Shown piece after piece: positions 1 to 64,000 of a stretch of DNA of 64,000 nucleotides. The notes under the pieces are model-generated. The model was not told the DNA's origin and searched no databases. It saw only the letters and a program-made list of their open reading frames with translations. Made by a program: the position numbers and the translations under genes. This stretch comes from Brachionus plicatilis (lineage: Eukaryota; Rotifera; Eurotatoria; Ploima; Brachionidae). The number at the start of each line of letters is the position of its first letter. Positions within the stretch are counted from its first letter, which is position 1. The stretch lies in the NCBI GenBank assembly GCA_010279815.1, contig QEOQ01000519.1, positions 254,171-318,170 of the forward strand. The letters run 5' to 3'.

Positions 1-404
1 AACATATCTATATTTGTAGCTTAAGTGACCACATTTAACTTTGGTCAATATAGCGAAATTTCCGTATGAACATGACTCAGCGTTTTTACTTTCAGACTCA
101 GTAACTCCTGTTACACAATGTCCAGTTTTTCCCAATTCTTCTAACATTTTCTTATTGAATTCAGAACGGCATTCAGTTGGGGTAAATGATCCACTTTGCC
201 ACATGTCCAATATTATTGTTGATGCAATAACAACAGCTTGTGAGGCAACACTATACAAAAATGTGGAGCTAATGCTCTTTGGTGACCAAATTCTGTGATG
301 TTTATTATTTCAGCAAAATCAGTTTGATTTTGCAATTGAGCTGTGCAATTAAAACTTATGAAAGATAATAAAAAAAATGACATAACAAAATTTAAGTAGA
401 CCAT
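1..404 (-). CDS. Unrecognised gene at the window edge, possibly secreted (partial, frame-broken)
   Basis: Read on the minus strand, two frames overlap here. One starts at an ATG near 404 with a hydrophobic leader rich in Phe, Leu and Ser ending near Cys-Thr-Ala, like a signal peptide, and stops at 213. The other is open from about 302 to the left edge (about 98 codons). It holds several cysteines (in TECRS, GHCVTG, ESCSYG, KCGHL) and a mixed composition typical of a real exon. A possible acceptor, atcacag, precedes it near 303, but I find no donor that would join the leader to it. So this is either two exons with an unseen junction, a frameshifted pseudogene, or chance. The family is not recognised, and most of the gene would lie outside the window. 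Confidence 0.3.
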
Positions 405-730
405 TTTGCTAGTTTAAATTATTTTATAAAAATTTTTAATGCAAAAAAAAAATTTCGAACTTAATTTATACTAGGAATTAAAACTTATAAATTAATAATA
501 GTTCAATATCTGTCATTTCTATTTTATTCTGAAAAGTATATATTTTCGAATAAAAATGATATTAATTAATTTGAATTATTTTTTGAAAGATTTCTGATTG
601 AGAAATCGTTTAAAATTTTTAAAAGAATTTTTCCAATAAAACATTTAGAATGACATGAATTACTTTTAAAATAATAATATCCTAGACTAAAAAAAAAAAA
701 ATAAACGAATTGAAGTACTGAATTCCCTCA

Positions 731-902
731 TTCGATTATGCTGCACCACAAGCTAAGACACGCTTTTAGACCATGCACCAAAGTGCATCTCGCCCATGCT
801 AAAATATTGTTAACTTTGAGCCCATGCTCTAATAGCATTATCACGAGTTAAGGTCCGGATCAAACTTTGAAATTCTTAATTTAATGCGTGATCAAGACTT
901 GG
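731..902 (+). repeat. Dispersed repeat, copy 1
   Basis: About 170 bp that recurs with roughly 85 percent identity by eye at 10583-10752. Both begin ttcgattatgctgcacca, share tgcaccaaagtgcatctcgc, and end in a region with tcatgact/catcaagact words followed by A-rich sequence. It is comparatively GC-rich for its surroundings. No coding potential is seen. It is probably the end of, or a whole short, non-autonomous mobile element. Confidence 0.75.
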
Positions 903-1085
903 TTTTAAGAGTAAAAATAAAAAGAATTTTTTTTATTATTTTTTTATTATTGGTAAAGCTTTAAGAATTAAAACAGATTGCGGCAATATTTTATACATTT
1001 TTTTTTAAACAAAAAAAACTCTTTAATACGTCATTTTATCAATTCTAAGTCTCTTTAAATTTATAAGATATACATCAAAAAAATA

Positions 1086-1222
1086 AAGCAGATCATTTTA
1101 CGCAATTTTAAATTAAAAAATGTAAGATTACATCAATCTAATTTTTCGTAATTTTACATTGTTTAATTTAAAACTGCGTAAAATGATGTAATATTACTTG
1201 CTCTGCGATTTAAAGTAAAACA
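1086..1222 (+). repeat. ACGTAA-word repeat, copy 1
   Basis: Contains cgtaaaatgatgtaatatta followed by an octamer-like ctctgcgatttaaagtaaaac. The same string recurs almost unchanged at 58255-58315. Internal inverted words (ttacgcaatttt / aaaactgcgtaaaa) suggest a small foldback element. Confidence 0.6.
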
Positions 1223-1427
1223 CTGTATATTTAATTTTTGAAATTAACTAGCTAAGATTTGCTCTTAATTAATTTTGCTCTGAAATGATAAACATGACCC
1301 TTAAATTAAATTAAATGAGCTCTGTTTTATTTATTTATCAAAATAATTAACCTCCTTTTTAGGAGAAGTAAAAAAAAAAAGAAAGACAAAATTTAAGTAT
1401 TAAGTCAGAAAAAAAAAATATATAAAA

Positions 1428-2608
1428 AAGCATCTTCATAAACTACGTGGTTATGGGCTAGGTGAGAAAATAGTAAGGTGGCTAGAAGACTTTTTAAGTA
1501 TGAGAACTCAGCGAGTTGTACTTGGTAATGGAGTTTCTAGATGGTCAGAGGTGCTGAGTGGAGTTCCGCAAGGGTCTGTACTTGGACCCCTGCTATTTGT
1601 TCTGTACATAAATGACCTACCTGACTGCGTTTCAAATAAAATGGAATTGTATGCAGATGACTCAAAAATACTCGGCATAATTAATAATGTTTATGAGAGA
1701 GCGATGTTACAGAAAGATTTGGATGCAGTATGTCAATGGATAGAGGTTTGGTGTATGGGACTGTGTGCTAACAAATGTAAAGTAATGCATTTCGGCAGAC
1801 TAAATGAAAGGCATAAATATACACAAAAAAGCAACGGGAATGCTATACTAGCGACCACAGATTGTGAAAGGGATCTTGGAGTGATGGTTTCATCAGATTT
1901 AAAGTGGACCAGCCAAGTGAAAAGTGCTTGTGCGAAAGCGAGTAGGGTACTAGGAATGCTAAAGCGAACGTTTACAAGTAGAGAGGAAAGACTGTGGGTA
2001 AGATTGTATATTTCCATGGTGAGACCCCACCTAGATTACGCAGTGCAGGTTTGGAATCCAAGTATGAAGATGGATGTGAATGCGTTGGAAAAGGTGCAAG
2101 AGAGGGCAACAAAAATACCTATGTCTGTAAGAAACATGCCGTATGAAATGAGGCTGAAAAAATTAGGACTGACAAAGCTGAGTGAAAGAAGAGTGAGAGG
2201 GGACTTGATTGAAATGTACAAATTAGTGAATGGAGTAGAAATGGTAAGCTTGGTCAAGAATCTAGTGAATAAATCAGAAAACAAGGGACCAGCCGGGGCG
2301 TTAAGAGGAAATAGCATCAGAGTCCATAGAGAAAGTTTCCCAGCTCAAATTAGAAACGATTTTGCTGCTGCAGTAAGTGCCAGACATGTATTTTTCTCAA
2401 ATAGAGTAGTTCCGCATTGGAATAAGCTGCCAGAAAATGTGGTGAAATCCAAGTCAACTGCTAAATTTAAAATGGCTTTAGATAAGTTCAATGGAATCGG
2501 CTGCTACAGCTCCACACGGCCAGTTGGCGGTGATGGGCTCAGACAATCTACATGTTAGGTGTCGCAGCAAGAACTACTACTACTTTAAAATAATTGAATA
2601 ATAAAAAA
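1428..2608 (+). mobile_element. Non-LTR retrotransposon fragment (CR1/L2/Jockey-like reverse transcriptase), 5'-truncated
   Basis: One open frame runs from about 1428, with no start codon because the element is truncated, to a stop at 2556-2558. It encodes the palm and thumb of a LINE reverse transcriptase. The motif SGVPQGSVLGP is followed by LYINDLPD and the catalytic LYADDS box, then a region with RDLGVMVSSDLKW, MVRPHLDYAVQVWNP and LEKVQERATK, the standard order in CR1/L2/Rex/Jockey elements. The endonuclease and the N-terminal RT are missing, as expected from incomplete reverse transcription. After the stop comes about 50 bp of 3' UTR ending in a short (CTA)n run and A-rich sequence, a typical tail for this group. 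The RT part carries no stop, so the insertion is fairly young. Its GC content is clearly higher than that of its flanks. Confidence 0.9.
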
Positions 2609-3184
2609 AAGCTATTAATAAAAAAGGAAAGGTATCAGACGGATCTAGACAGATCTAGAAAATGTTACTCACTAATTTTTTGGCAGTTCATTTAGAATAG
2701 GTCTGATTTAGTTTAAGATTGTTTTCAATCCACCTAAAATCATGTTGGGGTAAATGATATTAAAAGTGACCGTAAAATAAATAAATAATCTATTTCAGAT
2801 CTTTTGGAGTCAGAAATCCCATCTCTTGTGATTAGTACCTTTTTTAAACTCTTTTTGAATTCTAAAACATTTTTTGAGATTGTATGAAAATTTGCTTTAG
2901 AATGATTAGTGAGGATTGCAATATCTGCTGAAAAAGAATTTTTAGTAGGTGATTCAATAGATATTCATAATTTGAAAAGAGAGAAAGATGAATTTTATTG
3001 TATCGATAAAAGATAATTTTGAGAACATATAAAGTTCCTAAAAGTTGAAAATATTTAGGATTTTGAGGACTCTGGACATATGGCAGGTTGGTCAATTATT
3101 GATTATGTGCCCAATAACATTTATAACGAGCTCTTAATAAACAAATAAATTACGTTTTCCATCCCCTTATTTTTCCTTTAAAAA
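2609..3184. other. AT-rich spacer, nothing recognised
   Basis: Low-complexity AT-rich sequence between the retrotransposon tail and the Merlin element. No frame, RNA gene or clear repeat is visible. Confidence 0.5.
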
Positions 3185-3186
3185 AT

Positions 3187-3370
3187 TTTTGGCAAAGATG
3201 AGTCCCATTAACCTCATTTTTGGTACGTATCCGGGGATACATAAAATATGTATTTTGTGAATCAAAAAAATACAATGTTTTTTTGTATCCGAGAATACAT
3301 ACTTTATGTATTCTTTCAAAAATATTCTTTTGAAAAATACATATATGTATCCTTCGATACATATATATAT
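3187..3370 (+). repeat. Left terminal inverted repeat of the Merlin element
   Basis: Inverted match of 4697-4893 over about 180 bp with several small gaps. The outer part, with gatgagtcccattaacctca, is the best conserved. Confidence 0.75.
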
Positions 3371-3839
3371 ATATGTGTCCCAGGATTCATAAAGGATACA
3401 TTTGGAAATACATGTTGGGATTGTAAATTTGAATAAATAATTTTTCCTTTAAAAAATTTTATTAAAATAAAAAGAAAAATAAAAATGCTGGGAAGAAAAC
3501 ACAAATTAAGGAACAGCAAAAACATATAAAACATTTATTTTTAATTTTAATTGATTTCTTTTAAAAATGAATTTAATAAAATGTTACATAATGGTTCGTT
3601 TTTATTCATTGGAGTAGGAAAATTATTATCATGGTCGCTCAATTTCATTCTAAGCTCGGTGCTATTCAGGTGAAACTGTTGATCAAATTTCTCATATCCT
3701 TTAAATATTAACTCTTTAAAAAAATTGATCTGTTTTTTTCGATCTCTTCTATATTCTTTTTTTTTTGTAAATTGTTCTTTCATCAAAAAAAATATTTTTT
3801 CAAAAACCAAACTCTGGTTTTGATATCCTTTAAAAAAGG

Positions 3840-4265
3840 ATATGATATCCTTTTTTAGCGATACCATTGCTCCGCTAGATACCCTTTTAGCAATTGCTGT
3901 GTTGTTCCACGTACAGATCGCATTATTTTATATTTTGCTACACTCTATGAGATCTCAATCAACTGTGTGTGTTTACCAGATATCGGGTCAATGGAATTTT
4001 TACTATGATTTACAGTGTAATGATCATAGCCATTTCTTTTTAAGAAGTTATACGATGGCCATTCATCTGAAATAATTTCAGATCCATTAGCACAATTTTT
4101 TAAAATAATTAGTAAAAGTGTTTCGGTGTCTCTTTTCTCAACCACAAACATTCTTGTTGCACTAAACAGGTGTTTTACTTTTGAAGCCAACTTGTACTTG
4201 TAGGATCTATTCTCGCCATATATTCTATTTGGTATAACAACAAAGTCAGCTGGTGTTTGGAGCAA
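3840..4265 (-). pseudogene. Merlin (IS1016-type) transposase remnant
   Basis: A minus-strand frame from 4265 to 3945 carries the block typical of Merlin/ISXO2-like DDE transposases: MFVVEKRDTETLLLII, then ISDEWPSYNFLKRNGYDH, YTVNHSKN and DPISGKHTQLIE. The middle Asp (in SDEW) and the final Glu (in LIE) of the catalytic triad are visible. The frame then stops, but the next frame continues with KYKIMRSVRGTTQQLLKGYL and AEQWYR before another stop. That is the usual C-terminal continuation, so a frameshift near 3945 breaks the gene. The N-terminal part with the first Asp is unclear. A different minus frame at 3547-3867 is Lys/Phe-rich and was not assigned. Confidence 0.75.
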
Positions 4266-4696
4266 AATGAGCCATATCCCCTGCCTTTTAAAAATAATTT
4301 TGATAACGAAAATTACACTTCATTAAGTCAAAACAAGTTTAAGAGGACGCTGCTCGGATTTACTGCAGGCATTGTTCAAATTATTGTGCAGTAAAAGCAA
4401 CGGTTTCCAGTGGGAACGGAGTAAAATCTTTAAAAAAAAATGGTTGAACCAGAACAGACAGAAAACACAGGAACAGAATCTTTTAATTTTGATAAAAATA
4501 TATTGATTGATAAAATAAAATAAAATTACCAAAATTTCAAAGAGCTTTTTGATTTAAAAAGTGATGAATCAAAAAGAAGATTAAAAGAAAATGAAGAAAT
4601 TCATAATCTTTTACTAAGTGTTCCTGGGGTTTCTGAACCTACAAAGCAATCAGAAAGAGTTTTACATTTAGGCCTTATTACTCTATTTAAATATGA

Positions 4697-4893
4697 TTTA
4701 TAAGTATCGAGGGATACATATATGTATTTTTCAAAAAAAAAATTTTGAAAGAATACATAAAGTATGTATTTTTTTGATTCACAAAATACATGTTTTGTAC
4801 ATTTTGATGCATTCTCAGATACATATTTTATGTATCCTCGGTTACATGTCAAAAATGAAGTTAATGGGACTCATCTATACCAAATTTTTATCA
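4697..4893 (-). repeat. Right terminal inverted repeat of the Merlin element
   Basis: Inverted partner of 3187-3370; see the element entry. Confidence 0.75.
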
Positions 4894-5782
4894 GTATTCT
4901 CATATTTAATATTCTTATTGAACAATCAAGAACTTGAATACGAAAATGTTCTTTTCACAACTCACTGTTGTCAGAAGTAGATGAAGACCAAGGGAACGAG
5001 TTCTCTACTGTTCAATTAGGGTTTTTCAAATAATAAAAAAACATAAATATTAGTTATGATAGAATTTGTTTGATAAACTTGAATGAACATGTTGTGATCA
5101 TTTGTTTATTTATTCACGCATCCTAAAACTATTGACAATCAGAGGCGAGTAGAATTTTTCCCAAAGGTATTTCAATTTTAAAGTTCTGCTTTAAGCTCTA
5201 AAATTCAAAATTTCGTGCAAAAGTATATTGTTTATCAAATTGTCAAAATCCACCTTAAAAATTACAGAAAATAGTTAAGATTCTTTAAAATTTTAGCTCA
5301 ATTTTTATGAATTTTTAAAAATTGAAAATTCGGGTAATGCTCTGCAAATCAGTCAATTTTATTTCCCAACTTAAAAAAAAAGAAATTTTCACAAAATTAA
5401 AAAAAAACAATAATCGATGTATATATTTTATTAATAAAATAAATTTCTAAAAAATTCCTTTAAAAAAATTGAAAGATCTATGTACATGTATTTGCCATTG
5501 AATAGATAAAAATAAAAAAAAATTGTACAAAATCACCCTTATATATCCCTGAGTCAATCCAAGGACTGAACAAACAATTTGTAACAAATCAATAGAATAG
5601 AAACACATTTCAGAAAAAAAAAAAAACTCCAAAAATTAAATAGTTTCATTTTGAAGAAATTTATTAACATTTGAATAATTTAAGTCTTGTGTTGCCTAAT
5701 TTAGTAAACCATTAGCCGAACCATACACTGTGCTTTAGGCCTATTGACTCAAATAAATACAAGTTTAGCTGTCATTTTTGTT
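4894..5782. other. AT-rich spacer downstream of cyclin K, nothing recognised
   Basis: Runs of A and T with no credible frame. It separates the Merlin element from the 3' end of the cyclin K gene. Confidence 0.5.
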
Positions 5783-5788
5783 TTTATT
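5783..5788 (-). terminator. Polyadenylation signal of cyclin K
   Basis: TTTATT on the plus strand, that is AATAAA on the minus strand, about 80 bp after the cyclin K stop codon. Confidence 0.65.
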
Positions 5789-5867
5789 GAATAAAAGTCA
5801 TCACAGAAAATATAATTAAAATTTAAAAGAAAAACAAAACAAGAGGACTTTTTATTATAACTTTTTT

Positions 5868-8209
5868 TTATACCGGTCTATCAGTTATGTTAACAGTCTT
5901 TAGTGCACTTGATCTCACTTGGGAACTGGATGTGTTATTTGAATTGGACGAAGATATAAACGTCGAATTGTACATTTTATTATTTATATTTACATGAGAT
6001 TGTTCTTTGGGTCCATTGTGGTGCACGTGATGGTACGAATGGTTTAAAAGGTCTGTAACCGGAGCGCCGGGGGCCATGCTGTATTGATGGTGAACATTGT
6101 ACGGCTTTGTCGATTGCTGCGCAGAATAGGAAAACTGCTGAGGCATGACGGGCATGGGAGGATTACCGGGAGATGGGTAATATGCATAGTTTGGATACGG
6201 GGGCTGGGAAGCAGGCGGCGGTGGAGGTGGCGGCGGATGAGAATACGAGTGGTATTGCTGCTGGTATTCATGGTAGTACGACTGGCTCATTTGGTGACCC
6301 GGGTACTGTGCATTCGGCTCACTCAGAGTCTTCATCAATTTGGCTGAAGTCGGGCTAGTCGGCTCGGTGTAGCCCACCGAGGGCAGTGTGGGTGTCAGAG
6401 ACGAGTCCGGCGGCGACTTCTTAAATTCAGGCCTGTTAATTTTCTTGTCAGTCAGATGGCTCGGTCCGATCCGGACTCACAAACAAAAAAGAAAATAAAA
6501 AGAAAAGCAAAAAATTTTATTTATCTTGGAAAAAAATTGTCGGACCGGACCTTGTTTAAAATATTTCAAAATTACTCTCTTGCTGGCCAGACTAGGCTGG
6601 GCGGTGCTAACAGTGGTTCCGTTTTGGCCGACAATCGGCTTACTGGGCGATGACGAGCCTGGTTGTTTCACATACAAATCAAGAAGTTGGTGACAAATGT
6701 CTTCATTTTGGGCAAAACAAAAGTAAAAAAAAAGAAGTGCTGGTGATATTCAGAGTTGTTTTGAAAGTCACAAGTCTTATTAATAAAAAAATCAATAAGA
6801 ACAAGTCATGACTTTGAATTGCTGAGAAAATTTGGTTTTCGGCCAGATAAAATTTTATTTATATTTTTAATTTTAGATTTTAAAAAACGATGAGAACGGC
6901 AATTCTTTCACATGGCCGCAACCTTAACCGATCAGAACGGCAATATTTTAACATGGCCACAACCTTAACCGATCAGAACGGCAATATTTTAACATGGCCG
7001 CAACCTTAACCGGTCAGAACGGCAATATTTTAACATGGCCACAACCTTAACCGGTCAGAACGGCAATATTTTAATATGGCCGCAACCTTAACCGATCAGA
7101 ACGGCAATATTTTCACATGGCCGCAACCTTAACCGGTCAGAACGGCGAAATTTGCATGATGAACTTAAAAATAAACTTACAAGTCAAAGTCATGACATTT
7201 TAGATTTTTTCCAACTTACAAGTCAAAGTCAAGCCTTGGACTTTTGAGAAAATATTAAAAAAAAATTAAAAGTCCAAGTCCTGACATTCACTTTTGTAAG
7301 AATTGCTGGGACTTATTAATGACTATTGTACAAGTCCGAAGACATTTATGTGAACACACCTTCTAGTATATCAATGTGGAGTCCGTCAACAAATTGGTCC
7401 CACCAGTCCTGTTTACCACTACCCTCTTTTTTATTCGCCCAATCCTTTATCTCAAACTTGGACAGCTTGCTGGTCAAATACATGAGAGCAATGGCCACTA
7501 TTTCGGGCTCCCATTGCAAGCACAGCGTGGTGCTGTAGCTGTCGTTTATGAAGCCCCATGTCATCTGAACCAGTGAATGAATCTGCTCCTGGTTTCCCTT
7601 GAGCGTTTTGGCATACTTGACCAAATAGCCGTACGGATGATCTACTTGCAGGTCAAACTTGATGGTCTGGAGCATGATTTTCTCATAAGTCATTATGTCT
7701 CTGATTGTCTCATCATTGAACGATTCGGCATGCTTCTTGAGGTATTGGCGCTCTGGCATCGGCTTTGACTCCTGGTTTGCCAAGCTCTCAAGGTACAGCT
7801 TGGCCGCGCGCACTATGTCCCTGCACTTTTTTGGCGTCTCTTCGACTTTGCCAGCCAAAAAGAGACAACACGCGGCCGTGATCTAAAGCGCAAAATTAAA
7901 AATCCTCCTTTATCAATTTTTTTGTTTACGTACATATCTGGGAAATTCGTTGAACGAATGAAACATGTAGAAGCGGTGAAAGAAAACAACCCCAGTGGCC
8001 ATGGTGTCGTAGCGTCTTGAAAAGAGAAAATTTTAACATTCAGATAACGAGCAGATGAGCTGGCTGACTTACAGTCCCATGGTGTTGCCGCAGTCGATCA
8101 GAAATCGAGCACCTTCTCGTCTGTATCGAGCCTCTCGTTCGGGTTCAATGCCATCTCGATGTGAAGGTGTGTTAGCTAATTCGGCCTTGCTAAAATACCA
8201 AAAAGGCAT
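5868..8209 (-). CDS. CCNK: Cyclin K (CDK12/CDK13 partner), five exons, about 480 aa
   Basis: Cyclin K activates CDK12 and CDK13, nuclear kinases that phosphorylate the RNA polymerase II C-terminal domain during elongation. Minus-strand exons are 8209-8073, 8015-7934, 7882-7360, 6700-6576 and 6443-5868. All junctions are GT/AG, and the sum is 1443 nt, an exact frame. The first exon has [14 protein letters not shown] and [14 protein letters not shown]; exon 2 has [20 protein letters not shown]; exon 3 has [39 protein letters not shown] and [20 protein letters not shown]; exon 4 has [10 protein letters not shown]. These give two cyclin boxes clearly closer to cyclin K than to cyclin T. The C-terminal about 170 residues are rich in Pro, Tyr, His, Gln and Ser with an eight-proline run, like the proline-rich tail of the vertebrate protein (580 aa), but shorter. 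The start was chosen as the ATG just before PFWYF. A further upstream exon cannot be excluded. Confidence 0.94.
6889..7147. repeat. 41-bp minisatellite in cyclin K intron 4
   Basis: Six complete 41-bp units (6889-6929, 6930-6970, 6971-7011, 7012-7052, 7053-7093, 7094-7134) plus a partial seventh. Each unit contains cagaacggcaatattttaac and atggccgcaaccttaacc. Units differ only at a few sites (gatc/ggtc start, gccg/gcca). The array lies in the 659-bp intron between the exons at 7360-7882 and 6576-6700, and it is far more GC-rich than the rest of that intron. Confidence 0.95.
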
Positions 8210-8790
8210 TCTTGGGTCAGAGTTGGGAGATGTTCGGGTTGGCGTTTTTTTGCTCTTTTATTTTCTAGTGAATTTTGTTAAATTATTTGGTCTTGTTTTT
8301 TTTTTTTTGCTGAACATAAAATTTTAATTTAGCAACAACAATAAAAAAAATTTTTGAGTCGTATGCTATTTTGTATAGTGCAGCAAATTTGTCTTAACGT
8401 TAGTTGATTTTTTTTAAATTTATATGATAAATATTTAAATGATTCAAATTGATAAGATTTTTTTGCCTTTTTTTAAGTTCAATATCAGAAATAAATAAAT
8501 TTATGAGTTTTTTATATTTTTTCCATTTGACTACTTTTGTTTGAAAAAATTTTGTTTTTTTTTTAGAAATAAAATTTAATTTTGTTGGTTAATAAATTAA
8601 AATTTGATTAGACATAAATTATTTTCGACTTGAATTTTTTTGTTATCTAATAAAAATTTGAAATTTTTTTTAGACTTTTTTTAGTTTGATTGAACTCGAA
8701 ATATTAGATTGAAAATACACAGAGTTAATGAATATTGACTATTTGATGAAATAAAGTTTTTTTTTTACCTCAATTTTAATAAAAGTATAT
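8210..8790. other. Cyclin K upstream region, AT-rich
   Basis: Probably holds the 5' UTR and promoter of cyclin K, because the gene reads leftward from 8209. No TATA box at a convincing distance or other signal was recognised; the sequence is mostly T-runs. Confidence 0.4.
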
Positions 8791-10115
8791 CAAAGAGGTT
8801 GTGCATATTTCAATGCAAATTTCGCTCCCTACTTGAGACTTATGTACCTGGACAAATTGCACATTATTTTGAAGCTTAACATTCAAGGATTACAGTCGTA
8901 TATTTCTTATAAAAAACTAAGGTGGGGGCTATGAGTTATAGCGTTTCAATGATACCCAGCTTTTAGTTATAGATTATTAGAATATCGCATTAAATAAAGG
9001 ACCTAAAATCGGAATAATTTTTCTTGATTTGCAATTTAAAATTTTCTCTTTTATCAGAAAATATAAATATCAAATTAAAATCTGATTTGTATCTATAAAG
9101 CATATTTTGTGGCAAAAAGGGTATTATACTTTATTTTTAAACTATCAAATAGCCCCCATTTTTTTTGCTAATTAATTCAAAAAGAATCCTCAACATTTTC
9201 TCTATAAGTTATGATAGATTATATTCATAAACATAAATCCATAGGGTCTATAAAAGGACAAAAATATTAAAATATTTAGATTTTAAAAATATTTATTCCA
9301 AATAATAAAAACAAAGATCAACCAAATTTACTATTGGGTTTTCAATAATTTTACTATTATTTATATCATCTATCTGAAAAAATTGGTTACACAAATAGAA
9401 AATCCCTTTGAAATGGTTACGACTTGATTTAAAATTGCAACAAAAGAATCTATAAGATTTATTGTCAATTTTTTAATTTAGAGTCACTTCATTTAAGTTA
9501 ATTTTTTGTTCATGATGGGTATCTATCTGTAAAAATGGAGGAATATTTTGAGATTGACTAATATTTTTATAAACAATACCAATACCAAAACAAAAATTGC
9601 ATTGAGACTGATTCTGCAACATTATAATTACATTATTGTCTTCTATCTGTTCCATTTTTTTTTTAATTTTAGTAAATCTTATTCAAAAAATCAGCTGCTT
9701 TCATATTAATTTCAAGGGAAGACCTTGATTTCAAAAATGACTACAGACTATTAACCTTTTTAAGCATTTTATTCTGACCGTTTTTGGGAACTTGTAATTT
9801 TAGTAATAATTAAGTTTAAGTAAAGTTTATCAAATTGACTAATTTTTTCATTAATTATTTATAAGTAGGAGTCAAAGTTGTTTTTTTTCTTTTACTAACT
9901 ACACTTCTACCGAATTAATGGCGTGTTCGTACCAGTACGTAAAAAAACGGCCCAGAACCGTACCGAAACAAGTTGTTTTTTAAATTTTTGAAAAACTAAG
10001 TCTACACTAAATTTTCGAGAGAAATTTTAGAAAATGATATTAATTTTATCAAAAAAAATATTATAGGCCTTTTTTTTGGAGCAAAATTTTCATTGAAATA
10101 TGCACAACCTCTTTA
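8791..10115. mobile_element. Putative non-autonomous DNA transposon with inverted ends
   Basis: The left end at 8791-8828 (caaagaggttgtgcatattt, then caatgcaaatttcgctcc) is matched in inverted orientation by 10078-10115 with only a few differences. The interior of about 1.25 kb is AT-rich and has no recognisable transposase; a 60-codon minus frame at 9473-9655 is not convincing. The target-site duplication is unclear. The family is unknown. Confidence 0.6.
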
Positions 10116-10582
10116 TTAGAATAATATTTTTTTCTATTAAACTCATCAGAGAATAAATTTCATAATCAAAATATTAGAAAAATATCCCTGTTATAATAAT
10201 AAAATACAATTATAAAAAAAAAGGGCAAAAGTTTAATATCTCAATCGATACGATATTTCCATATGCCCAATTTGATTGATCAGCTGAATTTGATTTTTTT
10301 TTCAAAATTTAGCAGAATTGAATTTTTTTAGTTGAATAAATAAACATTTTATTAGAATGAAATTGTGAATTTCTTAAATTACTTATTTGAAATTAAATCA
10401 ATATAAAAGCTCACATTTTATAGAAAATTAGTAATTAACAAAAAGCATAAAAATGAAAATTTATTTTAATCTATAAATTTGATATACATACTAATGAAAC
10501 TTACGAGGGCTCAACAAGTTTGGCCAAAATTAAATAAAATATAAAGAAATATATTTTTTTAAACTTGTTTTATCAAAATGTT

Positions 10583-10752
10583 TTCGATTATGCTGCACCA
10601 CAAGTTAAGACACGTCTTTGGATCATGCACCAAAGTGCATCTCGCCCATGCTATAATATTGTTAACTTTGAGCCATGCTCTAATAGCGTAATCACGCGTT
10701 TAGGCCCGCATCAAACACTGAAAGCCTTAGTTTAATGCGTCATCAAGACTCA
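10583..10752 (+). repeat. Dispersed repeat, copy 2
   Basis: Direct-orientation relative of 731-902, with the same landmarks in the same order. Confidence 0.75.
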
Positions 10753-10905
10753 ATTTTAAAGTAAAAAATAAAAAAAATAATTTTTTCGAATTATGCATTT
10801 GGTGCAGCATCAAAGATTGAGAAATAAAAAATATTGAAAAATTCATTTTTTATATTTTTATTTTTTACTTTAAAATCGAGTCTTGATGACGTATTACAAA
10901 AAAAT
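10733..10905. repeat. Imperfect hairpin formed by the tail of the dispersed repeat
   Basis: The tail of copy 2 (atgcgtcatcaagactcaat then ttaaagtaaaaaataaa) is matched in inverted orientation at about 10855-10905. An inverted gctgcacca word near 10800 matches the start of the repeat. So a partial second copy sits head to tail-end with the first, forming a foldback structure. Confidence 0.65.
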
Positions 10906-11889
10906 CTCCATTCTCTGAGGTTTTTAGAAGTACAGTACAAAAGAACAGAACAAAATGATAAAAAATTGAATAATTTTTTTGCTAAAAGTTTAAAATTAGT
11001 TCCGTAAATACAACATGTTGCATCAATTGTCAAAGTCTGCTAATGACGTGCAAAATCTGTTAAATGCAATATACTTGAACAGATTGAAATCTATTTTCTG
11101 CTAAATTTGTAGAGTTTTGCAGACCTTGATAGCTGATGTAACTTAGAAATTTGCATAATGTCGTAATCACGAAACTAATTTTAAACTTATATAAAAAAAG
11201 TTTTTTATATATTTTTTGCTTCTGTTCTTTTTATTATTTTGTATTGAATTTTACAAAACCATTCTCTCAATCTTCTGAAAGTCCTTTTGGAAAATTAACT
11301 CGGATTTCTGGTCTCAAAAAGGCTTTGACCATTTTTTTGATGCATAAATAAAGTCAATAATCTGAAACCTCAGTGTTTTTTTGCAAAAGACGGATTTGGT
11401 GAAATTTGATAAAGCCAACGCAAAAAAAATTATGGTTATCAATCATTTATTAAGTGTTTCCTTTTTTTAATTTTATTATTAATTAAAATTTAGCATAGTT
11501 TGTAAAATAAGAAGAGTTAAACAAAGAGCAAATGAAAATGAGCGCTTTGAAGTACATTAAAAAAATTTATTTAGAAAGTAATAAAAAGTCACTCACTAAA
11601 ATTTAGTAGTGTAAAATTTAAATTGAGCCTCTCCAAAACTGAATATTTTTTTATTCTTTTTATTTAATTTTCTATAAACTGAAATTTAAATAAATAACAT
11701 TTATTTTCATATTTTGTTCATATAACTTTTAACAATTTTTTTGGGTTTAGTTCATAAATGAAATTTCGCTAACGCATCTATTTGAAGATTTTGTATTTAA
11801 AACTAAAATTTGGTCGTCCGCAAGACAACATTTTGCATATTTTGCTACATCATTTAATTCGAGCCATTTAAATTTTATGTAAAATAAAC

Positions 11890-11950
11890 ATTTTATTATT
11901 TATTTGTTTATTTTATCTGGCGGAGATAAAGCTCCTTCAGATTAAAAAAA
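11890..11950 (-). repeat. Retroelement 3'-tail-like sequence
   Basis: On the minus strand it reads ctgaaggagctttatctccg, then cagataaaataaacaaataa. This resembles the sequence at 30885-30955 (minus strand), which also has a tgaaggag...ctc stem-loop followed by AATAAA-type sequence. It is probably the 3' end of a non-LTR element. Confidence 0.4.
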
Positions 11951-13576
11951 AAACAAAATAATATATAATAATATAAAATAACATAAAATATAGGAAAATT
12001 AAAATAGAAAAATTATGCTACTTTTATCTTTTAGACGTGTCGTCAGTGTATTGTTTGTCTGCTCCTTGTGTTATCATTCTAAATCAATGCTTCTCTTTCC
12101 ACATTATATACTTCCTGGCATGTTGTCACATCAAATTGAGTCACATATGAAACAAATAAATCTGATTAAAAAATTTAAAATTAAATTTAATATGGCAAAT
12201 TATTAATTTTAAAAAAATTCAAAAAATAAAATTATAATTTTTTTTATCTATCTCGAGCAAAATCCCATTCCATAAAATTAAAAAAAAATTTTAACCTTAT
12301 TAAGCTAAAATAGCATAAAAAATCAAATACTGTCTCAGTATTTAAGTTAATTTTTAATTATTCCATTAATTAAGTCATTAAATTAAGATTAGTTTGATTA
12401 CACAATAATTAGTTTTAATTGTATTTTTACTATTATGAAATAAAGTGAATTGAAAAATTTTAAGAGATAATTTTCCTGCTGTCATAACAAATTCGATTAT
12501 ATCTTTCGATTATGAAATTTGTTTAAACAAAAGATATTAAAAATTAGCAGGAATTAAAACACCTTTATTATGTAAATTTAGGTTTTTACTATTGGAGATG
12601 TATTGACTTTGCAGGGGATGATCGCTCAGATAAAATATCAAAGTCTATCTTAATCGCCTTTAAAAAATATAATCTCAAAACAAAATCTTCAAGAATAATG
12701 TTTGCGAAAGGTTTGTTCATTCGATAAACAAAAATAAAACATTAGATAACAAAAATTTCTAAAATAAAACCTGTTAATTTATTTCTTATAAATTCAAAAT
12801 ATCTTTAAATAAACTATTTTACAAAAGTGTCCATTTTAACAAATAAACCACCAGGTAACAAGATTTGTGTTTGTAAAAATTTATCGCTTTCACCTAAAAT
12901 TCTAGGGTGTCACCTGAAAATGATAGCATGGTCATTTCAAAATAAAAACTAATGCTCTGAAAAAAATTTAAGAAAATTCATCGAAAATGTTTAATTAATT
13001 CATTTTTTTTATTTTTATGAATTAAGACTCTTAAAAGAAAAAAATAATTTGAGCAATTTATGATCTTCGTTCAGAAAATTCGGCAAAGAGCAAAAAACGT
13101 GAGTATTTGTTAATTACAGATTAGATGTTTACATTGATAGACAGTCAATGTATGACATAAATTTTGAAAGCTAATACTGACACTGAAGGTTTAGGTTGAC
13201 AGATTAGCAGCTTGAGTATTGTATTTTTTCTTTGATCATCAAAACAAGATCAATAACCAGACCGATTTCAAATATTTACGTACTTAAAATATTTTAGCCT
13301 ATTTAAGCCGGATTATGCAAGACAGTTATTCTAGATTTATTTGCCCGGAAAAATTGTCTGTTAAATAATTTAAAAAATTCCTGTTAACACCTTATTTTGA
13401 CAAATTGAGTTACTTAATCTTAACCATGCAAAATTTTAATTTAACTCAGAATTTTTCTCCCACAATTTGACAAGACTGTTACAATTTAGTGTTGTTACAG
13501 AGAATTGTAACTAATTGAAAAAATGCTATTTTTTTAATCAAATTAACTTTAGATTCAACCCAATCGAGATCTAAAC

Positions 13577-13584
13577 TATAAATA
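13577..13584 (+). promoter_or_regulatory. TATA box of the SH2 gene
   Basis: TATAAATA lies 52 bp before the start codon, so transcription would begin near 13608-13612 and leave a 5' UTR of about 25 bases. The spacing is right for a core promoter, which supports the single-exon model. Confidence 0.65.
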
Positions 13585-13635
13585 CTTAGTCAAACTTCCG
13601 GACAGAAACATAATCCAGTTCAATTCCAGAACAAA

Positions 13636-14181
13636 ATGAAGCAATCATTCATCCAAAAGTTAAAAATTAAGTTTAAATCTGATCAAAGTCAAAATGTCCA
13701 AGCTGAAAAGTTGCCAGTATGGTTCGTGGACAGCATGACTCGAGATCAAGCCGAACAATTGCTTATGCCTAAAGAAATTGGCTTGTTTGTAGTCCGCCGG
13801 AGTGAGTCAATGACTGATTGTTATGTTCTCTCTGTCAAAGTTCCCAAATACATGAACTCAAACCAAGTATCGCACTTTCTGATTATTAAAAGCAAAAAAG
13901 GATTTTTCATCAAAGGATCCATGCATAAACAATTCCAAGATATTAAATCTCTGGTCACACATTGTTCGTTTATGCGTGATCTAATTCCGATATGCTTGAA
14001 TTTAGATTATTACAACGAAAATAAACGAAAATTCAATGAATTTATTTACTATTTTAATAGTACTACATCACTTGATTCATTGTCTAGTTCTCATTCTGAT
14101 TTTTCAGATTTAAATGAGCTAGATATTCCACCCTCTAATTCTACATCGAAATCAAGTGGTTGCTTTGATGATAGTTTTTAA
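13636..14181 (+). CDS. Small SH2-only protein, 181 aa, single exon
   Basis: SH2 domains bind phosphotyrosine peptides in signalling. The domain spans about residues 28-125. It opens with VWFVDSMTRDQAEQLL (conserved Trp and the alpha-A helix), followed by GLFVVRRSES, where Arg54 is the FLVRES arginine that binds phosphate, then CYVLSVKVP, SHFLIIKS with His80 at the beta-D4 position, and DIKSLVTHCS. No kinase, SH3 or PH domain is present. The N-terminus (residues 1-27) is basic. The C-terminus (about 140-181) is Ser/Thr/Asp-rich, disordered, with a Cys-Phe-Asp-Asp end, and could carry phosphorylation sites. The start is the first ATG after a TATA box, and a poly(A) signal follows. It is most likely a stand-alone adaptor. 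I could not assign it to a named family. Confidence 0.85.
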   Translation: MKQSFIQKLKIKFKSDQSQNVQAEKLPVWFVDSMTRDQAEQLLMPKEIGLFVVRRSESMTDCYVLSVKVPKYMNSNQVSHFLIIKSKKGFFIKGSMHKQFQDIKSLVTHCSFMRDLIPICLNLDYYNENKRKFNEFIYYFNSTTSLDSLSSSHSDFSDLNELDIPPSNSTSKSSGCFDDSF

Positions 14182-14255
14182 AAAATATTGTTATTATTTT
14201 TTTCTATTAATTTTTTTTAATAATTCAATCCATTTTATTTATTGATTTTATATTG

Positions 14256-14261
14256 AATAAA
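14256..14261 (+). terminator. Polyadenylation signal of the SH2 gene
   Basis: AATAAA 75 bp after the stop codon at 14181. Confidence 0.6.
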
Positions 14262-14269
14262 AATATTTC

Positions 14270-15265
14270 TACAAATTAAATATTATTTTCAATTTTCTTA
14301 CGGTTTAAAATAAATATCTTTATTTATAAAATACGAATTTTTATTTTCATTTCACTCTGGTAAGGCAGAATAAATTCGCATCAATTTTTTTTTTATTAAG
14401 AATTTTTTTACAATTTTCTATAATTGATTCGGAAAGAGAATTTAAAGAGTTTTGTTGAAAGAATCGAGACTCAACACGATACATCAATTCATCTAGAGCT
14501 AGATAGAGTGCAAAAATAGAGAAATAGATAACGTCCTTTTTGGAGTTAAGAAGTTCATTAAATTTTTAAAGAATTTAGGAACAAAACATCAGATAATTTT
14601 AAGACTAATAAAGATGAAAGGAATCAATATATCATAAAAGAAGAAAGAAAAAAAAATAAATCAGATAATAATAAAGAAAAAAATTTAATTTAAAAAATAA
14701 AATATTTTTTACATTTTTACTAAATTCTACGTAATTATAAGGGATAACAATAAATGCAAAATTTTCGATGAAAAAATTAATGATACAAAATGCCTCTAAC
14801 ATGTTTTTCTTTGTTCAGACTGAATGCTTATTTGTAACATTCGTCTAATTAGTATTACAAAGTTCAGATTTTTATAAGATTTTGGCAGAAATTAATAAAA
14901 TTTACCTGAAAAAAGGAAATTTTCAATAAAATTTAAATAGAATAATTGATATTTTTTCATTAAATTTATTTAGAAAATAAAAATTGAAAAATTTAATGAC
15001 TCAAATTTAAATTCTTAAAAAAATATTCTTTTTGAAATTAATCAAGCAAATAGGGTTATATATAAATTAAAATTTTAAAATTTTTATGAATTAATTTAAA
15101 AAAATGTAATTCTAAGATAAATATTATTATAAGACAAAATCAGCTCATCAAAAAATCAGCTTTGGAATTTCTAATCAAAATTCTAAGAGACTAAGGTTTG
15201 AATTATTATTTTGAATTTGAGATGCAAATATTTTTATTTAGTAATGTTCTAAACTTAAAAGCTTA
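14270..15265. other. AT-rich spacer, nothing recognised
   Basis: No frame, RNA gene or convincing repeat is seen. Confidence 0.5.
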
Positions 15266-16263
15266 TGGTAACCTAGTCTAACCGGGTGACCATATTTTTT
15301 TTTATTGCTTATTTCTCACCCATTTTGTTCAAAAACTTCAAAAATAGTCACCCAATTTTCCCGAATTTTTTGAGTAACCCCTTTAGCTCCGCGGTTAATT
15401 ATGTGAGGTCCAAAAGGGTTAAAGCGGTTAACCCGATTACACCTAAAATTGTATACAATTAGCCCGAAATTTAACCCCAAAAAAAGAATTTTAACCCTTT
15501 TAACCCATTTGACATTTAGGAAGAAAATTTTTTGAATTTTTTAATAAAATTATTTAATTCATTTAATTTAATTTATTCGAAACAGAACAAAGGTGAGTTT
15601 TAACGAATTCAAAAAAAAGTGAAAGTTAATCTTTACAATCATCACATAAAAATTCTTTTTTTGTTTTTTTTTTTTAATTCTTTTGAAAACAACTAAAACA
15701 AACCCAATTTGAGCACTTTTCACAAGATAACCATTTTGGCGTGTTTTCTTTCTCTTCAGCCATCTTTGTTTCACATTAGCTACACAATATTTCGGATTCT
15801 GATAAGTTATCATTTTAATCTGGTGTTAATTTGCTTTCAACAAGCTTTCGTGGTCGTCCTCTTCCTCTTCCAGTTCCTTTTTTAAAAAAACCCCATTAGA
15901 TGAAGCCCTAAGGACATTTCCTAAAATTCTAAAAAAATTCTCTTAGATACTTTAGCATGTGCTGAATCTAACAAGCGAAATAGGTGAGAGCTTAAGTATT
16001 ACCTAGGGCCTTAAAGCACCCTTCTCCCGAATCACTAATTCGAGGCTTTTTCACCTCATTAGGCGTAGTCGAACTTTAAGAGAAAAAAAAGCATATAACG
16101 ATTTTTTTTTTAAATATTTCACACATATCATTCGATTTCTCTCCTCGAGTTCTACATATCAAGATATTTTTTAGGTAGTAGCTTTAAAAATGAAGGAGAT
16201 ATAGGGGTTTTTCAAATTCGTTCACCCTATTAACCCATAACCCCTTTAGACTAGGTTACCATA
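15266..16263 (-). mobile_element. Decayed DNA element with inverted ends and a zinc-finger/AT-hook relic
   Basis: The left end (atggtaacctagtctaa, 15266 on) is inverted at the right end (ttagactaggttaccat, to about 16263). Just inside both ends are accc-rich words such as ttaaccc and aacccctttag. On the minus strand, broken frames between about 15880 and 15600 encode KGTGRGRGRPRKL, an AT-hook-like basic stretch, and then PKWLSCEKCSNWVCFSCF, a C-x2-C...C-x2-C zinc-finger-like remnant; stops and frameshifts separate them. AT-hook plus PHD/zinc-finger ends are common in transposon-encoded proteins of invertebrates. The family is not assigned. Confidence 0.55.
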
Positions 16264-16521
16264 TTGGGTTTAAATTTTTGAATATTTTTTATATTTGAAT
16301 TTTAATGAGTGTTTAACAGCTATTTATTTTAAAAATGAACATTTTTTTTAAAATACAAATTAAGCTTATTATAGCTTTCAACACTTGGTTTCTATAGTAA
16401 CACTTTGAAAAAAACTTAACACAAATAACGTATAGTTACTATGTTTAAAAAAATAACTTTTGAATTTTGAAAATTGAACAAAAATAAAGATTATAAAAAA
16501 AATAAGATAAAATAAATCAAA

Positions 16522-19500
16522 ATGGAATCTGATCCACGATATCAGTGGTTAGAGAAACGAATAGCTTCTTGTTTAAATCCTAAACGAGAAGCTCTAGTTA
16601 ATTTCATTGAAAATGAAGACAACAAGTATCTATTTAATTAATTCCAATTTATAAATCTTAATCAACTTTATTCTAAAAGACTTATTGTTATGGAATTTTT
16701 AAACAATGAAGATGTCAAGCAACTCTACATTTATGCCAAGTCTCCGACGCATCTGATCGCTTCTCGTGCTTGCACCACTGAGAAAAGTTCAGACAAGGGA
16801 ATTTTTTTTCTAAAAATTTCCAATACTTCAAAACTTACTCCGGAAACCATGAGTAAACTTCTTCTCTAAAAATTAATTTCATTTTTTACAACCTGATCAT
16901 ATCAGATAACCAAGTGACTTATTTTGAGTCATCGAACAGAATTTTGGAGCACATGGACCTAATGACTCGTGAAGTGTTCATGCCACTTTTATGTGTTGAG
17001 GACAATAGTGACAAACTAATGGACTTAATGCATCGAATTATGTCCCAAGTGGCTGTAGCTCAGTCTCATATCGAAGACTCGGTCTCACTTCCACTTCCAG
17101 CTCTAAATGTTTTAGCATTAGCAGCCACAAATCCCAATAGGCGTCTATCAGTGCTTCACATTCTAGAAACCACTCTGATTAATTGGCAAAAATTGATCAA
17201 ATCAACCCTTAAACAGCAACCAGACATTTCAAATTCGAATTCAAATTTTTATACCAAAGACGAAATTAAGCTTTGGACTTCTTGCATTAATAAACTTAAT
17301 AATTTATTAGTTCAATTAGACGCACCTCATGTCAAAGACATTCTGATCAATTTGGAAAATAATAACAGTGCTTATTTACAGCCATTTAATTCTATTAAGT
17401 CTGAAATTAAATTAGCCATAAAATCGGCTGAAGTAAATCTAAGATACATTAGCACTTTAACTCCGTGGGTGCACAAGATCAAAATTGCCAATTTAGTTGA
17501 CGAGTCACAGTATCTTTTTACTGGACTTTTTCATACTTTACTTTTAATTTGGCAAAATTCAAAATATTACCACATGAAAGAAAGATTTGCGCATATGCTT
17601 TCATTTTTGTCAAACGAAATTGTCTATGTTTCCAAGAATGTGGTCGGAAACAATATTTTAGATGATCCATTGAGAGTAAAATTAATTTTTTTCTTAAAAA
17701 ATGATTTTAATAATAATTTTAAATAAACAAATTTTTTAAATAATTAATTTTTTTATAAAGTCATATGCTAAGCTGAAAGAAGCATTGAGAATATGTGCCA
17801 TGTTTAGAGGAACTTATCTAGATTTCAAAGAAAAGGCCGATGCATTAAACTCTAAATTTCACAAGCTGGAAAAAAAGTAGCTGAAAATTAACTTTTTGAA
17901 TTGTATTTTCAATTTAAAATTTTTTTAAGAATTGATTTTAACGAAAAAGACATTTGGTGGGTTCAGTTTTACTCGGCTAATCGCCAAAGTATGAACGACG
18001 ACGATGACTATGAAGTAATGAGGGAACACAGTCCATGGCCGAGAAGAAATCATCCTTGTTTTTACTATCTAAATGTGTTCATGGAAAGATGCAATGATGT
18101 GCTTGAATTGGTACAGACTATGAGACACTTTCAAATTTTGTCCAAAACAGTTTCTATCGGAGGCTCTGATAACATTAACATGGACTTTTTGGCTCAAGAA
18201 ATTCATGCTAAATATCAAAGAGCAATCAACGAATTTCAAAATAATGTTAAAGATGTCATGAATTTCGATAATCAAGAACAAAATTTTGAAGTGTCATTTT
18301 TTAACTTAAGAACAACAATAAAAGTAATTTATTATATTTTTTAAAAATAGATTTTTTTTAAATTTAATTAATAAAGGAATTGGAAAGGGAATTATCTAAA
18401 ATTTTAGATCTAAGCATTAAACACTGTACCACTATTGGTTCCAAACTTAGACTTTTAGAAGTGTTTGAAGGAGTACATGAAAGAGATGTCATTCAAGTAT
18501 GGTTTAATTATATCATAAAAAAACTTAAAATTTTAATTTTTTAAAAATTGAGAAAATTTTGAAGGAATCTAAAAAAAAGGGTTTATTTTAAAAATTTAAA
18601 AACAATACTATTAGTCACAATATTAATTTATAATTAAATGTAACATGGAATATTTTTAAATTTCTAGTAAGGAAAAAATTATTAAAGAAAAAATAAAAAC
18701 ACAGTTGGTCGTAATTCAAAGTCTGACCTAAGCATGAGTAAAAATATTCCTATAATTTTTTCAAAAATCATTTTTTATTAAGGCCTGACATTTTCATGTT
18801 ATTTTAAAGAGTTAATGTTAAAACGTCGTTTTTTCTGATTAAAAGTCAATTTAATGTATTATTCTTAAATTAAAAGTATTAGTTCTCACAAAATTCAATT
18901 AAATGTCTTTTGATCTATTGCACAGAGTCAAGTTAAAAAAAATATCACCAATTTATAAATAAATATTTTCAGTTAAAAAAATTAAAGAAATTAATTAAAC
19001 AAATAATTTTAAAGATAAAAAATAAAAAAATTTATACTTTTAATTTTACTTTTAATTTTTACAAATTTTTTTGATTCTTTTTTTGTAAGCTTACTCCTCT
19101 AAAATTTCCTAAATGAATGTCGCATGCATCAACTAACATCGAATAATTTATTTCTATAAGACTATTCACCTTTTGAACCGAAAGCAATTTCTAGAATGAT
19201 TCTTGTACATTATTAAAAGGAAATTGATAAAATCTTTTTATGAAATTTAATTTTTTCATAAAACAATTAATTAAATTTATTCTGGTTAATTATTCTTGAA
19301 GAAAATAATTAGTTAAAAGTTATATCTAGTCTAGTTAAGTCTAGTTATATCTAGTTATAGTTAGTCATTTTTTCTATTGACCTTTAATCAAAATAAATGA
19401 CTTTTTAATAAGCGTCCTTTTAAAAATTAGCTTAAATAAATTTTAATTTAAAATTAATATTACTAAAAATTTTTAATTTGTCTTCAACAGCACAAAAGAT

Positions 19501-22500
19501 TTAAAACTAACAGTTAAAAAAATTTTTTAAAGCTTCAAGGAATAGTTTTAGAAAAATTCAAATATTTAATTTTTAAGATCTATTATGAAAATTAAATTAA
19601 AAAAAATTAATTTTATCACAAAAAATTAGACTCATCTGTCATCTGAGTATGTCTGGTTAATGAACGAGATGCTTAAAGAGTTTAGCAATGTAAAACAATT
19701 GGCGAATAGCACTGAAGAAGTCCAATCCGTAATGCCCAATATTGTCAACAAGTGTTTCTGGTATCATGGCCTGGAACAGCGAATTAGAGTACCAATGGAA
19801 AAATTCAGTCATTTGTATCCGAATTTATTGCAAGGTGATCTTGGTTACAATTTAAGAGAAACTTACAAAAACACACTTGATATGATCGAAAAGTTTGTGT
19901 TAATACAATTTTTCATTATCTGATCTAATCAATTTTTAATTTTAGAAGTAAAAATGAGACTTTTAAAAAATGGGAATTATCTATTACAGAGTCTTTGACT
20001 GATAAACTACAACAAACAGTTTTGAAAAATTCCTCTCTTGATGAACTACTGGCCAAGAGACCAAGCTCAATAGAAGTCAATTTTGATTTTGATTTGGAAA
20101 AATTTCTCAAGGAAATTCACTATTTAGAAATGCCACCGTTTAATTTGGACCTTACTGATGTTCTAAAAGACAAATTTAGTCAATTAAATGATGAAAACAA
20201 GCTGAGACTATACGCAACTAGAATGCATTCAATTGCTGATAAATACAATTTAATCATGAAGAACATTCAAAACGAAGAACAACCTCTGTTTGAATTTCGT
20301 CTAGCCAAAATTGATAGTGTAAATTTTTCTAAAAAAATTTCAAAATTTAATTTAAAATAAAATTTCATTTTTTTAGATTGTCGAACAAGGGATTCTAAAT
20401 GTTACATGGAATACCGTAGAAATACCTGATTATATCGAAAATGCTCATTCGGTAATATGTACCGATGTTTACCAAAATTTGGAACTTTGTCAATCAAATT
20501 CAAAGGAAATTTACACAATAGTAAATGATTGGTGTGATTTTAAGTCAGATGTTTTTATGCAAAGAGACCTTAGCTTGAGCCAGGGGGCCAAAGAGCTTGA
20601 AGAAAAACAAATGTAGTTTTAAACACTTTTTTTAAAAAAAAAAACTTTTCTATTTGTATTAGGGAATTACACAACACTTTCAAAAAAGAAATAACAAGAG
20701 GCGGAAATAAGATTCATTTGTTGATTTCTTCGACCTTAGAGGCTGTTGGGATCAGCGAGGCATCGCCGGGCTGGCAAGAATATTTAAATTATATGAATGA
20801 AATAATTTTCAGCGGATTCAGAATATCCTCTTTGTCAAGTTTAAAAAATATGCTCAATTCAATGACTGATTCCGAAGTAAAATTAAATTTTTTGAAAATT
20901 ATTTTTGTTTAAGTTTCAATTTTTAAAGGAATTAAAGACTCCATTTGTTTGTATCAACCTTGAGCTCATCGACTCTAAATTGTTGTTCAATCCTCCATTA
21001 GATGAAAACAGCCATGTTAAAAATTTACAAGAAATTTTATTTGATTTTATAAATACGTTTATTTCACGTGGTAGTTACATGCAAGTTTTGGGAAAAAATA
21101 GAGTATAATTCTATTAAAAAATTTATTAAATTATTTAAATATTAAAAAAAAAATCTAGAATAATTATGATCAATTGGTGGCTCGCGATGAAGCTATCTAT
21201 GAAATGGTAAACAAAATAAATTCTTCGATTGAAAAAGCATGTAGTGACTGCAAGAAAATATTTGACTACTTTAATGGATTTAGTTTTTTGTGGACAGCGG
21301 ATATTCACGAAACATTTGTTAACTTTTTAAAAGGAATTGCTTCATTATCTAGATCGAAAAATCCACGACCACCGTCTAAAAATTTTATGAGCAATAGAAA
21401 TGTGGCAAAGTAATTTTAATTTAAAAATAAAATAAAAATTCTAAACATTTTTTTCAAGGAGTATTGCTTCGCTCGGAAGTGTTCTTACTCCAGAAGCAAT
21501 AGCAAATATAGAGCGAACATTTTTGTCTCCTTACTACCAAAGTATGTCTAAACAAGAAAAAGAAAACACGTCCACTCCACTATTAGAAGACTTTAATACT
21601 GAAATAGCAGTTTATGTGGTATAAATTTGAATTTAAATTAAAATTAAATTTTTGAAATTTTTTAACAAGAATGCTCAAGAAAAAATCAAAGTTTTACAAA
21701 GCTACCAAGATGTAGATTGGATAAGAGTCAAACTTCAGCCTACTATCGATGTTTTGATTACAATTACCAATAAACTTATTTGGAAATTTACTAGTTTTTT
21801 ATCTGACCAAGTAATTAATTGATTAATTTTTTAAATTAATTGTAACAAGAATCATCAATTTAAAAAAATATTAAAATTTTTTATTAATTTGAAAAAAAAA
21901 ATCTTGAATTCTCAATCTAATTGAATTTTTAAAGATAAAAACAACACTGAATGAGCTGGACCAATTCTTGAAAAGAATGGAGCCCGATATTGAAAAAATT
22001 ACAGGCGAAGAAAGAGATACTGCCACATTTATGAAAATCATGCGAATGTTCAATGAAGTTTCGTCCAAACAGCAGGAAATGGAAGTTAAATTTGAACTAA
22101 TGAAGCGAACATTGAACTTGCTTAAAAAGTACAAACGATTGGATGTCGTAGATTTGGAGGCCAAATTCAACAGTACCCCGGTCAGATGGACCAATTTAAA
22201 ATCCAAAGTTACTTTGGCAAAACAAAGACTTGGACCCACAATTCAAGAAGAATCAAAAATTATCATTGAAGTAATTTTTAAATTAAATTTTGTATATTTT
22301 TCTAATTTAAAATTTTCAGGATTTAAAAAAATTTTCAACAGTGATTAAAAATTTGTTAAATGATATACTGAGCTCGTATGTGTTTGACAGGGGATGCGAA
22401 TATGAGCGAGCATTTAAATTAATAGACTCATTTAATGAAAAATATGACAGTCTACAAAACCAAGCCGAAGATTTAAAGCAACTCCAGGAACTTCTTGAAT

Positions 22501-24621
22501 CCGATGTGGTAGATTTTGGAATTTTAATTCAATCAAAAGCAACTCTAATAATTCTAAAACAAACTTGGAAAACAATCAAGTTAGAATTTAAAAAAAATAA
22601 AATAATTAAATTTATTAAAAAATAAATTATTTCAGAGACATACGTTGCCGTCACAATGAATGGAAATCAATTAGATGGCAAAAAGTTAACATAAAATTGG
22701 CACAAGAGGAAACTGACAGACAATTAGAAATGCTCGAAAACTTGCCAGTGGAGGCTCATGTCTGGGACGCTTTTACTGGAACTGTAGCTGATATCAATAA
22801 CATAAAAGTGATCTTGTTTTTTTAATTTTTATATCTATGATTAAATTTTTTAAAATTTTAATTTTTAGAATTGCTTACCTATTATTGAAGAGATAGCTAA
22901 TCCGGCGATGAGAACAAGACATTGGAAGCAACTGATACGTATTTCAGGAGGAACTAATTTAGTCGATAATGAGACTTTGAAAATGCTCACATTTGGTCAA
23001 TTATTGGATTTAAATTTGCATGGCCATGTCGAAGAGGTTAAATATATTGTCCAAAAGGCTGTCAAAGATTTGAGTATCGAGCAAACTATTAAAACTTATG
23101 AAGAAATATGGTTGAGCAAAGTATTTAGTTTAAAAATTTATGTGTATCCGAGATCGGAATCATCAGATAAAATTTTAAATGAAGAAGATGTATTTTTGTA
23201 TTTTAATTGTTTAATTTAGTCTAAATTTTAATATTAAGGATAAATCATCTCATGACCGCAGATCATCACAATCTCGTATTGGAATGTTTCCTACAATGTC
23301 GACCAAAAGCACAAAACGTCTCAGTATTGGTTCATTACCACAATCTTTGATAGGAGTCGAACCTTTATCTGTAAAAAAATTTTTTTTGTTTCATTTTTTA
23401 AATTTTAATTGAAGGAAAACGATCCAGTTTATCTGTTTGAAAATGCAGAGCAACTTTTTGCCGAATTAGAACATCATCAAATAGTGCTTGAGGAGCTATT
23501 GCAAAATCAATCAGCAGGCTCCTTTTACGATGAAATAATTAAATGGCAGAATACATTGCAAAATATCGAAGCTATTTTGTATGAATGGAACAAGGTTCAG
23601 CTTAAATGGAAACGCCTGGAACCAGTAAATTGAGAATTTTATTCAAGATATTTTTATAAATAAAATTTTAGATTTATTCATCATACGAGATTCACACAAT
23701 CTTGCCACAAGATTCAACCAATTTTTACAAAACTGACAAAGACTTTAGAACACTGATGAAAGCCACACACAGAAATCCAAACATTCTTAAATGTTGTCAA
23801 CGAAAAAGTGAGTAAAATCATTCTTTAGCTGAATTTACTAAAAAAATAAACATTTAAAATAAAAAAATTTTTTTAGATATTCTAAATATTTTGAAGCATT
23901 TGCATCAGAACTTAGAAACATGCTATGAATCTTTGATCTGTGAAATGTCAAAAAAGCGATCTAAATGTCCCAGACTGTATTTATTGACTGACGAAGACAT
24001 GCTTGAAGTGTTGTGTTGTGGTTCGAATTTGGAGAGTTTGTCTGAGAATATTTGTCGAGTATTCAACGAGATAAAGGCAGTGGAAATAAGCGAAGTGGCA
24101 GGTGGAGAAAAAAAGATCACTGGTTGCTTTGGAAGAAATGATGAATTTTTTCAATTTAAAAATGTATTAATTAATTTTTACAAAAATCTGAAATATTTAC
24201 ACTACATGCATTTTTTTTAATTTCCATAGCCTGTTCCATTTAAAGGCGGAATCGAAGAATTTATCAATACAATTGAAAGTGCGGTACCAGAATCTCTAAA
24301 ATTTTTACTAGAACTTTCCCTCAACGGTAATCCGCCTCCATTTAACACAAATTCTGCAAAAAATGATCCAAAAGCTTCAGAAACTAAACTGCAATGTATT
24401 TTTTTAATGAAATCCATAATTTTTTAAATATTTAAATACATAATAGCTCAAAATCGGGCTCTTCCTTCGATCAATGAGACAAATGAGTTACCTTCAAGTC
24501 AATCGGTATTTTCCTGGTTATTCCAGCATACAGGGCAAATAATTGAACTAAGCTTGAGAATTTTAATAACTAATCAAATTGAACAATGTTTAAAAGAATC
24601 TAAAATTGAGGATCTTAAAGT
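16522..24621 (+). other. Dynein tail (DHC_N1/N2 region)
   Basis: About 24 exons encode the helical tail. Recognisable blocks are RILEHMDLMTREVFMPLL (about 16935), the helix-rich segment at 21936-22270 (EKITGEERDTATFMKIMRMF), and the linker-side blocks NPAMRTRHWKQLIRISGG (about 22890) and KAVKDLSIEQTIKTYEEIW (about 23060), which equal the conserved RERHW and KE-T...W motifs of all heavy chains. A 44-residue Ser/Arg-rich exon at about 23240-23369 (SSHDRRSSQSRIGMFPTMS) looks like an extra disordered insert between the linker blocks. Confidence 0.8.
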
Positions 24622-27600
24622 TGGTTAAATATTTTTAAAATTTAAAAAATTTTTTACAATTTTCCATTAAGAAATTAGAGACTAAATTTTTAGACTTGAT
24701 TGAATTTTATAACAAACAGCTAAATTCTTATCAATTCAGGAACAACTCAGGTGAATCAAATGAGCAGAACGAAGAAAAAATGGATGATAAATCAGCTATT
24801 ATTATGAGCTCAGAACAGAATGAAAAATTTAATTTAGTTATTAAAATTTTTATTTATTACAAAAATTTAATAACAGAGATAATAACTAAAAATCTGAATA
24901 TAGACTCAGTTCAGTGGTTAGAAACGCCAAAATTTTATTTTGTCAAAGACACTGACACTAAAGTTACAATTAAAATTCTTAATTTTGAAATTAATTATGG
25001 TTTTCAGTACTATTCCTTTCACAATGACGATGAATGTTCATTGATCTATCAATCTAAACAGGTTGAAGTAATTTTAACACATTTGGTAAACATAATTCAA
25101 TCAAAATCAAGCTCCCTTTTACACGGAAAAAAAGTGATATCAAATTAATTTTTTTTTAAAAACTTTAAATGTTTTTTTTTTCAGAATAAAAGTCTTCTTA
25201 GATGTTTGAGTCAATTTTTAGGTTATGAAAATCATTTTTATTTATGTTCAGAGTACACGACTAATGATTCACTTAATAATATTTGTAAAGCCATGGTTAT
25301 ATCAGGTTATTGGATAACATTCATGAATTTAAACAATTTGTCTGTCCAACTGATGAGCGCATTGTCGAATGTCCTGACACAGGTAAATGAGCGAAAAGAC
25401 TCAATAGTTATAAACAATGATCCTTATACAACATCGGTGGTCTTAAAAAATGGAACTTTCACCTATTTTGCTACCATTGAGCCGTTCAACTATTCCAGTA
25501 TTAATTCTCATATTGATTCGATGCGAATCATCAAAATTGACCATTACTTCAATCTTATTTCAAAAGATTTGTTCGAAAAATTCCGACTGATTAAATCGGA
25601 TTTTGAAAATTTAAATAACTATCTTAACTTAAATCTTATGTCAAATGGATTCTCTCAGAGTGATCTGCTGTCAAGTGAAATATTGCGAATAGTCAAGATT
25701 TATAACAGCATGCTACAGTCCAATGCCAAAAAAAGCTGTAATTTTTTTTGTTTAAAGCCAAATTTTAATTAAAATAATTTTTTTAAGATCAAAACTTTTC
25801 GCTTCTTGATCCACACTTGCTTTCTTTTTTGATCAGAGAAGCTAGCTATTTGATTAACACTAAAGCATTAAAAAATGATGAAAATGATTCTCAACTATCT
25901 TCAAATAAAGGTATTTTCATGATTTTTACAGGTTTTAATTCAATGCAAAATAGTTTGGTAATATTTTTGATATTTTGCTAAAGCTCTGGTCAATCATTAG
26001 TTATCTATTATAGCTTTTTTATATTTTAAATTAATGCATTGATTTAATTAAGGTATTTTTTTAAGCAGAGCAAGAATCTATTGTTCAAGTGTTAAGCAAC
26101 TATATTCTTCCACGGTTAGACAAAAACAGTGGTAGAATGCTGTTCAATTATTTCAGATCAGTTTGGCCAGAAATTAAAATCGCCTACAGGAATGAATTTT
26201 TGCTCGAAAATGGTAAGTTTTTTCTTTTATTGCTTTTAATGCCAATATTTATAAAGTATTAAATGCTGATTAATCATTTAATCTAAATTAATGTTATAAT
26301 AATTTATTTAAAAACTTTTACAAAATAAAAAAATTAATTTTTCAATAATTATTGCATTTTATCTGTTTGACTCTGTTATTATTTATTATTATATATCTGT
26401 TGGACTCTTTTTAAAATTTAGTGTTTTATTTTATGTGGATTTATTGGAAACTTTTAAAAACTTTGAATTAATTATAATGAGATATTTTTAAAAATTTATG
26501 TATGGTTTTACCGAGCATATATAAAAATATATATTTTTAAAAATATCCGCAATATCTTAATTTAATAAATAAGATGCAATTAATTTTCTATGGCTTTTCT
26601 TTAATCGATTAGAATTTTTAATTATTCACTAAAAATGTTCAAAATTTTAAAATCTTATTATAAATTTTTATTTAAAGATTTATGAGAAATAGAAAAGGAT
26701 ACTGATTCTAGACATTATTTTAAATAAAGCAATTTTCTGACATTTTTTTGCGTTTTCTTTTAAAAAAAGCATCACAAATTTCCAAATACTTGCATAAAAT
26801 AAAATGTAAAAATCTAAAATTGATTTAATATTAATTGATTTATTAAAAAGTTTATAACTTAAACTTTTTTTGAAAGAATTAACAGAAATAAAAGCATTTT
26901 TTCTAAGCAAGAAAAGGAATATATAAAAACGGCATTTAAAAAAATTATCCAAACAAATAAAACGCGAATACTTAACGAAGTATTCTTAATTTTTTCCTTA
27001 AAAAGTATGAACAACATTTCAAAAAATTAATATTAATTGAAAACGTGTAATAAAGAAATTCTTTAAAAAAATCATATTAGATACACAATGCAACATGGAT
27101 GGATAATTGGGTTTTTTTGAATTAGAATTAGATGATTAAGAAAGTCTTTCTTCAACTTTTTTTCAAAATTTTTAAATTTAAATTTTTTAATTTTTTATTT
27201 AACTTTTAATTATAAATATTTTTTTTAAGGAATAAATTTTTTAAATTTGCCAATATTTTTCGAAAAAGAAACAGCCATGCAGATTGAGGATAAAATAAAG
27301 TTGAACAACATACCAGATGCGGTTGTTCTAGCCACCAATAAACTAAAACTGGCACCGTCAGTTTTATTTCAAACCAAAGTTGTTTGTATAGTAGAAAATC
27401 TTTTCACTTTTAAAAACGTACTCTTTAATTTAATTTTTTTTTTCTTTTTAATTTAAATATGATAAAAGCTTTTGTTGATTGGGAAAAGTGGCATTGGAAA
27501 AACATCCTTGTTAAAGACAGCGATCGCCGCCTTCGCTGAGCTAGGCTATGGGTTTGATTATCAACATGTATTTATCAATAGCTATTCAAATGTTGATCTT

Positions 27601-30600
27601 TTTGGACATTCGGCTTCAAAATCGGGGTAACAAAATTATAAATTATTATTTTTAGTATTTATTTATTTTTAATATTTAAGATCGCTCAGAGAAGGTCTCA
27701 TACCAAATACACTGAGAAATTTTGAAAAAAACTCCGACTTCAATCTTTTACATGTAGTCGGAGAGGTAATTTTCAAGAGTAAAATTTTCAAATTTTCAAT
27801 ATTTTTTTCTTAGAATTCAACAGATAACTTTTATCTTTTCGAGTCATTATTTAACAATGAACATGTATTTTTGAATCAAAATAGTGAAAAAACTGAATTA
27901 AATTTAAACAAACTAAAACTTGTTTGGGAAGTAAGATATTTATAAAATATTTTTTTGTTGATTTAAAAGCTAATTTAATCTAAAAGTCTGACGATCTATC
28001 AAATTTAAGTCCGAGTGTAATTTCCACCTCGAATCTTTTATTTTTAAACGAAAATATGATCACATGGGAACATTTAATTGAGTCTACATTTCAATCAATG
28101 GCTTATGGATCCCAGTCTAGCTTGTCTAAGCTTAAAATTGAACTCATAAGTCAATTAAGGCTTGTAAAATCAGAAATTGCTTTAAATTCCAATTTTTACT
28201 CGGATGTGTTACCAGTTACATTCGAATCCAAAGTGAGACTAGTCCTTTCTATTCTCAAGGTAATCAAGATTAAAATAAGAAAATTTTTTGTTTATAAAAA
28301 TTAATTTTTAGAGCATGATAAAGAACAATGATCGTTGGGATGAAATCGATATAGCTGGAATCAGCCAGTATTGTATTGCTAGTGGAATAACAGCAGCGAT
28401 GACTCAAGAAGGCAGAGAAGCTTTTGATTCATGGTCTAAATCAAATTTGAATAAGTATCCCAACGAAGGACCAGTAATTTGAATTTTTAATTATATCTTC
28501 AAGTAACTTATTTTGAAAAAAAAGATTTATGAATACTTTTATGACATTGATTCACATCAATTTCAACTATGGTCTGAAAATATACCCACCTTTAGTTGTC
28601 CAGTGCATCAAGGCATACCATTAAACATATTTGTTCATACATCAAGCACTATGTTTTTAAGCTCAATGCTTGATATAATGATGAACTTGGATGAATCTTT
28701 TATGATTGTGGGAGAAGCTGGTACTGGAAAGACATCCTTAATTTCGGACAAACTCAAAACATCATGCTCCGGTGATTTGACAGAACTTTTTTACATCACA
28801 ATTAATTCAAATCGATTGACAAACAGTGCATATTTACAGAAAAGAATAAACCACCATTTGTCATGGGTGCACAGTTCGTACTACGTTCCAAAGGGTAATA
28901 AGCGAATGTACTGTTTTATTGATGACATACATCAAGCAGAAGTAAATGAGTATAATAGACAAACAGCTGTGGAATTTTTGCGTCAACATTTAGACACTCA
29001 AAGGATCTACGATTTTGCTAACAAGAAATGGCAAAAAACTAAAAATATTACTTACATTAGTACATTTAATACCCGAGTTTACTCACCTTCAAATTCTGTA
29101 TCGAACAAAGTTCTTAAGCACTTCCATGTTGTTGCACAACATTTTCCAAAGTAAAATTTAAAAAAATTTTAGCTAATTTACCTTTGATTTTTGTCGTTCT
29201 GAAATAATGTCATTTAATTATGACCGTCTTAAATTTTCTTAAACAAAAATACTAAATTAAATTTAGTGTTTTTAACATCAATAATGAAATTTTAATAATA
29301 ATATTAATATTAAGATGCATATTTTTTTTTTAATATAAATAATTTATGTTTACTTCATGATTAAAAGACTGATTAACTAAAATTATTTTTTTTGATTTCT
29401 GATATGAGTTTAATTTTTATAAGGGAAGTGGATGAAAAATAAGTTTTAAAATATTTTTTAATTTAATTATTGATGGAAATGTTTTTGTGTCACTATTTTT
29501 GTGTCACTATTTTTGTTTTGTTAATTGCGAGGAACGAGCGTGTGCTGTGACGAGCTTATTAACCAGACACGAGAATACTGAATCGATTTGAACCGGTCAA
29601 CAGCGATTGGATCGATTCTTTAAACCAATTAATTCTAAAAAATTGATTTATTGATTGAATTAATTGGATACTGAAAAGATGAATTTTTAATTAGCTATTT
29701 ATTTAATTTTTATTGGCAAAGAGAAAAAGGTCAAAAAAATTATGCATTCTTTAACATTAATCTTCGATTTTTACTTGTGTTTCAAAAATAAGAATAAGGG
29801 TTGCAAGTGGATTCTTAACCGGATTCTTAATTTTTAGAAACCGTGACCGTGTTTTCATTGACCAGTCAACATTTTAATGGGTGGTCAACTGTTCGGTAAC
29901 CTTAGTGGTCTAAATTTTGGACCGTAATAGAATACAGTCAGGAAAAAAGGGGCAGGAAAAAATGCGGTCCACTTTTTGGCGAAAATTTAAATAAAAATCA
30001 TTATTTTTGTTAAAAAATTTATTTTAGGATTTTTTAAGAGAATATTTCTATTAATCAGCTAATTTTTTTTACCAGCAAATAAAAAAAACGAGTCTTGCTT
30101 CTTATGTTTTCCTTTCCCAGGCGGGTCACATAATATGTGACCAAGTGACTTATGTCGAATATATGATAAGGCATTTTTTTACCTGGTCACATACTATGTG
30201 ACCCCGCCTGGTCACATATCCAGCAGGATCCAAAAAAACATGCTTTTTTTGCAGCTATATCATTTTTTAAAATCTATTTTTTTTGAAGCTATTTTTTTTG
30301 TTTACAGAAAAAAAATTCTTTATTTATGTTTTTAATCTATTGGTAAACAATTTGTTTGTAAAATCACTTGGCAGAGATTTAGCCTACTGGACAACCATAT
30401 AATATGATTATAGAAGAAGTTTTTTAGCCGGTACAAGTACAACTACTTTTAAGCCGATCATTTTTATCGATTTAAATTCTAGTAATTAATTCTAAAGCTG
30501 TTTTTTAAATTAAATAAAAAATTAGCTTTTTTGAAATTAAAAGTAAATTAAATTTTGAACGAGAACTCTAAAACAAATTTATAATTTTTATGTTAGAATG

Positions 30601-33600
30601 TGGAGATTTTAATTATCTAAAAAACGGTGTGTCCTAAGTGTCAATTCTTTAAATTGAAGAATTTTACCAAAAAAAATATATTTTTAGTTTTTCAGCTTTT
30701 AAAAATAAGAGCTAGATGACTTTTTCTTTTTTTGACATAATGCTAAGGTAATTCTCTTAAACCATCCGACCGCGTTCCGTGTTTTAGTAAAAAACAGGTG
30801 TTTTAGCATAAGACTTTGGCTCGATACAATAAACAAAAAAAAAATAAAATTTGTCATTTGCACAACTAATCTTTACGGATATTTTTTTTTTTTTTTTATT
30901 GTTTATTTAAATTTGAAATGGCTCTGAGTAATAAAACTCCTTCAGCCATTAGATAAGTAAAAAAATTACAATTTTAAAATGAATCAAGAAAACATAAAAA
31001 GAATTTTTTTTTTGAAAAATAAAGTACAAAAAAAAATGAAATAGTAAATTACTGGAAAAACGATAGCAAGTTTTTTTTTTTTTTTTTACAATTTTCAATG
31101 AAAGATTGAAAATCAGAGAGATAAACCCTTATCATTTAACCATTCACTGAATTCATTCCATATATTACATAAAGGTGTTTTTTTCTTACAGGGTCTTGAG
31201 CTGTTAACAAAGGCACTGACATATTCTTTGATTAAATCAATAGTAAGTGAATTTTTGAAGATAATTAATTATCTTCAAAAAATCTTTACGGATAACATAT
31301 TTTGATCTTAAAAATGTCTGCAAAATACAGTTCTGATTTGATGCTTGGGATTTTGGTAATTTTAAGTAATTTTTCGAAATTTAACCTTTTCTTACATAAT
31401 TTTTCAAAAAATTACGCTAAATTACCAAAAACCCTAGTATAAAATCAGCACTTTATTTTAGAATAGTTAATATCTTTCTTTTAAATATTTTAATAATTGT
31501 CTAAGCAATTTATTCTAAAATTCGAATATTATGGAACAGTTATAAGATCTTTTTTGAGTCACTTAATGTTGTGTCAGCTAAAAATTTCAAATAAAAGTCT
31601 TTAAATATTTAAGTCATTGATTAATAATTTTCAGTCATTAGTTGTGTCAGACTTTTTCAGATTATTTTGCTGAATTTGGACAAATCTGGTTTTTACTTAT
31701 TATTCAAATCTTGAAGATCATCAAACTTTTACTTAAAATTAAAGCTTGATTTTTCTTTAATTTGAAAAAAAATTCATTCACACAAGGTATTGATTTCACA
31801 GTATACTTCTAGACATACAAAAACTGAAACTAGTTTCTTTCTAAGTTGATATTAAAAAATACTGCTATGTTAGATTTGTCAATTAAATTTTTTAGTTCTC
31901 TAAATTGGTAAACTTTGGAACAAAACTTGAAAAATATTTTAAATATTCAGAATAAAGTTTAAACAAGGTATCTTTATATATAAAAATTAAAAAAATTCAT
32001 AGATCTAATCAAAAATTAAACAGGGGCAAATTTTCAATGCAAATCCTATATTCCTCTTTCTGATAAAAATTAATTTTGCAATTAAAAAGAAAAATTATCT
32101 GAAGAAAGAAATATAGGCAATTCCTGAATACCTTTTGAGAAAATATTTAAAACAATTTCATGAAAAAAAAAGATAAAAATGGCATTTCGAAATTTTCGGC
32201 CGGACTAATGACCGTTGACCAAAAAGTAGACGGTATTTTTGACAATCTTTATCATACGGGTTTTCAAAACTACGGTCAAAAAAAGACCACAAAAACCTCT
32301 CGCCAAATGCACCTGTTAGCTCTGACCACAATCACAACTATTAAATAACGTCCCGTTACTCGCATATTTAAAGCTCTGCTTCATCTAGTATAGTAAATAA
32401 ATGAAGAGTAAAAAAATGTAAATTAAGAAAAAACTTATCTTCATAAGAAAAGAGCAAATTAATTAATTGTGAATATTTTGTTATTTTGACATTTATCTAT
32501 TTGAATAAATATTTTGGACAGAAAATTGAGAAAAATTCACGAATCAATTTAAAATATAAAATATGAAATTTTCTCAATCTTAGAATTGCTAAAATTAAGC
32601 AAAAATTTAATTGAGTTAATTTTAATTTTTGCATTTAAAATAATTAAACTAAGCTAGATTGATTTATTATAATGATAACATATAAGAAAAAATCAAATAG
32701 ATAGAATATAAGAAATTAAAAAGTTATATGAGATTATTTTAAACTTAAAATACAAAATTTTAAAAATAATTAGATAATGTTGTTTAAATAAATTTATTTT
32801 CAAAAATAAATAGTTTTGGTATAAAACTACCTTGATTTAGTGTTTAATTTTATTCTAATAGTTTTTCTTACTAAAATTATCAATTTATTACTCAACTAAA
32901 ATCATTTCTTTTTTTTTTAGCAATGCCCAAATACATGGAATTTACACCAAGTTATTGTACAGACACTTAATTGGTGATGTCGAGAACGAATCCAGCAATG
33001 CTAAGGTAATTCAAATTTTTTAATCAAATGTGATCCTAACTGATTTTTGGCATCCTACTCGAAAATGAGAATATATTATCACAGCGATTAGTTCTTTAGC
33101 ATTTTTTTTTATTTGATAAAAATGTCTTTTTTAATTTAAATAGTTCCGCTTAAATTGTAATTTTCAGGTTCGATGATTAATATTCTTTTGCTTAATCCCT
33201 TGATAAAAAATTACTAAATGTCGAAAAATCTTAAGAAATCCAATTCAATATAATTGTTAATTTTATTTTATTAGAAAACAAAACATTTTACAATAAAGTA
33301 AATTTATTTATTTTTTTATCTAGAGAAGGTAGAATCACTATTAACTAATTTAAAGCTCAATTATACTCGATAACTTTTAAAAGGATTTATTAAAAAAAAA
33401 TATTATTCTTGATTCCTCTAAAACGTTATTGAAGCTTACATCCCTGGAATGTATTAGAACCTAATTTTTTAAACTTTTAAGGTAAATGCAGCAATTGTTG
33501 GGCGACTGAAGAGTCTTCAAACAGTGTTAAAAAATATAATTCAGTCATCGATCGATTTGAACTACAAGATGCGTTCACTTTATCTCGAAAAATCAGAAAG

Positions 33601-36600
33601 ACTACACTATATTTTCACACTGCGAGCATTGACATCTCTTTTCAGACACATGTGTGTCTCATTAACACCTGAATGTAGCAAAAAGCAAATATTGCTTCTC
33701 TGGCACCATGAATGTGACTGGTTATATGGACAACGAATGATAGATACAGTTGATGTTGAAAGATACCAACTGGCTTACAAAACTGTAATCAAAATGAATT
33801 TTACTGACCAGCATGAATTGGCCCTGTTGAATCGCCAAGTCTATTACTCGAATCTGAAGGAAACTGAGAGTGGTATAGTCATGGCTGGACTTAATACTGC
33901 CCATAGTTCGCACTATGCTTCGAATATTTTTGTTGATGGATACGAACCAACAGATGACATAATTCAGATAAGAAATTTGATTCAAATAGCTGTAAATGAG
34001 TACAACAAAGAAAACCAGCGTATATCAATACCTTTGTATGAATCAACAGTCATGTTGATATCAAGATTATGCCATACTACACAGTGTGTTGCCGGAAATT
34101 GTTGCATTGTAGCTGACGGTGGAATATCTCCTTTTATTCTGCAATTAGTCGCCTCTCTAATGCAATATAGTTTGGTTCAATTTAAAGCTAGTCAGTTTAT
34201 GTACAGCAAAGATGCTTTTTTCCAGCAACTCAAGACCAGGCTTATTTCATCATATTACAAAGCCGGAATAAGAGTAAAAAAAATTCAAATTTTTTATTTT
34301 TATTTCTAACATTTTTGGGCTAAAGGGCGAAAAGGTAATGCTATGTTTGACAGAGGAAGAAATGGATCAGAAAGAATTTTTGGCTTATATCACTGAATTT
34401 TTGATTTCTGAAGAAGTCATGCATTTATTTACAATTGAAGAAGAGACCACAATTCTTAATTCCATACGAACTCAGGTCGTTCAATCTGGTCTAGTGTACA
34501 CCAGAGAGACTGCATGGGAATTTTTCGTTAAGTAACTAAATGCCAGTATTTTAATTCAATGATTTTAACATTTTATTCTCATCATAGAAATATTCGGGAA
34601 AATACTCGAATTGTAATTGTATTGAATGAAAATGCAAAAAAATTCCAAAACCTAGGCCTTGAAAACCCTTCTTTATTTAACAATATGGAACTGATATGGA
34701 TTCAGCATTGGAGTTTAAAGCAATTAGTTGATAATGCTCTATATCACTTCAAAGGTAACCAAATTAAGAAAAAAAATCACCAAATACTTCAATAATTAAA
34801 TTAATGAGAGAAAATATTAAATAAAATTTATTTTAAATCATTAAAAAATAAAACTTAAAAACTGTAAAATTATTAAAAAAATTATTCTAAGATATCAAAT
34901 GGCTTGACTCTTCAACACGAGAAAATTTAGCTCACTTGTTGGCTTCAATGCATAATTCAATTCGAGAAAATGATACAACTGCATCGGCTCACCTAAACAA
35001 CTTAACTTATACAAAATTTGTTGAAAAGTAAAGAATATTTTTTCTTGGGATCAAAACAAATTACACATTAATTTTTTTCATTAGATTCAAAGATTTATTA
35101 ATCAATAAATACAATGAAATCGAGCACTCGCACAAAAATGTGTGTAGACTTCTCGAAAACATTCAAAAGCAGCATAGTACAGCTAAGAAATTACTGGTTC
35201 AGTTGCAGCAGGAAAACATGGTACTCGAGGAAAGAATAAATGTAAAATTAATTTTTATCTACAAAAAAATAAATAAATAATTTTTTTTAAAAGAGCACTA
35301 ATAAAATGCTGCAACAAATCGGTCAAGACATGACAATGACCGAACAGCAGCTCAAAGTTCATAACATGCAAACCAAAAAGACAGTTCAATTAAAAAGAGT
35401 TGATAAAATTTATACAAATAAATTTTCAACCAACTAAATATTTTTTTCCAGATTCTTCCTGAATACCAATCAGCTCATGAACGAAATGTTTACAAAACTG
35501 TGGCAATTGTGGCCAATACAAAAAAACTTATTCAAAATATAAATATGAATAGTCTCCAAGAACTGAGAAGCATCCAGAAACCTGACAGTAAAATGGAAGA
35601 TATTCTAGCAGCAGTTATTATGATCCGTAAATAAAAACTAATTTTATTTAATTTGTTTATCTGTGCTAAAAGGGTTAGTTGTAAAACCTACACTGATCAG
35701 GAATGTGAAAATCTAAAAAAATTATCATCACATTTCAAATGAAAAAAAAAATATATAAAACATTTTTGATATTTTTGAAAAAAGCATAAAAATATAGATT
35801 ATGTAGTTTTTATAAATTTAATAATATTATTTTGTCATAAAAATTGGAAAAAAACTTTAAAGCATTGCAACAACACATCCAGATTTTTTTTGGCAATTTT
35901 CGTTTTTTTTCCCCACTAAACAAAAAGCTTGTTAATTTTTAATGAACAATAATAATAATTATAAAGCTACGGCAAGCAAACTTGCAGAGGCGGCCTACTA
36001 GGAGATCGCCTTTGGTAGCGCATTGCGTAATACAAGGAAAATTACAGAAGTAGAAAAACTTTTAAGTTTTTAGAGTCAATAGACATTATTTACAGTACAA
36101 ATGTAAAAAAGAAATTAGAAGGAACTAAGAGTGGTATGCAGTAAAAAATTGTTTGTAAAATTAAAATTATTATGTGGTAAAAACTTGGTGGCCGGTCATG
36201 AAGACATCGTATCGTTTACTCTAATTTCTGTTTTTATCATAAAATAAAAAAGGGTAATAGTATTGCATTCCAAGCAAATTTTTTAAATTTGTTACGTAAA
36301 TTAAGAAAAATGATCTTTTCGTTCTATATGAAATCAGAAATATAGATTTAAAAAGAATAAATCGCCAAAAAATTATTCCTATTGTAGATTATTGACCCTG
36401 AGAAATAAAAGACATAAGTTTTTTCTAAAGCAATGAGAAAAATTAAAGGATTTTTTACATTTTATTGATTAAGTGTAATATTTTTTTATCTGAAATTTAT
36501 TAAGACTGACTTTTGTATTTTTGTTATTATCTTTTATTATTTCAAAAAGAACGAACAAATAACTTCTGAAAATTGGAATATGAAAAATAAAATTTGTATC

Positions 36601-39600
36601 ATTTTTGTCACTTATAAATTTAATTTAAAAACTAATAAAAAATTAAAAAATTTGACGATTTATTTTCACGGTAAAATTTTATTAGGATTAGGAGGCTTAT
36701 AAAGGAATTTTGTTTTGTGGAAAAAAAATGAAGCCAAGTGTCAAAAAAATTGGGTGTGTTGTCGCAAAGCCATTTTCGATCATTATGGCAAAATAATTTT
36801 ATTTTATTTATATGTGGTTATAAGTTTTTTTAGATGAAAAAGAATGTACAGTAAAATTCAGGTAATTAGAAATAATTTTTTGATTTACACCTAGTATCGT
36901 TTTTCCACAATCCTGATGGGTGTTTGTTTTACAGATAACCAATTCTTTCCGATTAAAAAGAAGAAAAAATAATTAAAATAGGGTAAAGAAATTAATTAAA
37001 ATATATAAATTGAAATAAGTAATAACAAAAGTTACATGTTTTTAAGTATTGATAATTTAAGCTTAAATTTGAATTTAAATGATTTTTTAGTAAAAAGTCC
37101 AACTGCTGATGTCACATGGCAAAAGGGTGCCAAGCGTCAAATGGCCAATTTAGATCGATTTCTTGAAGAGCTTCAGTCTTTTGACGAAAGAGAAATAAGC
37201 GAAAACACAATTAAACTTTTAGAAGATTTGATCAAAAAAATAGACTCAAATGATTCAAAAGACGAGTCAAACCGTGCTGGTTTGCACTTGGAAGCGTTGA
37301 GAACACTGAACCAATGGATCAAAGGTGTTCTTCGCTACCATATACTAATGATAAAGCATGTGAAGCCCTTGCACAAAAAGGTCGAAGAAATAGAAAAAGA
37401 AGTCAAAGAAGCTGATCAAAAATTGACCACTTTGAACCGCAAGAGCGAAGCCTTGAACGCTCGTCTCAAAGACTTGGCACAAAACTTTGAAGAAGCTACG
37501 GTCGATAAAGAAGAACAAGAGGAAAAGGTGATTAAAATGAAAAATCAGCTTCAAACTGCATCCGAACTGAACATGATTTTGGCAAAAGAATTCGATCGTA
37601 ACATGCAAATATACGAGTCTTTACAAGAGAGGATATTTTGCTTGCCAGGCGCCAGTGCTTTAGCGTCAGGTTTTCTTATATATCTTGGTCCATATCAATT
37701 TCAATTCAGGAGATTGATGCTTACTTCAGTGTGGGTCAAATGTTTGAGTGACCGTGGCTTACCGTTGGTAATTGATTCATTGAATTTGATCAAAGGAAGA
37801 ATTGTTAGATGGCAGATGGAAAGTCTTTCTCATTTGCTACCGTTTTCTGCTGAAGTTTCCATTCCAGGTGAGGAGTGGAAAGTTCACTTTGCTTCAGATC
37901 AACTTACCAATGAACCATTTATAGGTAAATAGAATATTTTTTTAAAAATTAGTTTGATTATTGTTTTCTCTGAAAGTTCCAAGCACTGAGATGAATGAGG
38001 AAAATAAACGAGAAGAAGAGAGTCAAGATGAAAACGAGGAAAAAATGAATGATGATGTCGAAGAGCTAAATGAAAATGCGAACAAAGCAATTAAGATTAA
38101 TGTGAAAAATGAAGAAATACTTAATGTTGAAAGTGAAATGTTGGAGACGGATGCTAAAACCCATAATGAAGAAGAGTCAGTCATTAAAATCGAAAATAAT
38201 GCAATTACTACCATATCTAGAATTTCGGTAATTACTCTTTGGATATTTTTTTTACAAAATGAAAAATTGAATCCTTGAAAATAGAATCATTTTTAGTATC
38301 AAAAAAAGATTTTAAATATTTAAAATAATATTTTTAGATAAAATTTCGCCTTAAACCAATTTTTGCATATTTTTAAGAAATTTCAGGATATTTTGAATTA
38401 TTTGGTTCTGCTAAATGTGTTGATTGATAATTTTTTCAATTAAACCACTTATAATAAAAAAATACTCGAATTTTCTCTATTGATAATATTGGACTTGATA
38501 CTTCTTGTCATTAAAAATCAAGAATATGTCAATGGATCATTTTTTCATGTAATTCAAAGGAAAAGCGATTGAAGGTCTCTGTTATTTTTTAATATATATA
38601 AGTTTATTTTAAATATTTAGTTATTAAAAACTTTTTAAACACTAAATTTTTAAATTTAAAATGTATTTTAGAGAATAAATTATAAATATTCATCCGGAAG
38701 GTTTTTTACCCATTTTAACTTAAAACTTATTTAAAATTTACGAAATTTTTTCATTGATAATTGTTAAATATCTATTAGTTAAAACTTAAAGTTTAATAGA
38801 AAAATTAAAAAGAACCATAAATCTATACTGTTAAAATGTAGGGTCTATAGTCATAGGTGGCCAGTTTGTCACATATTATGTGACCAGTACCCCTCACCTA
38901 AAATATGTTACCAAGACTAGTCACCTAATTTTCAAAGATGGAATATGTGACCAGAAATTGATCACCTATTTTTTCTTTTGGTCACTTTTTTCTTTGTTTA
39001 GTTACCTATTTTGATGAGTTATATGTTCACAATCATTTTACGTGGAATAAGAAAAGGCTAGGAATGTTGAATTTTTTTAATTTTTTCACTATAAAATCAA
39101 TTAAAAATTTTGGAAAAGAAGTAGATTTCTTCATTTTTTTGGCCGTTAAATTTTTTTTGGAAATATTTTACAGAAAGTTACATTTTTTAATCTAAGTTTA
39201 CGTTATTTTACGTAAAATTTCATATCTTTCCTGACTAAAATTGACGTAAAACACGTATAGCTGATTCCGGACCTTTTAAATATATGTATTTATTTAGTGG
39301 TGGAAGTGTCTTACTTTTGTGAAAGATGACAAGGATAAATCTTGCTAATCTTTCTGCATTTCTTAAGGAGCTGTTAATTAATTCATACTTCCAAAAAAAT
39401 AACATTTAAATTTATTTTGAGTTTTAATTTAAAAAAAAAAACCTTATTTTAAAATTATGAAGTATTTTAATTTATTAAAAAATAAATTTTATAGCATAAT
39501 GAAATTGGCGATTACTATGTCACCGCTTCAAGTTATAGACAATTTGTAATTGCTCTAATACAATACGTGATTGGGGAAGATCAATGCATTAAGTGGATGT

Positions 39601-42600
39601 CTGAAGATGCATCTACTTTGGAGTTGGAAAACGGCACTATTATTGAATTTTCGGGCAAACATCCACCTATAATATATGATCCATTTTCTATAGGAACTAA
39701 TTGGGTCTTGAAAAAGACCAATTTAATAATAGACCTAGAAACAAGGTAATGCCAATATTTATTTAATCTTAGTAAAATATTTTACTGTAAATTTTAGAAA
39801 TTCGGAAGACTTGTTATCAATTGAAAAGTCATTTCAATCAGGTGGTCAAACTCTATATACAAATTGCACTGAAATCGATTCAATTCTTCTGCCATTAATT
39901 TATTATAAGAACTCTATGAACCAAGTTCCAAGCGCAGACGGTAAATTTTGAGTTTAAAGTTCATTAATTAAATTTTTTTAATTAAATAAAATTTTTAAGA
40001 TTCAAGATTGGTTTTTTTCTCAAATCGGCGCTTATTTTGCAACCCGCAATTTCATATGTACTTTGAAACATCCATACCACTTGATTCATTTAGTCCCAAT
40101 ACTCTTACATGTACAACACCAATTTCTTACAGTTCTTCAGTGGAAAATTTGATTGACCAATTTCAGCTAAGTTTATTTGAAAATCTATTTCCAGAGGAAT
40201 ACAACAAAAGAAAAATACTCCTTGATTGTATGAACGAGTGTACTGATAAATTAAAACAGGTCGATGATCTTTTAAAGACTCAATGGAAAAAGTAAATATT
40301 TTTTATTCAAAAATTTATTTTAATTTAAAAAATCAAAATTTAAGAGATGGTTTCGGTGATGATAAAATTTTGTTAACAAAATTAGCATTGCAAAGAAAAT
40401 ACAAAATTGGTGAAGTGTTGGATTACTGTCAGGACTATCTGTCAACAATTAATGAATTGATGAAAATTTTGGCCCCCTTGGCTATTAGAGCTTCGCTTCT
40501 AATGACCCTTTCATTAAAAATGAAGCTTATATCAAAAAATTACGAATTTTCCATTAATATCATTGAATACATAATAATGTCTTTGGCTACATTGGTGAAA
40601 TCATTTAAAAAAGTAAATTTTATTTTTAACTTCCTTTAAATAACTTTATTTTTAATAAAGGAGTTTAATTTGAAAACTCAATTAAAAATCGATGATATAC
40701 AAGTAAATGAAGAGGCTAATGAAAGTCAAATAAAAGGTATGAACATTAATTTTGGAAAAATAGCAGTTGAACTGAGCTCTGCTTTTTTTTTAACTAATTA
40801 AAACTCAATTTATTTAAGGACCATTCGATGAAAGTATGATAAAATTAAAAAAAAGTAAAGTCTGGGCCAACTAATAATATTCAATTCATCAAGTCTTTTT
40901 AACTTGCTCTCATGATCAAATATTTAAGCTAAATTTTAGTTAAAAAATTCTAAAAAATTAGCTGACTAATATTCTATTGCAATTATTTTTTATTAGGTCT
41001 TTTTCAAAAATTTAAGACATCATTAAATTTTTGTGTAAATAATATAAAAATAATAGTTTTTTTCTAAATTAATTAAAATTTTAAATCAATTTCAAAAAAA
41101 AATAATTTTAAAAATAAAATAAATCCAATATTTTTTTATGATTGTAAAAAAATTCTATTTTTTGAATGAATAAAATTAAGTAGTTAGCTCATCTATTTGA
41201 ATTCAATTTAGTCTCAAATATAAAATCACTATTTAATTTTTTTATAATAAATTTTAAAAATTGCATAGAATTTGCCGCTATATAGAAAATATAAAAAATA
41301 TTCACATTTCATATATAGAGAATTCCACTTCAAGTAATCATTAAAAATATTATAAAAAAAGCTTATTTTAATTAAATTAAGCTTAAATTAACTTTTATTT
41401 TGTTAAAAACTTCGCTAATAACTCCAAGTATTCTAAATTTGGAATAGTGAAATTTCTGACCAAATTTTAGATTTGAAAAATCATCTTAATATTTTAAAAT
41501 TTAAGTTTTTTAAGGATTCAAGCTTTATTTTTAAAATTCATTAGAAAAAGGATTGCAATTTCTAATGAAATCTAATTTCGTATCTAAAATGTTTTGATCA
41601 TTTTTTAAATCGCAAATTCTGAATAATTGCGCTTTATAAAATCAAAACAAATTCTAATAAAAATTTTAAAAAAATTTATATTTTTTGATGTCTTAAAGCC
41701 ATGAAAAGAACTGTTTATTTAACCATGAAATTTAATTAAACAAAAATGAAGGATATAGATGAACAATGTTTATTTATATATAAAAATTATTTTTTTTTAG
41801 CACTTTTTTTTATCTTAAGGTTTATCTTCTTTTTTAGGAAAAGATTTGTGGTTTATTATAAAATAAGTTGAAATCAAAAATTTCATTTACTTATAGAACA
41901 AAGAGAAGTTTATTGAATTTATTTCGCATTGTGCCTCTATGTCCTTCTTACATTAAAATCATTAATGAATAATTTATAATTATTTTGGCTATTTAAATAA
42001 CGTGTGAAAAACAATTATTTTTATATTTAAAAAAATTAATATATTCATAATCAAGACATTGAATCCAAACTTCCAGTCATACCATCAACTGAGAAAATTA
42101 TTGACAAAACCATTTCCAATTATAAACCGGAAGACATTGAATTATTGACTAAACATTTGACTGTTACTTTTTTGAATAACATTATAATGTAAAGAAATTC
42201 AGAAAATTATTTTTTATATTTATTTTATTAATTAAATTTAAAAAAGATCATTGCTTCCCGAGCATCGTCTTTATCTTTTAACATTGATATGTTTCTACAT
42301 AAAATCAGAGGAGAAAGCCGATTTCTCGGATATGGAACTTGAATTTTTGATGAGAGGAAAATATAACTCTAACATTAACATTACGCTGCATGATTTTGGA
42401 GTACCTCAGACAACAAAAGTTCCTAATTGGATACCAAAAGACAATTGGAATGATCTTTTGGCTATGTCCTTAATCCCAGGAGACTTAGATCATTTTGTAA
42501 TTGCAATTGTCAGTAGTGAAAAAGAATGGAAAAATTGGTTTCAAAGTCCCTTAACTGCCTCGTTTCCAAAGGTTGAAATGGAAATTGAAAATTCATCAAG

Positions 42601-45600
42601 TAAATTTAATGCCTAAATTATTCAGAAATCGACTTAAATTTTTTTCAAAGAGACCGAAACAATTGAACTAAATGAATTCAGAAAACTCATTCTTTACAAA
42701 GTTCTTAGACCAGACACTTATATCATTGTTCTGAGTGAATATGTGAACAAATCACTTGAATTTAGTCCTAAAGAAATCGATTTTAATTTTGTTTTTCAAA
42801 ATGAAATATTTAAATCAATAATTATCAATATGGGTTCTAAATCGAATATATCCAACACTTCAAGCATGAGTCGAATTCATAAAAATTTGTTCAAAATAGT
42901 CAAACAATATAACCAAACTTTGACCGCACTAAACTGCAACTTTTTAAGTCTTAGTGAGCTAAGAGTTGCAGTAAAGAATGTTAAAGATGGATTTGTGTTA
43001 CTTAAAAATATTCACTTAGCTAGCAAAGATAGTATTGATTTTATCAAAAGCTTGTGCAATTCTTTTAATAGTAAGTAAAAAATTTTGTACAGTTAACATT
43101 TATTAAGAAAAAGCTTGCAATTTAACATTCAGAGATACCTATTGATATTTCTAATTATTTAGAAAAAAATTTTGATCAAATTTAAAATATTAGTTAAAAA
43201 AAAACAATAGGTATTTTTCTTTAAACTTTTTTTTAAAAAAGTTTTTGTCTTATGTTTTAATGAAAATTATTGATTTTTCTAATTATTGTTTGAAAGAAAA
43301 AAAAGATACATGAATTAAAGGGCATAAGAGACAAAATTGTCAAACCTTAACAAATCCTATAAAAAAATATTTAAAAGGATTAGTATAGTTAGATTTTTTC
43401 TTCTTAAGAAATAAAATTCAATCAGCTGATACATTCAATATATCACCTTGCAAATATTCTGCAAAGGACTTTCCATACTTTTAAATGCTGTGCATTTTTT
43501 AAAAATTTTTATTAAAGAAAGTAATATACCAACTCATGGAATCATATTTTAGAATTTTCATTAAAATTTTCATTACCACTTAAACCTTAAAAAGAAATAT
43601 CTAGTTTTTCAATTTTTCCCCTTTTTGTTCTTAAATTAAAAATGCCGTATTTAAAGAAAAAAAAAGAATTTTTCCAATGAAAAAAGGCACATAGGGTACT
43701 TAATTGAGTGTTTTAGATTTTGAAAAATTTTAGAGAAACAGATAACAATGAGATGAGTGAAAAGAATCTTTATATTTAAGTCGCTAATCAATCATTTTTT
43801 TTTAAAGAATTGAGTCAAAATAAAAAAATCTATTAATCTTTTTTGTATGAGTACTAATTTTAAAATCTTTTTCACTCTCATTAAATCGGCCAAATTCTGG
43901 ACACTCTATATGCCTTTTTTCCCCTTAGAACTTTCTTGATTTCTAAGTATTATTCCTCTAATAGTTCATCTGGGAGCTTTTTGTGAGCATTAAAAAAGTG
44001 AAAAAAAACAAAGCATGAAGCTAATTTTCTCAAAAATAATTTTTTAAATGTAATTCAATACAACAATTAGTTGATTTTAATTTTAATTTTTTTCGATCTT
44101 TACTATTTTTTTTTAATAAAGTAATAAAATTTAAAAGATGAAAAAAAAATTGAAAAATTAATAGAAATACTTAGTTTTTATCCATTTTTAAGTAATTTTT
44201 TAGTCTGAAATACTCAATTCAAAGTATTTAAAATGCCAAGTTATAAAAAGAAAAAAATTAAGAATATTGTAAACTAATTAATATTTATTTTTTAATTTAT
44301 TAAAATTTTATAACCACTTTTTTTTTAAATAAGCAGGCTTTTTGTAAGTAACTCAATTTTATTGTTTTAAAGTCTGATCACAGAACAACAGAAACAATAG
44401 TTTAAAAAAATAAGCCTGAGATTAAAAAATAAAATTTTCCTTTTCAAGGCAAACAAGAAATATAGCCATCTGGTTTCTAAACTCAATATATCTAAAGTTT
44501 ACCTAATAAAAATTTTCGTTAAATATTTTTTATTAATAAATGAAAACAATTTTCAAAAAATCAAATTAGTTAAATATTTAATTTAAGATAAGTGGTTCTA
44601 TGGTGTAACGGTTAGCACTCTGGACTTTGAATCCAGCGATCCGAGTTCAAATCTCGGTAGAACCTTTCAAATTTTTTTCTGAATTATATAAAAAATAATT
44701 TATCAAACGTAAGTATTCAATTATGATATGTAAAAGTGTCCACTGCGCTGATTTTAAAGTCTAATATCAACGTCAAAATTATGTTTTAAAAAAATTCACA
44801 TTTCATACATTTAAAGAAGTAAGATATTTTATGTAATTTAAATATTTGCTTAATTGCATGGATCCGCTGAAAATTTAATTTCTTAATTTAAATAGTTTGA
44901 CATTTGATTTAAAATTTTTTTTAATTATTTCTTTACTCATTAAATGAGAATTTTACATAATTTTGCAAAGGCCTGAGTAAAACAACTATAAGAAATGATA
45001 AAATCTTATTTTTGATTAATTTAAGAACAAAAATAAAATAAAAAATAAATTAATTTAATATAAGTGGTTCTATGGTGTAACGGTTAGCACTCTGGACTTT
45101 GAATCCAGCGATCCGAGTTCAAATCTCGGTAGAACCTTTCATATTTTTATTTTTCGATATAATTCTAAATAAAAATTTGAAAATTAAAATAAATTTATCT
45201 TTAGCCGATAACGAGAAAAAACCAAGCTGGCGTTTGATAATGACTAAAGTGTTTGACCGTGATTTGCCTTTTGCGATCACAAACCAAAGTCTGCAAGTTT
45301 CATTTGATGTTATTGATATTCTAGCTCATAATTCAATTGAGAAAAATAAAAAACTTACTTTGGACACTTGTCTGATTCGACCTGAAACTGTTATTTTCAA
45401 TGCGGTTCAACATTCTCTTAACCTCGCTAACAATGAAGAAATATCGGCATTCATACAAAATTTCCCAAGTGACAGAAAATTCCTGGGCTTTGTCATTTGC
45501 CTAATCCAGGGTTTATTACAAAGCAGACAAAGTTTGACTTGCAGTGGCATTCAAAAATTTATACCATGGGGTCTATCATCTTTACTTCAAATATTTGTAT

Positions 45601-48600
45601 CTATCAAACAATTCGATACTAATGATCTTGAAAAATTACCACAGCATCTTATCAAAAATGTTTATTCAAATTACATCGATGATGAAATGGACAGAAATTA
45701 TGTTTTTGACTTACTAAAATTGCTCATTAATTCTGCGAAATCAGAAAATATATCTCTAAATGGAGTAAAAATACCAATGCCAGATCCCACCATTTCAATA
45801 AATGAATATCCCAATTGGTTGGAAGAAAAAATTCCTGATCGAAAAATTGATTCCAAAGTGCTGCAATTGCATAATGAACTAGTCAAATTTTACAACACCA
45901 TAAGAGCGGAAAATTTTATCGAAAATTTGGAGCAACTGTGGGAGACTAACTCGAGTAATGTGCCAAAATTAAATGAAGAGCTTGATCAAGATTGGCTTTA
46001 TTATTCTATTAAATTGTGCAATGAAAAACTTCCGCCTTTGTTGCCGAAATTAGATAAATCGGAACTTAAATTTGATCCCAGCAATTCTGTTGCTTTTGCA
46101 ATATTTAAAGTAACTTTAAAAAAATTTACAGTAATGATTTGAAACGTAAATTTTCTTAAGTTAACGTAAATCTACGTAAAATCCACGTGTCAAATCAGTA
46201 CTGTATCTTTATTTGTATTATTTATTTATTTTTTTATTAAAGGAATATAACATTTTTAATGAACAAATGAAATTTATTAATTCAGATTTGAAAAATATTG
46301 AAAAATATCTGCTACTTAATACTCAATTGTTTCCAAAAGAGTGGAAGAATATAGCATTGTCGCTTCAGTCTCAACGAGTGCCGGAAAAATGGGAACATGA
46401 ATCGACAAGACCAAGTGTAAGACCATTGAAGTCTTGGATAGCTCGTAAGTAAAAATATCAAAAAAATTTAATCTTTTATTTTAAAATTCGTTAATTATTT
46501 TAAAGTCTTTTCGATTATTTTAAAAAAGGCAATAAACATAGATTGCAAAATTAGGATTTTTTTCTTTAGATTTGTCACAATTAAATCACTATTTAAGATT
46601 TCTTTAATAAACTCTTAAGTTATATTCGCTGTTGATTCCAAATGATTAATAATTAAAGGTTTAATTAATTATTTTAAATTATTAAATAAATTTTTTAACT
46701 ACAATACAAGTGATATTTCTTACAAGTAAATTTAATTCAATGATTAGATACACCAAAAGCAAATCTAATATTACCTTATTTAAAAAAAATCTGAAAAGGG
46801 GTATTTTGATCTAATTATGTCTTTGTAAATTGTGATCTAATTGATTATTAATTAAAAATTTGATTTAAAATAAATCAATCAATTTTTGACTTTTTTTTTT
46901 CTATATAATAATAAATATGTAAGAATGAAAGAGCTTAAATTTATTCTTGAATATTTTATTTGAAATTAATTAAAGCATTTATGACAAAAATAAAATTTGT
47001 TAAATATTTAGTTTAAGATAAGTGGTTCTATGGTGTAACGGTTAGCACTCTGGACTTTGAATCCAGCGATCCGAGTTCAAATCTCGGTAGAACCTTTCAA
47101 TTTTTTTAAAAATAATTAAATCAAATAGTCACAAAACTTTCGATTTGCTTCAATAGTTTTTGTCCTATATTTTTTACCAATTTTTTTATCCATAAAATAT
47201 TTTCTTATTTCAAAATTTATTTAAATTCAATTGTAGGTTCTATGGTGTAACGGTTAGCACTCTGGACTTTGAATCCAGCGATCCGAGTTCAAATCTCGGT
47301 AGAACCTTTCAATTTTTTATCATTTTTCTTAGATTAAAAAATATTGATAAATAAAAAAAAAATAAATTTGACTGAACTTCAGAAGGTTTTGTTCTAATTT
47401 TGGGTTCAAAAAAATTATAAAATTATTCTGTTTTCATATCAGATTCGTCATCACTCTTGTGCTCATATTTGATAAAATAATTTATCAAAATATTTTTATT
47501 AGTTTTAGAAACTAATTTAAAAAGATCATATTTATATTATTGTGAATTTCGGATTGTCAATAAAATATTAATTATATTGATAAATAAAGTAAAATAAATT
47601 TTTTAATAGCAAGGTTCTATGGTGTAACGGTTAGCACTCTGGACTTTGAATCCAGCGATCCGAGTTCAAATCTCGGTAGAACCTTTCGAATTTTTTTAAA
47701 AATAATTAAATCAAATGGTCACCAAACTTTCGATTTGCTTCAATAGATTTTATCCAAAATTATTAATATTAATTCTTTCATTTTTAAAATATTTTCTTAT
47801 TTCAAAATTTATTTGAATTCAATTGAAGGTTCTATGGTGTAACGTTTAGCAGTCTGAACTTTGAATCTAACATTAATACTAAAATTTTGAATTTTAGAAC
47901 AGAATATTCGGTACAATCAATTAAAAAAATTGTCATTAGACAATTTTTCTCAAGTATCGAAAATCAATGCTTCAATTTTAAAACAGCCAAATAATTTATT
48001 TACCTCAATTATTATTCAAAAGTGTTTCAAAGAAAATCTAAGTTTAACTGATGTAATTTAATTGAATTATAAAGATCATTTAATCAATAAAAACTATTAT
48101 TTGATTTTTTTTGAAGGTCGAGTTGAATTTTGTAGTAAAAGATGACAGAAAACTAAATTCAAATGCTGATGGAATATTTTTAAATGACATTAAGATAATA
48201 GGTGGCAATTGGGATGCATCCGAAAAGTGTATCACTAAATCAGAGTAATTTCGAATTTTCATTAAAATAAAAATTTAATAATAAAAATTAATTTAAACAG
48301 AAACCTTGTGAACAAACTTCCCCCACTTTTTGTATTTGCCAACAAGATAAATCAAGATTCAAATAAAGTTGATAATGAAATTAGCGCTTATTCTACAAAC
48401 CTGAGACAAAATTTTGTTGCCAAATTTAAAATACCAAATAACTGCACCGAATCAGTGCCCTATTTGGCCTTTGATTGCGAAAATGATGAGGAAAATTCAA
48501 GGAGATTGTATAGGCCAGTTTTGTCAAACATTATTTCGAATCATATCCAATCTTCGATTAATATGCAAGATGATCAATCTCCCAACTTATCGGTGGCTGG

Positions 48601-48778
48601 AGCATCAATGAAGCAAACTCTGTCAAGGTCTAATCAAACATTACAACAAATAAGAGAAGCAAGTGCAGAAGTGACAAAATCACCTGAATCACAACTCAGT
48701 TATAAACCTATAACTCCAAATGGACCACCATTACCGGCAGAACTTCAAAAGAGTTTCACCAGATCAAAACAAATTTAA
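16522..48778 (+). CDS. Axonemal dynein heavy chain (DNAH9/11/17-like) with a degenerate AAA1 site, nearly 60 exons
   Basis: Dynein heavy chains are ciliary motors. A tail binds the doublet, and a ring of six AAA modules with a stalk walks on microtubules. The N-terminus (YQWLEKRIASCLNP...NFIENEDN) fits the outer-arm DNAH9/11/17 group. Exons 1-5 are 16522-16625, 16680-16851, 16906-17675, 17761-17876 and about 17930-18324. The last exons are 45205-46109, about 46244-46444, 47898-48052, 48117-48244 and 48301-48778. Introns range from about 50 bp to 3.8 kb. My exon count gives about 5,000 residues, slightly above the usual 4,400-4,600. Tail, linker, AAA1-AAA6, stalk with microtubule-binding domain and C-terminal domain appear in normal order, and no in-frame stop was met in the exons I read. 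Sequence divergence is unusually high, and the AAA1 ATPase motifs are gone (separate entries). The exon map in the tail is approximate. Confidence 0.9.
24691..25735 (+). other. Linker end and AAA1 module with all ATPase motifs lost
   Basis: Two exons (about 24691-25133 and 25185-25730) align without gaps to the region where known dyneins have GPAGTGKTET. Counting back from the conserved Cys-Ser-Glu (here YLCSEY) gives the same spacing, but the P-loop reads LLHGKKNKSL: the catalytic Lys is Asn, the following Thr is Lys, and the glycines are mostly gone. The usual GCFDEFNRI Walker B reads ITFMNLNNL, with no acidic residue. The usual TMNPGYAGR sensor-I loop reads ATIEPFNYSS, with no Asn. Surrounding structural residues (NICKAM, SGYW, LSNVLTQVNERK) are kept, so the fold seems preserved without catalysis. 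Confidence 0.82.
27470..28473 (+). other. AAA2 module: P-loop kept, Walker B lost
   Basis: The exon starting at about 27470 encodes LLLIGKSGIGKTSLLKTA (P-loop at 27481-27507), then VFINSYSNVDLFGHSASK, equal to the usual N-P-K-A...DELFG block. The next exons read SLREGLIPNTLRNF and then LLHVVGENSTDNFYLF, where other dyneins have KWIVLDGDIDP, so the acidic Walker B is missing. Nucleotide binding at AAA2 (ATP binding without hydrolysis in known dyneins) remains plausible. Confidence 0.75.
28513..29152 (+). other. AAA3 module, nucleotide site complete
   Basis: This exon of about 213 codons carries the P-loop GEAGTGKTSL (28711-28740) and the Walker B MYCFIDDIHQAEVNEY (about 28906-28950), followed by RQTAVEFLRQHLDTQRIYDF and ITYISTFNTR, which match the AAA3 blocks IRQHMD...YD and YVACMNP. 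The sensor Asn is retained in TFNT. AAA3 is the regulatory ATPase of dynein and is the only AAA module here with all core motifs. Confidence 0.85.
30124..30203. repeat. Two 19-bp perfect palindromes (GTCACAT type)
   Basis: ggtcacataatatgtgacc at 30124-30142 and ggtcacatactatgtgacc at 30185-30203, each palindromic around a single central base, with a further half site (ggtcacatatcc) near 30210. A third palindrome of the same type is at 38868-38884 in another intron of the same gene. Confidence 0.85.
30885..31262 (-). mobile_element. 3' end of a retroelement (reverse orientation)
   Basis: On the minus strand a short open stretch from about 31260 reads IDLIKEYVSAFVNSS, then CKKKTPLCNIWNEFSEWL, and breaks down. 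Later come a possible stem-loop (ggctgaaggagt...actcagagcc), AATAAA and a long A-run, that is, a polyadenylated 3' end. It is probably a LINE or another reverse-transcribed sequence. The family is unknown. Confidence 0.45.
31331..31450. repeat. Palindromic short repeat
   Basis: The left half (ttctgatttgatgcttggga then ttttggtaatttt) is inverted in the right half (aaattaccaaaaaccctag, then aaaatcagca). It is about 120 bp overall, MITE-like, and resembles the ACGTAA-word repeat at 46140-46203. Confidence 0.6.
33481..34755 (+). other. AAA3 C-terminal part and AAA4 module with lost P-loop
   Basis: Exons at about 33481-34273, 34325-34531 and 34588-34754. FTLRALTSLFRHMCVSL and LLLWHHECDWLYGQRMID equal the family blocks around LRDLSN and W.HE..RVYGDR. 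AAA4 normally has LLVGVGGSGKQSL; here the stretch reads CCIVADGGISPFIL (34100-34140), keeping two Gly but with Pro at the Lys position. The Walker B (usually VFLxTDSQ) reads VMLCLTEEEM. YSKDAFFQQLKTRLISSYYK and AGIR still match the conserved block that follows. Confidence 0.78.
35626..37085. other. Dynein intron (1.4 kb) with a dispersed repeat
   Basis: It holds a repeat copy at 35951-36085 that is inverted at 50975-51110. Otherwise AT-rich. Confidence 0.55.
35951..36085 (-). repeat. Dispersed repeat with a trinucleotide tail, copy 1
   Basis: Contains gcaagcaaacttgcagaggc, ctactaggagatcgccttt and ggaaaattacagaa. The same sequence occurs in inverted orientation at 50975-51110. One side abuts an (AAT)n run, as at the 3' end of many LINEs and SINEs. 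Confidence 0.7.
37626..40860 (+). other. AAA5 and AAA6 (first part), with an acidic insertion
   Basis: SALASGFLIYLGPYQFQFRR opens AAA5. An extra exon at about 37977-38228 encodes about 84 residues dominated by Glu, Asp, Asn and Lys, without a counterpart in the family. The exon at about 39496-39746 returns to the family pattern (LELENGTIIEFSGKHPPIIYD, IGTNWVLKKT, for the usual ENA.....RWPL.IDPQ.Q...WI). Exons at about 39799-39940, 40000-40291 and 40344-40614 encode FCNPQFHMYFETSIPLDSFS and ALQRKYKIGEVLDYC, which match the AAA5/AAA6 connector. Confidence 0.75.
38229..39495. other. Dynein intron (1.3 kb) with GTCACAT and ACGTAA words
   Basis: It includes the palindrome gtcacatattatgtgac (38868-38884), further gtcacc words to about 39010, and TTACGTAA-rich sequence at 39150-39260. 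No gene is seen. Confidence 0.55.
40856..42055. other. Dynein intron (1.2 kb), nothing recognised
   Basis: AT-rich; no repeat or gene was identified. Confidence 0.45.
44583..44915 (+). repeat. Segment duplicated in inverted orientation at 49365-49640
   Basis: The tRNA gene and about 230 bp downstream (with gtccactgcgctgattttaa, catggatccgctgaaaattt and taaatagtttgacatttgat) recur reversed at 49365-49640. Confidence 0.8.
44594..44665 (+). tRNA. tRNA-Gln (UUG), copy 1
   Basis: A 72-nt gene: acceptor stem GGTTCTA pairs with TAGAACC, D-arm TGGTGTAACGGTTAGCA, anticodon loop CTTTGAA (anticodon TTG) on stem CTGGA/TCCAG, T-loop GTTCAAATC. It matches the standard animal tRNA-Gln. It is followed by a T-rich terminator and preceded by ttaagataagt, shared with other copies. 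It lies inside a dynein intron on the same strand. Confidence 0.95.
45066..45137 (+). tRNA. tRNA-Gln (UUG), copy 2
   Basis: Identical in sequence to the copy at 44594. It ends 67 bp before the next dynein exon (45205), unusually close to a splice acceptor. Confidence 0.95.
46140..46203. repeat. ACGTAA-word repeat
   Basis: A short stretch just after the exon ending at 46109, with repeated acgtaaat and a cagtactg end. Reversed, it reads like the left half of 31331-31450. Confidence 0.45.
47024..47095 (+). tRNA. tRNA-Gln (UUG), copy 3
   Basis: Same 72-nt sequence as the copy at 44594, with the upstream ttaagataagt preserved. Confidence 0.95.
47236..47307 (+). tRNA. tRNA-Gln (UUG), copy 4
   Basis: Same 72-nt sequence. 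It is preceded by ttcaattgta rather than the ttaagataagt motif. It may therefore be less active if that upstream motif matters. Confidence 0.94.
47613..47684 (+). tRNA. tRNA-Gln (UUG), copy 5
   Basis: Same 72-nt sequence. Its downstream flank (aaataattaaatcaaatgg, tcgatttgcttcaatag) repeats the flank of copy 3, so copies 3-4 and 5-6 form a tandem duplication. Confidence 0.95.
47828..47871 (+). pseudogene. tRNA-Gln relic (5' part)
   Basis: Begins ggttctatggtgtaac, then diverges (gtttagcagtctgaactttg), and breaks off after the anticodon stem. It has no T-arm. It corresponds to copy 4 in the duplicated unit. Confidence 0.8.
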
Positions 48779-48830
48779 AACTTTTAGAGCTTTGTATATG
48801 TTTGTTATTTCAATAATATTTTAAAAAATT

Positions 48831-48836
48831 AATAAA
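48831..48836 (+). terminator. Polyadenylation signal of the dynein gene
   Basis: AATAAA 53 bp after the stop codon at 48776-48778. Confidence 0.6.
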
Positions 48837-48915
48837 TTTTTGCTACAATACTATTTTTTCAATATACTTTTTTATTATTTAAAAAAAATTAGATCAAAGG
48901 CGGAGTCAATTCGAA

Positions 48916-48963
48916 AGGTTCTACCGAGATTTGAGCTCGGATCGCACGGGCACTAAATAACCA
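48916..48963 (-). pseudogene. tRNA-Gln relic with an internal deletion
   Basis: The T-arm and 3' acceptor strand (aggttctaccgagatttga, one base changed later) are present. The anticodon and D-arm are deleted, and the upstream ccacttatctta flank follows directly. Confidence 0.8.
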
Positions 48964-49066
48964 CTTATCTTAACTAATTTTATTTTTTTTGATAATAAAT
49001 TAAACACTTATCTAATAATTTTTTAATAGTTGCTTAGATTAATTTCTAAAACTAAAATTTATCTGC

Positions 49067-49200
49067 ATATTTTATCACACTATTTTTAGGTTTTTTATCA
49101 ATAAAACTTTATTTAAAAAAAATGATATAATACAATAGATTTATCATTTTATAGATTAAATATTCAATATAAATTTTATCGAGAATGTTAAAGTAGTTAA
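49067..49200 (+). repeat. Direct duplication, copy 1 (copy 2 at 51477-51640)
   Basis: Both contain ttttatcacactattt, aggttttttt-type sequence, caataaaactttattta, and agatttatcattttatagat followed by taaatatt. Confidence 0.75.
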
Positions 49201-49364
49201 TTTAAATTTTTTTTAATGATTTTATATTTTAATAAATAAAAAATCAATATTGCTAAATATTGCATATATTTGCTAAAACACTTTTTTTTTAAATACTTTT
49301 TTATTATTTAAAAAAAAATTGAATCAAAGCTGGATAAAATTCGAAATCTTGTGTTGGATAAATT

Positions 49365-49640
49365 TTAAATCAAATGTCAAACTATTTAAATTAAGAAATT
49401 ACATTTTCAGCGGATCCATGCAATTAAGCAAATATCTAAATTACAAATCATAATTTTGACGTTGATGTAAGACTTTAAACTCAGCGTAGTGGACACTTTA
49501 ACATATCATAATTTAATACTTAAGATAGATAAATTATTTTTTATGAAATTCAGAAAAAAATGGAAAGGTTCTACCGAGATTTGAACTCGGATCGCTGGAT
49601 TCAAAGTCCAGAGTGCTAACCGTTACACCATAGAACCACT
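49365..49640 (-). repeat. Inverted copy of the segment at 44583-44915
   Basis: Reversed counterpart that includes an intact tRNA-Gln; see 44583-44915. Confidence 0.8.
49566..49637 (-). tRNA. tRNA-Gln (UUG), minus-strand copy
   Basis: Exact reverse complement of the 72-nt gene, with the ttaagataagt upstream motif kept (read cacttatctta on the plus strand). It lies outside the dynein gene. Confidence 0.95.
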
Positions 49641-50544
49641 TATCTTAAATTAAATATTTTACTAATTTTATTTTTTTAATAATTGCTTAGATTAATTTAT
49701 AAACTAAAATTTTTCTAAAGGGTCGCCAAAAATGGTTGTCCTAAATTTCTTTTATAAAAAAATGATGAACCAAAAAAGATATAATAGTGAAATTGAAAGG
49801 ATTCATAGCTTTTTTCTTTTTTTTCTAAAATTCATATATTTTTTTAACTCCCTTTTCAACTTAATTCACTTTGGCTTATTAATTGACCACAACCTTCGAC
49901 ATAGGTTGTCCTCATAAGACACCATTTATGTGTTTGGAGTTGAATATATCATTTTGTAGATAATTTTTTTATAATTAAAATGATTTTCAGCTTGGTTTTT
50001 TCTGTCTTGTTTTCGATGAGATATAATCAAAATACACTAAAAATTACCATTTTTCCAAAATCTAAAAATCTTGAATATCTTAATGTTTTAATCAAATAAC
50101 TTTTGATCTATTAAAAGTAATATCCTCCAATTTTGTACATATAAATGATTGAGTTTAAAATTTTAAATAAAAATCTATTTGAAATAAAATCTTAATTTTA
50201 AGTCTTGATTTTGAGAATTTTTATAGTTTTAGTGCTAGTTTTTTTCTAATTTGATAATTTCCGACAGAACAGATGGTAAGATACTTATAAAAAATATTTC
50301 TTATTAAAGCTACGAGTAAGTGCCTTTTTTTGATTTATAGTATAAAACAGTTGATAAATCTATAAAGGAAAAAATTAAACAAAAAAATTATATAAAGACG
50401 AATTATTTAATTCCGACTCAATCAATTCAAGATTAGCTACGATGCTTTCATGAACGGCCACCAAGATTTTACCACATAACAATTTTTATTTTACAAACAA
50501 ATATTATTATATACACCTCTCAGTTCATTCTAATTTTGGAAATT

Positions 50545-50906
50545 TGAAGTTTATGATCAATTTTTGATGCTCAAAATGATCAAATCAAACTAAATCTATT
50601 AAATAAATAGTTATATCTTAATAGAAATAATGCAGAGATATATTTTTGGATTTAACATACTTTGTTAAATAAAAAAATTAACTCTGCAAAATCAAAATGT
50701 ACAATGCAGAATGCACACCATCGAAATGATGTTATTTTAAGTGGATAATTTTTTGCAGACTTTTGCAGATTTTACCTTTAGATTTAACAAAGTATGTTAA
50801 AGCCAAAAATTTACGTCTTCACTAATTGTATTAAAAAATAAAATATATTTTAAAGTTTTAGTTTGATTTGATAATTTTGAGCATCGAAAATTGATCATAA
50901 ACTTCA
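50545..50906. mobile_element. Foldback MITE-like element
   Basis: The arms (50545-50596 and 50857-50906) are inverted copies with about 90 percent identity by eye (gaagtttatgatcaattttt, gatgctcaaaatgatcaaat). A second inverted pair lies inside (gatttaacatactttgttaa at about 50650 and gatttaacaaagtatgttaa at about 50781). It has no coding capacity. A likely relative has arms at 59226 and 59733. Confidence 0.75.
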
Positions 50907-50974
50907 TCTTGCCCTAATTTTTTACTTATTATTTGTATAATGTTTTATAATAAAAAAATTAACAATAAAGTCTA

Positions 50975-51110
50975 TTGACTCTACAATCTCACCAGTTCTC
51001 TTGTTTCTGTAATTTTCCTTTAATAGGGCAATGTGCGAACCATAGGCAATCTCCTAGTAGACCACCTGCGCAAGCTTGCTTGCCTTAGCTTATTATTTTT
51101 ATTATTATTC
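50975..51110 (+). repeat. Dispersed repeat with a trinucleotide tail, copy 2
   Basis: Inverted partner of 35951-36085. It ends in a (TTA)n run at about 51090-51115, a LINE/SINE-like 3' tail. Confidence 0.7.
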
Positions 51111-51314
51111 TATAAAGATAATATTTTTAATTTCTTTATGCATTTGATTTGTTAAAATATTGTTTTCTTGATTTAACTTTTGATTTTATTCATCATATAT
51201 TGAAATTTAATCAAAAAAAATTTCAATTTTTAAAAATTGGGACGTCGAAATCAGTAATTGTTACGGGAATAGGTCATTGAACATTTCAAAAATGGAAAGT
51301 CAAATACCGAGACA

Positions 51315-51500
51315 TTCTCGATTACGGCTTCTAAAGTTTTATGTAGAACGATTTATCGTTGGAAAAAAGCTTTCAAAGAAAATGGTAAATTTCTTCCGAA
51401 CACTTTGCCAGGCCGTCCAAGTTCAGTTTCCAATCACTTAAACAAAATCAACGTTAAGAGATTGGCTCGACAATTACATATTTTATCACACTATTTATAG
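51315..51500 (+). pseudogene. Relic of a transposase DNA-binding (HTH) domain
   Basis: A 61-codon frame encodes CRTIYRWKKAFKENGKFLP, NTLPGRPSSVSNHLNKIN and VKRLARQL. This is the pattern of a helix-turn-helix followed by the GRP linker seen in Tc1/mariner-like and related transposases. The frame ends where the direct duplication (51477 on) begins, so the gene was cut there. No DDE domain is nearby. Confidence 0.5.
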
Positions 51501-51640
51501 GTTTTTTCAATAAAACTTTATTTAGAAAAAATTATTCAATATATTAGATTTATCATTTTATAGATTAAATATTTAATATTAATCATCGAAGAAGTTAAAA
51601 AAGTTAATTTCAAGTTTTTTAAATTATCTTGTATTTTAAA
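51477..51640 (+). repeat. Direct duplication, copy 2
   Basis: Partner of 49067-49200. Confidence 0.75.
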
Positions 51641-52402
51641 ATTAGAAATTAAAAAAAACTAAAATCAAAATAAAAAAATAAAATAATTATTATCAAGAAT
51701 ATTAAATTAGTTAGTATAAAGTTTTTTAAATCAAATAAGTTTCATTAAATAACTACAAAAAGGGAATTTTCCGTAAAATGGAAATATCAAATACACAGAA
51801 GAGAAAAATCCAGACTAATTGTTTTCATTGGTAAAAAGTAAAATCATCCCGATATTTTTTATCCCGAAAAAATTATCCCGTTTTTTAAAATAAGAAAAAA
51901 AAATCCCGTTTTCTTATTTTAGAAAGTTATCCCGTTTTGATAAATTAAAAAATTATCCTATTTTCTTAGCAAGATTTTGTATATTTTCTAAGTTTGATCA
52001 GCAAAATTAGAGCTGAGGAAAACCAAAGAAAAGACCTGGATTTTTTGGACAGATATTCAAATAATCCTGACTATTAGGAGTAGTAAATTTTTCTAATGAA
52101 TTTAAATTTTTATTTTATTAAGAATTTTTTTTATATATTAAAAATAATAATTGTCTTAATAATTTCTTATTTTATATTTCTGAAAATAAATAGACGGTAT
52201 TCTTATTTTTTTTGGGATTAAAAAAAATTGGGATAATGTTCAGTGGGATAATTTTTTCGGGATAAAAAAAATCAGGATAATTTTACTTTAAAATCGTTTA
52301 AATCGTTTTCATAAATATTGTTTTTAAAAGTACGAATAACTAAAATTAAAATTTATTTTTTTATTACTAGATATTTCTTATCACATTGTTGCTTTTCTTA
52401 AA

Positions 52403-55400
52403 ATGGAAGGAATTGACTTTCAAATGAAAAAAAAATTTGAAAAATTGCTCGACTTTCAATTAGATGACACTATAATGGAAAAATTTAATGGTAAATTTTT
52501 TTTTTTAAATATCTGTCTACTGATATTTTATTTTAACTTTTTTAAGAATCGGGTATGGATTTATCAATATCAATTGATTTGGACGACCAAGCTTATTCAA
52601 ATGTATTTGGAATTACATTGGGAAGAAACAATAAAAGTATATTTATTTAATATTTCTGATATTTAAATTTAATAATTAAAAAAAGAGAACGATTTAAGTG
52701 AAATCAACAATATTGTTAAACTAGTACAAAATGGTGCTGGTTTGGATAATTCCATTATAGAAAAACTCTTGGGTAAGAATTCAAAAAGTTTATTGAAATA
52801 AAATAAAATAAAATTCATTGCAGATGACAATATTAGTTATGATCAATTTTTGAATTTTGACAAAAAAGATTTCACCAATTATGGTTTCAAATTGGGAACA
52901 ACTCTAAAAATTAAGCAAAAATGTCAAAATATTTTATTAACTAGAGAAGAGGATAACAAAAAAGTTAATATGCAGCTGAATTTTAAAAAGCTTAAAAAAT
53001 TGCTTAGTTCAAAAAGTTGCAGAAATTATCAATTTGACCAAGATTTCAATAGAATTATTCTCGAAGACCTAAGTCACGAATCTTTGGGAGAATATCTTAA
53101 AAACAAAAGAACACTTCTATCTAATTTGAAGCCATATCTTATAGACAATTTAAAACGAATAAAACGATTTAAATCAATTAAAGATAAACTAAAAGAAATA
53201 GCTTATGAAACGAGCAACAATGATATAGAGACAAAAAAGTTGCTCGAATTAATAACTGAAAAAGATTTGGTTGTTTGCTTGATGGAAATTATTGGCAGTA
53301 GATCATTGCCTAGACTTGGCCGTCTTTTGTCCAAAAATGATTATCCTTTGCCATTGTTTTATCAAATTTACAATCATGAAAGAGGAGATTTAGAAGAAAA
53401 AATTAATTTTGAAATTTTGACTGATTTGCTTTGTTTGACAAATTCATCTTTGGCTATTGTAAGTGGCACTTCATTAACCATTCGTCAAGGAAAATCAATG
53501 CTTATTCCATTTATGTTCCCTGGATTAAACCTAAATTCAGTTTATGAAATGCATTCAAAAACACCATTTCAAAATAGTGTGGACATCATTTGTAATGAAG
53601 AGCTAAACGAAAGTTGGATTATAGCAGATTTTAATGGGGAATTGAAAGGTCTAAATATGATCAATTTATTTAAATCGATTTCGGCTTTTGCATCAATGCA
53701 TGTCTTAAATACAGATGTAAGCAATTTTGATGAAAAGACAGGAGAGCCCGATAATGAAATTATTGATATATTAAACAACTTTAATAATTTCAAGATCTTA
53801 TCATCATCTGGTTGCAGTCTTAATTTGATTGTATTAATTCATTACAATTTTGAAAATAATTTTAATTTATTTGAAAAAATTAAAAAAAATTTAAGAAACT
53901 ATTATCCTAATACATTTGTTTTAACTGTAGATAATTTATTTGACTCAGGAGTTGATAGCGAAATTATAAAGATTAATAAGAACAACTTCAAAAAAGATTT
54001 TCAGGCAGTATTTAGCAGTTTGGAGCATCGAAAATTTCAATCTATTTTTGATGTGAAATTTTTTTATGAAACTTTAGCAAAAAATGGACAATATAGCACT
54101 GCGGCCAGACAAGAGAGCTGGGTTGAAAAAGAATTTATGCAATTGTTCGGATCTAAAGGAAACAAAATTGAGTTTGAAGCTATTTCAAGAATGTTTGAGC
54201 TGTCAAATATTTATAAAAACATCGAAATAAATGAAAACAAACTAATCGATTCCTATTCACAACACGATAATCTAAATACAAATGATATCAATAAAGCGAT
54301 TTATAATCTAAAACATCAGAAGATAAATGCTGAGAATAAAATTTTGAGTTTTTTTATCAGAATTCTAGAGTCTGATCAAGATTTTCTAATCAATTTGTCT
54401 GTATTTGAGAAATGTTTAATTAATTACAAAAAAGAGGAACTTAAAAATTTGAGAGAACACCGAAAGGATATTTCAAATAAATTATCAGAAATGGACATTC
54501 AAATAAAACTAAAGCAAACAGTGGACAACAAAAATCATGAAAATTTGATGGAAAAATTACAACAACTAGATGAAAAAATAAAAATTATTGACTTAACTCT
54601 AGACAAGTTTTGGGACGAGCTGTTCTTGTATGTTGACTGGCTAGATGAAACAAAAAACTCTGATCACAAACTAAAGGATTTAATTATTGATAGATTTATA
54701 AAATTGGTTCAAAATGGTCACAGCATTCATCTATTAAGAGGAAGTCCATTGAGTGTCAAGTCAAATTTGCTCAGAGATATAATGAATAGACTGGATAATT
54801 TTAAAAATATTTATGTTTTATCTGTTATTGGCGAACAAAGTTCGGCAAAGAGTTCCTTACTAAATTCACTTTTTGGATGTGATTTTAAGACTAGTGCCGG
54901 AAGATGTACTGTTGGTATTTATATGAATTTTGTAAGATGTGGCGGCAAGACAATTGTTATATTGGACACAGAAGGTCTTGCGTCTATAGAATCAAGTAAC
55001 AAACTGTTCGATAACCAAATGGCTACAATGTCTGTATTTAGTTCTCATCAAATGTTGATAAATCACAAAGGAGAGATTAGCTCAAATTTGGAAAATATTC
55101 TTGGTATTACTTATTTTGCAAAAGTTAATTTAACCAATCTTTCATATAAACCTGCTATATTTTTTGTGCTCAGAGATCAGTTGGACAGAAGTGAGTCAAG
55201 TATAAATATCCAAGTATCCAAACTAAAGGAAAGACTCATAAAACAGTCTGAATTTATAAAAACAGCATTAGACGATGTTTTTGATATTGACACAAACCAT
55301 TTGACACTTCTTTCGAGTGCATTTTCCGAACTCGATTGTCCATCTTTGAACAAGTCAATTAAATGTAGAAATTCCATATTTTCGGACCAGGCTTTAGAGC

Positions 55401-57703
55401 TGAGAAATAAATTGATAAAAAATATGGATGAAATTGATAAGGAATTTGTTATTGAAAATTTGTCTGCTCTGTACACTAGATTAGATTCACATTGGAACAC
55501 CATAAGCAGCACTGGCAAAAATATTTTCAATTGTAAAGACTTGGAAGAGTTGAAAATTCGAAATGAAATATCTGCAATATCCCATGAAATTTTTGAAAAA
55601 TACCGAACAAATTTGAATAAGGAAATTGATGAAAAAATTTACAAAATAATCGACGATTTTAAACAAAATCAAAAATTTGATAGCAATAGTGAGAAGAAAT
55701 GCAGCCAAGATATCATTAGACTAATAAGTGATACCAAAGGAAATGTTGATCAACAATTTGACTCTCAAACAAATATGTCTTTTTATTCAAAAGCAATTAA
55801 AGATGAGTATAAAAATTTATTATCTTATCAATTTAAATGGATAGAAGATTTAAGTATTCGCAGGCTAAATGAAAATTGTATTTGTCTCAAAAATATGCAT
55901 GAGTTTAACAATGCCAATGAAAATACTATTAAGCAAATAAATGATTTATTGAGCACAAATATGAATCAAAATGAAGCAGCCTTGATTGATGAGGTTACTA
56001 AACGATTAAATGGAATTGAAAAAGAAAATAATGATAAACTGAAATTGGTGGTCAAATCTATAGAAAATATTACTGACGAAATCGAAAGATTATTTAATAA
56101 TAATTTACAATTAATTCGTTTCAAAAATAATAAATTGAATGGAATAGAAAATAGACTAAATTTAATTGATTATTACAATAGTAAACTGAATGATAATTCA
56201 ATAAATCTAGAGGATTATGGACAAGATTGGTCAGAGCCTTTTGAAAAAATAAAATATGAGATCAAAAATATATCTTCGAGTAAACAAAAAAAGAAACAGT
56301 TTGTAGAAGAATGGTGCGAAAATTTAATAATTGATTTTGACAATCGCTTTTTAAATAATTCAAGTATCTTTCATGTTACTGAAGGATTTATTAGTGATAT
56401 TCTTATTTTTCTGAATTCTTCTCTTTCTCATCCTGATTCAATAGTTAACAAATATAATTTAAATTTTGGTAAATTATTTAATGCATTAATTAAGCACTTT
56501 CTTTTTTTGGTTGTCAAAAAAAGTGACGAAATTCAAAAATCAAATCTCAAGAAGGAAAAAGAAAAATATGAAAATCAGAAAAAGGAATTAATTGAAAAAA
56601 CAAAGATAACTTATATGCTTAAAAATGACTCCAAAAAGCTTGGTTTATCAATAGCTGAAGATTTTATTAGTAAATTATTCCAAAATTTGATTCAAACTGA
56701 GACTTTGTCAATAACAAATTCGTGCAAAGAAAAAATAAATGAAAAATTTAAAACACCAAACGAATTGATTGAACATGCTTTTAAAATGAGCTTTGGAGCA
56801 TGCAATTATGACCAAGTATTCAAATATGTGATTGATGTCAACAGATATTGCAAAGAAGTTTGCTTTGAAAATATAAAAGACGATTTGAAAATTCTTATAC
56901 TTAATGATCAAATGAAAATTAAAAATTTGTATTTTCAATTTTTGGAATTTTTGAAAAGTTTTCATCTCACAAACGATATTTCATCTTGTAGTCAATTTTT
57001 TCAAAATTTGATGGATGAAGCCAAAAAAGTAAATGAATCATTAGCTTATCTATTCAAAGTAAAGAACTCTATAATTGGAACACAAATTAAAGATAAGGAT
57101 TTATTTGTTTCGGGTTTTAAGGAATCTATTGGAAAATTTTATGAGCAAATTGAGATAAAATTTAAAAAATTTGATGAGGATTTGGATGAAAAATGCAAAT
57201 CCAAAATCATAGATTATATAGATGTCTATCTTGGATGTAGTGCAAGATGTCCATGCTGTGGATCCAAATGTCAGAATGCTAAAGGACATAAACGAGGTCA
57301 TTGCTCGAATTTTCACTCAATAGATGGTTTTTTTGGATGGGGAGAAAAAGACTCAAACAAAGTAATCACTTATTTTTGTTCGGAAGAAACAAAATTTAAT
57401 AATTCGATAATTACTTCGGATGACAAAAAATTTAAAAACTGTAAAGAATTCTTGAAAAAAAAGCATCCTGACTGGTTGTCTGATGTTCAAAAAAATTATG
57501 AAATGTATGGAAAAAATCCTAGAAATTCAGGAAATATAAAATTTAGAAATCAATCAATCAGAGCTTGGATGAATACTCGTAAACCTTTACTCAAAATATA
57601 CAACAGATTAGAGAAGGAGTATGATGATGAATGGATTTCAATGGAAGATAAAGAACGAATGTTAGAAGAAGACCACACTGCAAAGTGGAATTATGATTTT
57701 TGA
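52403..57703 (+). CDS. SAM-like / very large inducible GTPase (VLIG/URGCP)-like protein, four exons, about 1,714 aa
   Basis: Exons 52403-52490, 52547-52636, 52686-52772 and 52824-57703 join in frame (5145 nt). The first about 120 residues form one or two SAM-like repeats (LDDTIMEKFNESGMDLS, LDNSIIEKLLDDNISYDQFL, ending YGFKLGTTLKIKQKC). A helical and pseudo-GTPase-like region follows. Then comes the VLIG-type G domain: G1 GEQSSAKSSLLNSLFG (about residue 758, with Ala where most P-loops have Gly), GRCTVGIYMNF, and G3 ILDTEGLASIE (about 803). RDQLDR (about 868) may be the G4 region. A long helical segment ends in a Cys/His cluster (CPCCGSKCQNAKGHKRGHCS, about 1564) with ITYFCSEE after it, the characteristic end of VLIG/URGCP proteins. 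The 4.9-kb last exon is also typical of that family. Vertebrate members are interferon-induced; the role here is unknown. The start is the first ATG after an in-frame stop at 52337, but an upstream exon is possible because an acceptor-like tactag lies at 52365-52370. Confidence 0.86.
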
Positions 57704-57732
57704 AATTTTATCATATAATTTAGCTTTTTTGA

Positions 57733-57738
57733 AATAAA
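57733..57738 (+). terminator. Polyadenylation signal of the VLIG-like gene
   Basis: AATAAA 30 bp after the stop codon. Confidence 0.6.
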
Positions 57739-57928
57739 ATTTAAAAAAATGATATGATTTTTATTTCAAATATGTTTTTTTCTCAGCAAAAGTAAATTTT
57801 AATTATAAAAATCATATTTCAAAATGTTAATAATACCTTAATTTCATTGATAAATTAAGAAAAAAACAATTTTTTAATGTATTACAAAAAAAAAACAAAA
57901 TTATTTTAATATTAAATTTAAGATAAGT

Positions 57929-57960
57929 AGTTCTATGATGTAACGGTTAGCACTCTGGAC
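57929..57960 (+). pseudogene. tRNA-Gln relic (5' half)
   Basis: The upstream motif aaatttaagataagt and the first 32 bases of the tRNA (with two changes) are present, ending at cactctggac. It is about 8 kb from the rest of the family. Confidence 0.8.
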
Positions 57961-58204
57961 TAAATCTGTAAAAATGGGTGATTTTCTCAATTGACGTAAA
58001 TTAAGGTAAAGGTGAATTTTTTATTACTCAAAATTACCTTTTATTACATTTTTTTACAATATTTCGTGTAAAATTATGTTATTATATGTAAAAAAATGTA
58101 AGATTTCAAGTTGTGAAAAAAATTTTAGAAAACTTAAAAATTTATTAAAAATCAAATTTTCGTCTCAAAAATTGCAATTTTTTGGCTGTAAGCATTTTTG
58201 TTGT

Positions 58205-58315
58205 GTTTTACTTGAAATGATGCAATTTTATGTAATCTTACATTTATTTACGTAAAATTACGTAAAATGATGTAATATTACCCATTCTGCGGTTTAAAGT
58301 ACAACATTGTAATTT
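58205..58315 (+). repeat. ACGTAA-word repeat, copy 2
   Basis: Shares cgtaaaatgatgtaatatta and the following tctgcggtttaaagta with 1086-1222. Confidence 0.65.
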
Positions 58316-58648
58316 GAAAAAATAAGCTTCTCTTTTTTTATTCATTTTAAAAAGATATATTTAAAAAGATAATTTTTTGTGATAATTTTTTGCAGCCTTG
58401 TTTTAAAGTCAAAAGTTTAAGTCGAAGCATAGACAGACGGTCAAACGTCAATATTAGAATTCGCTTTAAAAATTATATGTTCAATTTGTTGAATGAGATT
58501 TTTCATCTCTTAGTTATATCAGTCGTTCTCATCGATTAAAGATGAACTGAAAAAATTTAGATCTTCAGAGTTTACTATTTGATAAAAAAATTTTAAAAGT
58601 CAGAATAAAGTTTGATTTTCATTTTGTTATATAGCTTCAATAAAATTA

Positions 58649-58776
58649 CAGTGAATTCTCGATTATCGAGACTCGTTTTTACGTGTAAAAGGATTTAAAA
58701 AATTCGGGAAACAAAAATTTATATAAAAAGTCTCGAGTCTCGATAATCATGGGTCTTGATAATCGAGAATTCACTG
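58649..58776. mobile_element. Pogo/Tigger-like MITE, 128 bp, TA target duplication
   Basis: The ends are perfect inverted repeats (CAGTGAATTCTCGATTATC... and its complement) flanked by TA on both sides (58647-58648, 58777-58778). The CAGT start, the ctcgattatcgag palindromic ends and the TA duplication fit pogo/Tigger elements of the Tc1/mariner superfamily. The interior is short and non-coding, with another inverted tctcgagtctcgataatc. Confidence 0.85.
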
Positions 58777-59225
58777 TACATGTTTATGATAGTTGCTGAG
58801 GTTTTTTTTATATTTTTGGAAACTTTTCTGAATTAATCTAATTAAGACAAAGTTGTATAAAGAAATTATTTATAGCGTTTTTACGAAAATCCCATAATTA
58901 GCAAAATTATGAAAGTTAGAGAATTTTTTAAGTAAACCTACGTAATTTTACACTTGTATTCGTCGCGAAGGATACGTTATTTTCGAAAAATTACGTATAA
59001 CATTATATTAAAAAAAACAAAAATGTGTTTTTTGGTAAAAAATAAAGTGATTTTCTGTTCAAAATTTTGAATTATAGATGAACGATTATCTATTTTTAGG
59101 ATAAAATTTATTTATCAAGTGTAATCAAATTAAATTTACCAAAAAACTCATTTTTTGATCATTAGTATTTTGGAACAATTTCATCTAAATTATTTAATTT
59201 GATGTTTAAACATTGTTTAAATACT

Positions 59226-59733
59226 AAATTTATGGCAACTTGAAGTTCATGATCATTATTAAATGATCAAAATTTAATTAATTAAAATTTTAATAAAAAT
59301 GATGAAACTAGATTTTTTTATTTTTTTTTAGATTAAACATAAAATGTTTATTATTTTAATTAAAAGAAAACAAATATTTTTTTTTCTAATTGACCTTTAA
59401 TTGACTCTTCTAAAATCTTTATTTGAAAAGTTTAAAGAAAAATTTAAAATCGACATTAAGGTATCCAAATTATGACTTTAAATGATATTTTTATATTAAT
59501 TAAAATATGTGACGACGAAACAAAGTTAAATTTTGTATTGCAAAATTTCAAAATATTGATTAAGAATTTTATTTACTTCAGAAGAAAATTCATATAATTT
59601 TGTATCTAATTATAGATTAAACAAATAATGTTTAAAAAATTGATATAAAAATACCTTTTTATTTAAATCAAAGACTAAAAATTTTGATTTGGAATTTACA
59701 TTTGATCATGAACTTCAATTTGCCAAATTTATC
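59226..59733. mobile_element. Putative foldback element (relative of 50545-50906)
   Basis: aaatttatggcaacttgaag plus ttcatgatca at the left end is inverted at 59702-59733. The end sequence resembles that of the foldback element at 50545. It ends about 50 bp before the assembly gap. Confidence 0.55.
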
Positions 59734-59783
59734 TATTATGAATTTTTTGTTGAATAACAGGAAAAAATAAAATTGTAAATATT

Positions 59784-60735
59784 NNNNNNNNNNNNNNNNN
59801 NNNNNNNNNNNNNNNNNNNNNNNNNNNNNNNNNNNNNNNNNNNNNNNNNNNNNNNNNNNNNNNNNNNNNNNNNNNNNNNNNNNNNNNNNNNNNNNNNNNN
59901 NNNNNNNNNNNNNNNNNNNNNNNNNNNNNNNNNNNNNNNNNNNNNNNNNNNNNNNNNNNNNNNNNNNNNNNNNNNNNNNNNNNNNNNNNNNNNNNNNNNN
60001 NNNNNNNNNNNNNNNNNNNNNNNNNNNNNNNNNNNNNNNNNNNNNNNNNNNNNNNNNNNNNNNNNNNNNNNNNNNNNNNNNNNNNNNNNNNNNNNNNNNN
60101 NNNNNNNNNNNNNNNNNNNNNNNNNNNNNNNNNNNNNNNNNNNNNNNNNNNNNNNNNNNNNNNNNNNNNNNNNNNNNNNNNNNNNNNNNNNNNNNNNNNN
60201 NNNNNNNNNNNNNNNNNNNNNNNNNNNNNNNNNNNNNNNNNNNNNNNNNNNNNNNNNNNNNNNNNNNNNNNNNNNNNNNNNNNNNNNNNNNNNNNNNNNN
60301 NNNNNNNNNNNNNNNNNNNNNNNNNNNNNNNNNNNNNNNNNNNNNNNNNNNNNNNNNNNNNNNNNNNNNNNNNNNNNNNNNNNNNNNNNNNNNNNNNNNN
60401 NNNNNNNNNNNNNNNNNNNNNNNNNNNNNNNNNNNNNNNNNNNNNNNNNNNNNNNNNNNNNNNNNNNNNNNNNNNNNNNNNNNNNNNNNNNNNNNNNNNN
60501 NNNNNNNNNNNNNNNNNNNNNNNNNNNNNNNNNNNNNNNNNNNNNNNNNNNNNNNNNNNNNNNNNNNNNNNNNNNNNNNNNNNNNNNNNNNNNNNNNNNN
60601 NNNNNNNNNNNNNNNNNNNNNNNNNNNNNNNNNNNNNNNNNNNNNNNNNNNNNNNNNNNNNNNNNNNNNNNNNNNNNNNNNNNNNNNNNNNNNNNNNNNN
60701 NNNNNNNNNNNNNNNNNNNNNNNNNNNNNNNNNNN
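59784..60735. other. Assembly gap (952 N)
   Basis: Unresolved bases. Nothing can be said about the content. The left flank is repetitive, which may be why the assembly broke here. Confidence 1.
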
Positions 60736-61191
60736 ATCAAAGTGATGTTTTTTTAAGTTTCTCCGAAAATTTTATACTTTTTTTAATCCTTATTTTTATA
60801 AAATATAAAATATCGGATTCTTTAATTTCGTAGAAATCTTTTTCAATATTTAAAAATTTTTGGTTTCAATTTTTTATTTTATTTTTAGTTTGATTAAAGG
60901 AAATTTAAAAGAAAAATTACTTAAAATTTAAAAAGAGAAAATATTAAGAAATATTTCTTTAAATGTAATCTTTGTTTAAAAATTGAGTTAAATTATTTGA
61001 TAGATTTCAAGATTTTTAAATTTTAATTAAACTATTGTTTGGCAATTTCATATTGTGCCAAGGAAGAACTTGATAAGAAAAAAAAATTTAAATTTTCAAT
61101 TTTTTTAAATAAGCCAATTTGTTAAGATAATTTCTAAATCAAAATTAAAATTTGAATTTTATTTATTTAATAAAACGAAAAAATAAATGAG

Positions 61192-61199
61192 TATAAATA
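61192..61199 (+). promoter_or_regulatory. TATA box of JMJD6
   Basis: TATAAATA 66 bp upstream of the start codon, with transcription expected to begin near 61222-61230. Confidence 0.65.
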
Positions 61200-61257
61200 C
61201 AAGCACTCTACCAAAAATAATTCAGCTCTTTAAAAATACTGAAAAATTTCGTCAACC

Positions 61258-62713
61258 ATGAGCCACGAAAATGGAACAAGTAGCAAACGTTTTTATAAAC
61301 GTATCAACTCAATAAAACGAAAAGCTCGATCTGGTAGTTAATTTGTCTTTTTCTTTATTTTTAAATGTAAAACTTTTGTTTTTCCTCTAAGAACTCAAAA
61401 CAGATGAAGAGTGGCACAAGTACAATTATTACAAAAAATTTGACTTATCAATTGAAAATTTACCTGACAATATAGACCGAATTAAACTAAGCAAAGTGCC
61501 ATTGGAAGAATTTATAGAAAAATATGAACAACCATACAAACCATGCATCATAACCGATGCCCAAAAAGATTGGCTGGCAAAAGAAAAGTGGACTCTAGAT
61601 GTAAGACTTTTTCTTTGCCAATAGTTTTCTTACAGTTTCTTTATGCAGAAATTAGAAAAGAAGTTTAGGAATAAATATTTTAAAATAGGCGAAGACGATG
61701 AAGGATACTCAGTAAAGCTTAAGATGAAATATTATCGTAATTATATTGAAAAAAATATTGATGACTCACCACTTTATTTATTTGAGAGCAGTTTTGGCGA
61801 GCATCCCAAGAAAAAAAAACTCCTAGATCACTACACAGTTCCGCCATATTTTCAAGAGGACCTATTCCAATATGCTGGTGAGAAAAAGCGTCCGCCATAC
61901 AGATGGTTTGTTCTTGGCCCAGAACGGTCAGGCACTGGTATTCACATAGACCCATTAGGCACAAGTGCATGGAACGCTCTGGTCTATGGCCACAAACGAT
62001 GGGTTCTTTTTCCAACAAACACGCCCAAAGAGCTGCTAAAGGTGACCCGTTCTGAAGGCGGAAAACAAGCAGATGAAGGAATCACTTGGTTCAAAATTGT
62101 TTATCCAAGAGTTAAGTCAAGCGCATGGCCTGAAGAGTTCAAGCCAATCGAGTGTGTTCAGGGCCCGGGAGAGACTATTTTTGTTCCCGGGGGTTGGTGG
62201 CATGTTGTTCTCAATCTGGACTTGACCGTCGCTGTCACTCAAAACTACTGTTCTACACAAAATTTTCCTGTTGTATGGCACAAAACTATACGCGGACGAC
62301 CTAAATTGGCAAAAAAATGGTACCGCACATTAAAAGTAAAAGAATTTAAACAATTTTTTTTCTATGAAAAATTTTTAAATGAATTAATTTAGAAAATAAG
62401 GCCCGATCTTATAGAAGTAGCAGACAAAATTGATCCTAATATGGATATAGGTGTTCAGTCAGACAGTTCTTCGGACAGTTCGAGCAGTAGCAGTAGTGGT
62501 AGTGAGAGTGAGAGTGAAAGTGAGTCCGAGTCGGACAAGAGTGATGAAGAGAATGTGAAATCGCCAAAAAAGTTAAAAAATTCGACTAATGCAATCTGCG
62601 ATGTCGATCAATCGAATGCTAAAAAACGAAAAATTGAAAATGAACAAAATTGTGCCGTAAAAAATTCTATTCTTAACAGAGAACATAACAGTAATCGATG
62701 TTATAAATCTTAG
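61258..62713 (+). CDS. JMJD6: JMJD6, JmjC Fe(II)/2-oxoglutarate oxygenase, four exons, 430 aa
   Basis: JMJD6 is a nuclear JmjC oxygenase that hydroxylates lysines in splicing factors such as U2AF65 and also affects transcription pausing; arginine demethylation has been proposed. Exons 61258-61333, 61392-61600, 61649-62335 and 62393-62713 join in frame (1293 nt). Colinear family blocks are [77 protein letters not shown] and [16 protein letters not shown]. The iron ligands are His194, Asp196 and His280, and the 2-oxoglutarate lysine is Lys211, each seven positions after the human residues (187, 189, 273, 204). The last exon carries the poly-serine tract (about residues 345-360) and an acidic Ser/Glu run, also a hallmark of JMJD6. 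All catalytic residues are present, so the enzyme should be active. Length is close to the human 403 residues. Confidence 0.97.
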
Positions 62714-62728
62714 GGACAAAATTTATAC

Positions 62729-62734
62729 AATAAA
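62729..62734 (+). terminator. Polyadenylation signal of JMJD6
   Basis: AATAAA 16 bp after the stop codon; a second AATAAA lies at 62777-62782. Confidence 0.55.
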
Positions 62735-62789
62735 AAAGATTTATTTTTTAATTATTTTATTGTAATGTTAAACTCAAATAAAAATTAAT

Positions 62790-64000
62790 TTTAATAATTC
62801 TATTTTTATTCTTATTTTATTCTTCCTCGTTTTTCTAACAAAATATAATTTTGGATTAATAAGTATAAGGAGTAATGTGAAATTTGAATACAAATTGAAC
62901 AAAAACAAAACATCAATAAGATTTAAACTGACAGTTGATTTGATTAACTCAAAAAAAAAGAAAATAAATATTTTATTTCATGTAATAAAGTTTTTTGTAG
63001 TATGTTGCAGTTGAAGTATTTTTTTTAATATTTTTTATTAGCTTTAATTTTTATTCATCAAAAAAGGAAGAATTTGTGTTCAATTTGCATTAAAAATTAT
63101 AAGGAAATTAAAAATACATTTGTCTATTTTTTTTTTATTTTTACTCTGAAGGAGCATTTGATCGGTACAATTATTCAATACAAAAAATTTAAACATCTCA
63201 AAATGACTTCTTAACTCCAAACTACAAATAAGAAGACAGATAATAAAATTAAAAAAAACTTTAGCATATTCATAAAAAAGGAATCTCAGGGTAAATCCAG
63301 AGAATGCATTCTTGGGAATCCAAGTGAAGATACGCTAGAAGATGCTGAACCAAATCATTATTGTACAAATGGTTGCAGTAAAAAATAATACATTTGCTGT
63401 GTTTTTTTTAATTGTTCAATTTGTAATAAAAAAAATTATTTTTTTTTATATTTGAGATCAATTCATTTAATTATGTTAATTTTTATTTAATAAATTACAT
63501 TAGATTTAAATTAGATATTGTCATAATAATTTGTTATTTTTTAGTTCAATTTGTGGTGACTTTTATTAAATTTGTTATTGAAAAATATTAAGAGTATAAT
63601 TAAATTTTAATTACCAAAAAATTTGTTAAATCATTAGATTTTTGAAAAAAAATATAAAAAGATTCTTATTAAAAATCCCTGAAATTATTTGTTTTACAAT
63701 ACAATAAAAATCAAATTTAAATACTTTAAAAAATATAAAAAAAGAAAAGTCAAAAAGTAGAATAAGATAATATAAAATAATTTTAATAATTGTAAATAGT
63801 GATTTATTTTTTAATAATAAATACGGAATATCTAAAATCGATCTCAGAATTCTTTTCATAAAACTTTTCATTACCGCTCCTAAGTTTTATTAAGCTACAA
63901 AAAGTCAAGTTGTTTTAATTATTAAAAAAAATAATGAAGTCGTCTATTTAAATCTATTACTTAATTTTCTCATTATATATTTTTGTTATCTTTTAATTAC
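62790..64000. other. AT-rich end of window, one possible small exon
   Basis: Mostly A/T runs. The only stretch with coding-like composition is 63215-63388. Confidence 0.45.
63215..63388 (+). CDS. Possible terminal exon or relic, 57 codons, unrecognised
   Basis: The open frame has no ATG. It encodes FSIFIKKESQGKSRECILGN and then PSEDTLEDAEPNHYCTNGCS before a stop at 63386-63388. The composition is mixed and acidic with three cysteines, unlike the Phe/Lys/Ile translations of the neighbouring AT-rich DNA. An acceptor-like ctcag sits at 63285-63289. It could be the last exon of a gene, a retrocopy relic or chance. Confidence 0.25.
   Translation, partial: LQTTNKKTDNKIKKNFSIFIKKESQGKSRECILGNPSEDTLEDAEPNHYCTNGCSKK

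Follow-up and report, generated by a model that had tools for sequence, protein, structure and literature searches.

A beta-related dynein heavy chain of the rotifer Brachionus plicatilis with a degenerate AAA1 ATPase site and its relatives in other animals

A dynein heavy chain gene and its surroundings

The window, i.e., the whole stretch of 64,000 nucleotides analysed here (G000:C24:254171-318170), is an AT-rich part of the 103-Mb genome of B. plicatilis, which is assembled in 173 contigs. Its main feature is a dynein heavy chain gene of 32.3 kb (16522-48778, + strand), whose 58 exons encode 5077 aa from ATG to stop (Table 1). The exon model contains no internal stop and all of its 57 introns are GT-AG; their median length is 56 bases and 44 of them do not exceed 90 bases. 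This agrees with the first-pass annotation of this DNA, which had described open frames and splice sites kept over about 32 kb.

The exon model was obtained by a dynamic programme, which combines a codon model with a fixed splice matrix, and by hand curation. The exons added or moved by hand are that of the AAA2 P-loop, which has a weak acceptor, those at the 24163/24230 border, the first two, which were picked by eye, and the last three. Splice matrices retrained on the output of the programme led to 232 introns and a broken model, and were dropped. The same is true for the short predicted exons 44588-44656 and 45065-45128, located inside repeats, and for a few other exon predictions lying in long introns (e.g., 36074-36133 and 30414-31907). 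Since the model was selected to avoid stops, its open frame alone is weak evidence. Independent support is given by the order of the Pfam domains, by the alignment with a protein of B. calyciflorus and by N-termini like those of the relatives. Thus, 10 of 18 ORFs scanned in the gene score above cut-off for dynein families, in the right order (DHC_N1, DHC_N2, AAA_6, AAA_7, AAA lid, MT and Dynein_C), seven have no match and one matches AAA_9 below the cut-off (23.9 vs 27.4 bits). The annotated B. calyciflorus protein P0001 shares 80.2% identity with the model (3181 of 3966 aligned residues, 41 gap positions), over an alignment that covers model residue 1101 to the last residue. Both ends of the protein resemble those of its relatives, the N-terminus encoded by the first two exons being like that of relatives down to a sponge.

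The product displays the hallmarks of the dynein heavy chain superfamily (tail, linker, AAA ring modules, stalk and MTBD between AAA4 and AAA5, C-terminal domain), and matches to solved structures also place it there. The best match of the tail is an outer-arm beta chain (7kzm_B); among its ten matches, five outer-arm beta chains come first, followed by two trypanosomatid chains (described only as "putative"), and DNAH9 ranks ninth. By these matches, the gene has the beta-type N-terminal tail of the DNAH9/11/17 class. The best solved-structure matches of the motor part are DNAH17 and DNAH9.

Table 1. Features of the dynein heavy chain gene (positions in the window)
Feature	Position	Strand	Basis
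N-terminal tail (DHC_N1), outer-arm beta type	16522..20318	+	Pfam DHC_N1 in three ORFs; 7kzm_B, 2.7e-66
Linker (DHC_N2)	22869..24163	+	Pfam DHC_N2, 71 and 59 bits
AAA1 Walker A position, LLHGKK / NKSL, no P-loop	25116..25196	+	Direct reading; split by a 51-base intron
Rest of AAA1 large domain	25185..25737	+	Pfam AAA_6, 33.9 bits; predicted AAA+ core of the orthologue
AAA1 Walker B position, ITFMNLNNL, Asp-Glu absent	25314..25340	+	Sequence reading, family census
AAA1 sensor I position, ATIEPFNYSS	25470..25499	+	Sequence reading
AAA2 P-loop GKSGIGKTS, intact	27481..27507	+	Gene model, comparison with relatives
AAA3 P-loop GEAGTGKTS, intact	28711..28737	+	Pfam, gene model
AAA3 Walker B CFIDDIHQ, Asp-Asp intact	28912..28935	+	Gene model, census
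AAA4 P-loop position GNCCIVADGG, degenerate	34094..34123	+	Gene model, census
Stalk CC1 and first part of MTBD	35085..35626	+	CC1 of ordinary length (127 residues), family-conserved
Remaining MTBD with family signature KSPTADVTWQKGAKRQMANLDRF, CC2, start of AAA5	37091..37924	+	Pfam MT, 63.9 bits
AAA5 acidic insert	37977..38227	+	Gene model
C-terminal domain and C-terminal extension common with B. calyciflorus	46243..48778	+	Dynein_C, 34.1 bits

Besides the dynein gene, an ORF (1404-2558, 384 aa) is, as judged by eye, similar to retrotransposon reverse transcriptases. An ORF encoding an SH2 domain (13582-14181, 57 bits) is located just upstream of the dynein gene, and a single ORF of 1633 aa (52802-57703) that encodes a URGCP-like GTPase domain (88.5 bits) is found downstream. 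Towards the 3' end of the dynein gene, its final introns carry several copies of a repeat (44588-44656, 45065-45128, 47017-47106, 47196-47351 and 47588-47743) that translates as FYGVTVSTLDFESSDPSSNL(GRT) and looks like a short interspersed repeat.

The AAA1 site in the window and in related proteins

ATP hydrolysis at AAA1 is regarded as the defining activity of dynein. In the window, the exon that ends at 25133 finishes on LLHGKK, and the exon that follows the GT-AG intron begins at 25185 with NKSLLRCL; the CSE anchoring this position downstream lies at 25245-25253. The first-pass annotation had reported that the Walker A, Walker B and sensor I motifs of AAA1 are lost, and direct reading at 25100-25500 confirms it. 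An alternative exon supplying intact motifs is very unlikely because the 51-base intron has no room for it and because the separately annotated B. calyciflorus protein carries the same type of sequence, SSSLLHGKKNLNILKC, at the P-loop position. The match of the exon that follows this position to AAA_6 is weak but above the cut-off of 25.2 bits; the ten best other places of the same genome score 352-534 bits. A structure prediction of AAA1, which the annotation had proposed as a check, was made with AlphaFold for part of the B. calyciflorus orthologue, together with nine relatives. It yields an AAA+ core of medium confidence (mean pLDDT 67.5, with 132 of 236 residues in the 70-90 range; averages of 49-62 in the four remaining models), and all the 50 matches listed by a structure search with this model are dyneins.

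Thirteen other dynein loci were compared in the same genome. A pattern search finds GPAGTGKTET and CFDEFNRI in 10 of them (L001-L008, L012 and L013), the frame of L012 having a stop after the P-loop; these ten include an ordinary beta chain with an intact AAA1, on C18 (L005). L011 has no match to the pattern, whereas L009 and L010 are divergent. L009 (G000:C5:904500-930320) has an intact P-loop, CGKPNSGKTQ, with FDEL at Walker B; it is near none of the dynein classes compared and is possibly DNHD1-like. The dynein of contig C117 (L010 and L016; G000:C117:225602-225760) has a degenerate AAA1 P-loop, ALIGPESSGKRQTL, which has lost the Ser/Thr. Its best match is DNAH14, and it does not belong to the family of the window gene. 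When the AAA3 exon is searched against its own genome, the only full match is the window itself and the next best is the ordinary beta chain (37% identity).

Looking for relatives with window residues 1420-4454 (words from AAA1 to stalk) gave 91 proteins. Those that belong to the same family come from rotifers (P0001 and P0004-P0006, with which P0002 and P0003 group), sea urchin, pearl oyster, tunicates, frogs and gar; ordinary dyneins appear from 296 bits downward and the family member P0030 at 246 bits. A search with a Xenopus member, for which 120 of 205 matches were listed, adds amphibians, lungfish, sturgeon, starfish, crinoids, gastropods, bivalves, the annelid Owenia and amphioxus. Among these matches listed, the last family row scores 1023 bits and the next, a DNAH17, 422 bits; where family members bear a name, it is most often that of a dynein beta chain, DNAH9-like or uncharacterised. 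P0030 was examined as a possible DNHD1; a search from this divergent protein (23 matches) led instead to a family member from the sponge Amphimedon (P0203, 44% identity). No family member from amniotes, teleosts, cnidarians or arthropods is found among the matches listed for the three queries, in which the word prefilter, the length limits and the partial listing may hide very divergent orthologues (the sponge member is absent from the Xenopus listing). Another unusual dynein was seen in the ant Cardiocondyla obscurior: P0072, named "dynein heavy chain 7" (inner-arm), keeps the AAA1 P-loop and has FENFDKL for FDEFNRI at Walker B.

The motif census includes 54 family sequences (the window and 53 others), which are far from independent, 24 of them being amphibian. 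AAA1 can be read in 50; in P0014, P0016 and P0113 this region is incomplete, and P0092 is interrupted by a retroelement-like insert. This long insert, in the AAA1 of the gene model from Rhinophrynus dorsalis, is probably an annotation fusion. The sequences were compared with 42 ordinary dyneins of several classes, hand-picked from the matches. The AAA1 Walker A motif GxxxxGK[S/T] is present in none of the 50 readable members vs 41 of the 42 ordinary dyneins, and the counts for the Asp-Glu of Walker B are identical (0/50 vs 41/42). The pair of intact AAA1 motifs that would mark an active motor is therefore found in no readable member, window included. In the same way, the AAA4 motif is absent from all 54 sequences but present in 40 of 41 ordinary dyneins. 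The AAA2 Walker A is kept in 52 of 54 (vs 41/42) and that of AAA3 in 53 of 54 (vs 32/42); most members also keep the Asp-Asp of the AAA3 Walker B. AAA2 is not uniformly kept, since both sponge-type members lack its P-loop and the window lacks the Asp of its Walker B (HVVGE).

The AAA1 loss is therefore common to sponge, rotifer, mollusc, annelid, echinoderm, amphioxus, tunicate and vertebrate members, and relatives with the same losses, for which the first-pass annotation had suggested a search, do exist, starting with the 80% identical B. calyciflorus protein. The degree of decay varies. The Gly-Lys of the P-loop is also lost in rotifers and sponges, while 28 of the 50 members retain GxxxxGK and have lost the following Ser/Thr, so that weak binding of nucleotide at AAA1 is possible in these 28.

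Domain conservation and phylogeny of the family

Identities by domain were calculated for seven family, five DNAH5 and six DNAH10 sequences, chosen from the matches. DNAH5 and DNAH10 were adopted as controls because the beta-chain set mixed paralogues and truncated models. An earlier result, a tail twice as conserved as in beta chains, came from that set and was dropped; with the new controls, the conservation of the tail is about equal (mean identity of 52.9% in the family vs 56.2% in DNAH5 and 51.1% in DNAH10). In both controls, AAA1 is the most conserved part or nearly so and the tail is the least conserved. The mean identity of AAA1 is 40.6% in the family vs 91.3% in DNAH5 and 88.2% in DNAH10, and its lid falls to 30% in the family. 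Conservation is low in AAA6 and the C-terminal domain as well (36 and 38% vs 70-77%). The differences are smaller for the linker (59% vs 75-77%), AAA3 (58% vs 79-80%) and the MTBD (62.3% vs 71.6% in DNAH5 and 76.2% in DNAH10). The whole motor ring is thus relaxed, to the greatest degree in AAA1 and its lid, and the tail is unaffected.

In the stalk, CC1 spans 127 residues between the alignment anchors in all 13 family members compared and in 12 of 13 ordinary dyneins. The two conserved Trp of the MTBD are separated by 62-66 residues in the family vs 59-61 in the others. Furthermore, the MTBD signature KSPxxD[LV][TS]WxKGAKR is found in 50 of the 54 members, including the sponge, and is absent from all the 169 other proteins compared. 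CC1 shares only 14% identity with that of beta chains, so stalk coupling may differ.

Phylogenetic trees were built on AAA2 to AAA6, AAA1 being excluded. The family is monophyletic and its sister group is the outer-arm beta clade, with FastTree supports of 1.0 for both its monophyly and the sister relation (67 taxa) and UFBoot values of 99 and 100 (34 taxa). It lies outside, not inside, the DNAH9/11/17 beta clade, a position to which a long-branch caution applies. Nesting with the animal beta chains is rejected (log likelihood difference of 172, AU p near 0) in a test that compares two trees under a single model, one of them obtained by a fast constrained search. However, the stem of the family is long (0.83-0.85) and the trees rely on a single substitution matrix; the family may thus have arisen from beta chains more recently, long-branch attraction accounting for its position. 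Within the family, sponges are the first branch, and the trees recover rotifers, vertebrates, echinoderms and molluscs as separate groups. The placement of rotifers, outside the other bilaterians, departs from the accepted animal phylogeny, and so does that of amphioxus, which joins echinoderms and lophotrochozoans; both may be due to long branches.

Proposed role and relation to described dyneins

Apo dynein grips microtubules tightly and is released by ATP at AAA1, which is described as the principal hydrolysis site of the studied dyneins, AAA2-4 being regulatory (PMC7215579). In Chlamydomonas, beta and gamma chains without motor domains are reported to assemble arms (PMC12338079). Joined to the pattern of constraint, this suggests that the window protein could be a docked, non-stroking crosslinker or brake. 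As the AAA1 ATPase is lost, no ordinary power stroke is expected. The beta-type tail would dock the heavy chain in an axonemal arm or an arm-like complex, and the stalk would hold a neighbouring microtubule. Because AAA1 cannot bind ATP normally, the head would remain near the apo, linker-straight and strongly microtubule-bound state. AAA3 is the retained candidate site for releasing a bound head, and its ATP, with a structural nucleotide at AAA2, may tune the grip. The protein would thus work beside the active dyneins of cilia and flagella, crosslinking, braking or spacing in a fixed or slowly gated manner. It should be emphasized that, given the poor conservation of AAA6, of the C-terminal domain and of the AAA1 lid, the ring could differ from a normal head in folding and signalling, and that the rigor-like state is a guess.

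The losses could also be those of a decaying pseudogene, or an artefact of gene model or assembly, as they affect the most conserved region of dynein in a family with a long stem. This explanation is extremely improbable, since the frame is open across 58 exons and separately annotated proteins from rotifers and many other animals share the losses while their other domains are conserved. The uneven conservation between the window and B. calyciflorus (94% identity for stalk and MTBD, 61% for the AAA1 lid) also argues against a pseudogene. The protein is almost certainly conserved and AAA1-dead, and the first-pass proposal of a retained heavy chain related to outer-arm beta chains is borne out, its tail, linker, stalk and MTBD being conserved and its losses common to its relatives. 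The other parts of that proposal, a non-motile protein possibly paired with an active heavy chain in the outer arm, are putative. The head could be a passive remnant on a tail that serves only for assembly or cargo, as the identity of the tail equals that of DNAH5 and DNAH10, AAA1, AAA6 and the C-terminal domain are relaxed, and motor-less beta chains assemble in Chlamydomonas (PMC12338079). However, a passive head would need neither the MTBD and AAA3 (62 and 58% identity) with its almost constant Walker A, nor the MTBD signature and the unchanged length of the stalk, which makes this reading unlikely. The conserved AAA3 would also suit an unusual but working motor driven by AAA3 (or AAA2) in place of AAA1, the Asp-Asp Walker B being present in most members; given the principal role of AAA1 and the regulatory one of AAA2-4 in the dyneins studied (PMC7215579), such a motor is quite improbable.

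The main rival concerns the identity of the family. DNHD1, the nearest described oddity, is presented as an orphan, divergent dynein-like gene of unclear standing (PMC8754002), and is reported from human and zebrafish (PMC9916431, PMC9749982). The family could be the DNHD1 group, an orphan or "ghost" human dynein, and hence partly known, the window gene being its invertebrate form. The matches listed for the family include no mammal or teleost, and this complementary pattern fits the fast divergence of one orthologue. Furthermore, zebrafish dnhd1 morphants are described as having fewer and shorter cilia whose motion is not impaired (PMC9749982), as the loss of a structural dynein might give. 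However, no row named DNHD1 occurs among the matches listed for the three queries (91 of 91, 120 of 205 and 23 of 23), in which names are abridged and many rows nameless. The fall in score that follows the last family row of the Xenopus search and the names given to members, mostly those of beta chains, also speak against it. The identity with DNHD1 is rather unlikely, but is kept as the main rival because of the complementary occurrence and because a fast-evolving orthologue could be missed. The first-pass statement that no such family has been described holds for the titles and abstract openings of the open-access papers listed, where no description of an AAA1-dead dynein family was found; it has to be qualified by the orphan DNHD1, which was already known.

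Among described systems, the outer-arm beta chains (DNAH9, DNAH11 and DNAH17; the ODA beta chains of Chlamydomonas and Tetrahymena) share the domain order and the tail type of the family and form its sister clade. However, those compared keep the AAA1 and AAA4 motifs lost in the family, which has its own MTBD signature. The Chlamydomonas oda4-s7 strain resembles the window protein in that a beta-type tail assembles without a working head, but it is described as a mutant devoid of the motor domain (PMC12338079), whereas the window protein keeps head, stalk and MTBD with a dead AAA1.

Returning to the crosslinker, the window gene probably belongs to an old animal family of beta-related dyneins that have lost the AAA1 ATPase and would act as fixed or gated crosslinkers. 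For the crosslinker role taken by itself, the comparisons lean slightly in favour, while a placement in the outer arm is tentative. The family as a whole could well be an unnamed one, which would predate the split between sponges and other animals and comprise beta-type, non-stroking crosslinkers gated by AAA3 in cilia or flagella, a proposal that falls just short of an even chance. It appears to be kept in many aquatic and amphibious lineages and lost in amniotes and teleosts; such a loss would explain why standard models missed it.

These genes call for caution in annotation, being filed as "dynein beta chain, flagellar outer arm". They are natural material for an open question, the role left to the beta head, to AAA3 and to the stalk when there is no AAA1 stroke, in animals where this can be tested such as frog, sea urchin and rotifer. 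If the proposal is true, an ancient AAA1-less family that keeps its tail, its stalk and its microtubule-binding tip would mean that selection can favour a dynein for a structural role.
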